A DNA stretch of 64,000 bases from Afifella marina DSM 2698 (lineage in GTDB: Bacteria; Pseudomonadota; Alphaproteobacteria; Rhizobiales; Afifellaceae): assembly GCF_900102695.1 (NCBI RefSeq), contig NZ_FMVW01000001.1, positions 620,001 to 684,000 on the forward strand, read 5' to 3'. A program made the translations under genes and the position numbers. The notes under the pieces are model-generated. The model was not told where the DNA came from. It was given only the letters and a program-made list of their open reading frames with translations, and did no database searches. This document shows, piece after piece, positions 1 to 64,000 of this stretch (position 1 is the stretch's first letter; each line of letters opens with the position of its first letter).

Positions 1-1581
1 TTCCTGATGCAGGGTGTGCAGCGCGAGGATCTGCGCTTCGGCGTATCTCCGAGCTATCCCTATGCCCGCAGCATCATCGACCGGGCGATGAGCGCCATGT
101 CGGCGACACGCTGGAACGAGCTCGAAACCCGCTGGCTCGGCCCGACCGTTGCCGGAATGGAGCGCCAGCGCCCGCTTCTGACGAGCGAAGAGCGCGCCTA
201 TCTCGATCGGAAGGGCGTCCTGAAGGTCTGTGTCGATCCTCTGACGCCGCCTTATACCTCCGTCGACAAGGCCGGCGATTTCACCGGCGTCGCCTCCGAC
301 GTGATGGAGAGGCTGGCGCGCCAGGGCGGCTTTTCCTGGCAGGTGGTGCCGGTGCCGATCTGGGGCGGCGGCCTGAAGATGGCCGAAGATTACGAATGCG
401 ACGTGCTCCCCTTCGTCACCGACAGCACGGCGGCCGACGACCTCTGGACGTTCACGCTGCCCTATCTCGTTTTGCCGATGGCCGTGGCAAGCTCGCTCAA
501 CGAGCCGATCGTCAGCACGATGAACGACCTGGCCGGCAAGCGCGTCGGCATCGCCCCCGGCGAAAGCCCGCTGCGCGTCCTGCAGGAGCGCTATCCGAAC
601 GTGAACCTGGTGGAGGTGAAGAGCGAGGCGGAGGCTTTGACCGGCGTGCGCCGCGGCGAGCTCGATGCCGCTCTCGGCACGCTGCCGAGCCTCGGCTATC
701 TCTTGGCTTCCAAACGGCTTTACGACGTGAAGGTCGCCGGCCGCATTTTTGAGGATTGGCGCGCCTCGATCGCCACCCGCTCCGACGAGCCGATGCTGGC
801 GGCGATTTTTGCAAAACTCGTCGCCGGCCTCGACGAGCAGGAGGTGCAGACGATGCTGAGCCGGCAGATGCTGGTGCGCATCGACGAGAGGGTGGATTAC
901 AGCCGCCTTCTCCTTCTCGGCGGGGTGGCGCTCATCACCCTCGTTCTCGTCATCTACTGGAACCGCAAGCTGCGGCGCCTCAACGCCGCGCTCGAACGCG
1001 CCAACCAGAAGCTTCAGGACGTGTCGATCACTGACGCCTTGACCGGCCTTTACAACCGCCGCCATTTCGACGCCCGCGCCGCCGACGAATTCGGGCTGTG
1101 CCAGAGGAATCGCTGGCTGTTTTCGGTGGCGATGATCGATGTCGACCATTTCAAGAGCGTCAACGATGGGCATGGTCACCTCTTCGGCGACCAATGCCTG
1201 CGCCATATCGCGCGGCTGGCGCGCGAGGTTTTCGGCGAGGACGGCGACATTCTGGGCCGTTATGGCGGCGAGGAATTCATCATTTTTACGCTCGGCGGCG
1301 GGAGCGAGGATTTCTTCGAGCGTCTGGAGGTGCTGCGCCGGCGCGTGGAAGAGGCGCCGTTTACCGCCGGCGAGGAGACCTGGCGCCTGACGGTGAGCCT
1401 CGGCGGCTATGCCGCGATCCCCGCGCCGGAGGCGAAGCTCAGCGATTTCGTGCGCGAAGCCGATGCGCGGCTTTATGAGGCGAAAGCCCGCGGCCGCAAC
1501 CGGGTGGTTGGGGAGACACGGGCGGAGAAGAGCGCCGACGTGAAGGCGGAAGGGCGCGGGGAGATGGAGGAAGCGGGGTAG
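1..1581 (+). CDS. Periplasmic solute-binding sensor diguanylate cyclase, 5' partial
   Basis: The frame is open to the first base, so the N-terminus lies outside the window. The visible part starts in the tail of one SBP_bac_3-type periplasmic binding domain, followed by a complete second one (about bases 190-880), a single membrane segment (about 905-960, LLLLGGVALITLVLVIYW), a short coiled linker and a GGDEF domain (about 1030-1500). The catalytic motif is GGEEF and the upstream metal site reads IDVDHFK, so cyclic-di-GMP synthesis is expected. The RxxD inhibitory site is absent (the residues at that place read EDGD). Inference: an amino-acid-like ligand sensed in the periplasm controls the cyclase. 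Confidence 0.9.
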   Translation, partial: FLMQGVQREDLRFGVSPSYPYARSIIDRAMSAMSATRWNELETRWLGPTVAGMERQRPLLTSEERAYLDRKGVLKVCVDPLTPPYTSVDKAGDFTGVASDVMERLARQGGFSWQVVPVPIWGGGLKMAEDYECDVLPFVTDSTAADDLWTFTLPYLVLPMAVASSLNEPIVSTMNDLAGKRVGIAPGESPLRVLQERYPNVNLVEVKSEAEALTGVRRGELDAALGTLPSLGYLLASKRLYDVKVAGRIFEDWRASIATRSDEPMLAAIFAKLVAGLDEQEVQTMLSRQMLVRIDERVDYSRLLLLGGVALITLVLVIYWNRKLRRLNAALERANQKLQDVSITDALTGLYNRRHFDARAADEFGLCQRNRWLFSVAMIDVDHFKSVNDGHGHLFGDQCLRHIARLAREVFGEDGDILGRYGGEEFIIFTLGGGSEDFFERLEVLRRRVEEAPFTAGEETWRLTVSLGGYAAIPAPEAKLSDFVREADARLYEAKARGRNRVVGETRAEKSADVKAEGRGEMEEAG

Positions 1582-1589
1582 GGGGCAGA

Positions 1590-1862
1590 GGCCCGACGGA
1601 GGCCTATGCCTTCAGTGAAACGGACCGGGATTACGATCAGCGCCAGATCAATTTTGGCCATCAACGGCTTGCCCGGATTTCGTGGGCCCACCTAATCCGA
1701 CTGGACGATCTCTGGAACGCGGTGCGACGGCAACGTCCCGACATCGCGATGACGCTCGACGACAACCACCCGACACTTGGCGCCAGCTGTCTTTATGCGT
1801 TGGTTCTCTATAAGAGGCTTTCCTTACTCTACCTGATACCTGACAAGCGCCTCTTCAAGTGA
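1590..1862 (+). pseudogene. 5'-truncated coding remnant, unknown family
   Basis: An open frame of 90 codons ends at a TGA three bases before the stop of the convergent HEPN gene. It has no credible start codon and simply opens next to the end of the GGDEF gene. Its translation looks protein-like: it contains RDYDQRQINFGHQRLARISW and, later, DIAMTLDDNHPTLGASCLYA. I do not recognise the family. It is best read as the 3' end of a gene whose front was lost at an island boundary. Confidence 0.4.
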
Positions 1863-1864
1863 AT

Positions 1865-2776
1865 TCATGATGGCGTCCAACGGTGCATTTGGCGGGTATC
1901 TAGACGGGATCGGACATAGTCTGAATCTGGCGCGCCGAGCAGTGCGACCAGCAGCCGGCACACCAGAGCCTTCATTTCCAGCGGTAAGTTCTGGTTGGTG
2001 CCGCGACCATGCACTGCGAACCCAAGTGGCGCGTCCACAAACAGACTCTCGTGGATCGTTGTATTGCGGATTTTGGCGATCTGTGGGGCGCCGGTCGAGT
2101 CATCCGCCCAAGTAGGCAGCGGGATTTGGAAGTGGTCACAGAGCCACCGAGTCCGACTATGGTGAGGCAACCTGCGTGTCTGAGGTGAATGCAAATCTGT
2201 AGCCAGTTTGAAGCAGGTGTCGAGCGCGCCGTAAAGGTAGAGAAACTGCTCGAACTGTAGCGCCTGAGGTGCTTGAGCGATGTAGAGGGCATGCAAGGCT
2301 GCGATCCAACGACGTGCGTGCAAGGGCTCCCGCCTGTTAGTCTGCCAGAAGGATTCGGCTAGCCCGAGCGCTTGGATCGTTTCTTGTTGGTTGAGCACAA
2401 AGTCCACGAGTTTACGAGGCCTGACCGTTGTGGCGTCCAGAAATCCCGCGTCGGTCGTAGTCAGTCGCATGCCGACGAAAAAGCTCAGTCCCCAGACCAG
2501 AAATTCAAGATGTTCTCGGTCGTGTGCAGCTACGTGACAAAGTCGATGCGTCTTTGGCATCCCGAATACCCGGCTAGGGAATGGGCGCTCAACCACGCCG
2601 TGGCCCATGACGTGAGTGCGCGCCAGCGGTGCATAAATCCAGTCACCGTCTACGCCGGGGTCATCACGCACGCTGGAGACGGCCGTCTCGATGTCCGGAA
2701 GGGTGGCCAGGGTGATAGGTCCAACACCTTCGTCGAGAGGTTCGGGATACCATCCAAAGTCGACGCAGTTGTTCAT
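1865..2776 (-). CDS. HEPN-domain-like hypothetical protein
   Basis: A 303-residue soluble protein with no signal peptide. The C-terminal half is helical and contains KIRNTTIHESLF at residues 236-247, which supplies the R-x4-H signature of HEPN ribonuclease domains (R237, H242). It is preceded by aromatic-rich helices at residues 174-196 (FEQFLYLYGALDTCF), as in ApeA-like HEPN proteins. Known of the family: HEPN proteins are usually RNases in toxin-antitoxin or antiviral systems. No nucleotidyltransferase antitoxin partner is adjacent. The sequence appears less GC-rich than its neighbours and sits between a truncated remnant and a decayed sodB duplicate, suggesting transfer. The assignment rests on one motif plus secondary-structure impression. 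Confidence 0.6.
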   Translation of the reverse strand: MNNCVDFGWYPEPLDEGVGPITLATLPDIETAVSSVRDDPGVDGDWIYAPLARTHVMGHGVVERPFPSRVFGMPKTHRLCHVAAHDREHLEFLVWGLSFFVGMRLTTTDAGFLDATTVRPRKLVDFVLNQQETIQALGLAESFWQTNRREPLHARRWIAALHALYIAQAPQALQFEQFLYLYGALDTCFKLATDLHSPQTRRLPHHSRTRWLCDHFQIPLPTWADDSTGAPQIAKIRNTTIHESLFVDAPLGFAVHGRGTNQNLPLEMKALVCRLLVALLGAPDSDYVRSRLDTRQMHRWTPS

Positions 2777-3499
2777 CGCGATATGATGGAAGGTATCGGG
2801 AGCAGGAAGGTCAGCATGATTTCCCTGGAGGCGCTTTCGCGTATATTGGTCGCCGTCACCATACGTTATTGAGCCTGTTTGTAATACCGTGTCGCTTCTT
2901 AGATAAAGCGTATTTATTTGTGATTTTTGCTGTTGCGTTAGGGTGGAGTGCTATATTTTTTCGTGGCGCGCGGCCAGTTCGATCTCCACACTTGGCAATA
3001 GCGTAGACGCGCATCTTTCTGGACCGTTTGTTCCTTACGAAAAAAGCCCCAGGTACGTGGACTGAGGCTGAGCTCCCGCACGGAGCACGGAAGCTGTCGA
3101 GAGCTTGAGGTTGTCGAACCAGACCTCGAATGATTTCGGCCGCGCGTTGCTGTCGTCGAGGGAGCGGGCGAGGGGCGAGCGGCGGTCGCCGAACGCTCCG
3201 GTCCCGGAGTGCGCCGCGATTTCGCGGAAGGGAATGCGGGCGCGGACGAGATCGCTTGCGCGGCTTCGCGTGAAAGAGCCGTCTCGTTCATCGCCCGGCC
3301 GGGTGCCGAGCTTTCAGCCGGGCGCCGGACTATCGGTCGAACCTTGCCGGGCCGGCGACAGTCTCGGCCGTCAGGGGCCTGCCAAAGCTTGCCGATCTAA
3401 CATGCCGGCTGCCGCATGCGCTCGTCCTGTGGCGGCAAGCAAGGCGATACCCCTGGCGATGAGCCGAGCGAGCGTATCGGGCGCTCGCGCCGGTCCGGC
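2777..3499. other. Intergenic region with no intact gene
   Basis: This 723-base gap holds an AT-rich stretch (about 2870-2960) likely to contain the HEPN gene promoter, then the decayed sodB 3' end (3042-3165), then GC-rich sequence up to the TPR gene in which I see no supportable gene. Confidence 0.5.
3042..3165 (-). pseudogene. Decayed duplicate of sodB 3' end and terminator
   Basis: About 55 bases at 3107-3161 match the complement of the intact sodB 3' region with only a few differences. Read on the minus strand they give NARPK..E.WFDNL, the same motif as in SodB (NARPKYLEAWFDNL). The far end (3042-3097) matches the sodB downstream region: a T-run hairpin (GCCTCAG paired with CTGGGGC, then T6) followed by the shared gagctcccgca segment. 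About 100 bases present between these two blocks at sodB are missing here, so this is an internally deleted remnant and not a second gene. Confidence 0.7.
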
Positions 3500-3982
3500 T
3501 CAGTCGATGTCGGCAAAGCGCCTCAGAAATGCGAGATATTTGGGGTCGTCGTCTTCGAAGATCTCAGAACCGCCGCCCATATAGGCGCGCATCAGGTCGT
3601 CTTTGGCTCGGTCCTCGTCTCCGAGCTCGAGCGCGCATTGGCCCAGGCGGAGATGGATGAAAGGATTGCCGAGCCCGTCGGGGCCGGCAACGGCCTTGCG
3701 AAACGCGTCTTGGCACGCCTGCCAGTCACCTTCGTAGAAGAAGGCGTCTCCGCGCGCCGCCTGCAGCCAGGTCCATGCCGACCATTCGCTCTTGGGTTCG
3801 GGCAGAAGGGCGACCGCTTCGTCGTATGCGGTGAGAGCGGAGGCGAAGCGGCCGGCCTCGGCGAATTCGTCGCCGCGCCGGGAGAGCTCGACAATCCGTT
3901 GATGCAGGGCCTCATCGAGCTCGGCTGCGGGGGCCGCTTGCACGAACTCGATCTGAGGCGGGGGTGTGGCGGGGTCATCCAT
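3500..3982 (-). CDS. TPR protein
   Basis: A 160-residue acidic cytoplasmic protein without signal peptide. It carries two to three degenerate tetratricopeptide units: ELSRRGDEFAEAGRFASALT (about residues 32-51), TWLQAARGDAFFYEGDWQAC and FIHLRLGQCALELGDEDRAK. The C-terminus ends in the conserved-looking DDDPKYLAFLRR. From memory, similar stand-alone TPR proteins occur beside polymorphic toxins and may act as immunity proteins, but no toxin is adjacent here. The next minus-strand gene upstream is another TPR protein. Function not assigned beyond a protein-binding scaffold. Confidence 0.75.
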   Translation of the reverse strand: MDDPATPPPQIEFVQAAPAAELDEALHQRIVELSRRGDEFAEAGRFASALTAYDEAVALLPEPKSEWSAWTWLQAARGDAFFYEGDWQACQDAFRKAVAGPDGLGNPFIHLRLGQCALELGDEDRAKDDLMRAYMGGGSEIFEDDDPKYLAFLRRFADID

Positions 3983-4121
3983 GACGTTTTTCAGCGCTCG
4001 ATTGGCGGTTGCGCCGATGGTGTCGGCTCGATCAGCAGCCTACCCCAAAAGCGGGGTTTTGCTCATCACCTGCGTGTGTCGTTCGGTCTTCGGTGGAACT
4101 TCGTCCCATCTCCCGTCGCCG

Positions 4122-5162
4122 CTACGGTCGATCACCGACGCGAATGCGGCGCTCCAGTTCTTCGTAATCGATCCGCGCCTCGGCAAGATGTTCCTGATCC
4201 TCTGCCTCCTCAAGACGTGCGATGCGCTCCAGCATCAGGGCGCGCGCTTTCTCGGGGTTTCCACGTTCGTAGGCGAGCACTCCGCGCTGGAACAGCATGT
4301 CCTGGACGCGATCGAGGTCTTTGTCGTTTTCTCCGATCTCCTGGACACGGATGAGATAGGGTTCGATGTCCTCGCGTCGTTCGAGCGCATGGAGGTTCTG
4401 GGCGATGTTGGTCAGAACGGATGCGAGAACGGACGCCGTCGGCCCATGAAGCCGCTCACCGATCGCCAGCACGGAGCGATTGATGGCCAATGCCTCCTCG
4501 TAGCGTCCCGCCTCGTGCAATTCATAAGCCTGGTCTTGCCTGAGGCCCGCACTCTGGTCCTCCGAAAAGGTTGCGAGCGTGTCGGCGATCAAAGCGGCTG
4601 CGCCATATTGATCGGCGGCCAAAGAATGCCATGCCTTGTTGCCAGGCAGCGTCGCATAACCGCTGGCGAGTTCCGCGTAGGTGAAATGGTCGTACAAGCG
4701 ACGCTGCGGCGGACGGTCTTCGCCGATCCCGATCGCCATCAATTCGGCGAGCGGCTTGAGCCCGTCCTCGAATTCCATCAGCGGCGCTCTATTCACGATA
4801 CGCCCCATCATGGACAGGATTTCCCGGCGCTGCCCAAGCAGGTCTTCGCGCTCGCCCGCATAGCTGCGTAAAACGCGCAGCGCCTGCATGGCCTCGGAGG
4901 CGCTGAAGCGTGCATCAGGATCGTCAAGGTGCCGACGCATGTCGGCAACGCGTTCCACGAAAACCTCATCGTTGTGAGGCGATACCTGCTCGAATTCGAC
5001 ATTGGCCCCAGCGGTCATGGCGTGCGTTCCGGGTAAAGTTGCAAAGAGAAGAGCGGACAGAAGAAGGACGAAACGGATCCCCCTGGCGAGGAAACGCTGG
5101 ACGCTCTGCGCCGTTGCCGCCGGCGGCACGACGTTCGCTCCGCTCCGGTCATGTCCGATCAT
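4122..5162 (-). CDS. Exported TPR-repeat protein
   Basis: A 346-residue protein using the ATG at 5162. An in-frame extension to 5471 exists but would translate the tandem DNA repeat and is rejected. Residues about 23-47 (FLARGIRFVLLLSALLFATLPGTHA) form a positively charged, hydrophobic signal sequence, so the product is predicted to be periplasmic or membrane-anchored. The rest is helical, with TPR-like units toward the C-terminus (LRQDQAYELHEAGRYEEALA, then VLTNIAQNLHALERREDIEP, then LFQRGVLAYERGNPEKARAL). It probably serves as a protein-interaction scaffold. Partner unknown. Confidence 0.7.
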   Translation of the reverse strand: MIGHDRSGANVVPPAATAQSVQRFLARGIRFVLLLSALLFATLPGTHAMTAGANVEFEQVSPHNDEVFVERVADMRRHLDDPDARFSASEAMQALRVLRSYAGEREDLLGQRREILSMMGRIVNRAPLMEFEDGLKPLAELMAIGIGEDRPPQRRLYDHFTYAELASGYATLPGNKAWHSLAADQYGAAALIADTLATFSEDQSAGLRQDQAYELHEAGRYEEALAINRSVLAIGERLHGPTASVLASVLTNIAQNLHALERREDIEPYLIRVQEIGENDKDLDRVQDMLFQRGVLAYERGNPEKARALMLERIARLEEAEDQEHLAEARIDYEELERRIRVGDRP

Positions 5163-5192
5163 ACGGTGCTTCCTCTGTCCAACCCACGAGAC

Positions 5193-5278
5193 CTCACGAT
5201 CCAACCTCACGATCCAGCGGCGCGATCCAACCTCACGATCCAGCGGCGCGATCCAAACTCGCGATCCAGCGGCGCGAG
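5193..5278. repeat. 26-bp tandem repeat upstream of the TPR gene
   Basis: A half unit at 5193-5205 is followed by units starting at 5206, 5232 and 5258, each 26 bp apart and nearly identical. The core is ctcacgatccagcggcgcga. Apart from this repeat and the sodB terminator, the gap 5163-5557 holds nothing I can support. Confidence 0.8.
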
Positions 5279-5454
5279 TAATTTGAACGATCGAGACAGG
5301 CGGAGCAAATTTCCCGCTCCGGGTTTGTTCGACGAACGAGAGAGCGCCAACGGGGATTAAACGATGCGGACAAGCCGTTCGTGAAAGGCGCGACGGCCAG
5401 TTTCCAGCTTGAGCATCATGGATGCGCAGCTGCCGCCTCACCTTCGCTCCCCAC

Positions 5455-5483
5455 AAAAAAGCCCCGGCCACAGGGGCCGGGGC
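5455..5483 (-). terminator. Rho-independent terminator of sodB
   Basis: On the minus strand, GCCCCGGCC pairs with GGCCGGGGC around a short loop and is followed by six T residues, about 75 bases past the sodB stop codon. Confidence 0.85.
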
Positions 5484-5557
5484 AGAGCTCCCGCAAGGAG
5501 CTTGAAATTCAATGAGCCGACGGCTGCGTCAGCCGGCGGCCTCTTCAGCCGAAAAGC

Positions 5558-6157
5558 TTATTTCGCGGCTTCGTAGAGCTCGGTGACGTAGTCCCAGTTG
5601 ACGAGGTTGTCGAACCAGGCCTCGAGGTATTTCGGCCGCGCGTTGCGGTAGTCGATGTAATAGGAATGCTCCCACACGTCGACGCCGAGAAGCGGCGTGG
5701 CGCCGTGGACGAGCGGGTTCTCGCCGTTCGGCGTGTTCATGACGGAGAGCTTGCCGTCCTTCATCGCGAGCCACGCCCAGCCGGAGCCGAACTGGCCCTT
5801 GCCGGCATCGATGAACTTGGAACGGAACTCGTCGTAGGAGCCGAGATCGGACTGGATCTGCGAGGCGAGGCCGCCCGGCAGCGACGTGCCGCCGCCGCCC
5901 GACTTCATCCACTTCCAGAAATGGAGGTGGTTGTAGAACTGACCGGCCTGGTTGAAGAGCTTCGGGTTGTCGGTGTGGCTCTTCTTGACGATCTCCTCAA
6001 GGTCCATGTTCTCGTATTCGGTGCCTTTGATGAGGTCGTTCATCGTCGTGCAATAAGCGTTGTGGTGCTTATCGTGATGAAATTCGAGCGTCTCGGCCGA
6101 CATGTAAGGGGCGAGTGCGTCGTAGGAATAGGGCAGGTCAGGCAGGGTGAATGCCAT
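5558..6157 (-). CDS. sodB: Iron/manganese superoxide dismutase
   Basis: A 199-residue protein that converts superoxide to oxygen and hydrogen peroxide in the cytoplasm. The start at 6157 is fixed by an AGGAGA ribosome site and by the family N-terminus MAFTLPDLPYSYDAL. Signatures of the Fe/Mn family are all present: LEFHHDKHHNAY (first metal histidine region), the HLHFWKWM helix, GSGWAWLAMKDGKL and the C-terminal metal motif DVWEHSYYIDYRN. Length is typical. It is monocistronic, with its own terminator. A decayed copy of its 3' end lies about 2.4 kb downstream. Metal choice (Fe against Mn) is not certain from motifs alone; the general look is Fe-type. Confidence 0.97.
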   Translation of the reverse strand: MAFTLPDLPYSYDALAPYMSAETLEFHHDKHHNAYCTTMNDLIKGTEYENMDLEEIVKKSHTDNPKLFNQAGQFYNHLHFWKWMKSGGGGTSLPGGLASQIQSDLGSYDEFRSKFIDAGKGQFGSGWAWLAMKDGKLSVMNTPNGENPLVHGATPLLGVDVWEHSYYIDYRNARPKYLEAWFDNLVNWDYVTELYEAAK

Positions 6158-6381
6158 CGATCCATCTCCTTGTCTTGAGATTGCAGTCGGGTGCTTAGTC
6201 AACACGACCGGCCCGGGGCCGGTTCCAGGCTACATAAGGGCGATGGCCCCTTTGACAACGGCTTGCCGCAAGGGAAGGCGTCTGATACGGGCCGCGGTCG
6301 CCTGCTGGACCGCTTGTCCCGGCTTGGCCGCATCGCTAACGTCCCGGCGACCATCGAGCGGCCGAGGGAATCGAATCGGAT

Positions 6382-8544
6382 ATGGCGCAGAAATTCCACG
6401 TCCTGGGAGCACTTCTCGCTTCCGTGTGTTTTGCTGGAACGACCCAAGCATCTGAGTTTACAGGAATTTTGAGCGAGGCGGCGAGCGTCGCCGGCGAACG
6501 TCTGGGCGCCCCCCCGACAGGGGCGAAGACGCCCCTTCTGCGCCTGGCGCAGGCTGAGATCTCCGTCACTCCGGCGGAGGAGAGCGAGGCCACGGGCGGC
6601 GAAACGGCGCCGGATAAGGCTGCCGACACGGACAATGGTGCGGCCGGCGAGGAGGCCGCCCAAGAGGCCGCCGATGAGCCCGCCGATGGGCCCAACGACA
6701 AGGGTGGCGCGGCGGCACCCGCAGAGACGCAAAAGGGCGTCACCGACGGTGCGAAAAGCGACGCGCCGGAGGACGAAGCGCCGGAAAGCGAAGCCTCGGA
6801 GAGCGAGGCCTCAGGCAGTGCGGAGCACGCGCCAGCCGAGATGAAGGCGGAAGAGGCCTCCGAAGCCGGCGGCGCGCCTGCGACGGCCGAAAGCCCGGCA
6901 GAAGACGGTCTTTCGACGGAAGACGGTCTTTCGACGGAAGAGGGGGCCGCACCGGCCGACGAGGCGGTGCCGGCTGAGGCTGAGGGCGCGAGCACCGATG
7001 CGGCCTGTGCCGGGGCGGAAGAGGCCTTTGCCAAGGCGATCGGCGAGAACGGCGCGGATGCGCTTGAAGCCTATGTGACGGATTTTCCCGAGTGCAGCCT
7101 GAGCGACGTGGCGCGCAAGGAGATCGACCGGCGCGAGGCGGCGGCAGAGGAGGTGGAGCGCGTCTCGCGCGAAGCCGAAAGCCGCATCTCCGAGATGGAG
7201 AAAAAGCTTCGGGACGAAACCCGCAAAGGGGCTGCTTCCGCCGCGGAAAAGCAGGCGCCCTTCCTGGCGCTTGCCTGCGATACGCTGGCGGCCTCTCCGG
7301 AAGATCCCGAAAGGCCGGCCGATGTGCCGGGCGTGCCGTTTGCGATCCTCGATGCGCCCCGTGCGATCGAGGCCTGCGAGGCGGCGATCGCGGCTAATCC
7401 CGACGAGCCGCGGCTTGAGTTTCAGCTCGGCTATGCGCTCGACAAGGCCGGGCGCGACGAAGAGGCGATGGCGCATTACCGCAAGGCGGCCGATGCCGAT
7501 TATGCCCATGCCTGGACGCTGATCGGTACGATGTACGATTTCGGCGAGGGCGTGCCGGAGGAAGATGAAGAGGCGATCGGCTGGTACCGCCGTGCGGCGG
7601 AGGCGGGCGATGCGCTGGCGCAGCGCTATCTCGGCACGAAATATCGGAACGGCGAGGGCGTCGAGGAGAATTGGGATGAGGCCGCGAAATGGTACCGCCT
7701 CGCCGCCGAACAGGGCGATGCCTTCGCGCTCAACGAGATGGGCTGGCTCTACGAGACCGGCCGCGTCGTCGAGCAGGACGACATCCAGGCGGCGACCTAT
7801 TACCGGCAGGCGGCGGAGAAGGGCAATCGCACGGCGCAGCACAATCTGGGCCTTGCCTATCTCTATGGCCGCGGCGTGGCACAGGATCCGGTGACGGGCG
7901 CCCTGTGGCTGTCGCGTGCGGCGGAAGCGGGCGACACGGATTCGCAAAGCGAGCTCGCCGACCTCTACCGCGAAGGCCGCGGCGTGGACAAAGATCCGAA
8001 GCTCGCGCTCACCTGGCTGCGGCGGGCGGCGGATGCCGGCAACGCCTCGGCGCAGAACGAGCTCGGCCTGGCCTATGAGCGCGGCGAGGGCGTGGAGAAA
8101 GACATGGTCCAGGCGGCGCGCTGGTACCGCAAGGCGGCGCTCGCCGGCGAGGGCTCGGCGCAGAACAATCTCGGCGTTCTCTACCGCGACGGCAACGGCC
8201 TGCCGCAGGACGACGAGAAGGCGGTTTCGTGGCTGCAAAAGGCGGCCGACCAGGGCAACGCCGTGGCACTCGCCAATCTCGGCTTCATGTACATGGAAGG
8301 CGGCAATGGCGTTGAGGCGGACCCGCTGCGCGCCGCCAATCTGATGCTGGAAGCCTTGGCGCAGGGCGAAGACAGGGCCGAACGGCTCCTGATCGACGAC
8401 AATGCCCGCGGCCAGCCTGCCGCCTTCCGGCGCGCCGTGCAGGAGCGGCTGCAGGACAAGGGGCTTTATAACGGCCCGATCGACGGCATTCTGGGGCGCG
8501 GCACGCAGGCGGCCTTGCGCCGCTTCCAGGAGCTGCGCGGCTGA
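6382..8544 (+). CDS. Exported Sel1-repeat protein with C-terminal peptidoglycan-binding domain
   Basis: A 720-residue protein. An N-terminal signal peptide (MAQKFHVLGALLASVCFAGT) ends near TQA. Residues about 40-200 are a low-complexity acidic Glu/Ala/Ser linker. A short coiled coil follows (about 245-285). From about residue 330 there are roughly nine Sel1-like repeats of the form A..WYR.AAE.G...A...LG..Y..G.GV..D. The last about 40 residues form a PG_binding_1-type domain (KGLYNGPIDGILGRGTQAAL). It is predicted to sit in the periplasm and contact the cell wall, as an adaptor in envelope or stress signalling. A long open frame on the opposite strand is a shadow. Confidence 0.85.
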   Translation: MAQKFHVLGALLASVCFAGTTQASEFTGILSEAASVAGERLGAPPTGAKTPLLRLAQAEISVTPAEESEATGGETAPDKAADTDNGAAGEEAAQEAADEPADGPNDKGGAAAPAETQKGVTDGAKSDAPEDEAPESEASESEASGSAEHAPAEMKAEEASEAGGAPATAESPAEDGLSTEDGLSTEEGAAPADEAVPAEAEGASTDAACAGAEEAFAKAIGENGADALEAYVTDFPECSLSDVARKEIDRREAAAEEVERVSREAESRISEMEKKLRDETRKGAASAAEKQAPFLALACDTLAASPEDPERPADVPGVPFAILDAPRAIEACEAAIAANPDEPRLEFQLGYALDKAGRDEEAMAHYRKAADADYAHAWTLIGTMYDFGEGVPEEDEEAIGWYRRAAEAGDALAQRYLGTKYRNGEGVEENWDEAAKWYRLAAEQGDAFALNEMGWLYETGRVVEQDDIQAATYYRQAAEKGNRTAQHNLGLAYLYGRGVAQDPVTGALWLSRAAEAGDTDSQSELADLYREGRGVDKDPKLALTWLRRAADAGNASAQNELGLAYERGEGVEKDMVQAARWYRKAALAGEGSAQNNLGVLYRDGNGLPQDDEKAVSWLQKAADQGNAVALANLGFMYMEGGNGVEADPLRAANLMLEALAQGEDRAERLLIDDNARGQPAAFRRAVQERLQDKGLYNGPIDGILGRGTQAALRRFQELRG

Positions 8545-8556
8545 GACGAATCCCGG

Positions 8557-8640
8557 GGCGCTTCGGCGCCTCGGATTTTCTTGTGAGCCCCGGGGTCTTT
8601 TTTGGGCCCCGGGGTTTTTTGTGCCCCGGGGTTTTTTGTG
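8557..8640. terminator. Terminator region between convergent genes
   Basis: A GGCGC-ttcg-GCGCC hairpin (from about 8557) is followed by three close copies of ccccggggt with T-runs. It lies between the ends of the Sel1 gene (plus) and the MFS gene (minus), so it probably stops transcription from the left. Confidence 0.6.
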
Positions 8641-8668
8641 CATGCGAGCGCTCGGGCGATCGCCCGTG

Positions 8669-9916
8669 TCAGGTCCCGTCGGCGGGGATGAGCCGTGTCG
8701 TGGCGACGCCGAAGATGGCGGCGATGAACATGACGAGGCAGATCGCACCGAAGACGAGGCTGCCGGCAAAGAGGCCGAAGGCGTTCGACGCAAAGCCCAT
8801 CGACAGAACGGCGAGCCCCGCCGTGCCGTAGCCGCCGAGGAAGAAGGTGGCGTTGACGGAGCCGAGGATTTCTTCCGGCGTGTGCCGATTGACGAGCTGG
8901 ACGCCGGTATATTGCCCGACGCTCTGGGCGATGCCGGCCGCCGCCGCGGCGAGTGCGAAGAGCGGCAGCGACACGGAAAGTTCGCTCAAGAGCACGAGCG
9001 CGAGGCTTGAAAGCGCCAGCGCCAGGCTGAGCCAGGCGGAGCGCCACACCGTCAGTTTGCGCGCAAAGACGCCGCCCAAACCGCCTGAGGCAAAGACCAG
9101 AAAGGCGGCGGCGCCGGCTACGATCGGGCTGGCGTTATGGAGAAGATCGGCGAGCATGGAGGGCGCAAGCGAGATGAAGAGCGCAGAGAGCGCGAACGGC
9201 CCGGCAAAGATGACGATCGCCGTCACAAGGATGGGCCGGTTCTCCGCCGGCAGGCGCGGCATTTGCCAGATGCGGGCGCTCTGAGACGGTCGCCGGAGCG
9301 GCGGCAGATTGCGGGCGAGGACGAGAAGGAGCGCCGCGAGCAGGCCGGCGAGGAGGACGAAGACGAGCCGGCTCGGTGCGGGGGCGAAGCTTGCAAGCGC
9401 GCCGGCCGTCAGGGGGCCGAGGCCGAAGCCGAGAACGACCGACAAAGTGGCGTAAAGCGAGATATGGCCGATGCCGCGCCGGCGCCCGGCAAGGAGTATG
9501 GCCGCCGTGCCGGCACTGACGCAGCCGCCGGAGGCAAGCCCGATCAAAAAGCGCGCGACGCACAAGACGGCGACATTGGGCGCGAAGGCGAAAAGAAGCG
9601 CGGCCGCAACCGCAAGCACGAGCGCCGGCAGAAGCACGAGGCGCGGGCCATAGAGGTCGGAAAGCCGGCCGCAGCACAACAGCGCGAGTAAGACGCCGAG
9701 ATTGTAGAAGACGAAGATGACGCCGATCGTGCCCGGAGCGAAACCCATCGCGTGCTGCCAGATCGGATAGATCGGCACCGGCGCATTGGCGGTCGCGAAG
9801 ACGACGAGAACCGCCGCCATCAGGGCAAAAAGCGGCAGGGTGGGTTCTGCAGATGCGGCGGAAGGGGCGGCGGCACCGGCGGGGGTCGCGGCCGGCGGCT
9901 GGGACGAAGAGGGCAT
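8669..9916 (-). CDS. Major facilitator superfamily transporter
   Basis: A 415-residue protein with about twelve hydrophobic segments, starting at the ATG at 9916; a further upstream extension is proline-rich and unlikely. An Ala/Pro-rich tail of about 30 residues precedes the first membrane helix (LFALMAAVLVVFATANAPVP). The MFS loop 2-3 signature appears as CGRLSDLYGPRLVL, typical of drug or sugar exporters of the DHA1 kind. The central loop carries PPLRRPSQSARIW. Substrate cannot be read from sequence, and no regulator is directly adjacent. Likely a proton-driven exporter in the inner membrane. Confidence 0.85.
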   Translation of the reverse strand: MPSSSQPPAATPAGAAAPSAASAEPTLPLFALMAAVLVVFATANAPVPIYPIWQHAMGFAPGTIGVIFVFYNLGVLLALLCCGRLSDLYGPRLVLLPALVLAVAAALLFAFAPNVAVLCVARFLIGLASGGCVSAGTAAILLAGRRRGIGHISLYATLSVVLGFGLGPLTAGALASFAPAPSRLVFVLLAGLLAALLLVLARNLPPLRRPSQSARIWQMPRLPAENRPILVTAIVIFAGPFALSALFISLAPSMLADLLHNASPIVAGAAAFLVFASGGLGGVFARKLTVWRSAWLSLALALSSLALVLLSELSVSLPLFALAAAAAGIAQSVGQYTGVQLVNRHTPEEILGSVNATFFLGGYGTAGLAVLSMGFASNAFGLFAGSLVFGAICLVMFIAAIFGVATTRLIPADGT

Positions 9917-10194
9917 GGCGGGATCGTGCTCTGGCGGAGGCGGGCGAACGGACGTCCGCGGGAGATACAGCGGAGCTAGGGGGAGACGCCGCTGCGGCAA
10001 GGTTTTGGAGGCTGCGAGGCCTTGCGTGCCGGACCGGACGACCTTACTGGGCCGGCGCGCGCGCCCTGAAACGCATGAGACTTCTCTTGCACCTATGGAC
10101 GCCAGGTTGCGCGGCCGCCTCCCGCGTGGCTGGTCGAGGCGTGGTCTTTTATAGGCGATGCGCGCCTTTATAGGCGAACTGCGGCAGGCGGAAT

Positions 10195-10539
10195 TTATTC
10201 CTCATCTGCCGTCGTCAGCTCCCGTGGCGCCTTTTCGGCCGGCGCATTGCGGGGCTGAAAGCTGAGCCGCAGGCCGAGCGCTTTGGCGACCTTCATGATG
10301 GTGTCGAGCGTCGGGTTGCCTTCCCCCGAGAGAGCCTTGTTCAGGCCTTCGCGGCTGATGCCGGTGTCGCGGGCGAGCTGGCTCATATTGCGGGCGCGCG
10401 CGACGACGCCGAGGGCATGCGCGATGAAGGCCGGATCGTCGTCGGCTTCCTCCATCGCGGCTTCGAGGTATTCCGCGATCCGGATCTCGTTCGTCAGAAC
10501 GTCAGCAGGATCGAACGGGCGCAGTGTTTCCTCGGTCAT
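10195..10539 (-). CDS. Antitoxin with XRE/HigA-type HTH domain
   Basis: A 114-residue DNA-binding protein. The HTH lies at about residues 52-92 (MSQLARDTGISREGLNKALS followed by NPTLDTIMKVAKALGLRL), the layout of the addiction-module antidote family that pairs with RelE-like toxins. Its ATG overlaps the stop codon of the upstream toxin gene by 4 bp, so the two are translationally coupled, with the toxin gene first as in HigBA. It is expected to neutralise the toxin and repress the operon. Confidence 0.88.
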   Translation of the reverse strand: MTEETLRPFDPADVLTNEIRIAEYLEAAMEEADDDPAFIAHALGVVARARNMSQLARDTGISREGLNKALSGEGNPTLDTIMKVAKALGLRLSFQPRNAPAEKAPRELTTADEE

Positions 10540-10835
10540 ATCTGATCTTTCCACTTGTGAGCCAAGGCCTTCGCTTTCTTGATATCGCTGGCCTGGCTGC
10601 TTTTGTCGCCTCCGCACAGAAGCAGGATCACGACGGACCCACGCTCGATGAAGTAGACGCGGTAACCGGGGCCGTAATTGATCCGGAGCTCTGAGACGCC
10701 TCCGCCGACGGGCTTCACATCGCCGGGATTGCCCTGAGCCAGCCGTTCCACTCTGACGGTGATGCGCGCCGCGGCTCTGTCGTCTTTGAGGCGCGCGAGC
10801 CAGTCCATGAAAACGGGCGTGCGGAGCAGCTTCAT
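10536..10835 (-). CDS. RelE/HigB-type mRNA interferase toxin
   Basis: A 99-residue protein of the phage-derived Gp49/HigB-like addiction-module killer family. Recognisable elements are FMDWLARLKDDRAAARITVR, the central GGGVSELRINYGPGYRVYF strand region, LLLCGGDKSSQ and the C-terminal IKKAKALAHKWK helix. The family cleaves mRNA at the ribosome. It is first in a two-gene operon with the antitoxin. The start at 10835 gives the family's usual length. Confidence 0.88.
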   Translation of the reverse strand: MKLLRTPVFMDWLARLKDDRAAARITVRVERLAQGNPGDVKPVGGGVSELRINYGPGYRVYFIERGSVVILLLCGGDKSSQASDIKKAKALAHKWKDQI

Positions 10836-11225
10836 CTGGCAAGTGTAGTGCGCGGGACAGAAATTGCCAACTGAAGTTATCAGGCGCGGCGTGGTCGGTC
10901 TGCCGGGGCGTCTCCGGGCGTCGGCCCGCTCGCTTGACTTTGGGGGCGGAAGGCCTAGCCTGAGGGCATCATGACCCGAGCGCTTCTTTCCATTCTGCGA
11001 ATGCTCCAAGGCCAGCCCGTCACGGGACTGTAGCCCGAAGCTCGGCCGTTGCGCCTTCCGAGCTTCGGGGGTGCGCAGCGATTTTCCATGATCCGTCAGC
11101 TTTGATCTTTGACCCGGTCTGCGACCGGGACGATCGGCGATTTGAACGATCGGCGCGAAGGCGTTTTCTTCAAAACTCGTTTGCGTGGTCCGGCGAGATG
11201 TCTCGTCGGCCGAAGGGTCGTAACC
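10836..11225. other. Structured upstream region of the Rnk-like gene
   Basis: No gene is seen. The stretch holds a perfect 12-bp inverted repeat (11034-11045 against 11058-11069, CCCGAAGCTCGG/CCGAGCTTCGGG, 12-base loop, no T-run) and a second perfect hairpin at 11113-11129 (CCCGGT-ctgcg-ACCGGG), about 100 bases before the start of the next gene. It may be a structured leader; this is inference. Confidence 0.5.
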
Positions 11226-11681
11226 ATGTCTCAGATCGCCGAAAAATCCCAGATCATCCAGAAATCCGTCGTCCAGAAGTCCAGCGCCCGGAAACCGAAG
11301 GCTCTGCCGCGTCTCGTCATCGGCAGCGAAGATCATGCGCGCCTTTATGCGATCGCCAACGCCCTCGGCGGACCGCTCGCCGAGCTCGGCGAAAAGCTCC
11401 TGAGCGAGCTCGAACGCGCGCGGATCGTTCCTCAAGAGAAGGTCCCTGCCAAGACGGTGCGCATGGGCTCGACCGTTTCCTTCGCCACGAGCGACGGTTT
11501 CGAGCGGACCTACAAGCTCGTCTATCCCGAAGAGGCCGATGTCGCGCAGGCGCGCATCTCGGTGCTGACGCCGATCGGCGCCGCGCTCATCGGACTTTCG
11601 GAAGGCCAGACGATCCCCTGGGAGGCACGCGACGGCCGCGCCCTGTCGCTCACCGTCCTCAATCTCGCGGACGAGGGATGA
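11226..11681 (+). CDS. Rnk/GreA-family C-terminal domain protein
   Basis: A 151-residue protein resembling the regulator of nucleoside diphosphate kinase (Rnk). After a basic tail, residues about 28-70 form the short helical hairpin (LYAIANALGGPLAELGEKLL), and the rest is the GreA/GreB C-terminal FKBP-like fold (VRMGSTVSFATSDG, then YKLVYPEEADVAQARISVLT, then GAALIGLSEGQTIPW). Rnk proteins bind RNA polymerase but lack the long Gre coiled coil. The start chosen is the ATG at 11226; an upstream in-frame start is possible but would use leader sequence. A frameshifted relative follows 130 bases downstream. Confidence 0.82.
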   Translation: MSQIAEKSQIIQKSVVQKSSARKPKALPRLVIGSEDHARLYAIANALGGPLAELGEKLLSELERARIVPQEKVPAKTVRMGSTVSFATSDGFERTYKLVYPEEADVAQARISVLTPIGAALIGLSEGQTIPWEARDGRALSLTVLNLADEG

Positions 11682-11813
11682 GCCCGATGTTGAGCCGTGA
11701 TGTCCGCGCCTGCGGCGGAGCGGAGGTTCTGAAATTCTGCACGTCTGGCCGGGCCGGCATCAGCCAGCCCGGCCGTGGGTCCTTCACAACACGACATAAC
11801 CGGGACACCAGAC

Positions 11814-12367
11814 ATGCCAGATGCGATTTTTCCCAAAGTTACTCCGCGTGATTTCTCCATCCTCGAGAACCTGCTCGAGGCCCGCCTCGGCAGCGACGAG
11901 CTCCTCGTGGCCGCATTGCGACGCAAGCTGCGTGAGGCGCAGCTCGTCTTCGCCGAGGATCTGCCTGCCGATGTCGCAACGATCGATTCGCGCATCCTAT
12001 TGCGGGTCGACGAGCGGCTGCCGGAGGAACGAACCCTCGTGACTGCCGCCCATTACATCCCGGGCGTGGGTCATCAGTCGATCGCCACCCCCGCGGCGTG
12101 ATGTTGCTCGGGCTGAAGGAAGGCGAGAGCGTCGAGGTCGATCACCTCGACCGGATCGAACGCGTGGAGGTCCTGAAAGTCCTTTATCAGCCGGAGGCGG
12201 AACGCCGGAACTGGGCACGTATGACGCGCCCGTATCTGGTGCCCGTGCGAAGTGCCAAGGGCAAAAGCGGGTCGACAAGCGGGACGCCCTCCGGCGCAAG
12301 GCCGGGTGCCTCCAGCACGATGCTCATGTCTTCGCGTGACGACGATCCCGGGCCTGCGGCGGCCTGA
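11814..12367 (+). pseudogene. Second Rnk/GreA-like gene, broken by a 1-base frameshift
   Basis: The first frame from the ATG at 11814 gives a Rnk-like N-terminal half (DFSILENLLEARLGSDELLV, later HYIPGVGHQSIATP) and stops at 12099-12101. The next frame continues the same domain without a gap (GVMLLGLKEGESVEVDHLDR, then VEVLKVLYQPE) to 12367. Restoring one C in the C-run at 12088-12091 would read IATPRGVMLLGL, exactly as the family expects. So either the gene is a recent pseudogene, the sequence has an error in a homopolymer, or frameshifting is used. The C-terminus past YQPE is longer than usual and of low complexity. Confidence 0.75.
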
Positions 12368-12377
12368 GCTTCACGGG

Positions 12378-13331
12378 TCACGACTTCCCGGGTTCGGACT
12401 TTGAGGAGAAGCGCGCGAGAACGATTGCAAGGAAGCCTGAGAGCTTCGCGCTCATTCGCCGATCGCGCGCATGAAGAAGATGGAAGGGCCGCGCCGGCCC
12501 TTCCCAATCCGGCAGGAGACGCACGAGCCGGCCGGAGGCGAGATCGTCGGCGACGGCGCTTTCATAGCCGAGCGTGATGCCGAATCCGTCGAGAGCCGCC
12601 TGGTGGATCGCCCGCCAGTCGTTGATCGACAGACGGCTCGCGCTCGGCACCTCGACCGTCTCTCCGCCCTTCGAGAAGGGCCATTCGCGCCCGAGCGGCC
12701 CCGACCAGGGGCTGAAGCCGAGGCATTCGTGATTGCGAAGGTCCTCGGGCGTTTCGGGCGTGCCGTGTTCGGCGAGATAGGCGGGGGCGGCGCAGGCGAC
12801 GAGCCGGTAGGGCGCGAGCGGATGGGCGAGAAGCGCGTGGGTCTGCGTCGCCTGGCCGGCCATTGGACCGGAGAGCGGACCGGAGAGCGGGCCGATGCGG
12901 AAGACGAGATCGAAACCCTCTTCGATCGGATCGACATAGCGGTCGCTCAAGACGAGGTCGCAGCTCACTTGCGGGTGGGTGCGGAGATAGGTGGTGACGA
13001 GCGGCACGAGCACCTGGGCGCCGAACGTCACCGGCGCGTTGACCCGCAACAGGCCGCGCGGCTCGGCCCCGGTTTCCGATGCCTGCGCTTCCGCGTCCGC
13101 GACCTCGGCGAGGATCGCCTTGCAGCGGTCGCGGTACTGCCGGCCGAAATCGGTGAGGCTGTGACGCCTGGTGGTGCGGTGGATGAGACGGGTGCCGAGC
13201 CGTTTTTCCAACGCCTCGACATGCTTGGCGACCATCTGGGGCGAGATGGAAAGGGCGGTCGCGGCCGCGGAAAACGAGCCGAGCTCGGCGACGCGCACGA
13301 AGACGGACATGCTTTCCAGCCGATCGGGCAT
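12378..13331 (-). CDS. LysR-family transcriptional regulator
   Basis: A 317-residue protein with the typical N-terminal winged HTH (MSVFVRVAELGSFSAAATAL, then VAKHVEALEKRLGTRLIHRT, residues about 8-60) and a C-terminal two-lobed substrate-binding domain (from about residue 92, GLLRVNAPVTFG). The subgroup with MDRLESMxVFVRV is common among regulators of nearby detoxification or redox genes. It is divergent from the YciI and NIPSNAP genes across about 110 bases, with a palindrome at 13406-13418, so it probably controls them and itself. Effector unknown. Confidence 0.93.
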   Translation of the reverse strand: MPDRLESMSVFVRVAELGSFSAAATALSISPQMVAKHVEALEKRLGTRLIHRTTRRHSLTDFGRQYRDRCKAILAEVADAEAQASETGAEPRGLLRVNAPVTFGAQVLVPLVTTYLRTHPQVSCDLVLSDRYVDPIEEGFDLVFRIGPLSGPLSGPMAGQATQTHALLAHPLAPYRLVACAAPAYLAEHGTPETPEDLRNHECLGFSPWSGPLGREWPFSKGGETVEVPSASRLSINDWRAIHQAALDGFGITLGYESAVADDLASGRLVRLLPDWEGPARPFHLLHARDRRMSAKLSGFLAIVLARFSSKSEPGKS

Positions 13332-13405
13332 TCGCCACTCACACTTGGGACAGGAACAACTGGAGAGGCATTTATCACTCCTGGTTGGTCACCGAAACTC
13401 GGCAT

Positions 13406-13418
13406 CCTGATTTTCAGG
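13406..13418. promoter_or_regulatory. Candidate LysR operator
   Basis: A perfect dyad CCTGA-ttt-TCAGG in the divergent intergenic region, 25 bases before the YciI start codon. Its place fits a LysR-type regulatory site; binding is inferred. Confidence 0.4.
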
Positions 13419-13442
13419 AACCTGGTTTTCGAGGAGTGAGGC

Positions 13443-13787
13443 ATGGCCTTTTACATCGTGACGATGACGCATCCGGACGGTCCCGGCTGGAACGAACATG
13501 TGCTGGAGCATGTGGAATATCTGCTCGACCTCATCGACGAGGGCACCTTGAAGGCGTCGGGGCCGCTGAAGGGCACGCCGCTTCGCGCCGGCTTCCTGAT
13601 CATGGTCGCCGACAGCCGCGAAGAGATCGAGAAGATCGTGGCGGGCGATCCCTTTGCACGCGAAGATCTGATCGTGGACTTGACGATCGAGGAATGGGAT
13701 CCGCTCTTCGGCGCATTCGGGGCGGAATCGAGCAAGGTGCTGCCGCCCGACATGAAGCCGCTCGCAGCCCGGCTCGGTTATGAATGA
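13443..13787 (+). CDS. YciI-family protein
   Basis: A 114-residue protein of the YCII dimeric alpha/beta-barrel family. Visible elements are MAFYIVTMTHPDGPGW, HVEYLLDLIDEGTLKASGPL, then GFLIMVADSREEIEKIVAGD, and PFAREDLIVDLTIEEWDPLF, which corresponds to the conserved DPF..agl motif. A GAGGAG ribosome site precedes the ATG. It lies 32 bases before the NIPSNAP gene in the same direction and divergent from the LysR gene. Enzymatic activity is unproven in most members; a role in degradation of small aromatic or reactive compounds is only inference. Confidence 0.88.
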   Translation: MAFYIVTMTHPDGPGWNEHVLEHVEYLLDLIDEGTLKASGPLKGTPLRAGFLIMVADSREEIEKIVAGDPFAREDLIVDLTIEEWDPLFGAFGAESSKVLPPDMKPLAARLGYE

Positions 13788-13819
13788 AAGCTCGGCTATC
13801 AATGAGGTGAGGGCGCGAC

Positions 13820-14434
13820 ATGCTCTATGAAATTGCGACGCTCTCCTGCCCTGTGCTGGGCGTCACCAAGGCGGCCGAAGGCGCGCGGCGATGGATCGGC
13901 GATGAGGACGCGCTCGGCACGCCGCTCGGCATGTGGCGCTCCGATATCGGCACGATCGGCGAGCTTTTCGTGCTCCGATCCTTCGAGGCGGAGGAGGAGC
14001 TGCGCGCCGAGCGCGAGCGCGCTTTGATGAGCGAGGACCCGTTCTTCAGCCGGGAGACGGCCAGGACGCTCCGGATGGAGAGTTTCGCGCCCTTCCCCTT
14101 CCTGCCGGCGATGAAGCCCCGGCAATATGGCGGTCTCTTCGAGTTTCGCACCTATCACCTGCGGCCAGGCGGGCTGCCGCGCACGCTTGCCGGCTGGGAG
14201 GCGGCGATCGGCCCGGCTGCGGCCTATACCGATCACCTCGTGACGAACCTTTACGCCTTGGACGGGCCGCCGCGCATCACGCATATCTGGGGCTTTTCGA
14301 GCCTCGAAGAGCGGGCGCGCCTGCGCGCCGAGCACTACGCCGCCGGTCTCTGGCCGCCCAAGGGTGGACCGGAGGAGATTGTCGAGGCGACCTCGACGAT
14401 CGCCAAGGCGGAAGAGGGCTGGCCGATCGGGTAG
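13820..14434 (+). CDS. NIPSNAP-family protein
   Basis: A 204-residue protein with two ferredoxin-like halves. The N-terminal half starts MLYEIATLSCP. The second half carries the stronger NIPSNAP signature: FEFRTYHLRPGGLPRTLAGW, then ITHIWGFSSLEERARLRAEH. The family is of poorly known function and is often co-transcribed with small oxidoreductase or YciI-like genes, as here. It is likely in one operon with the YciI gene under the divergent LysR regulator. Confidence 0.88.
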   Translation: MLYEIATLSCPVLGVTKAAEGARRWIGDEDALGTPLGMWRSDIGTIGELFVLRSFEAEEELRAERERALMSEDPFFSRETARTLRMESFAPFPFLPAMKPRQYGGLFEFRTYHLRPGGLPRTLAGWEAAIGPAAAYTDHLVTNLYALDGPPRITHIWGFSSLEERARLRAEHYAAGLWPPKGGPEEIVEATSTIAKAEEGWPIG

Positions 14435-14492
14435 GGCGATAGGTAGGGGTCGCGGATGACAAGGCCGGGCCGATGACCCGGCAAGGTGGCCA

Positions 14493-14624
14493 TCAGACCT
14501 CGTCGTTAAAGCGCCGGCTGTCTTCGGGCGGTTCGGCCGTGTCGAGTGCCTCGCGAAGATCGGGCGGCAGCTCCCACGGATAGACCGCCTGGCGCTGCAA
14601 CTCATCCGCGGTCACCTTGATCAT
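14493..14624 (-). CDS. Small hypothetical protein (43 aa)
   Basis: A 43-residue frame starting at 14624 with a strong AGGAGG site six bases upstream. It is acidic and proline-rich (MIKVTADELQRQAVYPWELP, ending RRFNDEV). No family recognised. It lies alone between the NIPSNAP gene and ptrB, transcribed toward the former. The ribosome site is the main support. Confidence 0.5.
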   Translation of the reverse strand: MIKVTADELQRQAVYPWELPPDLREALDTAEPPEDSRRFNDEV

Positions 14625-14743
14625 CGACACCTCCTGCCGGACTTCGCCTAAAATAAGGGCCCAAAAATAAGGAAAGCCCGGCAGATCCGCAATCAAGCCG
14701 CGCCGGCCGATCACCGCGTGGGCTTCGGCCGGACCCGTGATCC

Positions 14744-16855
14744 TCACACAGCCGGGAGCGGGGCTTTTTCGGTGAGGCCCATGACCTTGAGGGCGAAGGC
14801 GTATTCGATGGCGACTTCCTTCAGGGCGTCGAAGCGGCCGGAGGCGCCGCCATGGCCCGCATCCATATTGGTGCGCAGGAGAAGGAGGTTGTCGTCCGTC
14901 TTCGTCTCGCGGAGTTTGGCGACCCACTTCGCCGGTTCCCAATAGGTGACGCGCGGATCGGTGAGGCCCGCCATGGCAAGAAGCGGCGGATAGGCCTGGG
15001 CCGTCACGTTGTCATAGGGCGAATAGGCGAGGATCGTCTGGTAATCGGCCGCGCTTTCGACCGGGTTGCCCCATTCGGGCCATTCCGGCGGGGTGAGCGG
15101 CAAAGTGTCGTCGAGCATGGTGTTGAGGACGTCGACGAAGGGCACGTCGGCGATGACGCCGCCGAAGAGATCGGGCGCCATATTGGCGACGGCGCCCATC
15201 AGCATGCCGCCCGCCGAGCCGCCATGGGCGACGATCTGCCCGCGTTTGGTGAAGCCTTCGGCCACGAGATGCTCGCCGGCGGCGATGAAATCCGTGAACG
15301 TATTGGCCTTCTTGGCGCGCTTGCCTTCTTCGTACCAGGCAAAGCCCTTGTCCTTGCCGCCGCGGATATGCGCGATCGCATAGATGAAGCCGCGATCGAC
15401 GAGCGACAGGCGGGTGACGGAAAAGCCGGCGGGAATGGCGATGCCGTAGGAGCCGTAGCCGTAGAGGAGGCAGGGGGCGGAGCCATCGAGCGGCGTGTCG
15501 GCGCGGTAAAGAAGCGAGACCGGCACCTCCTCGCCGTCCGGCGCCTTGGCGATGATGCGGCGCGAGACGTATTTCGCGGGGTCGTGGCCCGACGGCACCT
15601 CCTGCTCCTTGAGGAGCGTGCGGGTGCGGCTCTCCATGTCGTAATCGAAGACGCGCGAGGGCGTCGTCGGCGAGGAATAGGAGAAGCGGATCGTCGTCGT
15701 GTCGAATTCGTAGCCGGGATCGAGGCCGAGCGAATAGGCCTCTTCGGCAAAGGCGATCTCGTGCTCCTCGCCGTTTTCGAGCCGGCGCACGACGATGCGC
15801 GGCAGACCGGCCTCGCGCTCAAGACGCACGAGATGGCGGGCGAAGAGGGCATGCGAGAGGAGAAGGCGCCCCGGCACATGACCGACGAGCGGCTGCCAGT
15901 TCTCCGGCGAAGGCGAGGCGACGGGCGCCGTCAGAATCTGAAAATCCTTGGCGTCGCCGGAATTGGTGCGGATGAAGAGCGTGCCGTCCGCCTCGTCGAC
16001 ATAATATTCGACGCCGTCGCGGCGCGGAGCGATGAGGACCGGCTCCGCCTCCGGCCGGTCGGCCGGGATGAGCCGCGTCTCGGAGGTTTCGTGCGTGTGG
16101 CAGTCGATGAGGATGAAATTGCGCGAATGCGTCGCGCCGAGGCCGACGAAGAAGCCGGGATCGGCCTCCTCATAGACGAGAACGTCTTCGGTGACCGCGG
16201 TGCCGAGCTTGTGGCGGAAGACTTTCGAGGGCCGGTGATTGGCATCGAGACGCACATAGAAGAGATGCGTGTTGTCGGCCGCCCAGACGGCTCCGCCGCT
16301 CGTATCGGGGATGACGTCGGCGATGTCCTCGCCCGTTTCCACATTGCGGATGTGGAGCGTGTAGAATTCCGAGCCGGCATCGTCGAAGGCCCAGGCGAGG
16401 CGGGAATGGTCGGGCGAATGTGCCGCGCCGGCGATCTTGAAATAGGCATGGCCTTCGGCAAGCGCGTTGCCGTCGAGAAGGATCGTTTCTTCGCCGCCCG
16501 AACGCTTCTGGCGCACGAAGAGGGGGTGCTGGCCACCCTCGATGTAACGCACCGCATAGGAATATGGTCCGTCAGGGGCCGGCACGGAGGAATCGTCCTC
16601 TTTGATGCGCCCCTTCATCTCCGTGAAGAGCTTTTCCTGAAGCTTTTCCGTGTCGGCCATCTGGGCGGAAAACCAGGCGTTTTCGGCCTCCAGATAGGCG
16701 CGGATCTCAGGATCGAGCACGGAGGGATCGCGCATCACCTCCTGCCAATTGTCGGCACGCAGCCAGTGATAGGGATCGTTGCGGGTGTGGCCGTGGCGGG
16801 TGATTTCATGCGGCCGCTTTGCGGCGCGCGGCGGGAAGGAAGAAATGTCGTTCAT
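14744..16855 (-). CDS. ptrB: Oligopeptidase B-type S9 serine peptidase
   Basis: A 703-residue cytoplasmic prolyl-oligopeptidase-family enzyme. The N-terminus (PPRAAKRPHEITRHGHTRND followed by PYHWLRADNW) and the seven-blade beta-propeller (about residues 60-400) are typical. The C-terminal alpha/beta hydrolase has the GGSAGGML nucleophile motif (Ser) and the terminal histidine in MDAGHGGASGR. PYDNVTAQAYPPLL supplies the aspartate region. Members cleave short peptides after basic residues. The start at 16855 is preferred over one 16 codons upstream because the alignment to the family begins after MNDIS. No operon partner. Confidence 0.92.
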   Translation of the reverse strand: MNDISSFPPRAAKRPHEITRHGHTRNDPYHWLRADNWQEVMRDPSVLDPEIRAYLEAENAWFSAQMADTEKLQEKLFTEMKGRIKEDDSSVPAPDGPYSYAVRYIEGGQHPLFVRQKRSGGEETILLDGNALAEGHAYFKIAGAAHSPDHSRLAWAFDDAGSEFYTLHIRNVETGEDIADVIPDTSGGAVWAADNTHLFYVRLDANHRPSKVFRHKLGTAVTEDVLVYEEADPGFFVGLGATHSRNFILIDCHTHETSETRLIPADRPEAEPVLIAPRRDGVEYYVDEADGTLFIRTNSGDAKDFQILTAPVASPSPENWQPLVGHVPGRLLLSHALFARHLVRLEREAGLPRIVVRRLENGEEHEIAFAEEAYSLGLDPGYEFDTTTIRFSYSSPTTPSRVFDYDMESRTRTLLKEQEVPSGHDPAKYVSRRIIAKAPDGEEVPVSLLYRADTPLDGSAPCLLYGYGSYGIAIPAGFSVTRLSLVDRGFIYAIAHIRGGKDKGFAWYEEGKRAKKANTFTDFIAAGEHLVAEGFTKRGQIVAHGGSAGGMLMGAVANMAPDLFGGVIADVPFVDVLNTMLDDTLPLTPPEWPEWGNPVESAADYQTILAYSPYDNVTAQAYPPLLAMAGLTDPRVTYWEPAKWVAKLRETKTDDNLLLLRTNMDAGHGGASGRFDALKEVAIEYAFALKVMGLTEKAPLPAV

Positions 16856-17389
16856 GGGCGCGAGGTAGGCCGGTTTGTTTTCCGGGGCAAGGGAATGGGC
16901 CACGCGGCGTTAACCGAGGGGCCCGCGGGCGCGATGGCGCCGACCTGCATTGCCCCTGCGGCATCCGCGCACGGGGCAGTGGATCGAAGACAAAGTCGAG
17001 CGTTGCGCGTGGAGAAACAAGCGCTCGGATAAAAGACCCATGACGTCAGCGTTTCCGCCGCCAGGAATGGCTGGAGCTCGGCGAGAAGCGCGATGTCTTG
17101 CGACACGTCCGCCGCCCGACATACTTGCGATCGCGCGATTTCGACTGTCGTCTGGATCACACTTCTGCGAGCATCGGCGGCGGCAGCTGGACAAGGAAGG
17201 CGTGGCTCGGTCTTTTTCCTGTCGCGATTTACCGGAAAGCATGGGTCATGCTTGAAAATCGCCGCTCTCTAAGGATTGCCAGAAGCGCCCAAATGCTTAG
17301 CTTGTCCGGCTGAGGCGGCAAAGCTGGCAGCTTGCCCCGCTCTGGATCGCCCGCTATCCGTTCCTGGTCCCGCGAACGTCACCCCGCTG
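16856..17389. other. Intergenic region, no supportable gene
   Basis: This 534-base stretch separates divergent ptrB and mrpA and should hold both promoters. Short frames on both strands show no recognisable domain. A frame at about 17050-17310 on the plus strand reads somewhat like protein (LRSRDFDCRLDHTSASIGGG), but I cannot support it as a gene. Confidence 0.5.
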
Positions 17390-19738
17390 ATGCAAGAATC
17401 CCAAATCGACTGGACTTTCCTCGTCATGGCCGCCCCTTTTCTGGCGGCATTCGTGGCGCCGCTGTTGAAGCGGCTGTTGGGTTCTGGCGCGTCCTGGATT
17501 CTGGCGGCGGCACCGGCGGCGATGTTTGTCTATTTCCTTGGCCTGATCGCGCCGGTCGCGTCCGGCAGCGTCATCGCCAACGGCTTTGCCTGGGCGCCGT
17601 CGCTTCAGATCAATTTCTCCTATCGCCTCGACGGGCTTTCGCTGCTGTTTGCGCTTCTCGTCTCGGGCATCGGCACGTTCATCCTGATTTATGCCGGTGC
17701 CTATCTCAAAGGCCATGCGCATCAAGGCCGCTTCTTCTCCTTCATCCTCCTCTTCATGGGGGCGATGCAGGGGCTGGTGCTCGCCGACGACTTCATGACG
17801 CTCTTCGTCTTCTGGGAGCTCACCTCCATCACCTCCTTCCTGCTGATCGGCTTCGATCACACGCGTGAGGCGGCAAGGCGCGCGGCTCTGCAGGCGCTGG
17901 TGATCACGGCGGGCGGCGGGCTCTGTCTGCTCGCCGGGCTTTTGATGATGACCGGGCTCGTCGGCGTGCATTCGATGACGGAGGCGATCGCGCTCGGTTC
18001 GAGCTTTGCGGAGAACCCCTATTACCTGCCGGTGCTGATCCTGCTTCTCGGCGGTGCTTTCACGAAATCGGCGCAGTTTCCGTTCCATTCATGGCTTGCC
18101 AACGCCATGGAGGCGCCGACGCCGGTGTCGGCCTATCTGCATTCGGCGACGATGGTGAAGGCGGGCGTCTATCTGCTTCTGCGCGTCCACCCCTTCATGG
18201 GCGAGACGGTGCCGTGGATGACGATCCTGCCGCTCTTCGGCGGCGCGACGCTTCTCGCCGGCACGCTTCTGGCGCTGCGCCAGACGGATCTGAAGCTCAT
18301 CCTCGCCTATACGACGGTCGCCTCGCTCGGCCTTCTCGTGATGCTGACGGGGACGAGCAACGAGACGGCGATTTTGGGCGCGCTCGTCTATCTTCTCGCG
18401 CATTCGCTCTTCAAGGGCGGCCTCTTCATGATGGCGGGCTCGGTCGACCACGAGGCCGGCACGCGCGACCTGCGCGAGCTCGGCGGTCTCGGGCTCAAAA
18501 TGCCGGTCACCTTCCTGTCTGGCCTCGTTCTCGCCTGGGCGATGGGCGGGCTTTTCGTGACGCTCGGCTTCTTCGCCAAGGAAGCGATGTATGAGGGGCT
18601 TCTGCACGGGGAGGGCACGACGCCCGTGACGCTCGGCGTCGCCGTCGTCGGCAACGGCCTCATGTTCGCGGCCGCCTTCGCGGTCGGACTTTTGCCTTTC
18701 ATCGGCAAGCGGCCGGAAAATTTGTCCGGGGCGCATGAAGGCCCGATCGGGTTGTGGATCGGCCCGCTCGTTCTCGCCTGTCTGAGCGTCGCCGGCATCG
18801 TTTTTGCGGCCTTCACGCAAGAGGCTCTGATCGGCCCGACGCTCGCCGCCGTCGCGGGGGCAAGGCCGCATCCGGATCTCTCCTACGCCATCCATGTGAA
18901 CGAGGCTTTTGCCGCCTCCTGCGTCACCTGGGCGATCGGCATCCTGGCGCTTCTCGCCCTGCGGCCGGTGCGGCGCGGGCTTGCGGCAAGTCTGGATGCG
19001 ATCGGCTGGGGTCCCGACCGGGGCTTCGACCAGCTCGTGAACGGGCTCACGAACGGCTCGGCCGCGGTGACGCGCTTCATCCAGAACGGCGATCTGGAAC
19101 GCTATCTTTCCATCACCTTCACGGTGCTGGCGCTCGCTTTGATCGTGCCGCTTGTGGTCTTCGGCGAATGGCCACACGTGCCGGAGACCTTCGCGCTCGC
19201 GCCGCATGAATGGGCGGTGATGGGGCTTGCGGCCGTCGGCCTCGTCGCCGTCATCGTGGCGGAGAACCGGCTGACAGCAATCGTCTCTCTCGGCATCCAG
19301 GGCTTTGCCGTGGCGCTCATCTACATGCTCTTCGGCGCGCCGGACCTCTCCTTCACGCAATTCATGGTGGAGACGCTTTCGGTCGTCATCCTGGCGCTCG
19401 TGATGACGCGCCTGTCCCTGATGACGGCCGATCGGCGCAATTATTTCCAGCGCGCCAAGGACGGAACGATCGCACTCGCCTGCGGCATCGGCACGGCGGC
19501 CTTGCTCATCGCCGTGACCAACCAGCCCTTCGATTCGCGCCTGTCGGATTTCTTTGCGGAGCATTCGCGAACCATCGCCCATGGCCGCAACATCGTGAAC
19601 GTCATCATCGTCGACTTCCGTGGTCTCGATACTTTGGGCGAGATCGCGGTCGTCATGATCACCGGCCTCGCCATTCTCGCTCTGTTGCGCTTCCCGGCGC
19701 CATGGCGGCCGACGAGAGCCGTGGAGGAGGAGAAGTGA
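17390..19738 (+). CDS. mrpA: Mrp Na+/H+ antiporter subunit A
   Basis: A 782-residue, highly hydrophobic protein, the large NuoL/ND5-like subunit of the Mrp (Mnh/Sha) monovalent cation/proton antiporter. It includes the NADH-Ubi_oxred/proton_antipo core ([40 protein letters not shown], then [20 protein letters not shown] and [16 protein letters not shown]) and the C-terminal MrpA-specific part with [20 protein letters not shown]. The start at 17390 is chosen; an upstream extension is not hydrophobic. The A subunit is not fused to B here: the stop codon overlaps the mrpB GTG start. First gene of a seven-gene operon for sodium and pH homeostasis. Confidence 0.95.
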
Positions 19739-20151
19739 GCACCGTCATCTTTCGCGCGATCGCGCCTTATCTCACGGCCTTGATGGTGCTGTTTTCGGTC
19801 TTCGTACTCTTGCGCGGCCACAACAATCCGGGCGGCGGCTTCATCGGCGGGCTGATCGCGGCCTCCGCCTTTGCCATCTACGGCATCGCCTATGGTGTGC
19901 CGCCGGTGCGCCGGGCTCTGCGCTTTCATCCGATGGGGATCGCCGGTTTCGGGCTCGTCGTGGCGACCCTTGCCGGGGTGCCGTCGCTGATCGGCGGCAA
20001 GCCGTTTTTGACGGCGCTGTGGGCCTATCCGAAGATTTTCGGCATGGAGGTCGCCATCTCCACCGCCACGTTCTTCGATATCGGCGTCTATCTCGTGGTT
20101 CTCGGGACGATCACCTCCGTGGCGCTGTCGCTGGAAGAAAGGGAGCGCTGA
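19735..20151 (+). CDS. mrpB: Mrp antiporter subunit B
   Basis: A 138-residue membrane protein starting at a GTG that overlaps the mrpA stop. It has the MnhB domain: [40 protein letters not shown] and the C-terminal [20 protein letters not shown]. It overlaps mrpC by one base of TGATG. Structural subunit of the antiporter complex. Confidence 0.95.
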
Positions 20152-20528
20152 TGGAAGGCCCGCTTGCGCTTCTCGTCGGCTGCTTTTTCGCATCCGCCAT
20201 CTATCTGATGCTGTCGGATTCCTTGATCCGCATCCTGCTTGGCGTGACCATCCTCGCGAACGCCGTCAATCTTCTGATTTTCACGGCCGGGCGGATCGTC
20301 AAGGAAGTGCCGCCGATCATTCCCGAAGATGCCATGGTGCCGCCGATCGCGACCGCCAATCCGCTGCCGCAGGCGCTGATTTTGACGGCGATCGTCATCT
20401 CGTTCTCGTTTTTCGCCTTCCTGCTCGTTCTGGTGTTCCGCACCTATCAAGGGCTCGGCACGGACAAGACCGGGAAGATGCACATGGCCGAAGAGCCGGG
20501 TGATCCGGTTCCGCCCAGGGGCTATTGA
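20151..20528 (+). CDS. mrpC: Mrp antiporter subunit C
   Basis: A 125-residue NuoK-like membrane protein with three helices: the first at ALLVGCFFASAIYLMLS, then ILLGVTILANAVNLLIFTAG, then the loop with ATANPLPQALILTAIVISFS. It starts at an ATG overlapping the mrpB stop. Part of the antiporter membrane arm. Confidence 0.95.
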   Translation: MEGPLALLVGCFFASAIYLMLSDSLIRILLGVTILANAVNLLIFTAGRIVKEVPPIIPEDAMVPPIATANPLPQALILTAIVISFSFFAFLLVLVFRTYQGLGTDKTGKMHMAEEPGDPVPPRGY

Positions 20529-22114
20529 TGGCAGAGAGTGCAGGCCATGCAGCGGTGGACGTCGCGTCCGCCATGGTGACGGCGCCGATCGCGCCCTTGG
20601 ACGCGATCATCGTCGCGCCGACATTGATCACCCTTCTTTTCGGTGCCGTCCTGTTGATGGCGCGCAAGCGCCCTGAGACGCAGGCGCCGCTCGGCATCGC
20701 CGGGCTCTTGTTGTTGACGGCGGCGACGGCCGGCATTCTGGCGCGCGTGGTGACGGGCGGGCCGCTCACCATGACCATGGGAAGCTGGCTGCCGCCCTTC
20801 GGCATCACCTTCGCCGTCGATGTGCTGGGCGCCTCCTTTGCCCTCGTCTCGTCGGTGGTGGCGCTCGTCGTCGGCGTCTTCGCAAGCCGCGGCCTGCGAC
20901 GCGTGGAGAGCCGCTACGGCTTTTATCCCTTTCTTTTGTTGATGATGGCGGGCGTCTGCAACGCCTTCCTCACCGGCGACATCTTCAATCTCTACGTCTG
21001 GTTCGAGGTGATGCTGATCGCCTCCTTCGGCCTCATCGTGCTCGGCAATTCTAAGGAGCAGCTCGACGGCGCGGTGCGTTATGCCGTGCTCAATCTCCTG
21101 GCGGCCGCCTTCTTCCTGACGGCGACCGGCTATCTCTACGGTGCGCTCGGCACGCTCAACATGGCCGAGATCGCGATCAAGCTGCGCGAAGGCGTGCCCG
21201 GAATGCCGGTGAACACGATCACGGCGCTTTATATTCTGGGCTTTGGCATGAAGGCGGCGGCGTTTCCGGTCGCGTTCTGGCTGCCCGCCTCCTACCACAC
21301 GCCGTCTCCTTCGGCGGGTGCGGTCTTCGCCGGGCTTTTGACCAAGGTCGGCGCCTATGCGCTGTTGCGCACGCTGATCATGCTGATGCCGTCGGAAGAG
21401 GCACTCTACGACACGTTCCTGACGGCGATCGCCATCGGCACGATGCTTCTCGGCTCGCTCGGCGCGATGGGACATTCCGATTTCCGCCGCATCCTCGGCT
21501 ATCTCGTCATCTCCGGCATCGGCGTCATCCTGGCGGGGCTGGCGATCGGCACGGCGGAGGGGCTGGCGGGCGGCATCTTCTATGCCTTCCATTCGATGAT
21601 CGTCATGTCGGCGCTCTATCTCGCCTCCGGGCTCATCGGCCAGCTCGGCGGCAGCCAGGATCTGCGCAAGTTGGGCGGGCTTTATGGCGCAAGCCCGCTT
21701 TTGGCCGGCCTGACGCTGACGCTTGTCTTTTCCGTCTCCGCGCTGCCGCCGTTTTCCGGCTTCTGGGCGAAGATCCTGGTGACCGAAGCGGCGATGGTGG
21801 ACGGGCGCTGGTGGCTTGCCGGCATCGTCCTTGGCACGGGCCTCCTCAACGCGCTCGCGTCGGGGCGCGCCTTCACGCAGATCTTCTGGCGCGGCGGGCC
21901 TTCGGGCACGCCGGACGGCGCGGAGAAGAGCGTGCCGGGCGAAATCCCCGGCGAGGATCGCGCGGTGCTCTTCGGCTCGCTCGCCGCTCTGACCTTGATG
22001 AGCCTCGTCATCGGCCTGTGGCCGTCGCCGCTGATGCGGCTTGCGGAAGCCGGCGCGGCCGGGCTTCTTGATCCGACCCTTTATATTCGCGCGGTGTTTG
22101 GAGGCGCTTCCTGA
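20528..22114 (+). CDS. mrpD: Mrp antiporter subunit D
   Basis: A 528-residue NuoM/N-like subunit. Proton_antipo features include FNLYVWFEVMLIASFGLIVL, FGMKAAAFPVAFWLPASYHT and PSPSAGAVFAGLLTKVGAYA, plus SALPPFSGFWAKILV. The ATG at 20528 overlaps the mrpC stop; the TTG one codon upstream is less likely. With MrpA it forms the ion-translocating pair of the complex. Confidence 0.95.
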   Translation: MAESAGHAAVDVASAMVTAPIAPLDAIIVAPTLITLLFGAVLLMARKRPETQAPLGIAGLLLLTAATAGILARVVTGGPLTMTMGSWLPPFGITFAVDVLGASFALVSSVVALVVGVFASRGLRRVESRYGFYPFLLLMMAGVCNAFLTGDIFNLYVWFEVMLIASFGLIVLGNSKEQLDGAVRYAVLNLLAAAFFLTATGYLYGALGTLNMAEIAIKLREGVPGMPVNTITALYILGFGMKAAAFPVAFWLPASYHTPSPSAGAVFAGLLTKVGAYALLRTLIMLMPSEEALYDTFLTAIAIGTMLLGSLGAMGHSDFRRILGYLVISGIGVILAGLAIGTAEGLAGGIFYAFHSMIVMSALYLASGLIGQLGGSQDLRKLGGLYGASPLLAGLTLTLVFSVSALPPFSGFWAKILVTEAAMVDGRWWLAGIVLGTGLLNALASGRAFTQIFWRGGPSGTPDGAEKSVPGEIPGEDRAVLFGSLAALTLMSLVIGLWPSPLMRLAEAGAAGLLDPTLYIRAVFGGAS

Positions 22115-22587
22115 TGGTGCTGTTTCCCGTCAACGTGCTTCTGGCACTCGCCTGGGCCTCGATCACCGGCAGCTTCACGCTGCCGAACCTTCTCTTCGGC
22201 TTCGTGCTCGGCGCCATCGCGCTGTGGCTCATTCGCGAGCAGATCGGCACGCGCGGCTATATCGGCCGCTCGCTCAGGGTGATCAATCTGTTCTTCCTGT
22301 TCATCTATGAACTGGTCATGTCGGCGCTCAAAGTGACCTGGATCGTGCTGCAGCCGAAGATGCCGATCTCGCCGGGGCTGATCGCCTATCCGCTCAGGGT
22401 GAACCGCGATTTCGAGATCACGTTACTTGCCAATCTCATCACGCTGACACCCGGCACCTTGTCGGTCGACGTGTCGGAGGACCGGCGCACGCTTTACATT
22501 CATGCCATCGACGTGCCCGATCCGGATCAACTGAAACGCGATATCGCACAAGGCTTTGAGCGAAAGATACTGGAGGCGTTCCGATGA
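22114..22587 (+). CDS. mrpE: Mrp antiporter subunit E
   Basis: A 157-residue protein with two N-terminal membrane helices and a soluble C-terminal part. The MnhE core is visible: [20 protein letters not shown] followed by [17 protein letters not shown]. It overlaps mrpD by one base and mrpF by four. Needed for assembly of the Mrp complex in studied members. Confidence 0.95.
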
Positions 22588-22916
22588 GTGCTACCGAGTT
22601 TCTCGAGATCTGTGTGGCGGTTTCGCTGGCGCTTCTCGTGCTTTCGTTTGCGCTGATCACCATTCGGATCGTGCGCGGGCCGACTTTTGCGGACCGGGTT
22701 CTGGCGCTCGACATGCTGGTGTCCGTCGGCATCGGTTTCATTGCCGTGATCGGCGTGAAAACTGGTTTCTATCTTTATATCGACATTGCAATTGCTCTTG
22801 GGCTCGTCGGTTTTCTTGCAACCGTAGCGTTTGCCCGCTTCGTGATGCATTGCGGAGACGTGCTCGGCGGCGAATCAGCAATGTGCTACGGCTCCGATTC
22901 GGAGAAGCAGCGATGA
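22584..22916 (+). CDS. mrpF: Mrp antiporter subunit F
   Basis: A 110-residue membrane protein with three helices; [20 protein letters not shown] is the MrpF signature. The last about 20 residues ([15 protein letters not shown]) form a soluble extension beyond the usual end. Coupled by 4-bp overlaps on both sides. Confidence 0.93.
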
Positions 22917-23278
22917 GCGGCCTTCTCGACGTCTTGGTCGGTGTGATGATTGTGATCGGGTCGCTTTTCGCAGTCGTTGCGAGCGTCGGCCTCTTACGTT
23001 TTCCTGACCTTTACACGCGCATGCACGCGGCCAGCAAAGCCGGAACCTTGGGCTCGGGACTGATGTTGTTGGCCCTTGCCTTAGAAGCGCCCCATTTAGA
23101 CATCTTCACTCGCGCCGTGGCAGGTGTGGTGTTCTTCCTTCTCACCGCTCCGGTTTCCGCGCATCTCTTGGCCCGGGCGGCCTACCTCACTGGTGTAAAG
23201 CCGGTCCCTGAGACGGAACCCGATGACTATTCGCGGGCTATAGGGGTGACGCGGTCCGATCCGGAAGGCGAGCGCTGA
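22913..23278 (+). CDS. mrpG: Mrp antiporter subunit G
   Basis: A 121-residue membrane protein, last gene of the operon. The family motif [20 protein letters not shown] is present after the first helix, followed by two more helices ([31 protein letters not shown]) and an acidic tail. Completes the mrpABCDEFG set. Confidence 0.95.
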
Positions 23279-23288
23279 AACAAAGACT

Positions 23289-23314
23289 GCCATCTTCCGT
23301 AAAAGCAGGATGGC
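23289..23314 (+). terminator. Possible mrp operon terminator
   Basis: GCCATC at 23289 pairs with GATGGC at 23309, 11 bases after the mrpG stop, followed by a weak T-rich stretch. Confidence 0.4.
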
Positions 23315-23520
23315 GCTTTGTTGGCGAATTCCTATCTTTCCAGGAATGAGCGAGCGAGTGCTGACATAATTTCACACCTTCTTGTTGCGCGCGGTGAAAC
23401 GCCGCTGAGATTGCTGTGATGTAAGGTTTTTTCTTCTTGTCAGACCGCGCCACCAGCAGTAGCAAGGCGCACTTGATGACTTGCAGTGTGTTGCTGCAAA
23501 GGTCACATAGCGAGGATTCA

Positions 23521-23934
23521 ATGGCAGAGGCTATCCAGAACGACAACCTGATCGAGCTCACAGCAGACATCGTATCTGCTTATGTGAGCAACAACACAAT
23601 TGCGGCTGGCGATATTTCCGGTCTGATCGGCAATATCTATCAGGCGCTGCAGACGACCGCCGATGGCGGCGCTGAGCCTGAGCCGGAGCCGCAGAAGCCG
23701 GCTGTGCCGGTCCGTCGCTCGATCAATCCGGACTACATTATTTGTCTGGAAGACGGAAAGAAGTTCAAGTCGCTGAAGCGTCACTTGCGCACGCACTACG
23801 ACCTGTCCCCGGAAGAGTATCGCGAGAAGTGGGGCCTGCCGGCCGACTATCCCATGGTCGCTCCGAACTATGCGAAGGCTCGCTCGCAGCTTGCCAAGCA
23901 GATGGGTCTTGGCCAAAAGCGCGGCCGCCGCTAA
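23521..23934 (+). CDS. mucR: MucR/Ros-family zinc-finger transcriptional regulator
   Basis: A 137-residue protein. The N-terminal helical oligomerisation part (LIELTADIVSAYVSNNTIAA) and the C-terminal zinc-finger domain (DYIICLEDGKKFKSLKRHLR, then THYDLSPEEYREKWGLP) match MucR. As in many MucR proteins the second zinc cysteine is replaced (CLED). Family role: a histone-like global regulator binding AT-rich promoters, controlling surface polysaccharide and cell-cycle genes, typically autoregulated. The ATG at 23521 is preferred over an upstream in-frame start because the family begins with this sequence. It is followed by a tandem hairpin array. Confidence 0.93.
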   Translation: MAEAIQNDNLIELTADIVSAYVSNNTIAAGDISGLIGNIYQALQTTADGGAEPEPEPQKPAVPVRRSINPDYIICLEDGKKFKSLKRHLRTHYDLSPEEYREKWGLPADYPMVAPNYAKARSQLAKQMGLGQKRGRR

Positions 23935-23960
23935 ACGACGTTTTCTTCCGAACGTGTCAG

Positions 23961-24104
23961 ACGCCGGCCCTTACGCCGGCGTTTTACTTTTCCCGAACGC
24001 CGGCTCCCCCGCCGGCGTTTTGCGTTTCCCTGACGCCGGCTTTCCCGCCGGCGTTTTGCTTGTCATGGGCGCCGGCTTTCATGCCGGCGTTTTGCTTGTC
24101 AGGG
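23961..24104. repeat. Four terminator-like hairpins with exact 36-bp period
   Basis: Units start at 23961, 23997, 24033 and 24069. Each has a GCCGGC...GCCGGC stem, a 4-5 base variable loop and a gttttrc tail; spacer sequences (tcccgaa, ttccctg, tgtcatg) also resemble each other. The array follows mucR and the last unit overlaps the end of the convergent minus-strand frame. Confidence 0.85.
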
Positions 24105-24456
24105 ACCGGGCCTGGCTGAGCCGCGCAAGGTCGCCGCTTTCGACGTCGAGCGCTGTCTTGAGCGCGATGTGGCGATTGAGATCGTAGCTCCAATGGCCGG
24201 CCCGGCCTTTCCTGCGTTCCGCGCGCAGGGCGCATTTGAGATGTGCCACGATGCTGCGCGCGCGCTCCATGTCATCTTTCCCCAGCTCTTGCGGCAGACG
24301 ATGGATCAACCGCGGCAGGTCGCTGTCGCGGCGATAGGTGCCGGCGCCGCTTTTGGGCGCGGCGGTGCGCGTCGAGGCGGGGCGCCGTTGCGGGCGAGGG
24401 TGTCTCGCGGCCCCGTTCAAGAAGTGTGTCGCGTAAAAGCGCTGCGCATCGACCAT
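24079..24456 (-). CDS. Hypothetical basic protein, DUF6477-like impression
   Basis: A 125-residue frame rich in Arg. The first 40 residues look disordered; the rest (TYRRDSDLPRLIHRLPQELG, then ARSIVAHLKCALRAERRKGR, then WSYDLNRHIALKTALDVESG) resembles in layout the small DUF6477-type alphaproteobacterial proteins, but I am not sure. The stop lies inside the fourth hairpin unit of the mucR array, which slightly weakens the case. It is divergent from the DnaA-like HTH gene. Confidence 0.5.
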   Translation of the reverse strand: MVDAQRFYATHFLNGAARHPRPQRRPASTRTAAPKSGAGTYRRDSDLPRLIHRLPQELGKDDMERARSIVAHLKCALRAERRKGRAGHWSYDLNRHIALKTALDVESGDLARLSQARSLTSKTPA

Positions 24457-24621
24457 GCCGGGAGCTCCTGAAGCTTTTGCGGCACGATCGCAGGGCCAGG
24501 AGCGGCGGGGATAAGTTCGGCGCCTCCCGGCGCGCCAAGGTGTGCGGTAAGCTTAAAAACATATCCCCGGTTGCGCTTCTTCGCAGTATAGGAAATAAAT
24601 CCTATTAGCGGAGGAGGGGCC

Positions 24622-24936
24622 ATGCAGAACCATTTTTACGACGATTTGCGGGGGCCGCGGGCGCGGTTGGGGGCATATCGGGGCGAGGCCGGCCGGGCCG
24701 CCGCCGAACTGACCTTCGTCAGAGATCGGGAGACGGATGCGGAGAGTTCCGTCTGCCGCTTCGCCGAGGCCACCCTCGGCGCGGTGTTCCGGGTCGGGCG
24801 ACATGACTTGCGCCAGGCCGGACGGGGCGTCGCCCGCGTGGCACAGACGCGGCAGGCGGCGATGTATCTCGTTCATGTCGGCTCCGGCCTGACACTGACC
24901 AAGGTCGGCACACATTTCGGTCGCGACCGCACCACC
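24622..24936 (+). pseudogene. DnaA-like HTH gene, 5' part split by the prophage
   Basis: 105 codons of a protein whose C-terminal half resembles the DNA-binding domain IV of DnaA (RQAAMYLVHVGSGLTLTKVG, then THFGRDRTT). The gene is cut after the second ACC of RDRTT by the transposable prophage; it continues at 50630 with VAHGCRMIEERRDEPVFDQV. The joined protein would be 145 residues. The truncated frame reads eight foreign codons before a stop at 24961-24963, removing the end of the recognition helix (TTVAH). Its normal neighbour, a DUF6456 gene, lies just past the prophage. Function of this conserved pair is not established. Confidence 0.85.
24932..24936. repeat. Target-site duplication, left copy
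   Basis: CCACC immediately before the TGTAACGCGC left end; the same five bases follow the right end at 50625-50629. Five bases is the length produced by Mu-type transposition. Confidence 0.9.
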
Positions 24937-24942
24937 TGTAAC

Positions 24943-24960
24943 GCGCAAGAACGGTTGGCA
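24943..24960 (+). promoter_or_regulatory. Transposase end site L1
   Basis: GCGCAAGAACGGTTGGCA, six bases inside the left end; matches the element's end consensus GCGCAARATCAAATGGCA at 13 of 18 positions. Confidence 0.7.
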
Positions 24961-25059
24961 TGAGGCGGGAATAGGCGGGAATAGACGGGACTGCGCGGGA
25001 AAATCCTGCTCTGACGGGGAGTTAACGGCTCGAAGTCTCCGAAGGGAGACGAGCGCTGC

Positions 25060-25077
25060 GCGCAACATCAAATGGCA
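25060..25077 (+). promoter_or_regulatory. Transposase end site L2
   Basis: GCGCAACATCAAATGGCA, one mismatch to the end consensus, same orientation as L1. Confidence 0.75.
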
Positions 25078-25102
25078 AAAGATGCGGACGGAGCGAGCCG
25101 TC

Positions 25103-25120
25103 GCGCAAGATCAAATGGCA
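25103..25120 (+). promoter_or_regulatory. Transposase end site L3
   Basis: GCGCAAGATCAAATGGCA, identical to right-end site R2, same orientation as L1. Three left sites agree with the attL organisation of Mu. Confidence 0.75.
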
Positions 25121-25132
25121 TGAGCGGATGGC

Positions 25133-25330
25133 TCAGGCTGCCACGCCGGTACGTTCGCCCAGGGCTTCGATCAGCAGCGCCTCGTATCGAGCAACCTCGA
25201 TCAGATATACCAAGAAGTGCAAATTATATTCCCTCGCGATGGCAGACAGTCGGGCAAGCTCGTCCGCAAGCTCGCCGATCTCGTCGCGCATGTCTTGGGT
25301 TAAATTGGATGAAAAATCAGAGATCGCCAT
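25133..25330 (-). CDS. Small helical prophage protein (65 aa)
   Basis: A 65-residue acidic helical protein (MAISDFSSNLTQDMRDEIGE, then LHFLVYLIEVARYEALLIEA). It lies between the end sites and the repressor, transcribed toward the left end like the repressor, so it is probably co-expressed in the lysogen. No family recognised. A short N-terminal segment followed by a leucine-rich amphipathic helix suggests an oligomerising protein. Confidence 0.55.
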   Translation of the reverse strand: MAISDFSSNLTQDMRDEIGELADELARLSAIAREYNLHFLVYLIEVARYEALLIEALGERTGVAA

Positions 25331-25473
25331 TCCGCCCTCCGAGATAATGCTTCACGAAAAAAGCATTAGCCGGAAAACAAAAAGAAAGCCTCACGAGATA
25401 CTGCGAGTTTAAAGAAAGGCCGAGTGGCGTCTAGAGACGTGCTGGATAATGCAGGGGAGTGGGCCCTACCGGA

Positions 25474-26202
25474 TCACGTGACGTGGAAATGGCCCTTCAC
25501 GCGGCCGACGATGTGGAGATCGGGCAGCTCTGCGGGCGGGACAATCTCGTCGACATAGCCCTCGGTTTTGTTGTCGCTGCACAGCACGACCGAACCGTCA
25601 CGCCGCAGCCGGACGCGTTTCACGAGCGCCAGACCGCCATAATTGACGGCGTAGAGTGCCTCGTCGACGACACTGTCGATCGAAGTATCGACGATCACCC
25701 AATCCTGGTCGCCTAATGTGGGCAGCATGGAGCGCCCTGCGACGCGGATCGAGCGCGCAAAGTGCGGGTTGACGCCTATCTCGCGCAAGTAGCTGGCGTC
25801 AAAGGCGAAAAAGCCTGTCACTTCCTCTATTTCCGCGACTCTTCCTGCTCCTGCCGACGCTTCTACGTCGAGACGGGGAACAAGCAACAGCGCGCCCGCC
25901 TCCAGTGCTTGTGGATCAACGACTTGCAACATCGGCCCCCCAGAATGTTCTTGCTGCGTTCTGGTGGCACTCTGACTCACATCCGATGCCGAGTCACGCG
26001 CTGTCTCCCCGTTGATGAGCCACTCAAGCGTAACGCCGGTGCTGCGCGCGATCTGTGCCGCCTTATCGATGCGGGGAAGAGACCCTTCCAGATAGCCTTG
26101 AAGGGTAGTCGCGCCGATTCCCACTTTTCTGGAGAATGCGGACACATTCCCGTCGGGCATGAGTTCTTTCAGACGATCTGCAAAGCCGGAACCTGCATCC
26201 AT
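25474..26202 (-). CDS. Prophage repressor with HTH and S24 peptidase domains
   Basis: A 242-residue LexA/CI-like repressor. An HTH occupies residues about 8-65 (NVSAFSRKVGIGATTLQGYL, then LEWLINGE). After a linker, the peptidase S24 domain has the catalytic Ser in RVAGRSMLPTLGDQDWVIVD (S158) and the catalytic Lys in LALVKRV (K195). Known of the family: RecA-stimulated self-cleavage inactivates the repressor after DNA damage, so induction by SOS is expected, unlike classical Mu c repressor. It faces the early operon across a 250-base operator region; a perfect palindrome lies seven bases upstream of its own start codon. Confidence 0.92.
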   Translation of the reverse strand: MDAGSGFADRLKELMPDGNVSAFSRKVGIGATTLQGYLEGSLPRIDKAAQIARSTGVTLEWLINGETARDSASDVSQSATRTQQEHSGGPMLQVVDPQALEAGALLLVPRLDVEASAGAGRVAEIEEVTGFFAFDASYLREIGVNPHFARSIRVAGRSMLPTLGDQDWVIVDTSIDSVVDEALYAVNYGGLALVKRVRLRRDGSVVLCSDNKTEGYVDEIVPPAELPDLHIVGRVKGHFHVT

Positions 26203-26208
26203 GCAAAG

Positions 26209-26225
26209 CGTAAACGCTGTTTACG
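26209..26225. promoter_or_regulatory. Candidate repressor operator 1
   Basis: Perfect dyad CGTAAAC-gct-GTTTACG just upstream of the repressor start codon. Its place suggests autoregulation. Confidence 0.55.
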
Positions 26226-26376
26226 AAACCGGAGCTTGAAGGAAAATCCCTTATAAGTGCCTGAAAAACAGGAGTTTTCGACTCCTGAGCCAGCCGACCA
26301 AGCGCCAGGTAACAGTAAACTGGGCGTATCTCCCATTTTTCCGTTGACCGATTAACGAAAAACCGTAGATTCGGCC

Positions 26377-26404
26377 CTAACGGACGTTAGACAAAACGTT
26401 AACG
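26377..26404. promoter_or_regulatory. Candidate early-promoter operators
   Basis: Two perfect dyads in the repressor-ner gap: CTAACG-ga-CGTTAG (26377-26390) and CGTTAACG (26397-26404), with a related ATTAACG at about 26351. They share the half-site CGTTA and differ from the repressor-proximal dyad, so they may bind Ner or the repressor. Confidence 0.5.
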
Positions 26405-26451
26405 GACCTCCCAAAAAAGCCGGCTCTGTGAAGCCGGTTCAAGGAGCGAGA

Positions 26452-26763
26452 ATGGCCAAGCCGAAGCAGCAATGGGACCGTTTCACGATCAAGGCCGAGG
26501 TGCAGCGGCGTGGCTACACGCTGACGCAGGTCGCCCAAGAAGCTGGCCTGTCCGAAAGCGCTTGCCGCGTCGCTCTTTACGGCACGTCCCGCGCTGGCGC
26601 TGAGGCGCTTTCCGCCTTCCTCGATGTGCCAGTGGGTGATCTCTTTCCCGGTCTCTATCTCCGCGCTCGATCCAATCGCCGCAAAGCTAACCCGGAAGGC
26701 ACCCGTGAGTCGCGTCAAAAGCGTCGGCCGTCCACGGACAGTGCGAGCGCGCAAGCCTCATGA
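26452..26763 (+). CDS. Ner-like DNA-binding protein
   Basis: A 103-residue basic protein. Residues 1-65 match the Ner/Nlp winged-helix family of transposable phages (WDRFTIKAEVQRRGYTLTQV, then AQEAGLSESACRVALYG, then VPVGDLFPGLY). The start at 26452 has an AAGGAG site. In Mu, Ner down-regulates the early and repressor promoters. A basic Arg/Lys tail follows the domain. First gene of the rightward early operon; a small hairpin (26420-26437) precedes its ribosome site. Confidence 0.88.
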   Translation: MAKPKQQWDRFTIKAEVQRRGYTLTQVAQEAGLSESACRVALYGTSRAGAEALSAFLDVPVGDLFPGLYLRARSNRRKANPEGTRESRQKRRPSTDSASAQAS

Positions 26764-26804
26764 TTCCGTCAGCCGCCTGCCGCCACCAGGACGAGGTGAT
26801 TGCG

Positions 26805-26993
26805 ATGCCGGAGCCAGAGCTTGCGATCGATCCAGGGGCGCCTGCCCATCATCTCCGATCCACACGCGAATGCGCGCGGTGGCGCATGCAGACGACGGCC
26901 CGGCTGATCATCGATCGGCATACGCGGAGGGCGGAGGCGAGAGAGATTGAAGCTGACTTTTTCGAAACGAGTGAGAGAGCGAATGCGTGTTGA
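26805..26993 (+). CDS. Small early prophage protein (62 aa)
   Basis: A 62-residue frame from ATG 26805, which overlaps the start of the ParB-like gene by 11 bases. Sequence is MPEPELAIDPGAPAHHLRST at the start and charged, helical later (RRAEAREIEADFFETSERAN). No family recognised. Position between ner and the ParB-like gene in a tightly packed operon supports it. Confidence 0.45.
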   Translation: MPEPELAIDPGAPAHHLRSTRECARWRMQTTARLIIDRHTRRAEAREIEADFFETSERANAC

Positions 26994-27807
26994 GCGTATA
27001 AAGATCGCGAAAATCGATGCTTCGGGCCGCATCCGGCATGTGCGGCGGGAAAAGGCCGCTGCAATGGCCGAGAGCATTGCCGCGCACGGGTTGCGCACGC
27101 CGATCGAGGTTGTCGAGACCGGCGAGGATGCTTACCGGCTCGTTTTCGGCGAGCACCGCCTCGTCGCCTGCGATTTATATCTCGGCTGGAATGAGATCGA
27201 CGCGATCCTCCGCACTCAGGAAGAGGTCGCCTCCGAAGCCGAGCGACAAATCGGCGAGATCGTCGAAAACCTCGTGCGTTTTGAGCCTACGGCGCTCGAA
27301 AGAGCGGTCGCGCTGGCGCTCTGGAAGGAGCTCTACGAAGCCCGAGAGGTCCTGCCCAAGCGGGGGCGCAAACCCAAAGAGGAAGCCGAATTAGCGGACA
27401 AGATGTCCGCTAATTCGGTCGGCTTCACCGAGTCGGCCGCCGAGCAGCTCGGGTGCTCCGATCGGAACATCCGTCGCGCAATTTCCATCGCCAAGGGCAT
27501 CTCTGAGAAAATCCGTGAGCGCATCGCGGATCACGCAGTTGCCAGCAAGCAGAACGAGCTGCTGGCGCTCGCGGCGGAACCTGAGGGCCGGCAGGGGGCG
27601 ATTGCCGATATTCTCCTCTCTGAGGATGCCGAGGTGCAGAGCATCGCCGAAGCGATCGCAATTCTCGACCAGGTCCCCCAGCCGCGCATCGCCCCCGCTT
27701 ACGAAAAGCTCTCGGAGAAATTTGCGAAACTGAAGCCGCGCGAGCAGCACGCGTTTTTCGCACTCCATCGCGACGCGATCGAAGCCTGGCTGGCGGAGAC
27801 GCGCTGA
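26983..27807 (+). CDS. ParB-like partition/nuclease-family protein of the early operon
   Basis: A 274-residue protein. An N-terminal ParB/Srx-type domain covers residues about 1-90, with the nucleotide-binding-like motif YRLVFGEHRLVACDLYLGWN (ParB box GEHR). A middle HTH (about 145-175, SAAEQLGCSDRNIRRAISIA) and a C-terminal charged region follow. ParB-N proteins of this kind are common in the early region of alphaproteobacterial Mu-like phages. Role in replication or regulation is not known; no ParA partner is present, though the MuB-like ATPase is downstream. The start at 26983 has a GAGAGAG site. Confidence 0.82.
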   Translation: MRVERIKIAKIDASGRIRHVRREKAAAMAESIAAHGLRTPIEVVETGEDAYRLVFGEHRLVACDLYLGWNEIDAILRTQEEVASEAERQIGEIVENLVRFEPTALERAVALALWKELYEAREVLPKRGRKPKEEAELADKMSANSVGFTESAAEQLGCSDRNIRRAISIAKGISEKIRERIADHAVASKQNELLALAAEPEGRQGAIADILLSEDAEVQSIAEAIAILDQVPQPRIAPAYEKLSEKFAKLKPREQHAFFALHRDAIEAWLAETR

Positions 27808-28292
27808 TGCCACGCCCGCGGGACACGCTCACTCTCGACCTCTTCGACTGGGAGCCACCGGCCGTGACCGTGGGCTACGGCGAAGACGTCACGGGGCGTG
27901 GACCGCTCGACCTGCGCATCGCACGTCTGCTTGCGAAAGCGCTGCAGGATATGCGCGACGAAGGGGTCGATCGTGGCGAGATCGCGCTCCGGATGAGCGA
28001 GCATCTCGGACGCTCGGTGTCCAAGGAAATGCTCTACAAATGGTCGTCGCCCGGCTCAAGCGAGCATCGGATCACGCTCGACGCTTTCGCAGCGCTCATC
28101 GCGGTGACCGAGAGATGGGATCTCCTCGGGTTCCTGCCGGGTCTCTACGGCTATGCCGTGGTTTCCGACGATTGCCGGGAGATCATTCGGCTCCATCAGA
28201 TGCGAGAGCACCGTCAGAAGATCGCGCAACACAGCAGCGCGATCGACGCGGAGATTGCCGCGCTCGAAACACGGATGCGGGGGCGGCGATGA
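27807..28292 (+). CDS. Early prophage protein, unknown
   Basis: A 161-residue protein starting within the ParB-like stop codon. The middle (GEIALRMSEHLGRSVSKEML, then YKWSSPGSSEHRITLDAFAA) looks like an HTH that reads phage DNA, followed by a C-terminal coiled coil (about residues 130-158, HQMREHRQKIAQHSSAIDAE). Genes of this layout often directly precede the transposase in alphaproteobacterial Mu-like phages. Possible DNA-binding accessory factor; function inferred from place only. Confidence 0.7.
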   Translation: MPRPRDTLTLDLFDWEPPAVTVGYGEDVTGRGPLDLRIARLLAKALQDMRDEGVDRGEIALRMSEHLGRSVSKEMLYKWSSPGSSEHRITLDAFAALIAVTERWDLLGFLPGLYGYAVVSDDCREIIRLHQMREHRQKIAQHSSAIDAEIAALETRMRGRR

Positions 28293-30628
28293 AAGAGTGG
28301 CTGACCGCCCAGGAGATCGCAAACGAGCGGCTTTATGACCTCCCGGAGACGAAGATGGGCGTTAAGCGGCTCGCTGAGCGGGAGGGCTGGAACGACCATC
28401 CGTTGGCCCGCACCCGGCAAGGGCGCGGGGGTGGGATGGAGTATCACTACCGCATCCTGCCAACACTGGCGCAGATCGCGTATTTCCAACGGCACGCGCG
28501 ACTTAGCACGGCTCCTGCCGTGCATGATGAGCAGGCTGCCGGCTCACGACCGACGGAACATGATCTCGCTCCTTCTGGCCGGGCGGCACAGGAGCGGGAC
28601 GCGCGGCTTGCCATCGTTCATCACTTTGGGCGTTTCGCGGGCGGCATAACGCTTGGCCGGACGGCCGCGGCGCAACTGTACTGTGACAAGTACAACAACC
28701 GCTCCCTGGCCATCGACGATTGGATCGTCGAGGCCGTGCCGCGGATCTCCAAGCGCTCGCTTGCACGTTGGCGGGCCGAGGCAAAGACCGGCGGTGCCAG
28801 GCTAGGTTTTGACAAAGGTCAGGCCCGCAAGGGTAAGAGCGTGCTCGACCAAGCGGAGGGCGGGCGCGTGCGCGCAACGATCCTGGCGCTTCTGGCGGAC
28901 AATCAGCACTTTTCGGCTCATCACATCCGCGATCTCATTGCCGCCGAGTACGGCGAAACCTTGGCTATGCCGGGGCGGGAGAAGCGCGTGCCTCTGCCGC
29001 CGATCCGGACCTTCCAGCACCATTTGAAGGCGCTTCGAACTTCGGAAGCGGTGACGCTTTTGCGCGTGCAAAACCCCGATCGGTTCCGGTCGATCGCCGC
29101 GCCGCGTGGGACCAACAGCCTCGCCCATGTGCAAGAGCCGAACGCACTTTGGCAGATCGACGCGTCGCCCGTCGATGCGCTCTGCACGGACGGACGCCAC
29201 GCCATCTATGTCTGTCTGGATATCGCCACGCGACGGATGACGCTCCTCGTCAGTCGCACGCCGCGTGCCTCCGCGGTCGCACTCCTCATCCGCAAGGCGA
29301 TCCTGGCCTGGGGCGTGCCCGATCTCATCAAAACGGACAACGGTTCGGATTTCGTGGCGCGCGATACCAAGCGCCTTTTCGGCTCGCTCGGGATCGAGAT
29401 CGAACTCTCCGACCCCTACCAGCCGCAGCAAAAGGCGCATGTGGAGCGCGCCATTGGGACGTTCCAACATGATTGCGCAACGCTTTTGCCGGGCTTCGTC
29501 GGGCATTCGGTTGCCGACCGCAGCGCGATCGAGAGCCGCAAATCGTTTGCCGCCAGGCTTGGCGAAAAGGACGAAGCCACCTTCGGCGTCAGCCTGTCGG
29601 GCGAGGATTTGCAGGCAGTCGTCGACCGCTGGGTGGGGACTTATGAGCAGCGGCCCCATAGTGGGCTCAAGGGAGCGACACCGGCGCTTGCCGCAGCCCA
29701 GTCGGCACGGCCTATCCGTCATGTCGACGAGCGTGCCCTCGATCTCCTTTTGATGAGCGTCCCCGGCGGTGGGACGCGCCGGGTCACGTCGCAGGGCATC
29801 CGGGTCAATGGTGCCTATTACATGACGCCGACGATCCTGCCTGGGACCGAGGTGCTCGTGCGCATGGATTCGTCCGATCTCGGGCTCGTTTATGCCTTCA
29901 CGCCCGATGGCGCGGAGCATCTCGGCTGCGGCATCTGTCCCTCGCTCTCTGGCATCGATCCGGCCGCGGCCGCGAAGGCGATGAAATCGTTGCAGAACGA
30001 GATCACCGCCAACGGCGCTGCCGTAATCAAGGCGGAGATCCGACGCCTCAAAAAGAACGGCGCCTACCACGAGCGCATCCTGGCTGTGCGCGAGGCTCGC
30101 GCCCCCAACGTGGTCGCGCTGCCACCACGCTCTGAGCAGCACACCACGCCACAGATCGACGCGGCGATCGCGGCGTCAAAGGCCGGCGAGCCGGTGCGCA
30201 CCGAAGACAGCGAGCGGACGCCGGAGCAGCTCCGTCTGATCGAAGAGATGCGCGTGGCCGAAGAGGCCGAGGTCCATGCCCGCTACGAAGAGACGATGGC
30301 CGCGCATGAGCGTGCCCGCGCCGCCGAGCGTGAGGCGGGGCTGCCAGAGAACGTCACGCGGCTGCCGGAGAGCCCGAAGGAACGATATCTGCGCGCCGTC
30401 GCTGTGCGCGAGGCCGTCGATGCCGGAGAGGCCGACCCCCGCGATGCCGTCTGGCTCGGCCGCTACGAGACGACGCCCGAATACCGCGCCCACCGCGATC
30501 TCCATGAGGAGTTCGGCGACGTCTACCTCGGTCGTTCACAGATCAAAGAAAACCCGGCTCCCAAGGTTCGATTGGGGCCGGGCCAAGACGGACCGCGTAG
30601 CAGCGGCCAAGTGCAAAGAGGAAGCTGA
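28289..30628 (+). CDS. Mu-type DDE transposase A
   Basis: A 779-residue transposase. The N-terminal winged HTH (MKEWLTAQEIANERLYDLPE) is the Mu enhancer-binding type. A second HTH region covers about residues 80-270. The rve catalytic core carries WQIDASPVDALC (D291), DLIKTDNGSDFV (D350) and QQKAHVERAIGTFQ (E386): a DD35E triad with 35 residues between the last two. A C-terminal beta-barrel (from about 470) and a long charged tail follow. It cuts and joins the element ends and probably recognises the 18-bp sites listed here. ATGA overlaps with neighbours show operon coupling. All catalytic residues are intact. Confidence 0.95.
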   Translation: MKEWLTAQEIANERLYDLPETKMGVKRLAEREGWNDHPLARTRQGRGGGMEYHYRILPTLAQIAYFQRHARLSTAPAVHDEQAAGSRPTEHDLAPSGRAAQERDARLAIVHHFGRFAGGITLGRTAAAQLYCDKYNNRSLAIDDWIVEAVPRISKRSLARWRAEAKTGGARLGFDKGQARKGKSVLDQAEGGRVRATILALLADNQHFSAHHIRDLIAAEYGETLAMPGREKRVPLPPIRTFQHHLKALRTSEAVTLLRVQNPDRFRSIAAPRGTNSLAHVQEPNALWQIDASPVDALCTDGRHAIYVCLDIATRRMTLLVSRTPRASAVALLIRKAILAWGVPDLIKTDNGSDFVARDTKRLFGSLGIEIELSDPYQPQQKAHVERAIGTFQHDCATLLPGFVGHSVADRSAIESRKSFAARLGEKDEATFGVSLSGEDLQAVVDRWVGTYEQRPHSGLKGATPALAAAQSARPIRHVDERALDLLLMSVPGGGTRRVTSQGIRVNGAYYMTPTILPGTEVLVRMDSSDLGLVYAFTPDGAEHLGCGICPSLSGIDPAAAAKAMKSLQNEITANGAAVIKAEIRRLKKNGAYHERILAVREARAPNVVALPPRSEQHTTPQIDAAIAASKAGEPVRTEDSERTPEQLRLIEEMRVAEEAEVHARYEETMAAHERARAAEREAGLPENVTRLPESPKERYLRAVAVREAVDAGEADPRDAVWLGRYETTPEYRAHRDLHEEFGDVYLGRSQIKENPAPKVRLGPGQDGPRSSGQVQRGS

Positions 30629-31374
30629 TGCAGGATCTCACCAAAGTCAAGAAAGCCGCGCCGACACGCAACGTCGCTGCCTTCTCGGCTCTGATCACCA
30701 GGGTGGTGGAGCGCGACCTGTCGCTGCCAGGACTCGCCACGTTCTACGGCCCTTCCGGGCTCGGAAAAACGAAGAGCGCCATCTACGGGGCCAACCGTTA
30801 TCGCGCCGCCTATGTGGAGTGCGGTCAGTACACAACCGCGAAATCTTTGCTCGTCTCGATCCTGACGGAGCTCGGGCTCACGCGGCCTCGGGGCACGGTT
30901 GCAGAGCTCATCGCCGAGGCGATCCGGCTGATGGCGGCGGACATCAGCAAACCGCTCATCGTCGATGAGGCGCACCACATTGCCAATCGGCGTTTCGTCG
31001 ATGTTTTGCGCGAACTGCATGACAAGTCGCTGGCCCCGATCATCCTCATCGGTGAGGAGACGTTGCCGGCTGCGCTCGAACATTACGAACGCGTGCACAA
31101 TCGCATGCTCGATTGGGTCGCCGCCGAGCCCTGCAACAAGGGAGACTTCGAACTCCTCGTTTCGAGCTATTGCCCGGGGCTGACAATCGCCGACGACCTC
31201 GCGCGCGAGATGCTGGAGGTGACGCACGGCAACACGAGACGGATCGTCGTCAATCTCGCCAAAGCCGAAGAGATCGCAGCGCGCGAAGGTCTGTCTGAGA
31301 TCGGCCTTGGGGCTTTCGGTGGAGCTGTGGAGATCGTCGGCTGCCGAGCGCCTACGCCACGGAGGATGGCGTGA
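30628..31374 (+). CDS. MuB-like AAA ATPase, target-DNA activator
   Basis: A 248-residue ATPase directly after the transposase. Walker A is GPSGLGKTKS (residues 41-50) and Walker B is KPLIVDEAHH. The fold matches the phage AAA_22/MuB class. By analogy with Mu it delivers target DNA to the transpososome and gives immunity to self-insertion. The stop codon overlaps the ATG of the next gene. Confidence 0.92.
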   Translation: MQDLTKVKKAAPTRNVAAFSALITRVVERDLSLPGLATFYGPSGLGKTKSAIYGANRYRAAYVECGQYTTAKSLLVSILTELGLTRPRGTVAELIAEAIRLMAADISKPLIVDEAHHIANRRFVDVLRELHDKSLAPIILIGEETLPAALEHYERVHNRMLDWVAAEPCNKGDFELLVSSYCPGLTIADDLAREMLEVTHGNTRRIVVNLAKAEEIAAREGLSEIGLGAFGGAVEIVGCRAPTPRRMA

Positions 31375-32009
31375 TGGCGCCCAAACCTCATTTTCGTGAT
31401 CTGAAGGAGCTGCGCCCTGGCGAGGACGGCCTCTGGGAGATCGTGCTGCGACTGGATCGCCACGGCCCTTTCAGCGTCTCCGATATCACCGGCCAAACGC
31501 GGCTGTCGGTCGGCGCAGTCTCCAGATATGTGGCACGGCTCTACCGTGGGGGCTACCTCGCTGCAGCCGGCGAACGGACACATCCGCGGCCCTGGCTCAG
31601 CCCCGCCAAGCTCTACCGCCTGGTGCGACGGCCGACATTGCCGCCCCGCCTCAATCTGGATGGTTCGGTGCGTCAGGAACCCGATATCGAGACGTTTTGG
31701 CGGACAATGAAGATGCTCACAGTCTTCACGGTCAATGATCTCACTTCGACCTTCGAGTGTCCGCGGACAAAAGAACAGGCGGCTCGCCTGTACGTTCGTC
31801 GCCTGGTTCTTGCCGGTGTCTTGGTCATTGTCGAAGCGAGCCGCGTCAAGGGGCCGGGCAGAGGCAGGGCGCCTGCCAAGCTGCGGCTTATTCGCAATCT
31901 CGGTGCGCGTGCGCCTCGCGTCCTCTCGACGCCGGAAGGCCTCGTCGTTTTTGACTCCAACGCAGGCGAGATCGTCGCAACGATCGATGGCCGAGGAGGG
32001 GACAGATGA
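31374..32009 (+). CDS. Early prophage winged-HTH protein
   Basis: A 211-residue protein with two predicted winged-helix segments: residues about 18-60 (WEIVLRLDRHGPFSVSDITG, then QTRLSVGAVSRYVARLYRGG) and about 105-150 (FTVNDLTSTFECPRTKEQAA, then RLYVRRLVLAGVLVIV). These resemble DNA-binding regulators commonly found downstream of MuB in such phages. Function not established. Confidence 0.75.
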   Translation: MAPKPHFRDLKELRPGEDGLWEIVLRLDRHGPFSVSDITGQTRLSVGAVSRYVARLYRGGYLAAAGERTHPRPWLSPAKLYRLVRRPTLPPRLNLDGSVRQEPDIETFWRTMKMLTVFTVNDLTSTFECPRTKEQAARLYVRRLVLAGVLVIVEASRVKGPGRGRAPAKLRLIRNLGARAPRVLSTPEGLVVFDSNAGEIVATIDGRGGDR

Positions 32010-32410
32010 ACCGCGGTCCTGTCTCCGGCAACCAGAAAGCCGATTTCGTGGCACGCGCCCGCATAGCCTGGGGCGAACCGCCCGACTGGGTGGTGACGCT
32101 TGCCGAAGAAGCGACCCGGACCACAGGTGCGGCAGCCGCCCGGCGCATCAATTATTCGCCGGCGACGCTCAGTCAGGTGATCTCAAACACATATCGCGGC
32201 GATCTCGGCCGAGTCCAAGAAATGGTCGAAGGCGCGCTGATGGCGTCGACCGTCGATTGTCCCGTCCTCGGCGAGATCGGCCGCGACCGGTGTCTCGACG
32301 AACAAGCCCGCCCCTTTGCCGCGACCTCAACCCACCGCGCCCAGCTCTACCACTGGTGCGCCGGCCGCTGCCCTCACTCCAAACAGCACAAGGGAGATTG
32401 CGATGAATAG
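32006..32410 (+). CDS. Early prophage transcriptional-regulator-like protein
   Basis: A 134-residue protein. An HTH-like stretch is at about residues 30-62 (AEEATRTTGAAAARRINYSP, then ATLSQVISNTYRGD), as in lambda-repressor-like short regulators. The C-terminus is rich in Cys and His (HWCAGRCPHSKQHKGDCDE), possibly a metal site. Overlaps both neighbours by a few bases. Such genes are typical of the Mu-like early operon in alphaproteobacteria. Confidence 0.7.
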   Translation: MNRGPVSGNQKADFVARARIAWGEPPDWVVTLAEEATRTTGAAAARRINYSPATLSQVISNTYRGDLGRVQEMVEGALMASTVDCPVLGEIGRDRCLDEQARPFAATSTHRAQLYHWCAGRCPHSKQHKGDCDE

Positions 32411-32801
32411 TGTCATGTCTCAAAGCACCGCTGTGGTCCCCGAGACGACCCTCTCGGTCCGGATCGGAGCGCTTGAAGAGCGTTTCGACAATCTCCTCCG
32501 CGAAGGTGCCGGCATGTCGCGCGAGGACGTCGAGGCCGTCCGCGATCATCTTACCACTTTGCGTCGGGATGCCGCCGGGCTGGAGTGCGGCCCGGAGCTG
32601 GTGATCAACACAACCGCAAAAGAGGCCGTCGACGAGGTCGAGAAAGCGCTGACCGCCCTCACGGTTTGCCGCACCACGCTGATCGCCGTGATGCTGTCTG
32701 AAAAGCGGGATGCAGCCGGCCAGGCGGCCTATTGGCTCAAAGGCGCGGCTGCGGCGATTGCAAAGGCGCAGAGCATCGCTTGCGCGGAGCCGCAGGCATG
32801 A
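32403..32801 (+). CDS. Early prophage helical protein, unknown
   Basis: A 132-residue, mostly helical protein starting at ATG 32403, which overlaps the previous stop. It has a coiled-coil-like segment (SVRIGALEERFDNLLREGAG, residues about 17-36) and a helical rest (EAVDEVEKALTALTVCRTTL). No enzymatic motif seen. Overlaps the next gene by 4 bp. Confidence 0.65.
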   Translation: MNSVMSQSTAVVPETTLSVRIGALEERFDNLLREGAGMSREDVEAVRDHLTTLRRDAAGLECGPELVINTTAKEAVDEVEKALTALTVCRTTLIAVMLSEKRDAAGQAAYWLKGAAAAIAKAQSIACAEPQA

Positions 32802-33331
32802 ACGCGGTTGCTTGCCATGGTGACCGCGGCCTCGACGAGATACCTCGTGCCCGGATCGGCCTTATCGAAACCCTCGCTGGGAAGGGGATGCCACCCCGCG
32901 CCATTTGCGAGGCTACCGGCGAACCGCTCTCTGCAATCGAGCTGGTCCTCGCCGCCCGGCGAAATGCTGTGAAGCGGGCAAAGGAACGGGATATCCGCGA
33001 GTTCTATAGCGTCCACGTGGTTGTCCCCTTCGCCCCTGTGCGGAGCCGCCAAGAGACAAACCTCGATCGCCCGGGGATGCGGATCGTCGTGGAGGTCGCG
33101 GCTGCGCACGGGGTGCGTGTGAGGGATCTGCAATCGGTCGCACGCAACCCCCGCATCAACGAGGCCCGGCAGGAGGCGATGTACCGGATCGCCTGCGAAA
33201 CGGACCTGCCTCTCACCGTGGTCGGCCGGCTTCTGCGGCGTGATCACTCCACCATCCAATACGGCGTGCGGGCACATGCGGCTCGCCACAATCTGCCGCT
33301 GCCGCGCGGCATGCAGGAGACAAAGCGATGA
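32798..33331 (+). CDS. Prophage protein with DnaA domain IV-like C-terminus
   Basis: A 177-residue protein. The N-terminal half is an unrecognised helical part (LIETLAGKGMPPRAICEATG may be an HTH). The C-terminal about 75 residues resemble the DNA-binding domain of the replication initiator DnaA (IVVEVAAAHGVRVRDLQSVA, then EARQEAMYRIACETDLPLTV, then VGRLLRRDHSTIQYGVRAHA). The family motif is usually VGR.FGRDHSTV. There is no ATPase domain. It could bind host DnaA boxes or compete with DnaA; function is inferred. The host gene broken by this prophage has the same type of domain. Confidence 0.8.
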   Translation: MNAVACHGDRGLDEIPRARIGLIETLAGKGMPPRAICEATGEPLSAIELVLAARRNAVKRAKERDIREFYSVHVVVPFAPVRSRQETNLDRPGMRIVVEVAAAHGVRVRDLQSVARNPRINEARQEAMYRIACETDLPLTVVGRLLRRDHSTIQYGVRAHAARHNLPLPRGMQETKR

Positions 33332-34074
33332 CCACGACCGTTGATGCCTCGAGCGATACCGCTACGCCTCCGGGTACCATCCAGGTTGGCGGAAAGACCT
33401 ATATGCAGGATGCCAAAGGCAGTCTGGTGCCGGTCGATCTGGTCAAGCCGATCGACCGGCTGCAGGACGAGACGGTCCGCAAGATGATCGTCTACGCCCG
33501 CGACCTGTCGGGGCAGATCGCCCGATTCAAAGGACATTGCTTCGACGATGTCGGGAGCCTGCAGGCACTGGTCGAGCAGGAATACGGAGCCACACTCGGC
33601 GGACGGAAGGGCAACCTGACGCTCACCACCGTCGACGGGACGCAGAAGGTGACGATCCAGGTTGCCGACCAGATCGAATTCGGCCCCGAACTGCAGGCGG
33701 CAAAGAAGCTGGTCGATCAATGTCTGTCGGAATGGGCGGAAGGCTCGCGCGACGAGTTGCGCGCCATCGTCAACCGAGCCTTCTCGGTCGACAAAGAAGG
33801 TCAGATCAACCGCTCGGAGCTGTTCATGCTCCTGCGCGTCGCGATCGAAGACGAGCGCTGGATGCGCGCGATGGACGCGATCCGCGATTCCATCCGGGTG
33901 ATCGGCTCGAAAACCTACATTCGCTTCTACGAGCGCCCTGCGCCGGACGCCGCCTGGCGGGCGGTCACCATCGATCTCGCGAGCGCATGCCCGCGCCGTC
34001 GTGGAGGCGCTCAAGGCGTGGTGCGAGCGCGAGGGCGTCGACTGGTCCGTGGGCCGCGCCACCGAGGACCATAA
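33328..34074 (+). CDS. DUF3164-family prophage protein
   Basis: A 248-residue protein matching the DUF3164 family, a standard part of Mu-like early operons. Visible core: GGKTYMQDAKGSLVPVDLVK, then ARFKGHCFDDVGSLQALVEQ and AIVNRAFSVDKEGQINRSEL, then RFYERPAPDAAWRAVTIDLA. The family normally ends close to that last motif. Here the frame runs about 25 residues further in Arg-rich sequence that is antiframe to the next gene, suggesting that the original stop was lost. Molecular role unknown. Confidence 0.85.
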   Translation: MTTTVDASSDTATPPGTIQVGGKTYMQDAKGSLVPVDLVKPIDRLQDETVRKMIVYARDLSGQIARFKGHCFDDVGSLQALVEQEYGATLGGRKGNLTLTTVDGTQKVTIQVADQIEFGPELQAAKKLVDQCLSEWAEGSRDELRAIVNRAFSVDKEGQINRSELFMLLRVAIEDERWMRAMDAIRDSIRVIGSKTYIRFYERPAPDAAWRAVTIDLASACPRRRGGAQGVVRARGRRLVRGPRHRGP

Positions 34075-34270
34075 GCGCCGCTACGGCTACAAGATCGCGC
34101 TGGCGCAGTGGCGCAAGCTCCATCCCGGCGCGCCGATGCCCGATTTCTGGCGCGACGCGTCGGCAATCCTCCGTCGCCCCCTCATCTCCCGAAAGCCGAC
34201 CGACGCGGAATGGATTACCGTGATGAACCGGTTCGGGGAGCTGGTGCGTGCAGAGGAGCGCGAGCGATGA
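34001..34270 (+). CDS. Small prophage protein, unknown
   Basis: An 89-residue protein from a GTG start (VEALKAWCEREGVDWSVGRA), overlapping the DUF3164 extension by 74 bases. It is basic and Trp-rich (YKIALAQWRKLHPGAPMPDF). No family recognised. The start is uncertain; its frame is open further upstream without an ATG. Overlaps the SNase gene by 4 bp. Confidence 0.6.
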   Translation: MEALKAWCEREGVDWSVGRATEDHKRRYGYKIALAQWRKLHPGAPMPDFWRDASAILRRPLISRKPTDAEWITVMNRFGELVRAEERER

Positions 34271-34680
34271 GGAACGGGCTCATCTTTCTGTTCGTCATGG
34301 TTTCGTCTGCACTCGCTGGCGAGGTGCCGCCACCCGCCCATGACGGTGACACGTTCTACGTCGCACCGGCAGCTGATACGCCGTTCTGTTCTCGTCTTCG
34401 GTGGGGGCGCTGGGAATCCATCCGCATTCTCGGCATCGACGCACCGGAAATGCACGGACGCTGCGAGTTGGAAAACCGGCTCGCGAGGGTTGCGCGCGAA
34501 AGGCTTCGAGAGCTCCTCGGCTCGGGCCAATTGGTACTCGATCGACGCGGCTGCGACCGCTACGAGCGTACGCTTGCCCGTGTCAGCGTCGGCGGTCACG
34601 ACATCGCAGAAGTGATGATTAGCGAGGGTCTGGCGCGACCGTATAGCGGGGGCCGCCGCCGCTCCTGGTGTGGGAGATGA
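34267..34680 (+). CDS. Exported SNase-like (thermonuclease) protein
   Basis: A 137-residue protein with a signal peptide (MRNGLIFLFVMVSSALAGEV) and a staphylococcal-nuclease-type domain. Features: HDGDTFYVAP, RWESIRILGIDAPEMHGRCE and CDRYERTLARVSVGGHDIAE, then MISEGLARPY. Basic and acidic residues at the expected active-site positions are present. Expected to be a calcium-dependent nuclease exported to the periplasm. It closes the early operon. Export of a nuclease by a prophage could degrade incoming DNA or salvage nucleotides; that is inference. Confidence 0.85.
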   Translation: MRNGLIFLFVMVSSALAGEVPPPAHDGDTFYVAPAADTPFCSRLRWGRWESIRILGIDAPEMHGRCELENRLARVARERLRELLGSGQLVLDRRGCDRYERTLARVSVGGHDIAEVMISEGLARPYSGGRRRSWCGR

Positions 34681-34703
34681 GGGTGCTGGTTGTCCTTACC
34701 TTA

Positions 34704-35186
34704 TCACTCGCCAAGAGTGCTGGAGGCGATAGTGACGAGCATCCTGCCCTCATTCATCTCGACCGTAAGGCGTGCTTGGTCGATCACGACCGATGGATCC
34801 CTCGACAAGCGTGCAGCTTTCTTGAAGAGATCGTAAAATGCATCTCTAATCCTCGGCGTTTCTACTTCGGGCAAGAGCGCAGATGTCACCGCCATCGTAA
34901 GAACAAGATTCGTTTTGTCGAGCGGTGTCGGAATATATATTGCGACCAGCTCCGGTGCCTGCGAAGGCTTTTTCGCGATAGCGACAACGCGGATCGAGTA
35001 GTTCAGAAGCGTGTGGCAGAGAGCGTTGCCATCAATCTCGCAGCCCAAGTCAGAAACTTTGGCATTTGTGCCTATCTTCCGGCTGAGAACACTCCCCAAA
35101 TCCTCTGCGCTTGTGCTGCTGAGAGAGGCTGCGCACGCAGGACTCGATACGGCGAGCAGCGCCCCAATCAAGATTGCTTTCAGCAT
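34704..35186 (-). CDS. Secreted hypothetical protein (prophage cargo)
   Basis: A 160-residue protein on the opposite strand to the surrounding phage operon, with a clear signal peptide (MLKAILIGALLAVSSPACAA). The mature part has two cysteines (DLGCEIDGNALCHTLLNYSI) that could form a disulfide. Composition looks less GC-rich than the phage genes around it. No family recognised. Strand, composition and isolated position mark it as a likely lysogenic-conversion (moron) gene. Confidence 0.65.
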   Translation of the reverse strand: MLKAILIGALLAVSSPACAASLSSTSAEDLGSVLSRKIGTNAKVSDLGCEIDGNALCHTLLNYSIRVVAIAKKPSQAPELVAIYIPTPLDKTNLVLTMAVTSALLPEVETPRIRDAFYDLFKKAARLSRDPSVVIDQARLTVEMNEGRMLVTIASSTLGE

Positions 35187-35293
35187 CTAGTCTCTCCCCG
35201 CGCTCAACCTGAGATAAAGAGTTCTATCGCTTGCCCAGAGGCCGAGCAACGCGACGCCCGGGCGCGGCGCCCACCGTTCTCAGGAGGCCACCG

Positions 35294-35356
35294 ATGAGCC
35301 TCTGCCGCGCCGTGGCAACACGAAAAAGAATGCCGCGAGGGGGAGGCGCCACATGA
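35294..35356 (+). CDS. Candidate 20-aa leader peptide before the Mor gene
   Basis: A 20-residue frame (MSLCRAVATRKRMPRGGGAT) starts six bases after a CAGGAGG site. Its stop codon overlaps the Mor ATG by 4 bp, while the Mor gene has only a weak site of its own. This suggests translational coupling. Confidence 0.4.
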   Translation: MSLCRAVATRKRMPRGGGAT

Positions 35357-35754
35357 CGCGCCTCCCGGGCATTCTTGCGGAGATTGCCGAGGTCGCGGGC
35401 GAAGAAGCGGCGCATGCGATCGCCCGTGCGCGCGGCGGAACGCGAGTTTATCTGCCGGGGCGCGCGGACGATGATCACTGGCTCACCCGCTGCGTCGGGC
35501 GGGAGGCCGCCGACGCGATCTGTCGGCATTTTGCGGCGGGCGGCCCGGATGGTTCCAGCGGTGCGAGTTATCTGATACCTCTCGGTCAGGCCGGATCGAC
35601 CAAGGGACGCCGCCGCGCCCTCGCTGCCGAGCTCCGACGCGGGGCGAGCGTCGCTGAGGCAGCCCGCGCGGTCGGGATGCATGAACGCACCGCCTGGCGG
35701 ATGCGAGCCAAACTCCAAAAAGATCGAGATGCTGATCAGGGCGAACTCTTCTAG
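35353..35754 (+). CDS. Mor-type middle/late transcription activator
   Basis: A 133-residue protein of the Mor/C family of Mu. The N-terminal dimerisation part reads MTRLPGILAEIAEVAGEEAA and includes DDDHWLTRCVGREAADAICR. The C-terminal HTH is AELRRGASVAEAARAVGMHE followed by RTAWRMRAKL. In Mu such proteins turn on the middle and late operons. It sits between early and late regions as expected and may activate the endolysin/tail operon beginning at 35835. Confidence 0.88.
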   Translation: MTRLPGILAEIAEVAGEEAAHAIARARGGTRVYLPGRADDDHWLTRCVGREAADAICRHFAAGGPDGSSGASYLIPLGQAGSTKGRRRALAAELRRGASVAEAARAVGMHERTAWRMRAKLQKDRDADQGELF

Positions 35755-35834
35755 CTGACATCTGTCAGGGTCGAAGGGAAAAGCTCCGCGGCGCACAACC
35801 GAAGCCGAACAATTGATCGGCGCCGCGCTCAGCC

Positions 35835-36755
35835 ATGACACCTACCATAGATCTTTTGGAGACAATTGCAGGCGGCGTGTCGACGAGCGCACGCCGCGCC
35901 AATATGGCCTCAATCGTCGCGGGTCTCGACGTCTACGGCGAGGAGGCGGGCCTCCTGCTGCCCCACCGTCTGGCGCAATACATCGCCCAGGTCGCGCACG
36001 AAAGCGCGCGGTTCATCCACGACCGGGAGATCTGGGGACCGACGGCCGCTCAGCGCCGTTATGATACGCGGACCGATCTCGGCAACACAGCCGACGCGGA
36101 TGGGGATGGTTACCTCTACCGCGGTCGCACGACCATGCAACTCACCGGGCGCAGGAACTACACCAAGTTCTTTGAGTGGTGCCTCGCCAAGGGCCTCAAT
36201 CCCCCAGACTTTGTTGCTGATCCCGCCGCGGTGAACACGGACCCTTGGGAGGGGCTCGCCCCGATTTGGTACTGGGACGTCGGAAACCCCGAAGGGCGCA
36301 GTCTCAACGTCTACGCCGACGACGGGAACAATGAGATGGTGACCCGCCGCATCAATGGCGGCACAACCGGGCTTCCTGATCGGCTCGAACTCTACACGCG
36401 CGCCGCGCTCGTCTTTCTCGGTTACGCACGCGCCACGATCGTCGGGTTTCTGGAGCCGGATGCGGCGGGTGCCATCGTTGTCGACAACGGGACGAAATAT
36501 GCCGTCTCGGCCGAGCGGACCCGCTGGCTGCGGGTGCGGTTGTCGCTGCCGCCCGGCACCTATGACGGCGAAATGATCCGCGAAATCGGATTGTTTGCCT
36601 CGCCGACCATCGCCCCGTCTGTCCCGGCCGGGCAGACACTCATCGATCCGGCAGACGTCTCCGATCCGGGCGACCTGATGCGTCTCATCTGGATGGAGCC
36701 GCAACCCATCACTGCCGGGACCAGCTACGCCCGCAACGTCATCATGAGGCTCTGA
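35835..36755 (+). CDS. Endolysin (GH19-like) fused to C-terminus of a tail protein
   Basis: A 306-residue protein with two unlike parts. Residues 1 to about 190 are a GH19/chitinase-like endolysin: catalytic-type Glu in AQVAHESARF (E56), second acidic region REIWGP, and the substrate-groove motif YRGRTTMQLTGRRNYTKF, ending INGGTTGLPDRLELYTRA. Residues about 200-306 (VGFLEPDAAGAIVVDNGTKY, then EMIREIGLFASPTI) look like the end of a phage tail/baseplate-distal protein that normally precedes the DUF4815 gene. The likely cause is an in-frame deletion that removed head and baseplate genes. Lysis activity may remain. No holin was recognised. Confidence 0.75.
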   Translation: MTPTIDLLETIAGGVSTSARRANMASIVAGLDVYGEEAGLLLPHRLAQYIAQVAHESARFIHDREIWGPTAAQRRYDTRTDLGNTADADGDGYLYRGRTTMQLTGRRNYTKFFEWCLAKGLNPPDFVADPAAVNTDPWEGLAPIWYWDVGNPEGRSLNVYADDGNNEMVTRRINGGTTGLPDRLELYTRAALVFLGYARATIVGFLEPDAAGAIVVDNGTKYAVSAERTRWLRVRLSLPPGTYDGEMIREIGLFASPTIAPSVPAGQTLIDPADVSDPGDLMRLIWMEPQPITAGTSYARNVIMRL

Positions 36756-39700
36756 TGCAGCTCGCCAATTACTTCAACCGCAGGAGTCTCCCCGGGTTTG
36801 TCGCAAAGCGCTATGCCGCCCTCCGCCACCGCGGCAAGCAGTTTGTCGAGAGCGCCGAGGCCAACGAGGCGCAGGACATCGCCTACGAACGGCTGGGTGA
36901 GGTGGGCGACGGAGCGTTCGGTGCGATCAGCCTCCGCGAAGGCGGGACGCTCATCGTCGATCAGGCGGCCGGGACCGTCCGCCTATCGGAGTCGCGGGTC
37001 TGGGCGGGGGGCTATATGCACCGGGTGCCGGCGGCAACGCTCGTGGGTGTGCCGATGGTCGGGAGCGTCGCGATCGGGGTGGCGGTCACGGATGTTGCCG
37101 TGACGGATGTCGACGACCCCGAATTGAAGGGCATCGTTCCAGACACGGCCAGCCATGGCGAGCCGTTGGCTGCCCGTCTGCGCTATGACGCGGTCTGGGC
37201 ACTCGACGGAGATCCGTTCTATCCGATTTTCACTTTGGTCGATGGTCAACTTCCGAACGAAGTGACGCCGCCGCAGGACAGCGCCGCCGAGATGACTGTC
37301 GAGCGCCATGTGCGCGAGGATCATGGCAGCCACGTCGTCGACGGGTTTCAGGTGTCGGCCGGCGGCTACGATGCGGCGACGGGCGAGCAGACCTACGTCA
37401 TCGGCGCAGGCGTCCTGCGCGCGGAAGGGCGCCGCGTGTCCCGCACGGTCGACCAGCGATACCGTCGCGTGGAGAATCCCACCCTCGTAGAGGTGAATGG
37501 TGAGACGCATCTTTATCCCGATGGCGGGGTGGTGACGCTCAACAACGGGCCGATCGACAGCGTTCAGACCGTCACAGTGATCAAGGAGGTCACGAAGAGC
37601 GTCACCCATCAGCTCGCGGGTGGTTCCGACGCCCTGCCTGACACACCGGTCTACGCCATCATGTCGGTCGCTCAGGGTGGCAACACCTATGCCGCCAATG
37701 CCGATTACAGGCTCACGGCAGACAAGGTGGATTGGAGCCCGAACGGGGCCGAGCCGTCAGCCGGGTCGACCTATTCTGTCACCTACCGCTACATCGAGAC
37801 GGTGATCCCGCAGGCGATCGGACGATCGACGATCGCGCTGGAGGCGGCCGTCGTCGGGCAGCCGGTGACAGCGAGTTACCGCTGGAAGCTGCCGCGCATA
37901 GACATCATCGCGATCGATCTCGACGGGGCCGTCGTTTACATCGAGGGCGTTTCGAGCCGCTACAATCCGGCCCCGCCGCGCGTGCCGGCACCGCTTGCGC
38001 CGCTGGTTCGGATCTCGAACCGGTGGGGCATCGAGCCGAACATCGAGGACGTCGACCAGCGCAAGCTCACCGAGGCGGATGTGCGGGCCATGCTGCGCAC
38101 GCTGCTCGACTTCGGCGACCTTCTGAGCCAAATCGCCCTGGAGCGCGACATCCAGGAGCGCGACCCTGCAAGCCGGCGAGGATCGTTCGTCGATCCGTTC
38201 CTGGACGATCTGCAGCGCGATCTCGGCATCGCGCAGAACGCGGCGATCGCCGATGGCATCCTGCAATTGCCGGTCGATTTCACGCCAATCTTTGCCGACC
38301 TCGGCAGCGAGGCCATCACGCTTCCCTATGTGAGCGAAGCGTTGATGAGCCAGCCCTACCGGACGGCGAGCCAGATCATCAACGAGTTCCAGGCGTTCGC
38401 GCCTCTGCCGTCACCTCTGACGATCGATCCGGCCGTTGATCGCTGGAACATCACACAGAGCTCGACGCGGTCGAGCTCGTCGAGTTCGGTCAAGCGGGTG
38501 AACAGCTATCGGCCCGATCTCCTCGGGACGTCGCTTTACGGGACCACCTCCCGCTCGACATCGCGGTCGGTTTCGACCCGGCTCGCGTCGCGATCGGTCG
38601 AAGATCTCGAATTCCTGCGCGCGATCGAGATCGCGTTCAACGTGACGTTCTTCGGTCCGGGTGAGGAGCTGCAAAGCGTGACCTTCGACGGGCTCGATGT
38701 GACGGAGAGTGTCACCGGAACCCGTGTGGCCAATGCCAACGGCGAGATGAGCGGCACTTTCACCATCCCGGAAAACGTCAAGGCTGGCACCAAGGCCGTT
38801 GTCGTCACCGGAAAAGGCGGCAGCCGGGGCGAGACCTCCTTCACGGGGCAAGGCACGCTGACGACGGAAGTCTATGTGCGCCGCGTCCACACGACCACGA
38901 CCTACACGACCATCGACCCGATCGCGCAGTCGTTCTTGATGCCGGCGATGCGACAAATCACGGGCGTGCGCGTCGAATTCGCGGGCAAGGGAGATGCGGG
39001 CAAACCCGTCGCGATCGAACTCCGCGATATGGATGGCTCGACACCTGGCACGGAAATCCTGGCGGCGGGACGGATCACCGGCGACTTTGCGCTTGGCGAT
39101 CCGCAGACCGACCGGGAGACCAACTGGACGCTGCTGCCCTTTGAATATCCTGTCTTGGTGGATGCCGGCGAATGGCGAGCCTTTGCGCTGTTGACCGACG
39201 ACGCCGATCATGCGGTCGCAATTGCACGGCTCGGCGATCAATCGGGTGATGCGCCGACCGGCTTCGATCCGCGACGCCAGGAATGGGTGCGCGAAAACCC
39301 CGCCGGCGGTGATCTCTTCAAAGGCTCGAATGGCAAGACATGGCTTGCGATGCCCGATGCCGACATGACGCATCAGATCATGGTGGCGCGCTACACGGCG
39401 ACGAGCCGCACCTTTGTCATCGGCAGCTACGATCTCTCCGAGATCGATGCCGCGGGGATCTCTGACCTCGTCGTCCTGCTCATCTACGAGGAGCCGACGG
39501 TCGAGACGAAAGTGACGATCGAGCTGGTGCGGGAAACCGGCGAGATCGTGGCCTTTGAGCCCAATACGCGGCTCGAGCTCGACGATTATCTGACGGAAGA
39601 GGTGACGCTCCGGATGGTGCTGACCGGCACAGAGACATTGTCGCCGGTCGTCATGCCGGAATGTCAGATCCTCTTCGGCCGGCTTGCGGAGACGGCAAGC

Positions 39701-39994
39701 TATATCTCAGAGGCGATCGCGCTCGACCAGACGCACGGCGACCTCAAGGTGCGCTCGGTGCTTGAGGTCAGTGCGCCCGGAACATCATCGGTGGCGGTTG
39801 CAGTCGGCGACGATGAGGCATGGAGCGAGCAGGCCGATCCGGCCTCGGTCTCGCTCGGGGATGGGTGGATAGAGCGGGAATATCTGGACGGCCCGGTTTC
39901 TGCGCCCGAACTCCGCGAGCGGATCACGCTGACCGGTACGCCCCGCTATCGGCCTCTGGTGCGCAATCTTCGGGTGCGGGCGACGGAGGTCTAA
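36755..39994 (+). CDS. DUF4815-family phage tail protein
   Basis: A 1079-residue structural protein matching large DUF4815-type tail proteins of contractile phages. N-terminal: MQLANYFNRRSLPGFVAKRY. The central part has a Ser/Thr/Arg-rich linker (about residues 569-610). The C-terminal half carries the DPIAQSF motif (TIDPIAQSFLMPAM) followed by beta-rich domains (RQITGVRVEFAGKGDAGKPV) and ends in a VRNLRVRATEV strand. It likely forms part of the tail tip or the fibre base. It starts in the stop codon of the endolysin fusion gene and shows no break. Confidence 0.85.
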   Translation: MQLANYFNRRSLPGFVAKRYAALRHRGKQFVESAEANEAQDIAYERLGEVGDGAFGAISLREGGTLIVDQAAGTVRLSESRVWAGGYMHRVPAATLVGVPMVGSVAIGVAVTDVAVTDVDDPELKGIVPDTASHGEPLAARLRYDAVWALDGDPFYPIFTLVDGQLPNEVTPPQDSAAEMTVERHVREDHGSHVVDGFQVSAGGYDAATGEQTYVIGAGVLRAEGRRVSRTVDQRYRRVENPTLVEVNGETHLYPDGGVVTLNNGPIDSVQTVTVIKEVTKSVTHQLAGGSDALPDTPVYAIMSVAQGGNTYAANADYRLTADKVDWSPNGAEPSAGSTYSVTYRYIETVIPQAIGRSTIALEAAVVGQPVTASYRWKLPRIDIIAIDLDGAVVYIEGVSSRYNPAPPRVPAPLAPLVRISNRWGIEPNIEDVDQRKLTEADVRAMLRTLLDFGDLLSQIALERDIQERDPASRRGSFVDPFLDDLQRDLGIAQNAAIADGILQLPVDFTPIFADLGSEAITLPYVSEALMSQPYRTASQIINEFQAFAPLPSPLTIDPAVDRWNITQSSTRSSSSSSVKRVNSYRPDLLGTSLYGTTSRSTSRSVSTRLASRSVEDLEFLRAIEIAFNVTFFGPGEELQSVTFDGLDVTESVTGTRVANANGEMSGTFTIPENVKAGTKAVVVTGKGGSRGETSFTGQGTLTTEVYVRRVHTTTTYTTIDPIAQSFLMPAMRQITGVRVEFAGKGDAGKPVAIELRDMDGSTPGTEILAAGRITGDFALGDPQTDRETNWTLLPFEYPVLVDAGEWRAFALLTDDADHAVAIARLGDQSGDAPTGFDPRRQEWVRENPAGGDLFKGSNGKTWLAMPDADMTHQIMVARYTATSRTFVIGSYDLSEIDAAGISDLVVLLIYEEPTVETKVTIELVRETGEIVAFEPNTRLELDDYLTEEVTLRMVLTGTETLSPVVMPECQILFGRLAETASYISEAIALDQTHGDLKVRSVLEVSAPGTSSVAVAVGDDEAWSEQADPASVSLGDGWIEREYLDGPVSAPELRERITLTGTPRYRPLVRNLRVRATEV

Positions 39995-41554
39995 ATGCAC
40001 GACGATCGCACGTCCGCTCTCGCCCTTCCGCTCCCGCACAAGGAGAACGATCCCTATGCGGTCGATGTCGATCGCATCCGAGCGGCGCTCATCATCATAT
40101 CTGATGCCATCGCGGCAGCGCAGTCAGATATTGCGGCGGCGGTCACTCAGGCTGACATCGACCGGGCGGTGGCGGCCGCGATCGATGAGCTCAAAGGCAA
40201 TGCGCCGGCGGCCTATGACACCTTGGTCGAGATCGCTGCCAAGCTCGGCGATCAAGACGATGTCGTTTCGGCTTTGATCACTCAGCTATCAACGAAGGCG
40301 GATGCGGACGAGACATTGGCAGCACTCGCCGCCCGGTACACAAAGACGGAAGTCCAGGGGCTGGTGGCTGGGGCCACGACCGGGATGCTGACGCTAGCGG
40401 ATGTCATCGGCTATCAGACCATCGCGGCGGGGGCTGGGCATCTTCTGCCCGACGAAACGAGCGGGCCGGAGCCTTCCGTCGTCACGATCAATGGCGTGCC
40501 GTATGACACCCTCGCATTCGATCCCAATTCGCAAGAAACCGCCTACCTGACGTTTCCCCTCCCCAATTCGTTCGCCGCCGGGGGCACGCTGAAATGCGGG
40601 GTTGTGTTCACGCATGAGGGGGCGGCTCCAGAGACAGTCGATGTCGATGAAGATGCCGTGCCCTGGGAGCTAGGCGGCGTGGCAGTCGATCCCGCAACGG
40701 GCAACTTGCTCATCTCAGAGGTTGGCTCTTCCGTTTATGTCACCAGTGGCTTCAATGGCGATGTTCTTGATCATTTTTCCGTTTCAGATCCACGTGGCCT
40801 CGTCGTGGATCCGAGCACGGGCGACCTGGTCTGCATCGATGGGGTTGGGTCGATCTTTCGGCATGAGGGCATTGGTCGGAAGGTTAAAGATGGGCCGCGG
40901 CTTGTCGAGGCTGGTGTCGCTTGTCGGGACATCACTGTCGATGCTGCAAGCGGCCGTTTCTACGCGTGTGCGTCCGATCCAGGCATGATCTATGAGTTGG
41001 ATAGCTCCTTCAATGTCATCGACAGTTTTCCTGCTCCAACCCACTCTGTCTGGGGCATCGCGATTGATCTGGAGGGTAATCTATGGACGTGCAGCGCTGT
41101 AGCCGCTCCCGATGAACCACGAAAGTTGCGGCGCCATGCCGGCGTGACTGCGACCGTTGCCGCTGTCTTTGACTTACCCACGACGAGCCCTCGTGGGATG
41201 ACGTTTGATCTGCAGGGCAGATTGATCATTTCCGGGGGGCCGGACGGCGCTCTCTATCTGGTCGCCACAACGCCTGGCGTTGCGTTCGCCTTCTCGGCCG
41301 GCACCGCCGGCGATGGTGACATGCTCGGTGCGCTCGGCGGAGCCGTTGTCTCCACCGGCGCTTGCAGCCTTGTCGCCGGTGGCCGCTGGCGCACAGCGGA
41401 GATCGATCTACCACTACCGGGGTCGCAGCCAGGCGACCAGCTCACGATCCGCGTCGATCGCGCCGTCGCCAATGCGGCCGACAATCTTGGCGTGCTGGCG
41501 CATCTGCTCGGGCCGGAGATCAAATACCCGACCGCGACCCCGACGGACAATTGA
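39995..41554 (+). CDS. Tail-fibre-like protein with beta-propeller
   Basis: A 519-residue protein. The N-terminal about 130 residues are helical and coiled coil (IISDAIAAAQSDIAAAVTQA, then DIDRAVAAAIDELKGNAPAA), as in tail-fibre shafts. From about residue 220 there is an NHL/SMP-30-like propeller with repeated G(V/L)AVDP.TG.L units (GVAVDPATGNLLISE, LVVDPSTGDLVCID, ITVDAASGRFYACA, IAIDLEGNLWTCS, MTFDLQGRLIISG). The end is a small beta-rich domain. Likely a receptor-binding fibre; the propeller is an unusual module for a fibre. Confidence 0.8.
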   Translation: MHDDRTSALALPLPHKENDPYAVDVDRIRAALIIISDAIAAAQSDIAAAVTQADIDRAVAAAIDELKGNAPAAYDTLVEIAAKLGDQDDVVSALITQLSTKADADETLAALAARYTKTEVQGLVAGATTGMLTLADVIGYQTIAAGAGHLLPDETSGPEPSVVTINGVPYDTLAFDPNSQETAYLTFPLPNSFAAGGTLKCGVVFTHEGAAPETVDVDEDAVPWELGGVAVDPATGNLLISEVGSSVYVTSGFNGDVLDHFSVSDPRGLVVDPSTGDLVCIDGVGSIFRHEGIGRKVKDGPRLVEAGVACRDITVDAASGRFYACASDPGMIYELDSSFNVIDSFPAPTHSVWGIAIDLEGNLWTCSAVAAPDEPRKLRRHAGVTATVAAVFDLPTTSPRGMTFDLQGRLIISGGPDGALYLVATTPGVAFAFSAGTAGDGDMLGALGGAVVSTGACSLVAGGRWRTAEIDLPLPGSQPGDQLTIRVDRAVANAADNLGVLAHLLGPEIKYPTATPTDN

Positions 41555-41559
41555 GGGTG

Positions 41560-42126
41560 ATGACCATGAACATGATCATGCATGCCCTCGTGTCTCCCGA
41601 GGGCGAAATCGTTGACCGCCGACTACAAGACCCGGAAAATCTCCCTGCGACACGTCCCGGCTGGCGCTGGTTGGTCGAGATCCGCGAAGACGCCGCGGTT
41701 GACCCCGACAGCGAAGTGGAGGTGGAAGAGACGGTCACCGTCGAGGTTGATCGCGTCGTGCGTGCGCGCGGAAAGCGGGCGCTGACGACCGCGGAGCTCG
41801 ATGCCTATGTCGCAGAGCATCATCGCGACAGCCTTACTGCGGGAATCAACTGGCAGGGCCGCCAAATCGCGATCGACGAGAAGTTCGTCTCGCGCATTAC
41901 CGGCGCCGCGCTCAAAGCCTCGCGTGATCCGGCGCATGTCTTTCGCTGGGAGGTGACCGACAAGGTCTTCGTGTCCATCGATGCAGAGACGGCGATCACG
42001 CTGGCAGATCTCGTCGTTGATCGCATGCAGGCGTGCTTCGACGCTAAGGATCGAGCTTATGCTGCGATCTCAAACGGATCGATCACCAACAAGGCGCAGG
42101 TGCGCGCTGAGTTTGGGGATCTGTGA
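41560..42126 (+). CDS. DUF4376-type phage tail accessory protein
   Basis: A 188-residue protein with an N-terminal part resembling tail-fibre assembly proteins (PATRPGWRWLVEIREDAAVD) and a C-terminal DUF4376-like helical domain (INWQGRQIAIDEKFVSRITG, then FVSIDAETAITLADLVVDRM). Such genes follow fibre genes and help fibre folding or attachment. Overlaps the next gene by 3 bases. Confidence 0.75.
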   Translation: MTMNMIMHALVSPEGEIVDRRLQDPENLPATRPGWRWLVEIREDAAVDPDSEVEVEETVTVEVDRVVRARGKRALTTAELDAYVAEHHRDSLTAGINWQGRQIAIDEKFVSRITGAALKASRDPAHVFRWEVTDKVFVSIDAETAITLADLVVDRMQACFDAKDRAYAAISNGSITNKAQVRAEFGDL

Positions 42127-42602
42127 TGGCGCTCAACGGGGCCGCGTTGACGCTCCTCGGCGGGAGGAGGGGGCCAACGGTCCCCGCCTACAAATATTAC
42201 CGCATTCGGTGCTTAAGCTTCTCCGCAAACTATTGGTGGCGCGTGCGAGAGTTCGAACTTTATCCTGAGAGCGGACTTGCTGGCACCAAGCTCATAGGGA
42301 CGGCCTCTGCAAGCAGCCAGAAATCAACAAGTGAAATTCCGGCTAGAGCAGTCGATGGCAATCTCGAAACCTATTGGGGTGCACGCACAAGCCGCGCCGC
42401 GAATGTGGATCAGTGGTTTCAGATCACGCTGCCCAAGGCCGCGATCGTGCTGTCAGCTCGCTTCTCGGTTTATTCAGGTCCAGGTCACCATGCCAATCTC
42501 ATCGCCTGGGAGGGCTCTGAGGACGGGATCAACTGGATCGTCCTCGACGAGCAGCCGGGCACATCCACCAATAGGGCCTGGGTTAATTTCGAGAGACGGT
42601 AA
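42126..42602 (+). CDS. Discoidin (F5/8 type C)-domain phage protein
   Basis: A 158-residue protein. After a short Gly-rich start, residues about 15-158 form a carbohydrate-binding discoidin-like beta-sandwich: RIRCLSFSANYWWRVREFEL, then ARAVDGNLETYWGARTSRAA, and WFQITLPKAAIVLSARFSVY, then WEGSEDGINWIVLDEQ. Its place after the fibre genes suggests a surface-glycan-binding tail component. Confidence 0.78.
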   Translation: MALNGAALTLLGGRRGPTVPAYKYYRIRCLSFSANYWWRVREFELYPESGLAGTKLIGTASASSQKSTSEIPARAVDGNLETYWGARTSRAANVDQWFQITLPKAAIVLSARFSVYSGPGHHANLIAWEGSEDGINWIVLDEQPGTSTNRAWVNFERR

Positions 42603-42837
42603 CAGGACGGTCTTACGTTCACCCTGATATTCAGCTGCCCCGTGCGCTCATGGATAAAGGGGTGGGCAGGCTCAACGCGACGGTGTGCAAACCGCTTCGA
42701 GCCACCATTGCTGCGATGCAGATGGTCTTGTGAGGGTCGTCGGTGCCCGAATCGTTCTTAAGCGTCTATCCATCGGCCTCCACTACCCTCTGAGGCGCAA
42801 TAGTTTGTCCGAAATTGCGGCGGGAGTTGATCTATTG

Positions 42838-44160
42838 ATGGAGTCTCTCAGGGCTAAGTCTCTGCGGTTCTGGGTTGCCCTTGGGATGTGTCTTGCCTTG
42901 ACGCCGCTGATCGTTTCCGGCGTCGGAGGATACTTCCTGCTCCAGCGCGGGGTCATCATGCCGTTCGATGACGTGGCCGATCGGCAGCGTCATCAGATCG
43001 CTCCGGTGCAGCAGTTGCGCTTCCTTTTGTGGGAAACCCTCAAGCCGATCGATGAGTATATCGAGGAGAATGATCCATCCCACATTCCCGCCTATCGCGA
43101 TCTTCGCGAGCGAATTGAGTCGGGCTTCGCAAGTCTTCTTGAAGTGCTAGGCGACAAGCCCGCTCTTCAGGCGTTGGTGAAAAGGGCTCGGGCTGACTGG
43201 TCTGAGGCGGACGTTCATGCCACCGACCTGCTCGCTGCAGATCTAAATGCCGACGGCACGACAAACCCACGAGCCTTGCAGCTTTTCCACGCTCACGTTT
43301 TGGCTGCGAATGATAAGCTGGCCGGCGCTTATCGAGAGCTCGTTACGGTGATCGAACGCGATCACGATATAGCTCTCAAATCTTACGAGAAATCTCTGTG
43401 GATCGCTGCAATTGCAGGGGTCATTTCGCTCATCATGCTTATCGGTGGCTTAGTCATCATTGGGCGCATTCTCAAGGCGAGCGTTGATCGGCTTGTCGAT
43501 GGTGCGGTTCGCTTCGCCGAAGGTGACCGGCTCCATCGCATCAAAGTGCACGTTCCTCCGGAGCTTCGCCGCGTGGCGGATGAGTTCAATCATATGATCG
43601 AACGTATCCATGAGTCCGAGGCAGTCTTGTCGGAGATGGCGCATCGAGACAGCTTGACGGGGCTTCTCAACCGAAGAGCTTTCGACGACGCCTTTCCCGA
43701 GCTTCAGGCGCGCATGTTGCGTCATGGGGAGGTCGCTAGCCTCCTGGCTATCGACATTGATAAATTCAAAGAGACAAACGATGAGCACAGCCATGCGGCA
43801 GGAGACGAGGTTCTCCGCACCGTGGCTGAGTTAATGGCACAGCACGTGAGAACTTCCGACAGTCTCTTTCGACTGGGAGGGGAGGAGTTCGCTGTACTTC
43901 TCTCACAAACTGGCTTGGAAGAGGCGCATGAGGTGGCGGAACGCCTCCGTGAAGCGATCGCAGCGACGGCAATCCAGTACGAAGGTGCGGAGATTAGGAC
44001 GACCATCAGCATCGGCATCGCCGAGGTTTTAGCGCGCTTTCCTCAGGAAGTGACGATGAGCACGGCTGATAACGCCCTCTACCTTGCAAAGACACAGGGC
44101 CGAAACCGGGTCGTGATCTCCGACGAACGCGGATCGTCCGCGAGGCCGGGGTCTACTTGA
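42838..44160 (+). CDS. Prophage-encoded membrane diguanylate cyclase
   Basis: A 440-residue protein. Membrane helix 1 is at about residues 11-35 (FWVALGMCLALTPLIVSG). A periplasmic helical sensor region follows (about 40-180), then helix 2 (LWIAAIAGVISLIMLIGGLV), a HAMP-like linker (about 210-265) and a GGDEF domain. The active site reads RLGGEEFAVLL, the metal site IDIDKFKETND, and the RxxD inhibitory site is present (VRTSD), so product-inhibited cyclic-di-GMP synthesis is expected. A 235-base gap separates it from the discoidin gene, so it probably has its own promoter. It is not a phage structural gene; best seen as lysogenic-conversion cargo. Confidence 0.88.
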   Translation: MESLRAKSLRFWVALGMCLALTPLIVSGVGGYFLLQRGVIMPFDDVADRQRHQIAPVQQLRFLLWETLKPIDEYIEENDPSHIPAYRDLRERIESGFASLLEVLGDKPALQALVKRARADWSEADVHATDLLAADLNADGTTNPRALQLFHAHVLAANDKLAGAYRELVTVIERDHDIALKSYEKSLWIAAIAGVISLIMLIGGLVIIGRILKASVDRLVDGAVRFAEGDRLHRIKVHVPPELRRVADEFNHMIERIHESEAVLSEMAHRDSLTGLLNRRAFDDAFPELQARMLRHGEVASLLAIDIDKFKETNDEHSHAAGDEVLRTVAELMAQHVRTSDSLFRLGGEEFAVLLSQTGLEEAHEVAERLREAIAATAIQYEGAEIRTTISIGIAEVLARFPQEVTMSTADNALYLAKTQGRNRVVISDERGSSARPGST

Positions 44161-44213
44161 GGAGGACGTCGGGACCAGTCACCAAGCGTCGCGTTCGTTT
44201 GGCGGGCGCGCCG

Positions 44214-44450
44214 TCAGCAGGCGCAGCCCGGGCCCTTGTGGCACGTCTTGTTGCGGGCGATGCAGGAGTTGCCGCATGGTTTCCCCTTGCTGCAGTGCTT
44301 GCAGCACGCAGCTGGCTGGACCGGTAGGGGCGTGATGTTCGTCTGGGCCTCGTGGGCTGGCCCTTTCAAGGCGGCGGCGATATCAAGCGTCGGGGCAGCT
44401 TGAGAGATGCTGGTCAAAAGCACCAGACTGACGATAAATAGGGCTCTCAT
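44214..44450 (-). CDS. Small secreted cysteine-rich protein
   Basis: A 78-residue protein with a signal peptide (MRALFIVSLVLLTSISQAAP). The C-terminal 30 residues hold eight cysteines in a CCKHC-x2-GKPCGNSCIARNKTCH-x3-GCAC pattern, seen in small secreted bacterial proteins and some nuclease-linked domains. I do not know a function. Its strand is opposite to the phage late genes and it follows the diguanylate cyclase, so it is likely cargo. The start at 44450 excludes an implausible upstream extension. Confidence 0.6.
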   Translation of the reverse strand: MRALFIVSLVLLTSISQAAPTLDIAAALKGPAHEAQTNITPLPVQPAACCKHCSKGKPCGNSCIARNKTCHKGPGCAC

Positions 44451-44601
44451 ATCGGTTTCCCTCCCCGCGCGAAGGGTTGCGGATACGCGCGCAAAAGTCG
44501 AGTGAGAGATTGCCGCGGCCGCCCCTGACACCTGTCAGTCTGATCTGATCCCACACCCGCAGCTAGCGTTGCCAGCAGAACTTGTCCTGCCGGAGCGCCC
44601 A

Positions 44602-47600
44602 ATGGCTGCCACCACCGACTTCGTCGGCGTCCGTGTTTTTTCGAACTTGCGCAACACGACGGTCTCGATCGACACGCGCGATTCGACGCCGATCGGCATG
44701 TGTCTGCCGCTTCCCAACATCGAAGCCGCCAACGAGACGGCGTTCCCGATCGACGAGCCGGTCCGCCTGGCAACAGACAATCCCGAGCAGCTCGCCAGGC
44801 TTGGACCTGGCATCGCTTATGATGCCATCCGCCAGATCAAATCCGAGGGGATCGAGACCGACATCATCTTCGTGCGGGCACGCCATGATGACGATCTCGA
44901 AACCCAGATTGGCCATATCGCCGGCGATGCCAATGCGGTGACCGGCGCATGGGCGCTCGCCGAAGCGCTGTCGGAGCTGCAGATCGAGCCGGGGCTGGTG
45001 ATCGCGCCTGGCTTCGATTCACAGCGCCTCGGAGAGGCGCCCAATCCGGTCGCGACGACGCTCGATGCCGTCTGCGAGAAGATCATCGATTGCATGGCGG
45101 TCGTGAACACGCCGGAGACGAGCCGCGAGGCGGCCGCCGAATACGCGGCCGATTTCGCGACCTCTTACAACGTGATCGCCATGTATCCGCAGGGACGATA
45201 CGCCATGGCCGCCATGACGGCCGAGATGTATGGACCAGGTCAGCGCCAGAAGATCCTGGAAACCAACAAACAGCTCGGCGTGAAGTATGGTGTGACCCAG
45301 GCGGAGGTCGATGCCGCCCGGCGCGTTTTCATCGGCGCCAACATGGATTTGGCGAGCCAGGACGAATCTCTCGGTCCGACGTTGCGCGCGGCCGTTGGCT
45401 CCGGCTCAAGCTCGGCGACGATCGCGAGCGCGGGGCGCGCATATCTGCAGACCATGAAGGGAACGCCCGCAGATCTCCCTGCCGCCTACGACATCATGGC
45501 GAAGGGCGGTAAGCTCGGGACTTTCGAGTTGGAGGCTCTCGCCCGCAACCTGCCAGCGCTCGGTTCGCAATATGCGGCTGCCGGCGGCACAGGCCTTAAC
45601 GGGCTTTCCGAACTCGTGGCGCTTGCAGAGGTCGCAGCCAAAGGCGCGGCAAGCGAAGACCAGGCGGCAAACAATCTTCAGAATTTTCTGTCGAAGCTCT
45701 TCTCCCCGGAAACCGTGCGGAACTTTAAGGAGAAGCGCGTCAACCTCCCGAAGCTCGTCGGGAATGCGAGGCAGGAAGGCAAACATCCGGCGCTTGCTGT
45801 TCTCGATGAGGCTATGCGGCTCACGGATGGCGATCCCTTCAAGATGGGGGAGCTTTTCGCCGATCAACAGGTGATGGCGGCGCTTCGTCCCTTGATGGAC
45901 AACCGCGAGCTGCTCTCGCAGTACCAAACGGAGCTGCAAACGGGATCCGCTGGCACGGTGCAGCGGGATTTTGACTACTATCGGCAGACCCCAGCGGGCC
46001 TCGAAAAACGCCAACAGGCAGAACGGGAAGCTGCGCAGATCGCCGTCGGCCAATCCGCCAATCCCGCCTCACAGCATCTCTCCGAAGCTTACACGCGGGT
46101 TTGGAAGGATATCGAAGAGGGCGCGCGGATATGGGAAGAGAAGGGAGCGGCGGCCTTCGGCCTGAACCTGATCCGACATCACCCGCTTCTCGGAGGAGAA
46201 CAGTCGCTCTTCAAGCGGTATTTCGGCAGCAAGGATCCGTACGACGAGAGCGAGACCGAGGCCCCGTCGCGCGAGGCTGTCTCCGCTAAACTGGAAGAGC
46301 TGAAAGCGGCCCTCCTTGCCAAGGAGACTGAGCTCTCGGGGCTTCCAAAGCCGAAATATGAGGGCATCGCTATTCCTGATGCGACTGCGTCGAAGCTCAC
46401 GATCGAGATCACGCAACTGCGTGCTGCTATCGAGAGCCTCGAAAGACGACTTCGTGGAGGCAACGGTGGCAGCGGAGAGATCGGCGGTGGCGGCAGCGAC
46501 GAAGATCTCGGCGGCAGTGCCGGCGGAGATCGGCTCTTGCATCCGACGTCGTTCGGCGGGGCTTACGGCCGGGGCAGTGCGCCGCGCCGCCGCTCGGCGC
46601 GCGCTTATGGCGCCGGTGGCGCAGGAGCCGCGCCTTTTGTCGGAGGTGATGCGTCCACGCGCTTTCTCAATGCGGTTGCGGAGGCAGAGGGCACGCGCGG
46701 CTACAACACGTCTCTCGGGCACGGGCGCTTTTTGCCGGGAGGTCAGGAGCACGATCTCACCTCGATGACACTCGATGAGGTGAGCGCGCTCGGCGATTAC
46801 ATGCGTCGCCAGCCCGGCAATCCGAACTCGTCGGCCCTTGGGCGCTATCAGATTGTGGGTTCCACCATGCGCACGGCAGCCGAGGCGCTCGGCATGGACC
46901 CGGCCAAAACACGCTTCGACAAGACAACCCAGGACCGGATGGCGCTCTGGATCGCCAAGAACCAGGGGCTCGGCGCGTGGGAGGGATTTCGGGGCCATGC
47001 GCAGGCGCGCCGCGCGGCCGAAGCGGCGATCGGCGACGGGGCGCTCAGGCAGCGGGCGGAAGCTGCGCATTTCGGAGCTGGCGGGCCGCTCGCCGATCTG
47101 TCCTATGCCAATTCTGAGGCGATCCGGAACAGGACGGTCACGCCACAGCTCGAAGAGGATATCCGGCGCGGTGTCGCCGCGGTCTACGGTGAGGGCTACC
47201 GTGCCGAGATCTATTCCGGCGGTCAGCCCGCGAAGGGCACAGGCGGACGGCGCACGGGCTCCACCCGTCACGATGATCATGGGCATGGCGGGGAAGCGCC
47301 CGACCTCTATGTCTATGGACCGGACGGCAAGAAAGTTCGCGGTGCGGATCTCGCGCGCCTTGGCCAACATTGGGTCGCGCAAGGCCTGGGCGGTGTCGGT
47401 CTGGAGATGGGCGGCGGTGGCATCCATCTCGACCAGCATCGCGATCGCGCGCGGCATTGGCATTACGGCATCTATTCGCCCGAGCAGGCGGCCATGATGC
47501 GGCGCGGTCTCGCCGGCGAACCGCCCGAATACGCCAATCCGCGAGCGCTCGACCCGGAGAATTTTGCCGAGGACGGCTGGGCGAAGGACGAGACGCAGCG

Positions 47601-47817
47601 CCCGAGACCGCGCCCGGGCGCCGGGGCCGGGCCGGGACGGAAACCGACGAGCCTGTCGCAGCCTGCCGCACAACCGGCCGGATCGATGAATGTCACGCAG
47701 CATTTCCACGGCGTCGACCCGCAGGTGATGGCGGCACGTGCGGCACGCGCGCAACGCCGCGCGATCGCCATGGCGGAAGCGCGCGCCATGCACGACACCT
47801 CCGTGCCGGTCGCCTGA
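44602..47817 (+). CDS. Tail sheath N-terminus fused to tape measure protein
   Basis: A 1071-residue protein made of two unlike parts. Residues 1 to about 195 match the N-terminus of contractile tail sheath proteins (AFPIDEPVRLATDNPEQLAR, then ALSELQIEPGLVIAPGFDSQ and ATTLDAVCEKIIDCMAVVNT). Near residues 195-205 (bases about 45187-45217) the sequence changes to a tape-measure protein (ILETNKQLGVKYGVTQAEVD, helical repeats to about 600). At about 678-811 is a lambda-R-type transglycosylase domain (FLNAVAEAEGTRGYNTSLGH, then SSALGRYQIVGSTM). At about 872-960 is an M15-like peptidase motif (HDDHGHGGEAPDLYVYG, HWHYGIY). The junction implies deletion of sheath end, tube and chaperone genes. It cannot serve as a working sheath. 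Confidence 0.82.
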   Translation: MAATTDFVGVRVFSNLRNTTVSIDTRDSTPIGMCLPLPNIEAANETAFPIDEPVRLATDNPEQLARLGPGIAYDAIRQIKSEGIETDIIFVRARHDDDLETQIGHIAGDANAVTGAWALAEALSELQIEPGLVIAPGFDSQRLGEAPNPVATTLDAVCEKIIDCMAVVNTPETSREAAAEYAADFATSYNVIAMYPQGRYAMAAMTAEMYGPGQRQKILETNKQLGVKYGVTQAEVDAARRVFIGANMDLASQDESLGPTLRAAVGSGSSSATIASAGRAYLQTMKGTPADLPAAYDIMAKGGKLGTFELEALARNLPALGSQYAAAGGTGLNGLSELVALAEVAAKGAASEDQAANNLQNFLSKLFSPETVRNFKEKRVNLPKLVGNARQEGKHPALAVLDEAMRLTDGDPFKMGELFADQQVMAALRPLMDNRELLSQYQTELQTGSAGTVQRDFDYYRQTPAGLEKRQQAEREAAQIAVGQSANPASQHLSEAYTRVWKDIEEGARIWEEKGAAAFGLNLIRHHPLLGGEQSLFKRYFGSKDPYDESETEAPSREAVSAKLEELKAALLAKETELSGLPKPKYEGIAIPDATASKLTIEITQLRAAIESLERRLRGGNGGSGEIGGGGSDEDLGGSAGGDRLLHPTSFGGAYGRGSAPRRRSARAYGAGGAGAAPFVGGDASTRFLNAVAEAEGTRGYNTSLGHGRFLPGGQEHDLTSMTLDEVSALGDYMRRQPGNPNSSALGRYQIVGSTMRTAAEALGMDPAKTRFDKTTQDRMALWIAKNQGLGAWEGFRGHAQARRAAEAAIGDGALRQRAEAAHFGAGGPLADLSYANSEAIRNRTVTPQLEEDIRRGVAAVYGEGYRAEIYSGGQPAKGTGGRRTGSTRHDDHGHGGEAPDLYVYGPDGKKVRGADLARLGQHWVAQGLGGVGLEMGGGGIHLDQHRDRARHWHYGIYSPEQAAMMRRGLAGEPPEYANPRALDPENFAEDGWAKDETQRPRPRPGAGAGPGRKPTSLSQPAAQPAGSMNVTQHFHGVDPQVMAARAARAQRRAIAMAEARAMHDTSVPVA

Positions 47818-47819
47818 CC

Positions 47820-48227
47820 ATGGGCATCCGGATCACGGCCGCAATCGGCAACGCCAAACTGGAAGTGCCGGGGCTCAGTCCGCAGCGCATTTCCACCGAG
47901 AGCGAGGCCAGGTTCCCCGCCGCTGCGACCTGGAAAGGCATGGATTATCAGGCGACGGGGCTGGGCGAGAAGCGGCTCGTCATCGAGGCGCGGACCGCCC
48001 CGCATGTCTTCAAGGGCTTGGATGCCCTGGGCTGGCTGATCCGTCATCACGAGGCATCAGAGCGGGTAAATTACAACCGTCTGGGAGCGGCCTATGCCTG
48101 CACCGTCGGCGGGCCCGTCTCCATCAGGGCGCTCTATTACAATGAGACCCATCTCCACCCATTCGACGGCGTCGGCCGCATCGTCGACGTAGAGATTGAC
48201 CTCATCGTGCATCGGAGCGTGCGATGA
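47820..48227 (+). CDS. P2 gpU-like tail protein
   Basis: A 135-residue tail protein in the position of P2 gpU (after the tape measure gene, before X and D). Features: LGEKRLVIEARTAPHVFKGL and ALGWLIRHHEASERVNYNRL, then YYNETHLHPFDGVGRIVDVE. In P2 gpU caps the tail. It follows the fusion gene by two bases and overlaps gpX by 4. Confidence 0.82.
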   Translation: MGIRITAAIGNAKLEVPGLSPQRISTESEARFPAAATWKGMDYQATGLGEKRLVIEARTAPHVFKGLDALGWLIRHHEASERVNYNRLGAAYACTVGGPVSIRALYYNETHLHPFDGVGRIVDVEIDLIVHRSVR

Positions 48228-48436
48228 AGACCGTCTACACGGTGAGCGAAGACGAGCGGCTCGATCGGCTGGCAAAGGCGATCTACGGCACGGAGCAGGG
48301 CGGCACGGTTGAGGCACTCCTCAACGCCAATCCGGGGCTTGCCGCGAAAGGCATGATCGTGCCGGCCGGGACTGAACTCGTGATCCCCGAACAGGTGGCG
48401 GCCGAGGAGCCCGCGCTCGTGCGGCCCTGGGATTGA
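48224..48436 (+). CDS. Tail protein X (LysM-like)
   Basis: A 70-residue protein matching P2 gpX: YTVSEDERLDRLAKAIYGTE, then LLNANPGLAAKGMIVPAGTE and LVIPEQ. The family has a LysM-like fold and belongs to the tail/baseplate. The frame overlaps the tail D gene region by TTGA. Confidence 0.88.
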   Translation: MKTVYTVSEDERLDRLAKAIYGTEQGGTVEALLNANPGLAAKGMIVPAGTELVIPEQVAAEEPALVRPWD

Positions 48437-48441
48437 GGCCG

Positions 48442-49458
48442 ATGCGGCGCGATCCCCATATCTCCGTGACGGGCCCGGACGGCGTCAATCTGGCGGAGCG
48501 GTTGTGCGACGTCTTCGTGGGCATCCGCGTGAGTGACTTCGCCGGGGGCGAGGTCGACGAGTTGCACATCATCTTTCGCCGACAGAAGCCTTATTTGATG
48601 CCACCGCCCCCTGGGACCGTTTTCACGGCCCGCCTCGGCTGGGAGGCCGAGCGTGCGCAGATGATGGGTGAGTTCGCCTATGAGCGCACGCTCTACAGCG
48701 GCGAGCCGGAGAGCGGTCAGGAGATGATCCTGGTCTGCCGGGCGGCCGATCTCACCGATGCCTGGAAGCGGGTGGATTCTGAACATTTCGACGATGAGAC
48801 CGGCCACAAAACCTACGGCGACGTTCTGCGGACGCTGGCCAGCAAGGCCGGAGTCGACGTGGCGATTGATGCGACGCTCGATGCGCTTCCCCTTCCGAGC
48901 GGCTATCTTCTGCGCTGGAAACAATCGGCGATCGGGCTTGCAACCGAGATTGCCGATGATCTCGGGGCGATCGTCAAGCTGCAGGCGGGCAAGCTGACCG
49001 TTCGTCGCCGCGGGTCGTTCACCTCGCCATCCGGAGGCGAGCTGCCGGCGATCGCCATCCCCTTCGATCCCAACTACGCCTTCCAGGCCGACATCGAGCC
49101 GCGCTACGGCTTCTCTGAGGTCGCGGCCGGCTGGTTCGATGATCGGGCCGGCCGGGCGGCCGATCTGGTGCACGCTCTGTCTGGTGGTTTCGCGCGCCTG
49201 GCGCTGCCGCATCTTGCCGGTTCCGAGGCGTTTGCAAAGGCCTCGGCCGAAGCTGCCGCGCAAAAGCTAGAGGCCGAAAGCGCCACCGCCTATTTCGAGA
49301 TGGCAGGCAACGCCGCAGCCGTCGCCGGCGCGCCGGTCAAGCCCGAAGGCTTCGGCCCGGACATCGACGGCGTCAATTGGGAGGCGATTGCCGTCTACCA
49401 CGATGCAGGGCCAGATCGGGGCTGGATCACCACCGTCGAGGCGGCGCTGGCATGGTGA
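48442..49458 (+). CDS. Phage late control protein D / tail hub
   Basis: A 338-residue protein of the P2 gpD (tail hub) family: VTGPDGVNLAERLCDVFVGI, then RVSDFAGGEVDELHIIFRRQ and MMGEFAYERTLYSGEPESGQ. The ATG at 48442 is used; a TTG three codons upstream overlapping gpX is possible. It is the last structural gene of the element. No downstream late-control fusion is seen. Confidence 0.85.
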   Translation: MRRDPHISVTGPDGVNLAERLCDVFVGIRVSDFAGGEVDELHIIFRRQKPYLMPPPPGTVFTARLGWEAERAQMMGEFAYERTLYSGEPESGQEMILVCRAADLTDAWKRVDSEHFDDETGHKTYGDVLRTLASKAGVDVAIDATLDALPLPSGYLLRWKQSAIGLATEIADDLGAIVKLQAGKLTVRRRGSFTSPSGGELPAIAIPFDPNYAFQADIEPRYGFSEVAAGWFDDRAGRAADLVHALSGGFARLALPHLAGSEAFAKASAEAAAQKLEAESATAYFEMAGNAAAVAGAPVKPEGFGPDIDGVNWEAIAVYHDAGPDRGWITTVEAALAW

Positions 49459-49599
49459 CGAGCGGGGGGCGCGTGCCGATCTCCAGTCGGTTGAAACGAC
49501 CTACTCCTTATCGGAAGGGCGCCCAAGGCGCGCTGGGGAGCTCCTCGTGCAGAAGAGCTCGACTTGCGGGAGATAGTCGAGGTTTGCGCAGTACCGCGC

Positions 49600-50490
49600 T
49601 CAAGCGCCCAACTGCGCTAAGGCTTGCAAGGCGCCCACCGCAACGAGATTTCCTGTCGCGCCTTCAAGGACGCTTTTTAAGGTGTTCAGAAGGGGCTTCA
49701 GACGGCTTTGAGAGGGGGCGCTCGTTCTGAGCTCTTCTCGTAACGTCTCGATTGTCTCTTCCAGCTTGTGCCGATCGGCACCGGCTTCAACCAGTTCGTC
49801 GACCTTAGGCGACAGTTGCTCCACGAGCCTTGCTGCGGCTCCGGTATCGACACCGTGCACGTTGATGTCGCGGGCGACATTTCCGGACCCGACATTGCCG
49901 TAGATCGCTCCAACGTGAGCGATTTTGAGAACAGACGTCTGCGTCTGAGCCTTGAATTTTTCTTCGTTGCTAAATCGAAGGCCCTCTCCGCGGATGCCTT
50001 GCCGTTCAAGCTCCAGAGACCAATCCAAGATCCTTTCCCTGACGGTTTCGAGAATGCTGACAACCGCGCCTCGTGGAATCAGAGCGTACATTTCAGGCCA
50101 TTTGATCGCCGAACTTCGGTTTAGTATCGCGAGGATCTCGGGCGAAAACGCGATCTTAAACGAGTCGCTATCGTCGTTCTGGAGCAATCTTTCTAGTACA
50201 GGAGTTGCGGTCCTGATCTCCCTTTTTGCGAGCTCCTGGTGCAAATCCGGGTCCTCAATGTTAAGCGGGATGAGGCCATGTATCGGATTGAGTGCCCGCA
50301 GCCGACCTCGGATTAGCCGATACTCCGGGACTTCGGCGTCATTGTATCCGGAAAGTTCACATGTGACCCATTCCTCGACGGTTCCGAGCTCGAGCTTCAC
50401 AGCAGCCAATTTCACTTTCCGCAGCAAAGTCGTCACGTCGACGTTTGGATCCAGAGCTTCCTGCTGGATGGTGGAGATCAAGCCCGTCAT
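49600..50490 (-). CDS. AbiTii-domain protein, candidate anti-phage cargo
   Basis: A 296-residue protein with an N-terminal AbiTii-type domain (residues 1 to about 95: LISTIQQEALDPNVDVTTLL, then EWVTCELSGYNDAEVPEYRL). Known of that domain: it occurs in abortive-infection proteins that block phage growth. The middle is helical, with a Gly-rich segment at about 198-210 (VGAIYGNVGSGNVARDINV) and a C-terminal coiled coil (KVDELVEAGADRHKLEETIE) plus a small hydrophobic end. It is on the minus strand at the right end of the element, where Mu carries mom. Its composition looks less GC-rich than the phage genes. A defence role is inferred. Confidence 0.78.
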   Translation of the reverse strand: MTGLISTIQQEALDPNVDVTTLLRKVKLAAVKLELGTVEEWVTCELSGYNDAEVPEYRLIRGRLRALNPIHGLIPLNIEDPDLHQELAKREIRTATPVLERLLQNDDSDSFKIAFSPEILAILNRSSAIKWPEMYALIPRGAVVSILETVRERILDWSLELERQGIRGEGLRFSNEEKFKAQTQTSVLKIAHVGAIYGNVGSGNVARDINVHGVDTGAAARLVEQLSPKVDELVEAGADRHKLEETIETLREELRTSAPSQSRLKPLLNTLKSVLEGATGNLVAVGALQALAQLGA

Positions 50491-50578
50491 GTTTCGCCCC
50501 CGCATTCTGCGGCTATCACCGTATCAGTTAGAGAGCGATTTGAGAGCATTCGGCGCGTGGTGACCACAGCAAAACGGC

Positions 50579-50596
50579 TGCCATTTGATCTTGCGC
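50579..50596 (-). promoter_or_regulatory. Transposase end site R2
   Basis: On the minus strand GCGCAAGATCAAATGGCA, identical to left site L3. It lies 28 bases inside the right end. Confidence 0.75.
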
Positions 50597-50600
50597 GTCA

Positions 50601-50618
50601 TGCCATCTGATTTTGCGC
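50601..50618 (-). promoter_or_regulatory. Transposase end site R1
   Basis: On the minus strand GCGCAAAATCAGATGGCA, six bases inside the right end, spaced 22 bases from R2 (two helical turns). Confidence 0.75.
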
Positions 50619-50624
50619 GCTACA

Positions 50625-50629
50625 CCACC
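50625..50629. repeat. Target-site duplication, right copy
   Basis: CCACC immediately after the TTGCGCGCTACA right end; identical to 24932-24936. Confidence 0.9.
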
Positions 50630-50752
50630 GTCGCCCATGGCTGCCGGATGATCGAGGAAAGGCGTGACGAACCCGTCTTCGACCAGGTGATGGAATGCCT
50701 GGAATTCGCGCTGAGGCGCTGGATGGAGATTTTCGGCGAGGATGCGAGATGA
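50630..50752 (+). pseudogene. DnaA-like HTH gene, 3' part split by the prophage
   Basis: The last 40 codons and stop of the gene started at 24622. Read from 50630 it gives VAHGCRMIEERRDEPVFDQV then MECLEFALRRWMEIFGEDAR, stopping at 50750-50752, and the stop overlaps the DUF6456 gene ATG. VAHGC completes the recognition motif RDRTTVAH of DnaA-type HTH domains. The gene can be restored only by precise loss of the element and one CCACC. Confidence 0.85.
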
Positions 50753-51567
50753 GCCGTGGCAAGAGGCGCGGCGGTGCCCTTGAAAGCTTGATCGAAACGC
50801 TGCTGGCGCATGCCGATGCACGGCTCCTGGAGGCGGATGCGGCGACCTTTTGCTGTGAGGGCGTGCCGGGGCGGCGGCGCGAGATCCCGGCCGCCCTCGT
50901 CAAGAAACTCCTGGCGGCGGGTCTCCTCTGCGAGGCCGAAGAGGAGGGGTTTGTGGCAAGCACCGAGGCCGCGGCATGGCTTCGGCGCACGAAAGCCGGC
51001 GAGCCCGCCTTTCTGGCGCAGCACAAGCACCTGGAACGGCAGAAGGGCGGCTCACCTTCGGCGCCCGCTCCGCTCACCGATCTCGACGAGAGCCCGATCG
51101 GGTTCCTCGCCCGCAGGGGCGGCGAGGAGGGCGCACCTTATCTCGGTGCCCCTTTGGTGGCGGCGGCGGAGCGGCTTCGCCGCGATTTCGAACGCGCGAG
51201 CCTGCAGCCGCGCATCACCGCCAATTGGCAGGCCGACCTCAAGGCGCCGAAGGGCTCCCGCCAGCGGGGCGGTCAGGCGGATCTGACGGAGACGGCGATC
51301 GCCGCCCGCGCCCGCTTTCACACCGCCATGGACGCGGTCGGCCCCGAACTTGCGGGCGTGCTCGTCGATGTCGCCTGTTTCCTCAAAGGTCTGTCGAGCG
51401 TGGAGCGCGAACGCGGCTATCCGGCAAGATCGGCGAAGCTCGTTCTGAAACTCGCGCTGCAGGCGCTCGCCCGCCATTACGGCATCGAGGAGGAGGCCGA
51501 AGGCAAAGCGCGGGTCGCCATGCGCCATTGGGGCGCCGACGGCTATCGGCCGACGATCGGCGATTGA
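50749..51567 (+). CDS. DUF6456-domain protein
   Basis: A 272-residue basic protein. The N-terminal part resembles a winged-helix (RREIPAALVKKLLAAGLLCE). The C-terminal DUF6456 region holds FLARRGGEEGAPYLGAPLVA, AAERLRRDFERASLQPRITA and NWQADLKAPKGSRQRGGQAD. In Hyphomicrobiales it is usually directly downstream of the DnaA-like HTH gene, and its ATG overlaps that gene's stop here too. The inserted prophage separates it from the operon promoter, so expression may now depend on the element or a new promoter. Function is not established; likely DNA-related. Confidence 0.85.
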   Translation: MSRGKRRGGALESLIETLLAHADARLLEADAATFCCEGVPGRRREIPAALVKKLLAAGLLCEAEEEGFVASTEAAAWLRRTKAGEPAFLAQHKHLERQKGGSPSAPAPLTDLDESPIGFLARRGGEEGAPYLGAPLVAAAERLRRDFERASLQPRITANWQADLKAPKGSRQRGGQADLTETAIAARARFHTAMDAVGPELAGVLVDVACFLKGLSSVERERGYPARSAKLVLKLALQALARHYGIEEEAEGKARVAMRHWGADGYRPTIGD

Positions 51568-51619
51568 GACGGCAAGTGAGACGAGGAGGAGAGGAAAATG
51601 CGAGCCGCGAGCGAGGCGG

Positions 51620-52039
51620 CTATTGCGCGAGCCGGCTCTCCGCGTCGCGGCGGATGCGCTGCAGCATGGCGGAGAGGCCGTTGGAGCGCTGCGCCGTCAA
51701 ATGCTCGCGCAGGCCCATGCGGGCGAAGACGGCTTCCGCATCGGTCTTCAAAATCTCCTCGGGCGTCGTGCCGGAATAAAGCGCAAGCACGATGGCGATG
51801 AGGCCGCGCACGATATGGGCATCGCTGTCGCCGCGGAAGATGAGCACCGCTTCGCCGTCCTTCACCGCGTCTTCGCTGACGAGCCAGACCTGGCTCGCAC
51901 AGCCGCGCACCTTGGTGGCCTCCGTGCGCTCCTCGTCCGGCATCTCCGGCAGGGCCCGCCCGAGCTCGATCACATAACGGTAGCGATCCTCCCATTCGTC
52001 GAGGAAGGCGAAATCGTCGATGATGGATTCAATGCTCAT
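51620..52039 (-). CDS. sufE: SufE cysteine desulfuration protein
   Basis: A 139-residue protein that accepts sulfur from the cysteine desulfurase SufS and hands it to the SufBCD scaffold for Fe-S cluster assembly. The active cysteine is C47 in KVRGCASQVWL. Other family marks are EWEDRYRYVIELGRALPEMP and GDSDAHIVRGLIAIVLALYS. Full length and intact. It stands alone; the remaining suf genes are not in this window. Convergent with the DUF6456 gene. Confidence 0.95.
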   Translation of the reverse strand: MSIESIIDDFAFLDEWEDRYRYVIELGRALPEMPDEERTEATKVRGCASQVWLVSEDAVKDGEAVLIFRGDSDAHIVRGLIAIVLALYSGTTPEEILKTDAEAVFARMGLREHLTAQRSNGLSAMLQRIRRDAESRLAQ

Positions 52040-52056
52040 GAAGGCCTGTCGCGTTC

Positions 52057-52104
52057 TTGCGTGTCCGCCGGCTTGCGTGTCCGCCGGCTTGCGTGTCCGC
52101 CGGG
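52057..52104. repeat. 16-bp tandem repeat (3 copies)
   Basis: ttgcgtgtccgccggc at 52057, 52073 and 52089, exact apart from the last base. It lies just upstream of sufE, in what should be its promoter region. Confidence 0.8.
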
Positions 52105-52325
52105 AGGTGTGCCCCCGAGCGTCGCCGGCGTCTCAAAACGGTGTTGCAAAGCAAAATAGGCATATGAGGCCGGGGCACAAGCGCCGAAGGCCGGATGCGG
52201 CCTTCGGCGCGGGTACGCGCCGCACGAGACGGCCGCGTTAACGGCAATCCAAAACATGATTACCGCTTTGTGAAGTTTTGGCTTATTGTTGAAGCTAAGT
52301 TTTACGTTTTGCCGGAGCGAAACCC

Positions 52326-52709
52326 ATGCAAGAGCAGCGCGCCCTGAGGCGGCACCATTTGGACAAGCGGTCGACCGTCATGTCGCATCGGCTCTATGCC
52401 AATTGCCAGGTGCGCAACATCAGCCCGACCGGCGCCTGCATCGAGCTCGTGAGCCGGGCCGTTCTGCCCGCCAGCGTGCGCCTGCCGATGCCCAATTGCG
52501 GCACCGCTTCGGCGAAACTCGTCTGGCAGCGCGGCAAGCTCGCCGGCGTCATGTTCGATGAGCCTCTGAACGGCGACGTTCTGACCCAGTATATCGATGC
52601 GCGCGCCCCCGTCCGCCAGGAGCGTCAGGTGGCGCAGGACCTCGCCTCGACGATCGGCAGGCCGGCCGCGCGCTCGCATCTGCGCCTCATCGATTGCACC
52701 GCCGACTGA
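52326..52709 (+). CDS. PilZ-domain protein
   Basis: A 127-residue protein consisting of a PilZ domain, a cyclic-di-GMP receptor. The N-terminal Arg region (RALRRHHLDKRSTVM) and the NISPTGACIEL motif (equivalent to D/NxSxxG) are both present, followed by RLPMPNCGTASAKLVWQRGK. The RxxxR motif is approximate, so ligand binding is probable but not certain. AT-rich promoter-like sequence precedes it. It may act with the diguanylate cyclases at both ends of the window. Confidence 0.82.
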   Translation: MQEQRALRRHHLDKRSTVMSHRLYANCQVRNISPTGACIELVSRAVLPASVRLPMPNCGTASAKLVWQRGKLAGVMFDEPLNGDVLTQYIDARAPVRQERQVAQDLASTIGRPAARSHLRLIDCTAD

Positions 52710-52717
52710 GTTTCGTT

Positions 52718-52777
52718 GAACGGGCTTTCACTGAACAGGCTTTCGGCGAACAGGTTTTCGCCGAACAGATATTCGCC
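52718..52777. repeat. 15-bp tandem repeat (4 copies)
   Basis: Units of the form gaacaggctttcgNc start at 52718, 52733, 52748 and 52763. In the minus-strand frame they would code a five-residue period (ENLFA-ESLFS), but that frame is not part of a supportable gene. Confidence 0.75.
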
Positions 52778-52881
52778 GGCTGTCCGCGCGGGGGTCTGAG
52801 CCGCCGCGCGAATGCGGTTGAGTAAGCCGAATTTGCGGACGCCGCATGTGTCGGCCTCGCATGCTTCCGCCGCCCCATACC

Positions 52882-53178
52882 TCAAGTGATGACAACACCG
52901 AGCGCGAGATAGGCCGCCAGACCGGCGCTCATCGTGACGACGACGTTGTTGGACACCCAGGCGATGGCAACGGCCAGCGCCGCGGCGATCCAGGTCTTCG
53001 GTTCGGTGCCGGCCAGGGAAGACGCCACCAGAGCGACGACGATCAGGCCCGGCAGATCCTCCAGAACGAAAGCGAAGCGGGACTGACGCAGACGGTCGCC
53101 GGCGAGATAGCCCAAAAGGCGCGTCGCAAAGGTGGCCGCGGCGAGCCCGGCGATCAAGAGCCATTGCGAAAGGCTCAT
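52882..53178 (-). CDS. azlD: Branched-chain amino acid export subunit AzlD
   Basis: A 98-residue membrane protein with about three helices, the small subunit of the AzlCD exporter. LLIAGLAAATFATRLLGYLA and FVLEDLPGLIVVALVASSLA match the family; the AWVSNNVVVTMSAGL end is typical. Its ATG overlaps the azlC stop by 4 bp. Confidence 0.9.
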   Translation of the reverse strand: MSLSQWLLIAGLAAATFATRLLGYLAGDRLRQSRFAFVLEDLPGLIVVALVASSLAGTEPKTWIAAALAVAIAWVSNNVVVTMSAGLAAYLALGVVIT

Positions 53179-53855
53179 GCGTGCCTCCCGGACTTGCGCA
53201 GCAAGGCCGCAAGGGCGAGGCCAGCGAGAGACGCGGCAAGGATCGCCAGCGCCCGCGACATCCCCGCCGACATGAGGCCGATCGCCAGCCCGAAGGTCAC
53301 GCCCCAGGGAAGGAACGCGGAGATGCGCCGGGGCGCCATGCTCCTTGCCATCGCAATGAAGGCCGCGGTGAAGGCGAAGCCGAGCCCCGCCGCATCGAGG
53401 TCGGGCAGGAGCGTGCCGATCTGGGCGCCGACCGCCGTCGATACGGACCAGGTGACGAACATGACGCTGCCGGCCCCGAGGAGGAAGGCGGCGCCGACCC
53501 CCGAATCCTTGCGGCGTTCGGACATGGTGAGCGCCCAATTCTCATCGGAGGTGAGGTGCAGGGCCACGAGACGCTGCCACAGCGGCAGAGCTGCCAGGAT
53601 GCCGGCAAGCGAAGCGGTGATGCCGAGATAGCGCAGGTTCATGATCGCACCCGCGAAGACGGCTCCGACCAACCCACTTCCCGTGGAGAACTGATCGACC
53701 GCGACGATCTGCGAGGATCCGGCATGGACGCCAGCGCCCATGAGGCCGACGCCCCACCAGGGAAACCCTGCCTGCGCCGCCAGAACGCCGAAGGCGAGGC
53801 CGTAAAGAGCGGCGCCGACGGCGAGCGGCAGGATGGATAGCATGCCTCGTGTCAT
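53175..53855 (-). CDS. azlC: Branched-chain amino acid export subunit AzlC
   Basis: A 226-residue membrane protein. The conserved AzlC core is visible: ILPLAVGAALYGLAFGVLAA, then MGAGVHAGSSQIVAVDQFST and AIMNLRYLGITASLAG, then HLTSDENWALTMSER. Together with AzlD it exports branched-chain or related amino acids (in some bacteria azaleucine). The operon is divergent from an Lrp-type regulator across 101 bases, the usual arrangement for control by that regulator. Confidence 0.93.
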   Translation of the reverse strand: MTRGMLSILPLAVGAALYGLAFGVLAAQAGFPWWGVGLMGAGVHAGSSQIVAVDQFSTGSGLVGAVFAGAIMNLRYLGITASLAGILAALPLWQRLVALHLTSDENWALTMSERRKDSGVGAAFLLGAGSVMFVTWSVSTAVGAQIGTLLPDLDAAGLGFAFTAAFIAMARSMAPRRISAFLPWGVTFGLAIGLMSAGMSRALAILAASLAGLALAALLRKSGRHA

Positions 53856-53926
53856 GCCATCGGTTTATCCGGATGAAGCGAGGCGATGAATGCACTCAAC
53901 GCGCCATCTGCGATACGATCGGATCA

Positions 53927-53940
53927 TATTTTCTAAAATA
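53927..53940. promoter_or_regulatory. Candidate Lrp-type operator
   Basis: Perfect AT-rich dyad TATTTT-ct-AAAATA in the azlC-lrp gap, 16 bases before the regulator start codon. Its place suggests autoregulation and control of azlCD. Confidence 0.5.
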
Positions 53941-53956
53941 AGGATCGAGAAAGATC

Positions 53957-54415
53957 ATGGATGACAAGGATCGTGCGCTGCTCGTCGAACTGCAGCGCAA
54001 TGCCCGACTGCCGATCGCCGAACTGGCCGATCGGGCGGGGCTGTCGACGGCATCTGTCCAGCGCCGGTTGAAGACGCTGCGCGAGGACGGCGTGATCAAG
54101 GGCGAGGTGGCGATGCTCGATCGCCAGAAGATCGGTCTCGGGGTGACTGCCGTGATTCTGGTCGACCTGGAGCGCGACCGGCTCGATCAGATCGACGCCT
54201 TCAAACGCAAGGCGCGGGCCGAACCGCAGGTCCTGCATCTTTACTGTATCGCCGGCGAGATGGATTTCGTGGTGATCGCGGTCGCGCGCGACATGGCGGA
54301 TTACGAGGCCCTGACGCACAGGCTCTTTTTCGCCGATGCCAATGTGCGCAAGTTCCGGACCTCCATCGTGGTTTCGACGGAGAAGGCGAGTTCAGAATAT
54401 CCAATCCTGGCGTGA
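53957..54415 (+). CDS. Lrp/AsnC-family transcriptional regulator
   Basis: A 152-residue regulator. The HTH is LLVELQRNARLPIAELADRA followed by GLSTASVQRRLKTLREDGVI. The C-terminal RAM ligand-binding domain has AEPQVLHLYCIAGEMDFVVI and FFADANVRKFRTSIV. Typical length. Divergent from azlCD, it likely senses an amino acid and induces the exporter. Confidence 0.94.
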   Translation: MDDKDRALLVELQRNARLPIAELADRAGLSTASVQRRLKTLREDGVIKGEVAMLDRQKIGLGVTAVILVDLERDRLDQIDAFKRKARAEPQVLHLYCIAGEMDFVVIAVARDMADYEALTHRLFFADANVRKFRTSIVVSTEKASSEYPILA

Positions 54416-54455
54416 AGGAGGTCCGCGCTCGCCACGGCCACCTTGGCGACGCGCT

Positions 54456-54992
54456 CTAGAGAAGCCGAGGGCGCGGCTGCGGCAGGGAAATTTCCACACG
54501 CTTTGCGGGGTCGGGGCCGAGGCCGTCGCTCGCCGACCCATCGGCCGTGCTCTGGGGAGGCGTCACGCCCGGCCCTATTTCGGAGCTGTCCGCTTCAGGC
54601 TGCGAGATTGGAAGGCTGGCGCTTGCCGGAATCGGCTCGATGGGCGAGGCGCCCCGGCCGCTCCACGGCACGGAGAGGTCGCTTGCGCTCAGGCTGCCGT
54701 GATTGATGTCGCTATCGTCGTCGCTGCCGCCGGTGCCGGCGGAGAGGGCGGCGGAGGCCATGTCGCGCCCCGTGGCGATCTTGCGGCCGAGAAGGGTGAA
54801 GGTTTCGCGGCTCGTGGCGCAGGCCTCTGGATGGCGATCGCACAGGCCGCTCACATCCTTGGCGAGAACCTGGAAGGCGAGGGCGGATTCCAAAAGGGTG
54901 ACGCGGGGCGGCGGGCCGCCATCGGGCGACGGAGGCAGAACCAAGATCAGTGCCGTCAACCAGAAGATTGATCGGAACAAGAACATAACCAT
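54456..54992 (-). CDS. DUF5330-like exported or membrane-anchored protein
   Basis: A 178-residue protein with an N-terminal membrane segment (MFLFRSIFWLTALILVLPPS). The following region (SALAFQVLAKDVSGLCDRHP, then ACATSRETFTLLGRKIATGR) has the two cysteines and spacing seen in DUF5330 proteins of Hyphomicrobiales. The C-terminal half is Ser/Pro-rich and probably disordered. No enzymatic motif. Confidence 0.7.
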   Translation of the reverse strand: MVMFLFRSIFWLTALILVLPPSPDGGPPPRVTLLESALAFQVLAKDVSGLCDRHPEACATSRETFTLLGRKIATGRDMASAALSAGTGGSDDDSDINHGSLSASDLSVPWSGRGASPIEPIPASASLPISQPEADSSEIGPGVTPPQSTADGSASDGLGPDPAKRVEISLPQPRPRLL

Positions 54993-55297
54993 ACCCTGTT
55001 TGCGGATTCTTCCGATCCAGCGTCGCGAAGGAACCATGAAGGCTCCAAAATCGCGTTCATTCGGTATCTACAATTCGACGCAAATCCGGCGCATTCCAGG
55101 CACTAAGGCGCTATTCCACCGGTGCGTTCCCGAAAGCTTGTTGCGGTGGTTAATACATGCTTTGTGCCAGGGAGCGGCGCGACGGCCGGCCGCGGTTTGG
55201 CAGAGTTCAAGTTTCCTTAAGCCAAAGCGGCGAAGTTGAGGCACGACAAGCCGGTCCGAAGGAGACCGGTCGACGATGGGGTTGGTGTGTGAGTGTG

Positions 55298-55945
55298 ATG
55301 GCCTCCGAAGCGGATCGACCGATGGCCCGGACGACGAGCCGGGCGACAGGCGAACGCCGGAAGCGACAGGCGCGGGGCGATAAGACCGCGTCGACGAAGC
55401 CGGCCGCGACGAAGGCGACCTCAGCCCTCGGCGAGCGGACCCGGCTTGGCTTCCTCCTGCGCCACGCCCCAGCCGCCGCACTCGGGCTTTTGGCCGTTGC
55501 CGCGATCGTCAATGCGCTCGTCCTGCAGCATGGACGCCATCCCGATCCGCTCTTCGCCACGCGCGATACGGGGCCCGCCCCGACGCTCGAGGCGGGAGAG
55601 AAGGGCGATCTTGAAATGATCATCCGCACCGGCCTCGTCGTGCCGCGCGAACGCCCGCAGGCGGCCGTGGCGCAAGGTGCGGGGTCTTCGCAGGAGGCGT
55701 CGGCGGCCTCTTCGTCGGAAGCCTCGGCACCCGGCTCGGCCCCCGACCCGGTGGTCTTCGCCGTGCAGCAGGCGCTCGCCGATACGGCCTACGGCCCGGT
55801 GACGGCCGACGGTCTCAAGGGGCATGAAACGACCGAGGCGCTGAGACGCTTCCAGCTCGATCAGGGGCTCCAGGTGAACGGCGAGATCGACCGCGAGACG
55901 CTCGACCGGCTGGCCGCGATCGGCGCCATGCCGGACAATCCGTAA
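55298..55945 (+). CDS. Membrane-anchored peptidoglycan-binding domain protein
   Basis: A 215-residue protein starting at ATG 55298. The cytoplasmic N-terminus is basic (about 45 residues), one membrane helix follows (about 55-73, APAAALGLLAVAAIVNALVL), then a Ser/Ala-rich periplasmic linker and a C-terminal PG_binding_1 domain (GLKGHETTEALRRFQLDQGL, then VNGEIDRETLDRLAAIG). Likely anchors to the cell wall. Such proteins are common next to DUF5330 and DUF1491 genes in this order of bacteria. Confidence 0.78.
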   Translation: MASEADRPMARTTSRATGERRKRQARGDKTASTKPAATKATSALGERTRLGFLLRHAPAAALGLLAVAAIVNALVLQHGRHPDPLFATRDTGPAPTLEAGEKGDLEMIIRTGLVVPRERPQAAVAQGAGSSQEASAASSSEASAPGSAPDPVVFAVQQALADTAYGPVTADGLKGHETTEALRRFQLDQGLQVNGEIDRETLDRLAAIGAMPDNP

Positions 55946-55990
55946 GAGCGTGTCCTTTTCCATTTCTCTCGCCATCGCGCGACAGGGGGC

Positions 55991-56374
55991 ATGGGCGCGA
56001 TCATGGTGAGACTGCGCACCGACATCTTCGTGCAGGCGTTGATTCGCCGTGTGTCCGCCACGGGCGCCTTTGCCACCGTGGCGCGCAAAGGCGCGCTCGA
56101 AGCCGGCGCGCTGTTTATCATCGTCGACCGCCTGGACGGCCGCCTCGATCTCTATGGCCCTGCACCACAAAGCTTTTTCATGGATGAGACGGAGATGCCG
56201 GCCGATCGTTTCTTCATGCCACTTGTGCGCGAGAGCGAACGCGGCAAGATTGAGGAAAGGTTGGTGAGCGAAAGCCGTTTCGATCCTGACTTATGGGTGG
56301 TGGAGATCGAGGATCGGGAGGGGCGTTCCTTCGTCGCGGTTTCAGACAGCGACGCTTCGTCGGGGCGGCCCTAA
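55991..56374 (+). CDS. DUF1491-family protein
   Basis: A 127-residue protein. The family core is VRLRTDIFVQALIRRVSATG, then GALEAGALFIIVDRLDGRLD, and the C-terminal ESRFDPDLWVVEIEDREGR. An internal ATG at 56003 would fit the family start better; either is possible. Small conserved alphaproteobacterial protein without known function. Confidence 0.85.
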   Translation: MGAIMVRLRTDIFVQALIRRVSATGAFATVARKGALEAGALFIIVDRLDGRLDLYGPAPQSFFMDETEMPADRFFMPLVRESERGKIEERLVSESRFDPDLWVVEIEDREGRSFVAVSDSDASSGRP

Positions 56375-56470
56375 CCCAGAATCGCTTTATCCCCGTTCAG
56401 CAGTTGTTAACCATACTGCGGCGACAGTGGGTTCGCCGGATCAACGGACGGCCCTTCTGAGGAGGTGGAT

Positions 56471-56656
56471 ATGGCCGAAATCCTGAACTTTCCGACGTTG
56501 AGCGAAAGCGAGGCGCGCAAGCCTGCACATAGCGGCCCGTGCCAGATTCTGATGTTTACCGGCGTGCGGGTGGAATACCGCGACGAGCCGGGCAGCGTGG
56601 CGCTTTCGCGTCGGGCGCGGGCGGCGACGAAGCCGAAGAAGCGCCGCGCAAGCTAA
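56471..56656 (+). CDS. Small conserved protein (61 aa)
   Basis: A 61-residue basic protein (MAEILNFPTLSESEARKPAH, later GPCQILMFTGVRVEYRDEPG, then a Lys/Arg-rich end). It has a strong GAGGAGG site seven bases before the start. Similar short proteins with an ILMFTGVRYER-like motif are widespread in Hyphomicrobiales. Function unknown. Confidence 0.7.
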   Translation: MAEILNFPTLSESEARKPAHSGPCQILMFTGVRVEYRDEPGSVALSRRARAATKPKKRRAS

Positions 56657-56680
56657 GATATCTGCGGCGGCGCCTGCGTG

Positions 56681-57292
56681 TCAGCCGGCCGGCTCAAGCG
56701 GGGCCGGCAGGCATTCTGCCGCCTGAAGGTGCTCGATCGCGACCTGGCGTTCGCGCGGGGTCGGCGCATAGAAACGCACGAGCGCGATGAGATCGGGCTG
56801 TGCCGATTCCACGACGATGGTCTCATCGAGACCTGCGGACGTGGTTTCCTTCAACTGAGCATTCTGAATCGGATCGACGATCAACATGTCGAGCCGTCCG
56901 TCGATCGCCGTGCGATCGTTGACGGAAAAGAGAACGGTGCCGCGCCGCTGGTAGAGCGCCAGCGACCAGAAACTGTTCGGCCCCGAAAAGGACAGAGAAG
57001 CCGGCGCATCCTTCACTGAGATGCGGCAGGCGCCGTGCACGAAGAGCGGATCGAGCCCGGCGATCGCCGGCCCCTTGCCGTCGGGCGGCAGGAGCGTGAA
57101 ACCGGCTTCCGTCGTGACGGCCGCAAGCTTCGACCAGCCGTCGCTCGAGGCAAGCCGCGGCACCAGGAAAATCACCACGATATGGATCGAGGCGGCGAGC
57201 AGGAAAATCGCGAGCAGCCAGGCGAGAAGGCCGCCGAAGAAGCCTTCTGGAATGAGACGACGGCGGCGGCCGATGCGCTCCTCGTAGATCAT
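56681..57292 (-). CDS. DUF1254-like membrane protein
   Basis: A 203-residue protein with a basic cytoplasmic start, one membrane helix (about 20-44, GGLLAWLLAIFLLAASIHIV) and a periplasmic domain. DPLFVHGACRISVKDAPASL and FWSLALYQRRGTVLFSVNDR resemble the DUF1254 family, which usually pairs with DUF1214 as here. The start overlaps the stop of the DUF1214 gene. Known of the pair: often encoded together; function unclear. Confidence 0.8.
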   Translation of the reverse strand: MIYEERIGRRRRLIPEGFFGGLLAWLLAIFLLAASIHIVVIFLVPRLASSDGWSKLAAVTTEAGFTLLPPDGKGPAIAGLDPLFVHGACRISVKDAPASLSFSGPNSFWSLALYQRRGTVLFSVNDRTAIDGRLDMLIVDPIQNAQLKETTSAGLDETIVVESAQPDLIALVRFYAPTPRERQVAIEHLQAAECLPAPLEPAG

Positions 57293-57864
57293 CGGCAGCC
57301 CTTCGGGGTGATCGCCGGAACGGTGAATTGCGTGAGCGCCGTCACCGTGCGGGCCGTGGTGTCGTAGAGGCGCGCGGCAAGCCGGATCTGGCCGGCGCCT
57401 TCAGAGGAAAGCCAATTGCCCGGCTGCGGATCGGGCGCCAGCGTGATGGTGAAGGTGCCGTCCGCCTTGCGCACGATCTCGTCGCTGCCGAGCGCCCGAC
57501 CGCCGCGTTCTGCCGGCGGCAGATGTCCGCCCGCGGCGGTTTCCACAGCGATCGTCCAAAGCCGGGCCGCCGGCATCTGACCGGAGATCTCGTAGCTGCA
57601 GGCGCCGCTGAGATCGCCGCCCGTATCGTCGGAGCGGGCGAGAAGTTTCAGGCCTTCGCTCGGCCCGAGCGCGAGCTCTCCGGTGCGGGCAAGACGGGCG
57701 CGCGAATAGGGATCCTCGTCCTCCGTGCCGGCGCGCGGCCAGCCCTTCCAGGCACCGCTTTCGATCGTGTCGATCGGCGTGAGGTCGCGCAGGCTCAAAA
57801 ACGCGCTGCCGACGCCCAGAACGAAGGCGATGGCGACGCCGAGAATGATGACGAGGGCGCGCAA
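57289..57864 (-). CDS. DUF1214-domain exported protein
   Basis: A 191-residue protein with an N-terminal membrane or signal helix (MRALVIILGVAIAFVLGVGS). The C-terminal DUF1214 domain includes LWTIAVETAAGGHLPPAERG and GTFTITLAPDPQPGNWLSSE. It shares a 4-bp overlap with the DUF1254-like gene, and follows the penicillin-binding protein gene on the same strand by 10 bases, so the three may form one operon. Confidence 0.85.
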   Translation of the reverse strand: MRALVIILGVAIAFVLGVGSAFLSLRDLTPIDTIESGAWKGWPRAGTEDEDPYSRARLARTGELALGPSEGLKLLARSDDTGGDLSGACSYEISGQMPAARLWTIAVETAAGGHLPPAERGGRALGSDEIVRKADGTFTITLAPDPQPGNWLSSEGAGQIRLAARLYDTTARTVTALTQFTVPAITPKGCR

Positions 57865-57874
57865 GGCAGTTGGC

Positions 57875-60022
57875 CTAGCGGGTGGCCGTGCCGCCCGGGG
57901 CGGCGGCGGAGGCCTCGCGCTTCAGGGCGGGAGCAGCGGCCTCGGCGGTTTTGGCACGCTCTTCGAGACGATCGAGAATGTCTTCCGTCGGAGGGGCGAG
58001 GCGGCCGGAACCCAGAAGCTCGCCGCCCGCCGGCAGGCCCTCCGCGACCGGCACCTCGTCTTCCGCCGGCGGCGGCAGTGGGATGCCCGGAAGCGGGCGA
58101 TGCTCGATATTGGCTTCCGCGACGCGCATGTATTTCTGCCAGGTCATGGCCGGCAGCGTGCCGCCGGTGAGACGGTTGGTGCTCTTGTAATTGTCGTTGC
58201 CGAGCCACACGGCGGTGGAGAAATCGCCGGTATAGCCGACGAACCAGGCGTCGCGATAAGCCTGCGTGGTGCCGGTCTTGCCGGCGACGGAGACGCCCGG
58301 AATGAGGGCGCGGCGGCCGGTGCCGTGCTCGGCGACGTTGTGCATCATCTTGACCATGTCGCGCGCGACCTCTTCCGACAGGACGCGTTTGGGCGGCCCG
58401 TTGGCGCGGTTGAAATCGTAGATGACCTCGCCGTCGGGGGTGAGGATGCGCGCGACGCCGTGCGGGCGGGCGCGAAAGCCGCCGGAGGCGAAGGCGGCAT
58501 ACCCCGTCGCCTGATCGAGGACCGTCACCTCCGACGTGCCGAGGGGGAGCGAGCGGGTGACACGGATCGGCGTCTGCACGCCGAGACGCTCCGCCATTTC
58601 CGCGATCGGCTGGCGCCCGAAGGCGATCGAAAGGCGCACCGGGATGGTGTTGATGGAATGGGTGAGGCCCTGCATCATGGTGATGCGGCCACGGTAACGG
58701 CGCGAATAATTCTGCGGCGACCAATTGCCGATGGAGACCGGCGCGTCGAGGATGACGCTGTCGGGCGTATAGCCGTGTTCGAGGGCGGCGGCATAGGTGT
58801 AGGGCTTGAAGGACGAGCCCGGCTGGCGCTGCGCATTGGTGGCACGGTTGAAGGTGGAGGCGCCGTAATCGCGGCCGCCCACCATGGCGCGGACGGCACC
58901 AGAGAGATCCATGGAGACGAGCGCCGCCTGTTTGACGCCATAGGCGTCGCCCGATTCCCGCAGAGAGGATTCCACCGCGAGCTCGGCCGCGCGCTGCAGG
59001 CGCATGTCGATCGTCGTACGCACGATGAGATTGCGTTGGCCCGAGGGGGCGAGGCGCTTCACCTCCTCAAACACCCAGTCGAGGAAATAATCCGGCGACG
59101 GCGTCGCTTCGCGCGACACCGGTGTCGCCGGATGGCGCCGGGCGCTGATCACCTGGCCCTCGGTCATGAAGCCGGCCTGGACCATATTGGTCAAAACCTC
59201 GTTGGCGCGCCCGCGCGCCGCCGGCAGGTTGATATGCGGCGCATAGCGCGTCGGTGCCTTGAAGAGGCCGGCGAGCATCGCCGATTCCTCGAGCCGAAGA
59301 TCGGTGACGGGCTTGCCGAAATAGAATTCCGACGCCGCCCCGACGCCGAAGGCGCCGCCGCCCATATAGGCGCGGTCGAGATAAAGCTTCAGGATCTCGC
59401 GCTTGGTCAGATTGGCTTCCAGCCAAAGCGCCAGAAAGGCTTCCTTGATCTTGCGGTCGAGCGTGCGCTCGTTGGACAGGAAGACGTTCTTGGCGAGCTG
59501 CTGGGTGATCGAGGAGCCGCCCTGGACGACGCCGCCGGCGCGGGCATTTTCCACAAGGGCGCGCAAGGTGCCGATGACATCGATGCCGAAATGCTCGAAG
59601 AAGCGTCGGTCTTCGGTGGCAAGCACGGCCTGGACGAGATGGTCGGGCAATTGGTCGAGGGAGAACTGCACCTCCTGCAGGACGCCGCGCTTGCCGATCT
59701 CGTTGCCGTAGCGGTCGAGCATGGTGACGGAATAATCGGATTGGGCGCGCCAGTCGCGCTTGACCGCATCGAAGGCGGGGATGGCGAGCGCCAGCATGAC
59801 GATGAGGCCGGCGCAGCCGAGCGTGACGCTTTCCGACAGGAGCTCGAAGACGGGCCGCTTCCAGCCGGTGGCATGGAAACGGCGAAAGAACAGAATGGTG
59901 CGCTCCCAGGCCATGCCGGAGCTTTGCCCGAGCTCGAAGAAGAAGGTGTCGATCGCGGAATCGATCTCCAGCGCACGCAGCCAGTGCGGAAGCTTCTTCT
60001 TCGGTGTAAACGGATCGCGCAT
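57875..60022 (-). CDS. Class A penicillin-binding protein (PBP1A family)
   Basis: A 715-residue bifunctional cell-wall synthase. After a membrane helix (about 68-92, TLGCAGLIVMLALAIPAF) comes the GT51 glycosyltransferase domain (ATEDRRFFEHFGIDVIGTLR with the catalytic Glu, then GGSSITQQLAKNVFLSNER). The transpeptidase domain has all three active-site motifs: SxxK in PGSSFKPYTY, SxN in THSINTIP and KTG in AGKTGTTQAYRDAWFVGYT. It polymerises and cross-links peptidoglycan in the periplasm. It is upstream of the DUF1214 and DUF1254-like genes on the same strand. Confidence 0.95.
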   Translation of the reverse strand: MRDPFTPKKKLPHWLRALEIDSAIDTFFFELGQSSGMAWERTILFFRRFHATGWKRPVFELLSESVTLGCAGLIVMLALAIPAFDAVKRDWRAQSDYSVTMLDRYGNEIGKRGVLQEVQFSLDQLPDHLVQAVLATEDRRFFEHFGIDVIGTLRALVENARAGGVVQGGSSITQQLAKNVFLSNERTLDRKIKEAFLALWLEANLTKREILKLYLDRAYMGGGAFGVGAASEFYFGKPVTDLRLEESAMLAGLFKAPTRYAPHINLPAARGRANEVLTNMVQAGFMTEGQVISARRHPATPVSREATPSPDYFLDWVFEEVKRLAPSGQRNLIVRTTIDMRLQRAAELAVESSLRESGDAYGVKQAALVSMDLSGAVRAMVGGRDYGASTFNRATNAQRQPGSSFKPYTYAAALEHGYTPDSVILDAPVSIGNWSPQNYSRRYRGRITMMQGLTHSINTIPVRLSIAFGRQPIAEMAERLGVQTPIRVTRSLPLGTSEVTVLDQATGYAAFASGGFRARPHGVARILTPDGEVIYDFNRANGPPKRVLSEEVARDMVKMMHNVAEHGTGRRALIPGVSVAGKTGTTQAYRDAWFVGYTGDFSTAVWLGNDNYKSTNRLTGGTLPAMTWQKYMRVAEANIEHRPLPGIPLPPPAEDEVPVAEGLPAGGELLGSGRLAPPTEDILDRLEERAKTAEAAAPALKREASAAAPGGTATR

Positions 60023-60140
60023 TGGGTGTTTTCACAAGAGGCTCGGCCGCGAGCCTTGTCAGGCACGGTTCTAGCACGATTTGGGTCTTTGATAAGTGGC
60101 GGCAGGGTGTTGCCGCCGATCGGCGAGGAAGCGGTGCGCG

Positions 60141-60620
60141 ATGGTCACAGGAGCAGGGATGCTCGAAAAAGAGCCGTTCTGGCGCAAGAAGGCGCTCGAA
60201 GAACTCACTGAAAAGGAATGGGAGGCCTTGTGCGACGGCTGCGGCCGCTGCTGCCTCAACAAGCTGCAGGATTACGACACGGGCGAGATCTCGTGGACGA
60301 ATGTCGCCTGCCGTCTCTACGACGAAGACGCCTGCCGCTGCCGCGATTACGAGAACCGCATCGCGATCGTGCCCGACTGCCTGCCGCTGTCGGCGGAGGC
60401 GGTGCGCGAGATTTCCTGGCTGCCGCCCTCCTGCGCCTACCGTCTCGTCGCGGAAGGCCGCGATCTCTATTGGTGGCACCATCTCGTCTCCGGATCGCGC
60501 GAGACCGTGCACGAGGCGGGGATTTCGACGCGCGGCCGCACGGTGTCGGAACGGCACGTGCCGGTGAACGAATGGGAAGATTTTCTTGTCGAATGGCCCG
60601 AAGAGACGCCGCCGCGGTAG
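60141..60620 (+). CDS. YcgN-like cysteine-cluster protein (UPF0260)
   Basis: A 159-residue protein starting at ATG 60141. It carries [38 protein letters not shown] and [20 protein letters not shown], then [20 protein letters not shown]. The cysteines fit a metal- or Fe-S-binding cluster (CxxCxxCC). Family of unknown function. Divergent from the PBP gene. Confidence 0.92.
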
Positions 60621-60737
60621 TTTTCGTGGGTGTATCGCGCCTATCTTTTTCGGTCTCAGGTTGAAAAGGCACGGTCTTGAGGTCGCTTGCGGCCGCTGAC
60701 GCTTGACCGGGCGCGGTGGGCTTCCATCTCCTCCGGA

Positions 60738-61778
60738 ATGTCAGACAATTTGAAGCTTTCCGTTCTCGATCTGGCGCCCGTGCCGGAGGGGACGAGCGCC
60801 GCGGACGCATTGCGTGCCACCGCAGCCTTCGCCGAGGCCGCCGACCGCTTCGGCTATCACCGCCTGTGGTACGCCGAGCACCACGGCATTCCCAATATCG
60901 CGTCGGCCTCGCCGGAAGTCCTGATCGGCCATGCGGCGGAGCGCACGCGGCGCATTCGCGTCGGCTCCGGCGGCGTGATGCTGCCGAACCACGTGCCCTT
61001 GCGCGTGGTGGAGACCTACCGGACGCTGGAAGCGCTTTATCCGGGTCGCATCGATCTCGGAATCGGCCGGGCGGGCGGCAGCGACAGCCGCACGCTGTCG
61101 GCGCTGAAGGCGGTCGATGGCGGCCAGTTCGCCCAGCAGATGGCCGAATTGATCGCCTTCGAGACGGGCGGTTTTCCCGACGGGCATCCCTATCAGGCGA
61201 TCGAGGTGGTGCCGGGCGAGGTGTCGCTGCCGCCGATCTGGCTTCTCGGCTCGTCGGGCGCGAGTGCGGAATTCTCTGGCCTCAACGGCTTCGGCTACGC
61301 CTTTGCCGGGCATTTTTCGCCAGCCCCGGCAGCCCCGGCCTTTCAGGCCTACCGCCATGCCTTCAAGCCTTCGGACGATTTTCCGGGGCCGAAGACGCTT
61401 CTCTGCCTCGCCGCCATCTGCGCGCCGAGCGAAGAGGAGGCGGCCTATCTCGCGGGCTCGATGGAGCTGGCCTGGTTGCGTCTGCGCCAGGGCGGGCTGC
61501 GCAAGCTTGCAAGCCCGCAAGAGGCGGCCGATTACGCCTTCACGCCGCAAGACCACGCCACCGTGGAGGCCTATCGGCGGATTGCCATCACCGGAACGCC
61601 GGACAAGGTGCGGCGGGAGATCGAGGCGCGCGCGGTCGCCTGCGACGCCGACGAGGTGATGGTGACGACGAATGTCTGGGATCCCGAGGCCCGAGTGCGA
61701 AGCCTCGATCTGCTGGCGCGTGCCTTCGATCTGCCGCGGCCTTCACGCGCAGCGGTCGAGACGCAACTCGCTTGGTAG
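60738..61778 (+). CDS. LLM-class flavin-dependent oxidoreductase
   Basis: A 346-residue luciferase-like monooxygenase, MsnO8 subgroup. N-terminal LSVLDLAPVPEGTSAADALR, then FGYHRLWYAEHHGIPNIASA, IRVGSGGVMLPNHVPLRVVE and YPGRIDLGIGRAGGSD are typical. C-terminal ITGTPDKVRREIEA matches the family. It uses reduced flavin to oxidise an unidentified substrate. The start at 60738 avoids an unlikely upstream extension. Monocistronic. Confidence 0.93.
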   Translation: MSDNLKLSVLDLAPVPEGTSAADALRATAAFAEAADRFGYHRLWYAEHHGIPNIASASPEVLIGHAAERTRRIRVGSGGVMLPNHVPLRVVETYRTLEALYPGRIDLGIGRAGGSDSRTLSALKAVDGGQFAQQMAELIAFETGGFPDGHPYQAIEVVPGEVSLPPIWLLGSSGASAEFSGLNGFGYAFAGHFSPAPAAPAFQAYRHAFKPSDDFPGPKTLLCLAAICAPSEEEAAYLAGSMELAWLRLRQGGLRKLASPQEAADYAFTPQDHATVEAYRRIAITGTPDKVRREIEARAVACDADEVMVTTNVWDPEARVRSLDLLARAFDLPRPSRAAVETQLAW

Positions 61779-61889
61779 GTGCGTGCGACAATTTTTTCGC
61801 GTAAAAGGAGAAAATAGCAGCGAAGATGAAAACTGTCCGAAAGGCGTTCACCAATTGAGAACCGGATTGATGAAAGCGTACGCTCCGAA

Positions 61890-64000
61890 ATGATGCGCAG
61901 TCCGAGACAACCTTTTTCCGCAATCTTGCAGCAGGCGTTGGACGACGTCCTGAGCTGTGCCGAATTCTGGGCATGGGCGACGGACAAGGATCTGCACATT
62001 ACTTATCTTTCGGAGAATTTCGAGCGGATCACCTCGCTTCCCGCGGGAGAGTTCGTGGGAATGTCTCGCTATGAGGTGATTCCGGCCGGCATGAGCGACG
62101 CGATGGCGCGCCGGCATCGCCACGAGCTTGAAAAGCGGCTGCCCTTCGTCGGCCTGCGCTACGAATTCAACGATAAGCGCGGTACGCGCTGCTTCGAGAC
62201 GAGCGGCACCCCCACCTTCGACCGGCGGGGCCGCTTTCGCGGCTATCAGGGCATTGCCCGCGACGTCACCGAAGAGGTGCGCGATCAGGAGCGGCTGGAG
62301 GAGCTCGGCCGCGAGCAGCGCATCTTGAACGTTCTTTTCAATCATGTGGAACGCATGGCCAATATCGGGGCGTGGCGCTACGACCCCGAAAAAGACGTGC
62401 TGACATGGTCGGAACAGCTCTATCGCCTCTATGACATTCCCGTCGGCGCCAAGGTGACGCTGAAGGAAGGGCTCAGCGTCTTTCCGCCCGACGTGGCGAA
62501 GGTGCTGCACGCGGCGATCGACGAGGCGATGGCCGGTGAGCGCGCCTTCGACCTGACATTGCCGTTCTTGTCGACGCGCGGCGAGGAGCGCTATGTGCGC
62601 GTGCTCGGCGAATGCGAAAGGCGCAACGGCAAACCCGTCAGCGTTTTTGGCACGATCCAGGACGTGACGAGCGAAAAACGCCGCGAAGAGGAGCGGCAAC
62701 GCCTGGCGGTGAGCGATCCCCTGACCGGGCTCGGCAACCGCAACGCCTTCCGCATGGAGCTGACGGAGACCTTGAAGAAGGTCGGCGCGCGCAAGCGCGA
62801 GGCGGCGTTGTGCATCTTCGATCTCGACGCCTTCAAGGACATCAACGATTTCTTCGGACACGACATCGGCGACAAGGTGTTGCGCGAAGTCGCCGACTGG
62901 CTGCGCGAAACGGCCGAGCCCGGCGATCTGACGGCGCGCTCCGGCGGCGACGAATTTGCGCTTTTGACGAGCGCGGCAACGGCCGCCGAAGCCGAAGAGG
63001 CCATCCGCCGCCGTCTGCAGCCTCTCGTGCGCCGCAGCGATTTCGGCCATTCCATCACCTATAGCTTGAGCGCCGGCATCGCCGTCTTTCCCGATGACGG
63101 GACGACGGCCGAAGACCTTCTGCGCCATGCGGACCTCGCCCTTTACGAGGCGAAGCGCGGCAGACGCAGCACGATCGAGCGCTATGAGCCGCAATTGCTG
63201 CGCCAGGCGCAGAACCGTTTCCGCCTTCTCGCCGATTTCCGTGAAGGGCTCGCTCTCGGCGAGATCGAGGCGTTCTATCAGCCGCTCGTTGAATTTTCGT
63301 CGAACCAATTGTCGGGCTTCGAGGCGCTGATGCGCTGGCGCCACCCGGAGAAGGGGGTCGTGCCGGCCGGTGAATTGATGCCGGTCTTCAAAGACAAGGT
63401 GCTGTCGGTCGAGCTCGGCGAATACATGCTGAGGAAAATCGTCGGCGACCTGAAAGCATGGCGCAAGGCCGGCATCGATTTCGGCCGGATCGGCTACAAC
63501 GTCACCGCCGCCGATCTGCAGCAGGAGGATTTCGCCCCGAAACTGCTCAGCGCGCTCGCCGAAGCGGAGCTCTCACCCAGCGACATCGTTCTTGAAGTGA
63601 CGGAGACGAGCGTCATCGACGAGGACAACCAGGCGATCCGCGCGCATCTTCAAGCGCTGCGGGCGGCGGGCATCGGCGTGGCGCTCGATGATTTCGGCAC
63701 CGGCTTTTCGTCCCTGACGCATTTGAAGAGCCTGCCGGTCGGCGTGCTCAAGATCGATCGCAGTTTCGTGAAGGATCTGACGTTTTCGCCCGGCGACCGT
63801 GCCATCGTGCGCGCGCTCATCGGCCTCGGCAGCGAGCTCGGCTATCACATCGTGGCGGAAGGCGTGGAGACGGCGGCGGAAGCCGCCTTCCTGCACCGCG
63901 CCGGCTGCCGCTATGGCCAGGGCTATTATTTCGGCCGACCTATGCCGGCCGACGACGTGCCGGAATTCATCGCCGAATGGGACGCCGCGGAAGAGGCGGT
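61890..64000 (+). CDS. PAS-PAS-GGDEF-EAL cyclic-di-GMP protein, 3' partial
   Basis: An open frame from the ATG at 61890 to the window end (at least 703 codons). Two PAS domains come first (WAWATDKDLHITYLSENFER; NIGAWRYDPEKDVLTWSEQL), then a GGDEF domain with intact ARSGGDEFALL but without the RxxD inhibitory site (EPGD), then an EAL phosphodiesterase domain (GFEALMRWRHPEKG, LDDFGTGFSSLTHLKSLPVG, VAEGVET). It may both make and break cyclic-di-GMP, switched by PAS signals. No membrane helix. The start is uncertain: no strong ribosome site is seen, and the frame opens at about 61833. Confidence 0.9.
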   Translation, partial: MMRSPRQPFSAILQQALDDVLSCAEFWAWATDKDLHITYLSENFERITSLPAGEFVGMSRYEVIPAGMSDAMARRHRHELEKRLPFVGLRYEFNDKRGTRCFETSGTPTFDRRGRFRGYQGIARDVTEEVRDQERLEELGREQRILNVLFNHVERMANIGAWRYDPEKDVLTWSEQLYRLYDIPVGAKVTLKEGLSVFPPDVAKVLHAAIDEAMAGERAFDLTLPFLSTRGEERYVRVLGECERRNGKPVSVFGTIQDVTSEKRREEERQRLAVSDPLTGLGNRNAFRMELTETLKKVGARKREAALCIFDLDAFKDINDFFGHDIGDKVLREVADWLRETAEPGDLTARSGGDEFALLTSAATAAEAEEAIRRRLQPLVRRSDFGHSITYSLSAGIAVFPDDGTTAEDLLRHADLALYEAKRGRRSTIERYEPQLLRQAQNRFRLLADFREGLALGEIEAFYQPLVEFSSNQLSGFEALMRWRHPEKGVVPAGELMPVFKDKVLSVELGEYMLRKIVGDLKAWRKAGIDFGRIGYNVTAADLQQEDFAPKLLSALAEAELSPSDIVLEVTETSVIDEDNQAIRAHLQALRAAGIGVALDDFGTGFSSLTHLKSLPVGVLKIDRSFVKDLTFSPGDRAIVRALIGLGSELGYHIVAEGVETAAEAAFLHRAGCRYGQGYYFGRPMPADDVPEFIAEWDAAEEA

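Follow-up and report, generated by a model that had tools for sequence, protein, structure and literature searches.

Laboratory mini-Mu derivatives retain the ends of the phage together with MuA and MuB, with the structural genes deleted; on a natural mini-Mu, our literature search returned nothing relevant. Ochrobactrum phage POA1180 (Abaiavirus) is a Mu-like phage with a full gene set, whose order runs from Mor and the endolysin through the lysis, packaging, head and baseplate genes to BW3TFN (gp17), DUF4815 (gp18) and the fibers, followed by cargo, sheath, tube, chaperone, tape measure, U, X and D. Incomplete prophages have a published signature, in which terminase, portal and lysis genes are lost and transposase and tail-fiber genes are kept (PMC7744054). 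We analyzed a 64-kb window of a 1.02-Mb contig in the Afifella marina DSM 2698 genome (3.96 Mb, 99.7% complete, 24 contigs) and found in it a 25,688-bp element (24937..50624, + strand) that shares the POA1180 order from Mor and the endolysin onward, although its transposase is merely 25% identical to that of the phage. We interpret this element as very probably a cryptic, defective Mu-like prophage that carries AbiTii and GGDEF genes as cargo, the product of ordinary decay by deletion.

Ends, insertion site and transposition genes

The original prediction described a head-less Mu-like element at positions 35835-47817, and the element proved to be larger than that span. Comparison with four Afifella genomes that do not contain it gave its exact limits: it begins with TGTA, ends with TACA and is flanked by a 5-bp target site duplication, CCACC, the left (24932..24936) and right (50625..50629) copies of which are represented by a single CCACC in the two closest empty sites. 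TG...CA ends and a 5-bp target duplication are those of a Mu-like transposable phage. Repeats resembling transposase sites, with the consensus CGCGCAAGATCAAATGGCA, are present three times at the left end (24942..25120, + strand; starts 24942, 25059 and 25102) and twice at the right end (50579..50619, - strand; starts 50579 and 50601), a total of five end copies to be read against a background of 1.2 matches per 64 kb in shuffled sequence. Their spacing, 117 and 43 bp on the left and 22 bp on the right, is identical in a sister element of A. pfennigii DSM 17143 (NZ_JHZK01000002; TGTA/TACA ends, target site duplication AGATG). The target of the insertion is a small host gene encoding a DnaA C-terminal-type domain (24622-24936 and, beyond the element, from 50630); this gene loses its end to the element here and is whole in congeners. 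None of the other Afifella genomes compared contains the element. A second DnaA C-terminal-type domain is encoded by the element itself (32798-33331).

The left part of the element contains an S24/HTH repressor gene (25474..26202, - strand; Pfam; 68.7% identity to an Aurantimonas relative in the C-terminal part), followed on the + strand by genes encoding a Ner-like regulator (26428..26763; 68% to an Aurantimonas relative), a ParB-like protein (26983..27807; Pfam ParB_N), a MuA-type transposase (28289..30628; Pfam rve, Mu-transpos_C and HTH_Tnp_Mu_1, and alignment) and a MuB/TniB-type ATPase (30628..31374; Pfam; 67% to Aurantimonas). Alignment indicated that the DDE residues of MuA are conserved, and a DDE transposase accompanied by a MuB ATPase is the pairing found in Mu-like phages. 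The C-terminal ~30 residues of MuA (30530-30628) reach into the start of MuB; most relatives end sooner. Farther to the right, also on the + strand, are genes for an endonuclease-like protein of the SNase type (34267..34680; PHROG endonuclease) and a Mor/C-like late activator (35353..35754; phrog_836; 47% identity over the full length to POA1180 Mor). Of the Mor/C late activator and the early genes DUF3164 and GemA expected in a Mu-like phage, Mor and DUF3164 are present and GemA is truncated. The gene at 27807-28292 and its counterpart in A. pfennigii share 92.5% identity, whereas the adjoining MuA and MuB are only 69% and 43% identical, a contrast that points to strong mosaicism. Most of the retained genes for which relatives could be compared align over almost their whole length, and the prediction that transposition genes, ends, fibers and cargo remain open was confirmed: the element has an intact MuA, DDE residues included, as well as intact MuB, ends and target site duplication.

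Two in-frame fusions and an out-of-frame joint

The first fusion gene (35835..36755, + strand; 306 amino acids, open) encodes an endolysin (residues 1-196) joined to the C-terminal part of a BW3TFN protein (197-306), the former GH19-type and the latter a baseplate-wedge/fiber-network protein. Profiles identified endolysin/chitinase at residues 10-208 and BW3TFN/phrog_1394 at 195-304 (profile positions 52-172 of 174); homology to POA1180 gp52 (endolysin) extends to residue ~194-204, and homology to gp17 starts at residue 195. Residue alignments place the joint, J2, at residue 195-197 (DNA 36417-36425). In POA1180, the lysis genes, terminase, portal, protease, capsid, neck and baseplate lie between these two genes, and the loss at J2 is ~15 kb as estimated from POA1180 coordinates, with the circular permutation of that record considered. 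No other genome among 289 of the class has both halves in one ORF; the halves match separate ORFs, with weak endolysin matches trailing slightly past the joint. The fusion was also not found in phage records or in IMG/VR, where the scans reach close relatives only. An apparent match to a lysin of Mycobacterium phage BirdsNest (88% coverage) was rejected as spurious, the C-terminal half alone being dissimilar.

The endolysin has a second match in the genome (C13:706927), which we considered and rejected as a second copy of the element; it is a separate lysin by a gene-transfer-agent (GTA)-like tail gene. At C13:704111-707568, ~20 kb beyond the end of the window, the GTA-like tail gene (identified from its translation) is followed by this GH19-type lysin. 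Identity between this lysin and the endolysin half of the fusion is 50%, and over a shared 101 bp their DNA is 82% identical.

The second fusion gene (44569..47817, + strand; open) joins the N-terminal part of a sheath protein to a tape measure protein, as indicated by alignments and by profiles for sheath (residues 10-202), tape measure phrog_794 (211-515) and PhageMin_Tail (232-380). Sheath identity to three relatives is ~55% up to residue 210 (YPQGR) and fades beyond it, tape-measure profiles begin at 211, and residue alignments place the joint, J3, at residue 210/211 (DNA 45198/45199). The native sheath start is at 44602, and the sheath part, counted from there, comprises residues 12-210; the original prediction had given it as sheath residues 1-195. 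Lost at J3 are the second half of the sheath, the tube, the chaperone and the start of the tape measure, ~2.2 kb as estimated from relatives. No ORF in another genome among 249 of the order contains both parts, and the fusion is absent from phage records and from IMG/VR (scans again limited to close relatives). Both in-frame fusion ORFs are therefore where the original prediction had put them, and alignment with relatives has fixed their joints. The same joints did not turn up in the genomes of the order or class or in phage records, and we found no homologue with both halves that would make either protein a normal family architecture.

Between the fusions, on the + strand, are a full-length DUF4815/VrlC tail protein gene (36755..39994; profiles and relatives), tail fiber, DUF4376 and F5/8-type C genes (39995..42602; profiles) and, as cargo, a HAMP-GGDEF diguanylate cyclase gene (42838..44160; Pfam). 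The GGDEF gene lies between the fiber and sheath genes, where POA1180 has a methyltransferase, marking this position as a cargo slot. Tail genes U, X and D follow the second fusion at full length (47820..49458, + strand; profiles and relatives). A second cargo gene, encoding the AbiTii defense protein (49600..50490, - strand; Pfam and PADLOC), places an abortive-infection function directly inside the right-end repeats.

A third joint, J1 (33987..33991, + strand), connects the end of DUF3164 to the interior of GemA and is out of frame. The DUF3164 gene (33328..34074, + strand) is without its own stop: in relatives the protein terminates at the position matching residue 220 (...TIDLASA, stop), while here 28 more residues (221-248) result from read-through, and codon-position GC shifts past residue 220. 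The DNA from 33991 on matches the interior of GemA in the A. pfennigii sister at 84% identity and is read in a different frame (GemA assigned by Pfam). The bases CATG fit the DUF3164 stop region and a GemA histidine codon alike, and J1 likely formed via this ~4-bp microhomology. The loss at J1 is ~2 kb of early genes, estimated against Aurantimonas and Amorphus relatives; the sizes at all three joints are estimates drawn from relatives and not from the parent element itself.

Homology switches sharply at all three joints. The two deletion points originally proposed are both real, but there are three, and only the in-frame ones had been noticed because in-frame joints leave long ORFs. Preservation of the reading frame, true for J2 and J3, loses force as an argument once J1 is counted: the chance of at least two of three joints being in frame is 0.26, taking 1/3 per joint, and two of three is unremarkable. 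The locus thus offers a caution that in-frame fusions may be read as selection when an out-of-frame joint is overlooked.

The almost whole endolysin domain and the open frames could also suggest domestication, with the fusions or the tail remnant serving the host as a secreted lysin or a tailocin. A contractile tailocin, however, requires a tube, a whole sheath and a baseplate, and here the sheath is cut at ORF residue 210 and nothing in the assembly matches the tube or baseplate V/J; moreover, the positions of holin and spanin are lost and other Afifella genomes do not have the element. We regard domestication as extremely improbable. If the element instead arose by deletion, as we favor, the fused proteins would be accidents with no role in phage assembly, since no tail can be built from half a sheath plus a tape measure when tube and baseplate are missing.

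Missing virion genes

We joined the terminase, portal, capsid, tube and baseplate V and J proteins of POA1180 into one query, which had no match anywhere in the assembly and matched strongly in five control genomes, A. pfennigii among them. For baseplate W and I, absence was deduced only from the lack of a remaining ORF between Mor and DUF4815. The claim that head and baseplate genes are gone therefore stands by assembly-wide search for terminase, portal, capsid, tube and V/J, and by lack of ORF space for W/I. The element does not have the terminase, portal, capsid, tube and baseplate of a complete Mu-like phage, and deletion of such essential virion genes is what characterizes a cryptic or defective prophage.

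A prophage that was collapsed or misjoined by an assembly or sequencing error could look similar, and the assembly is a draft in 24 contigs. The element, however, lies inside a 1.02-Mb contig with clean flanks and a target site duplication, and the missing genes are on no other contig; an artifact is very unlikely. An identical IMG/VR record probably represents the same genome and is not independent proof of the joints.

The A. pfennigii sister carries terminase, portal, protease, capsid, sheath, tube and baseplate genes, the head genes being confirmed by PHROGs. Terminase, portal and capsid were sought in 13 records with a related MuA; in 12 of these, the MuA match covers most of the protein. 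A clear terminase, or a terminase and portal (G537 and similar), was present ~10-16 kb from MuA in 10 of the 12; G548 has a weaker terminase match (E = 1.7e-13) inside which the contig ends, and in G544 the terminase match is weak and lies next to clear portal and capsid matches. With G548 counted as clear, 11 of the 12 have a clear terminase match and one a weak match. Because the near-full-length-MuA relatives that we checked have terminase matches, no head-less lineage is seen. In the 13th record, Aureimonas sp. Leaf324 (L093 10001-10246), MuA residues 1-35 are joined to 334-370 in one ORF, with no terminase, portal or capsid match, and this record is a second case of deletion decay in the group. 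Similar prophage contigs C29 (L048) and C28 (L049) of genome G079 both carry DUF4815 and sheath homologues, and both end in or near the sheath-tube region.

The original prediction also raised the possibilities of a capsid-less transposon and of a satellite relying on a helper phage. A natural helper-dependent mini-Mu that had retained its ends, MuA/MuB and perhaps a packaging site could transpose by itself or be packaged by a complete Mu-like relative infecting the same cell, spreading AbiTii. Consistent with this scenario, the element has a MuA with conserved DDE residues, MuB, a repressor, complete ends with sister-like spacing and defense cargo at its right end, and a complete relative exists within the genus (A. 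pfennigii). Yet the element is present as a single copy in its genome, Mu-type head genes were not found in that genome, and no second head-less copy with intact MuA was found in the genomes and records searched; we consider this scenario unlikely. As a description, capsid-less transposon fits an element that retains intact MuA, MuB, ends and target site duplication, but there is no sign that the capsid-less state has been selected. The satellite proposal was not supported: no second copy of the architecture turned up in the genomes searched, unlike the recurrent gene set that PICI-like satellites show in several genomes, and we found no Mu-type head genes in the genome that could serve as a resident helper, no conserved head-less relatives and no recognizable capsid-hijacking gene.

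Decay by deletion and comparison with known systems

Random decay, the other possibility originally offered, is the reading that our data support: there are three joints, one of them out of frame, neither fusion was found elsewhere, and head genes are present in relatives that share the transposase. A Mu-like phage with the broad gene order of POA1180 transposed into the DnaA C-terminal-type host gene, a step documented by the target site duplication, the empty sites and the ends. Three internal segments were lost, before or after insertion and probably by illegitimate recombination, namely the early segment, the segment from lysis, packaging, head and neck to baseplate, and the segment from sheath end to tape-measure start. 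With terminase, portal, capsid, tube and baseplate not found, a virion could not be built and particles would presumably not be made. Transposition inside the cell may still work under repressor control, given that the repressor, MuA, MuB and ends are retained. Against decay are the open state of the remaining ORFs, the perfect target site duplication, the codon-position GC, which resembles that of coding sequence on either side of both fusion joints, and the two joints in frame; the first three of these suggest that decay is recent or has been checked by selection.

The element provides a clean case of Mu-like prophage decay, with precise ends, an intact sister in the genus and three mappable joints. 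Should it still travel with a helper, it would count as a natural mini-Mu and might represent a new way of spreading defense genes.

The A. pfennigii sister resembles the A. marina element in MuA (69%), in one early gene (92.5%), in end-repeat spacing and in its TGTA/TACA ends, but it is 39,875 bp long and has a whole head and a tail of another type. Compared with laboratory mini-Mu derivatives, the A. marina element is natural and present in a single copy. The cryptic prophages described previously (PMC7744054) show the same losses and retentions; in the A. marina element, these losses take the form of three clean joints within one Mu-like element whose ends are intact.
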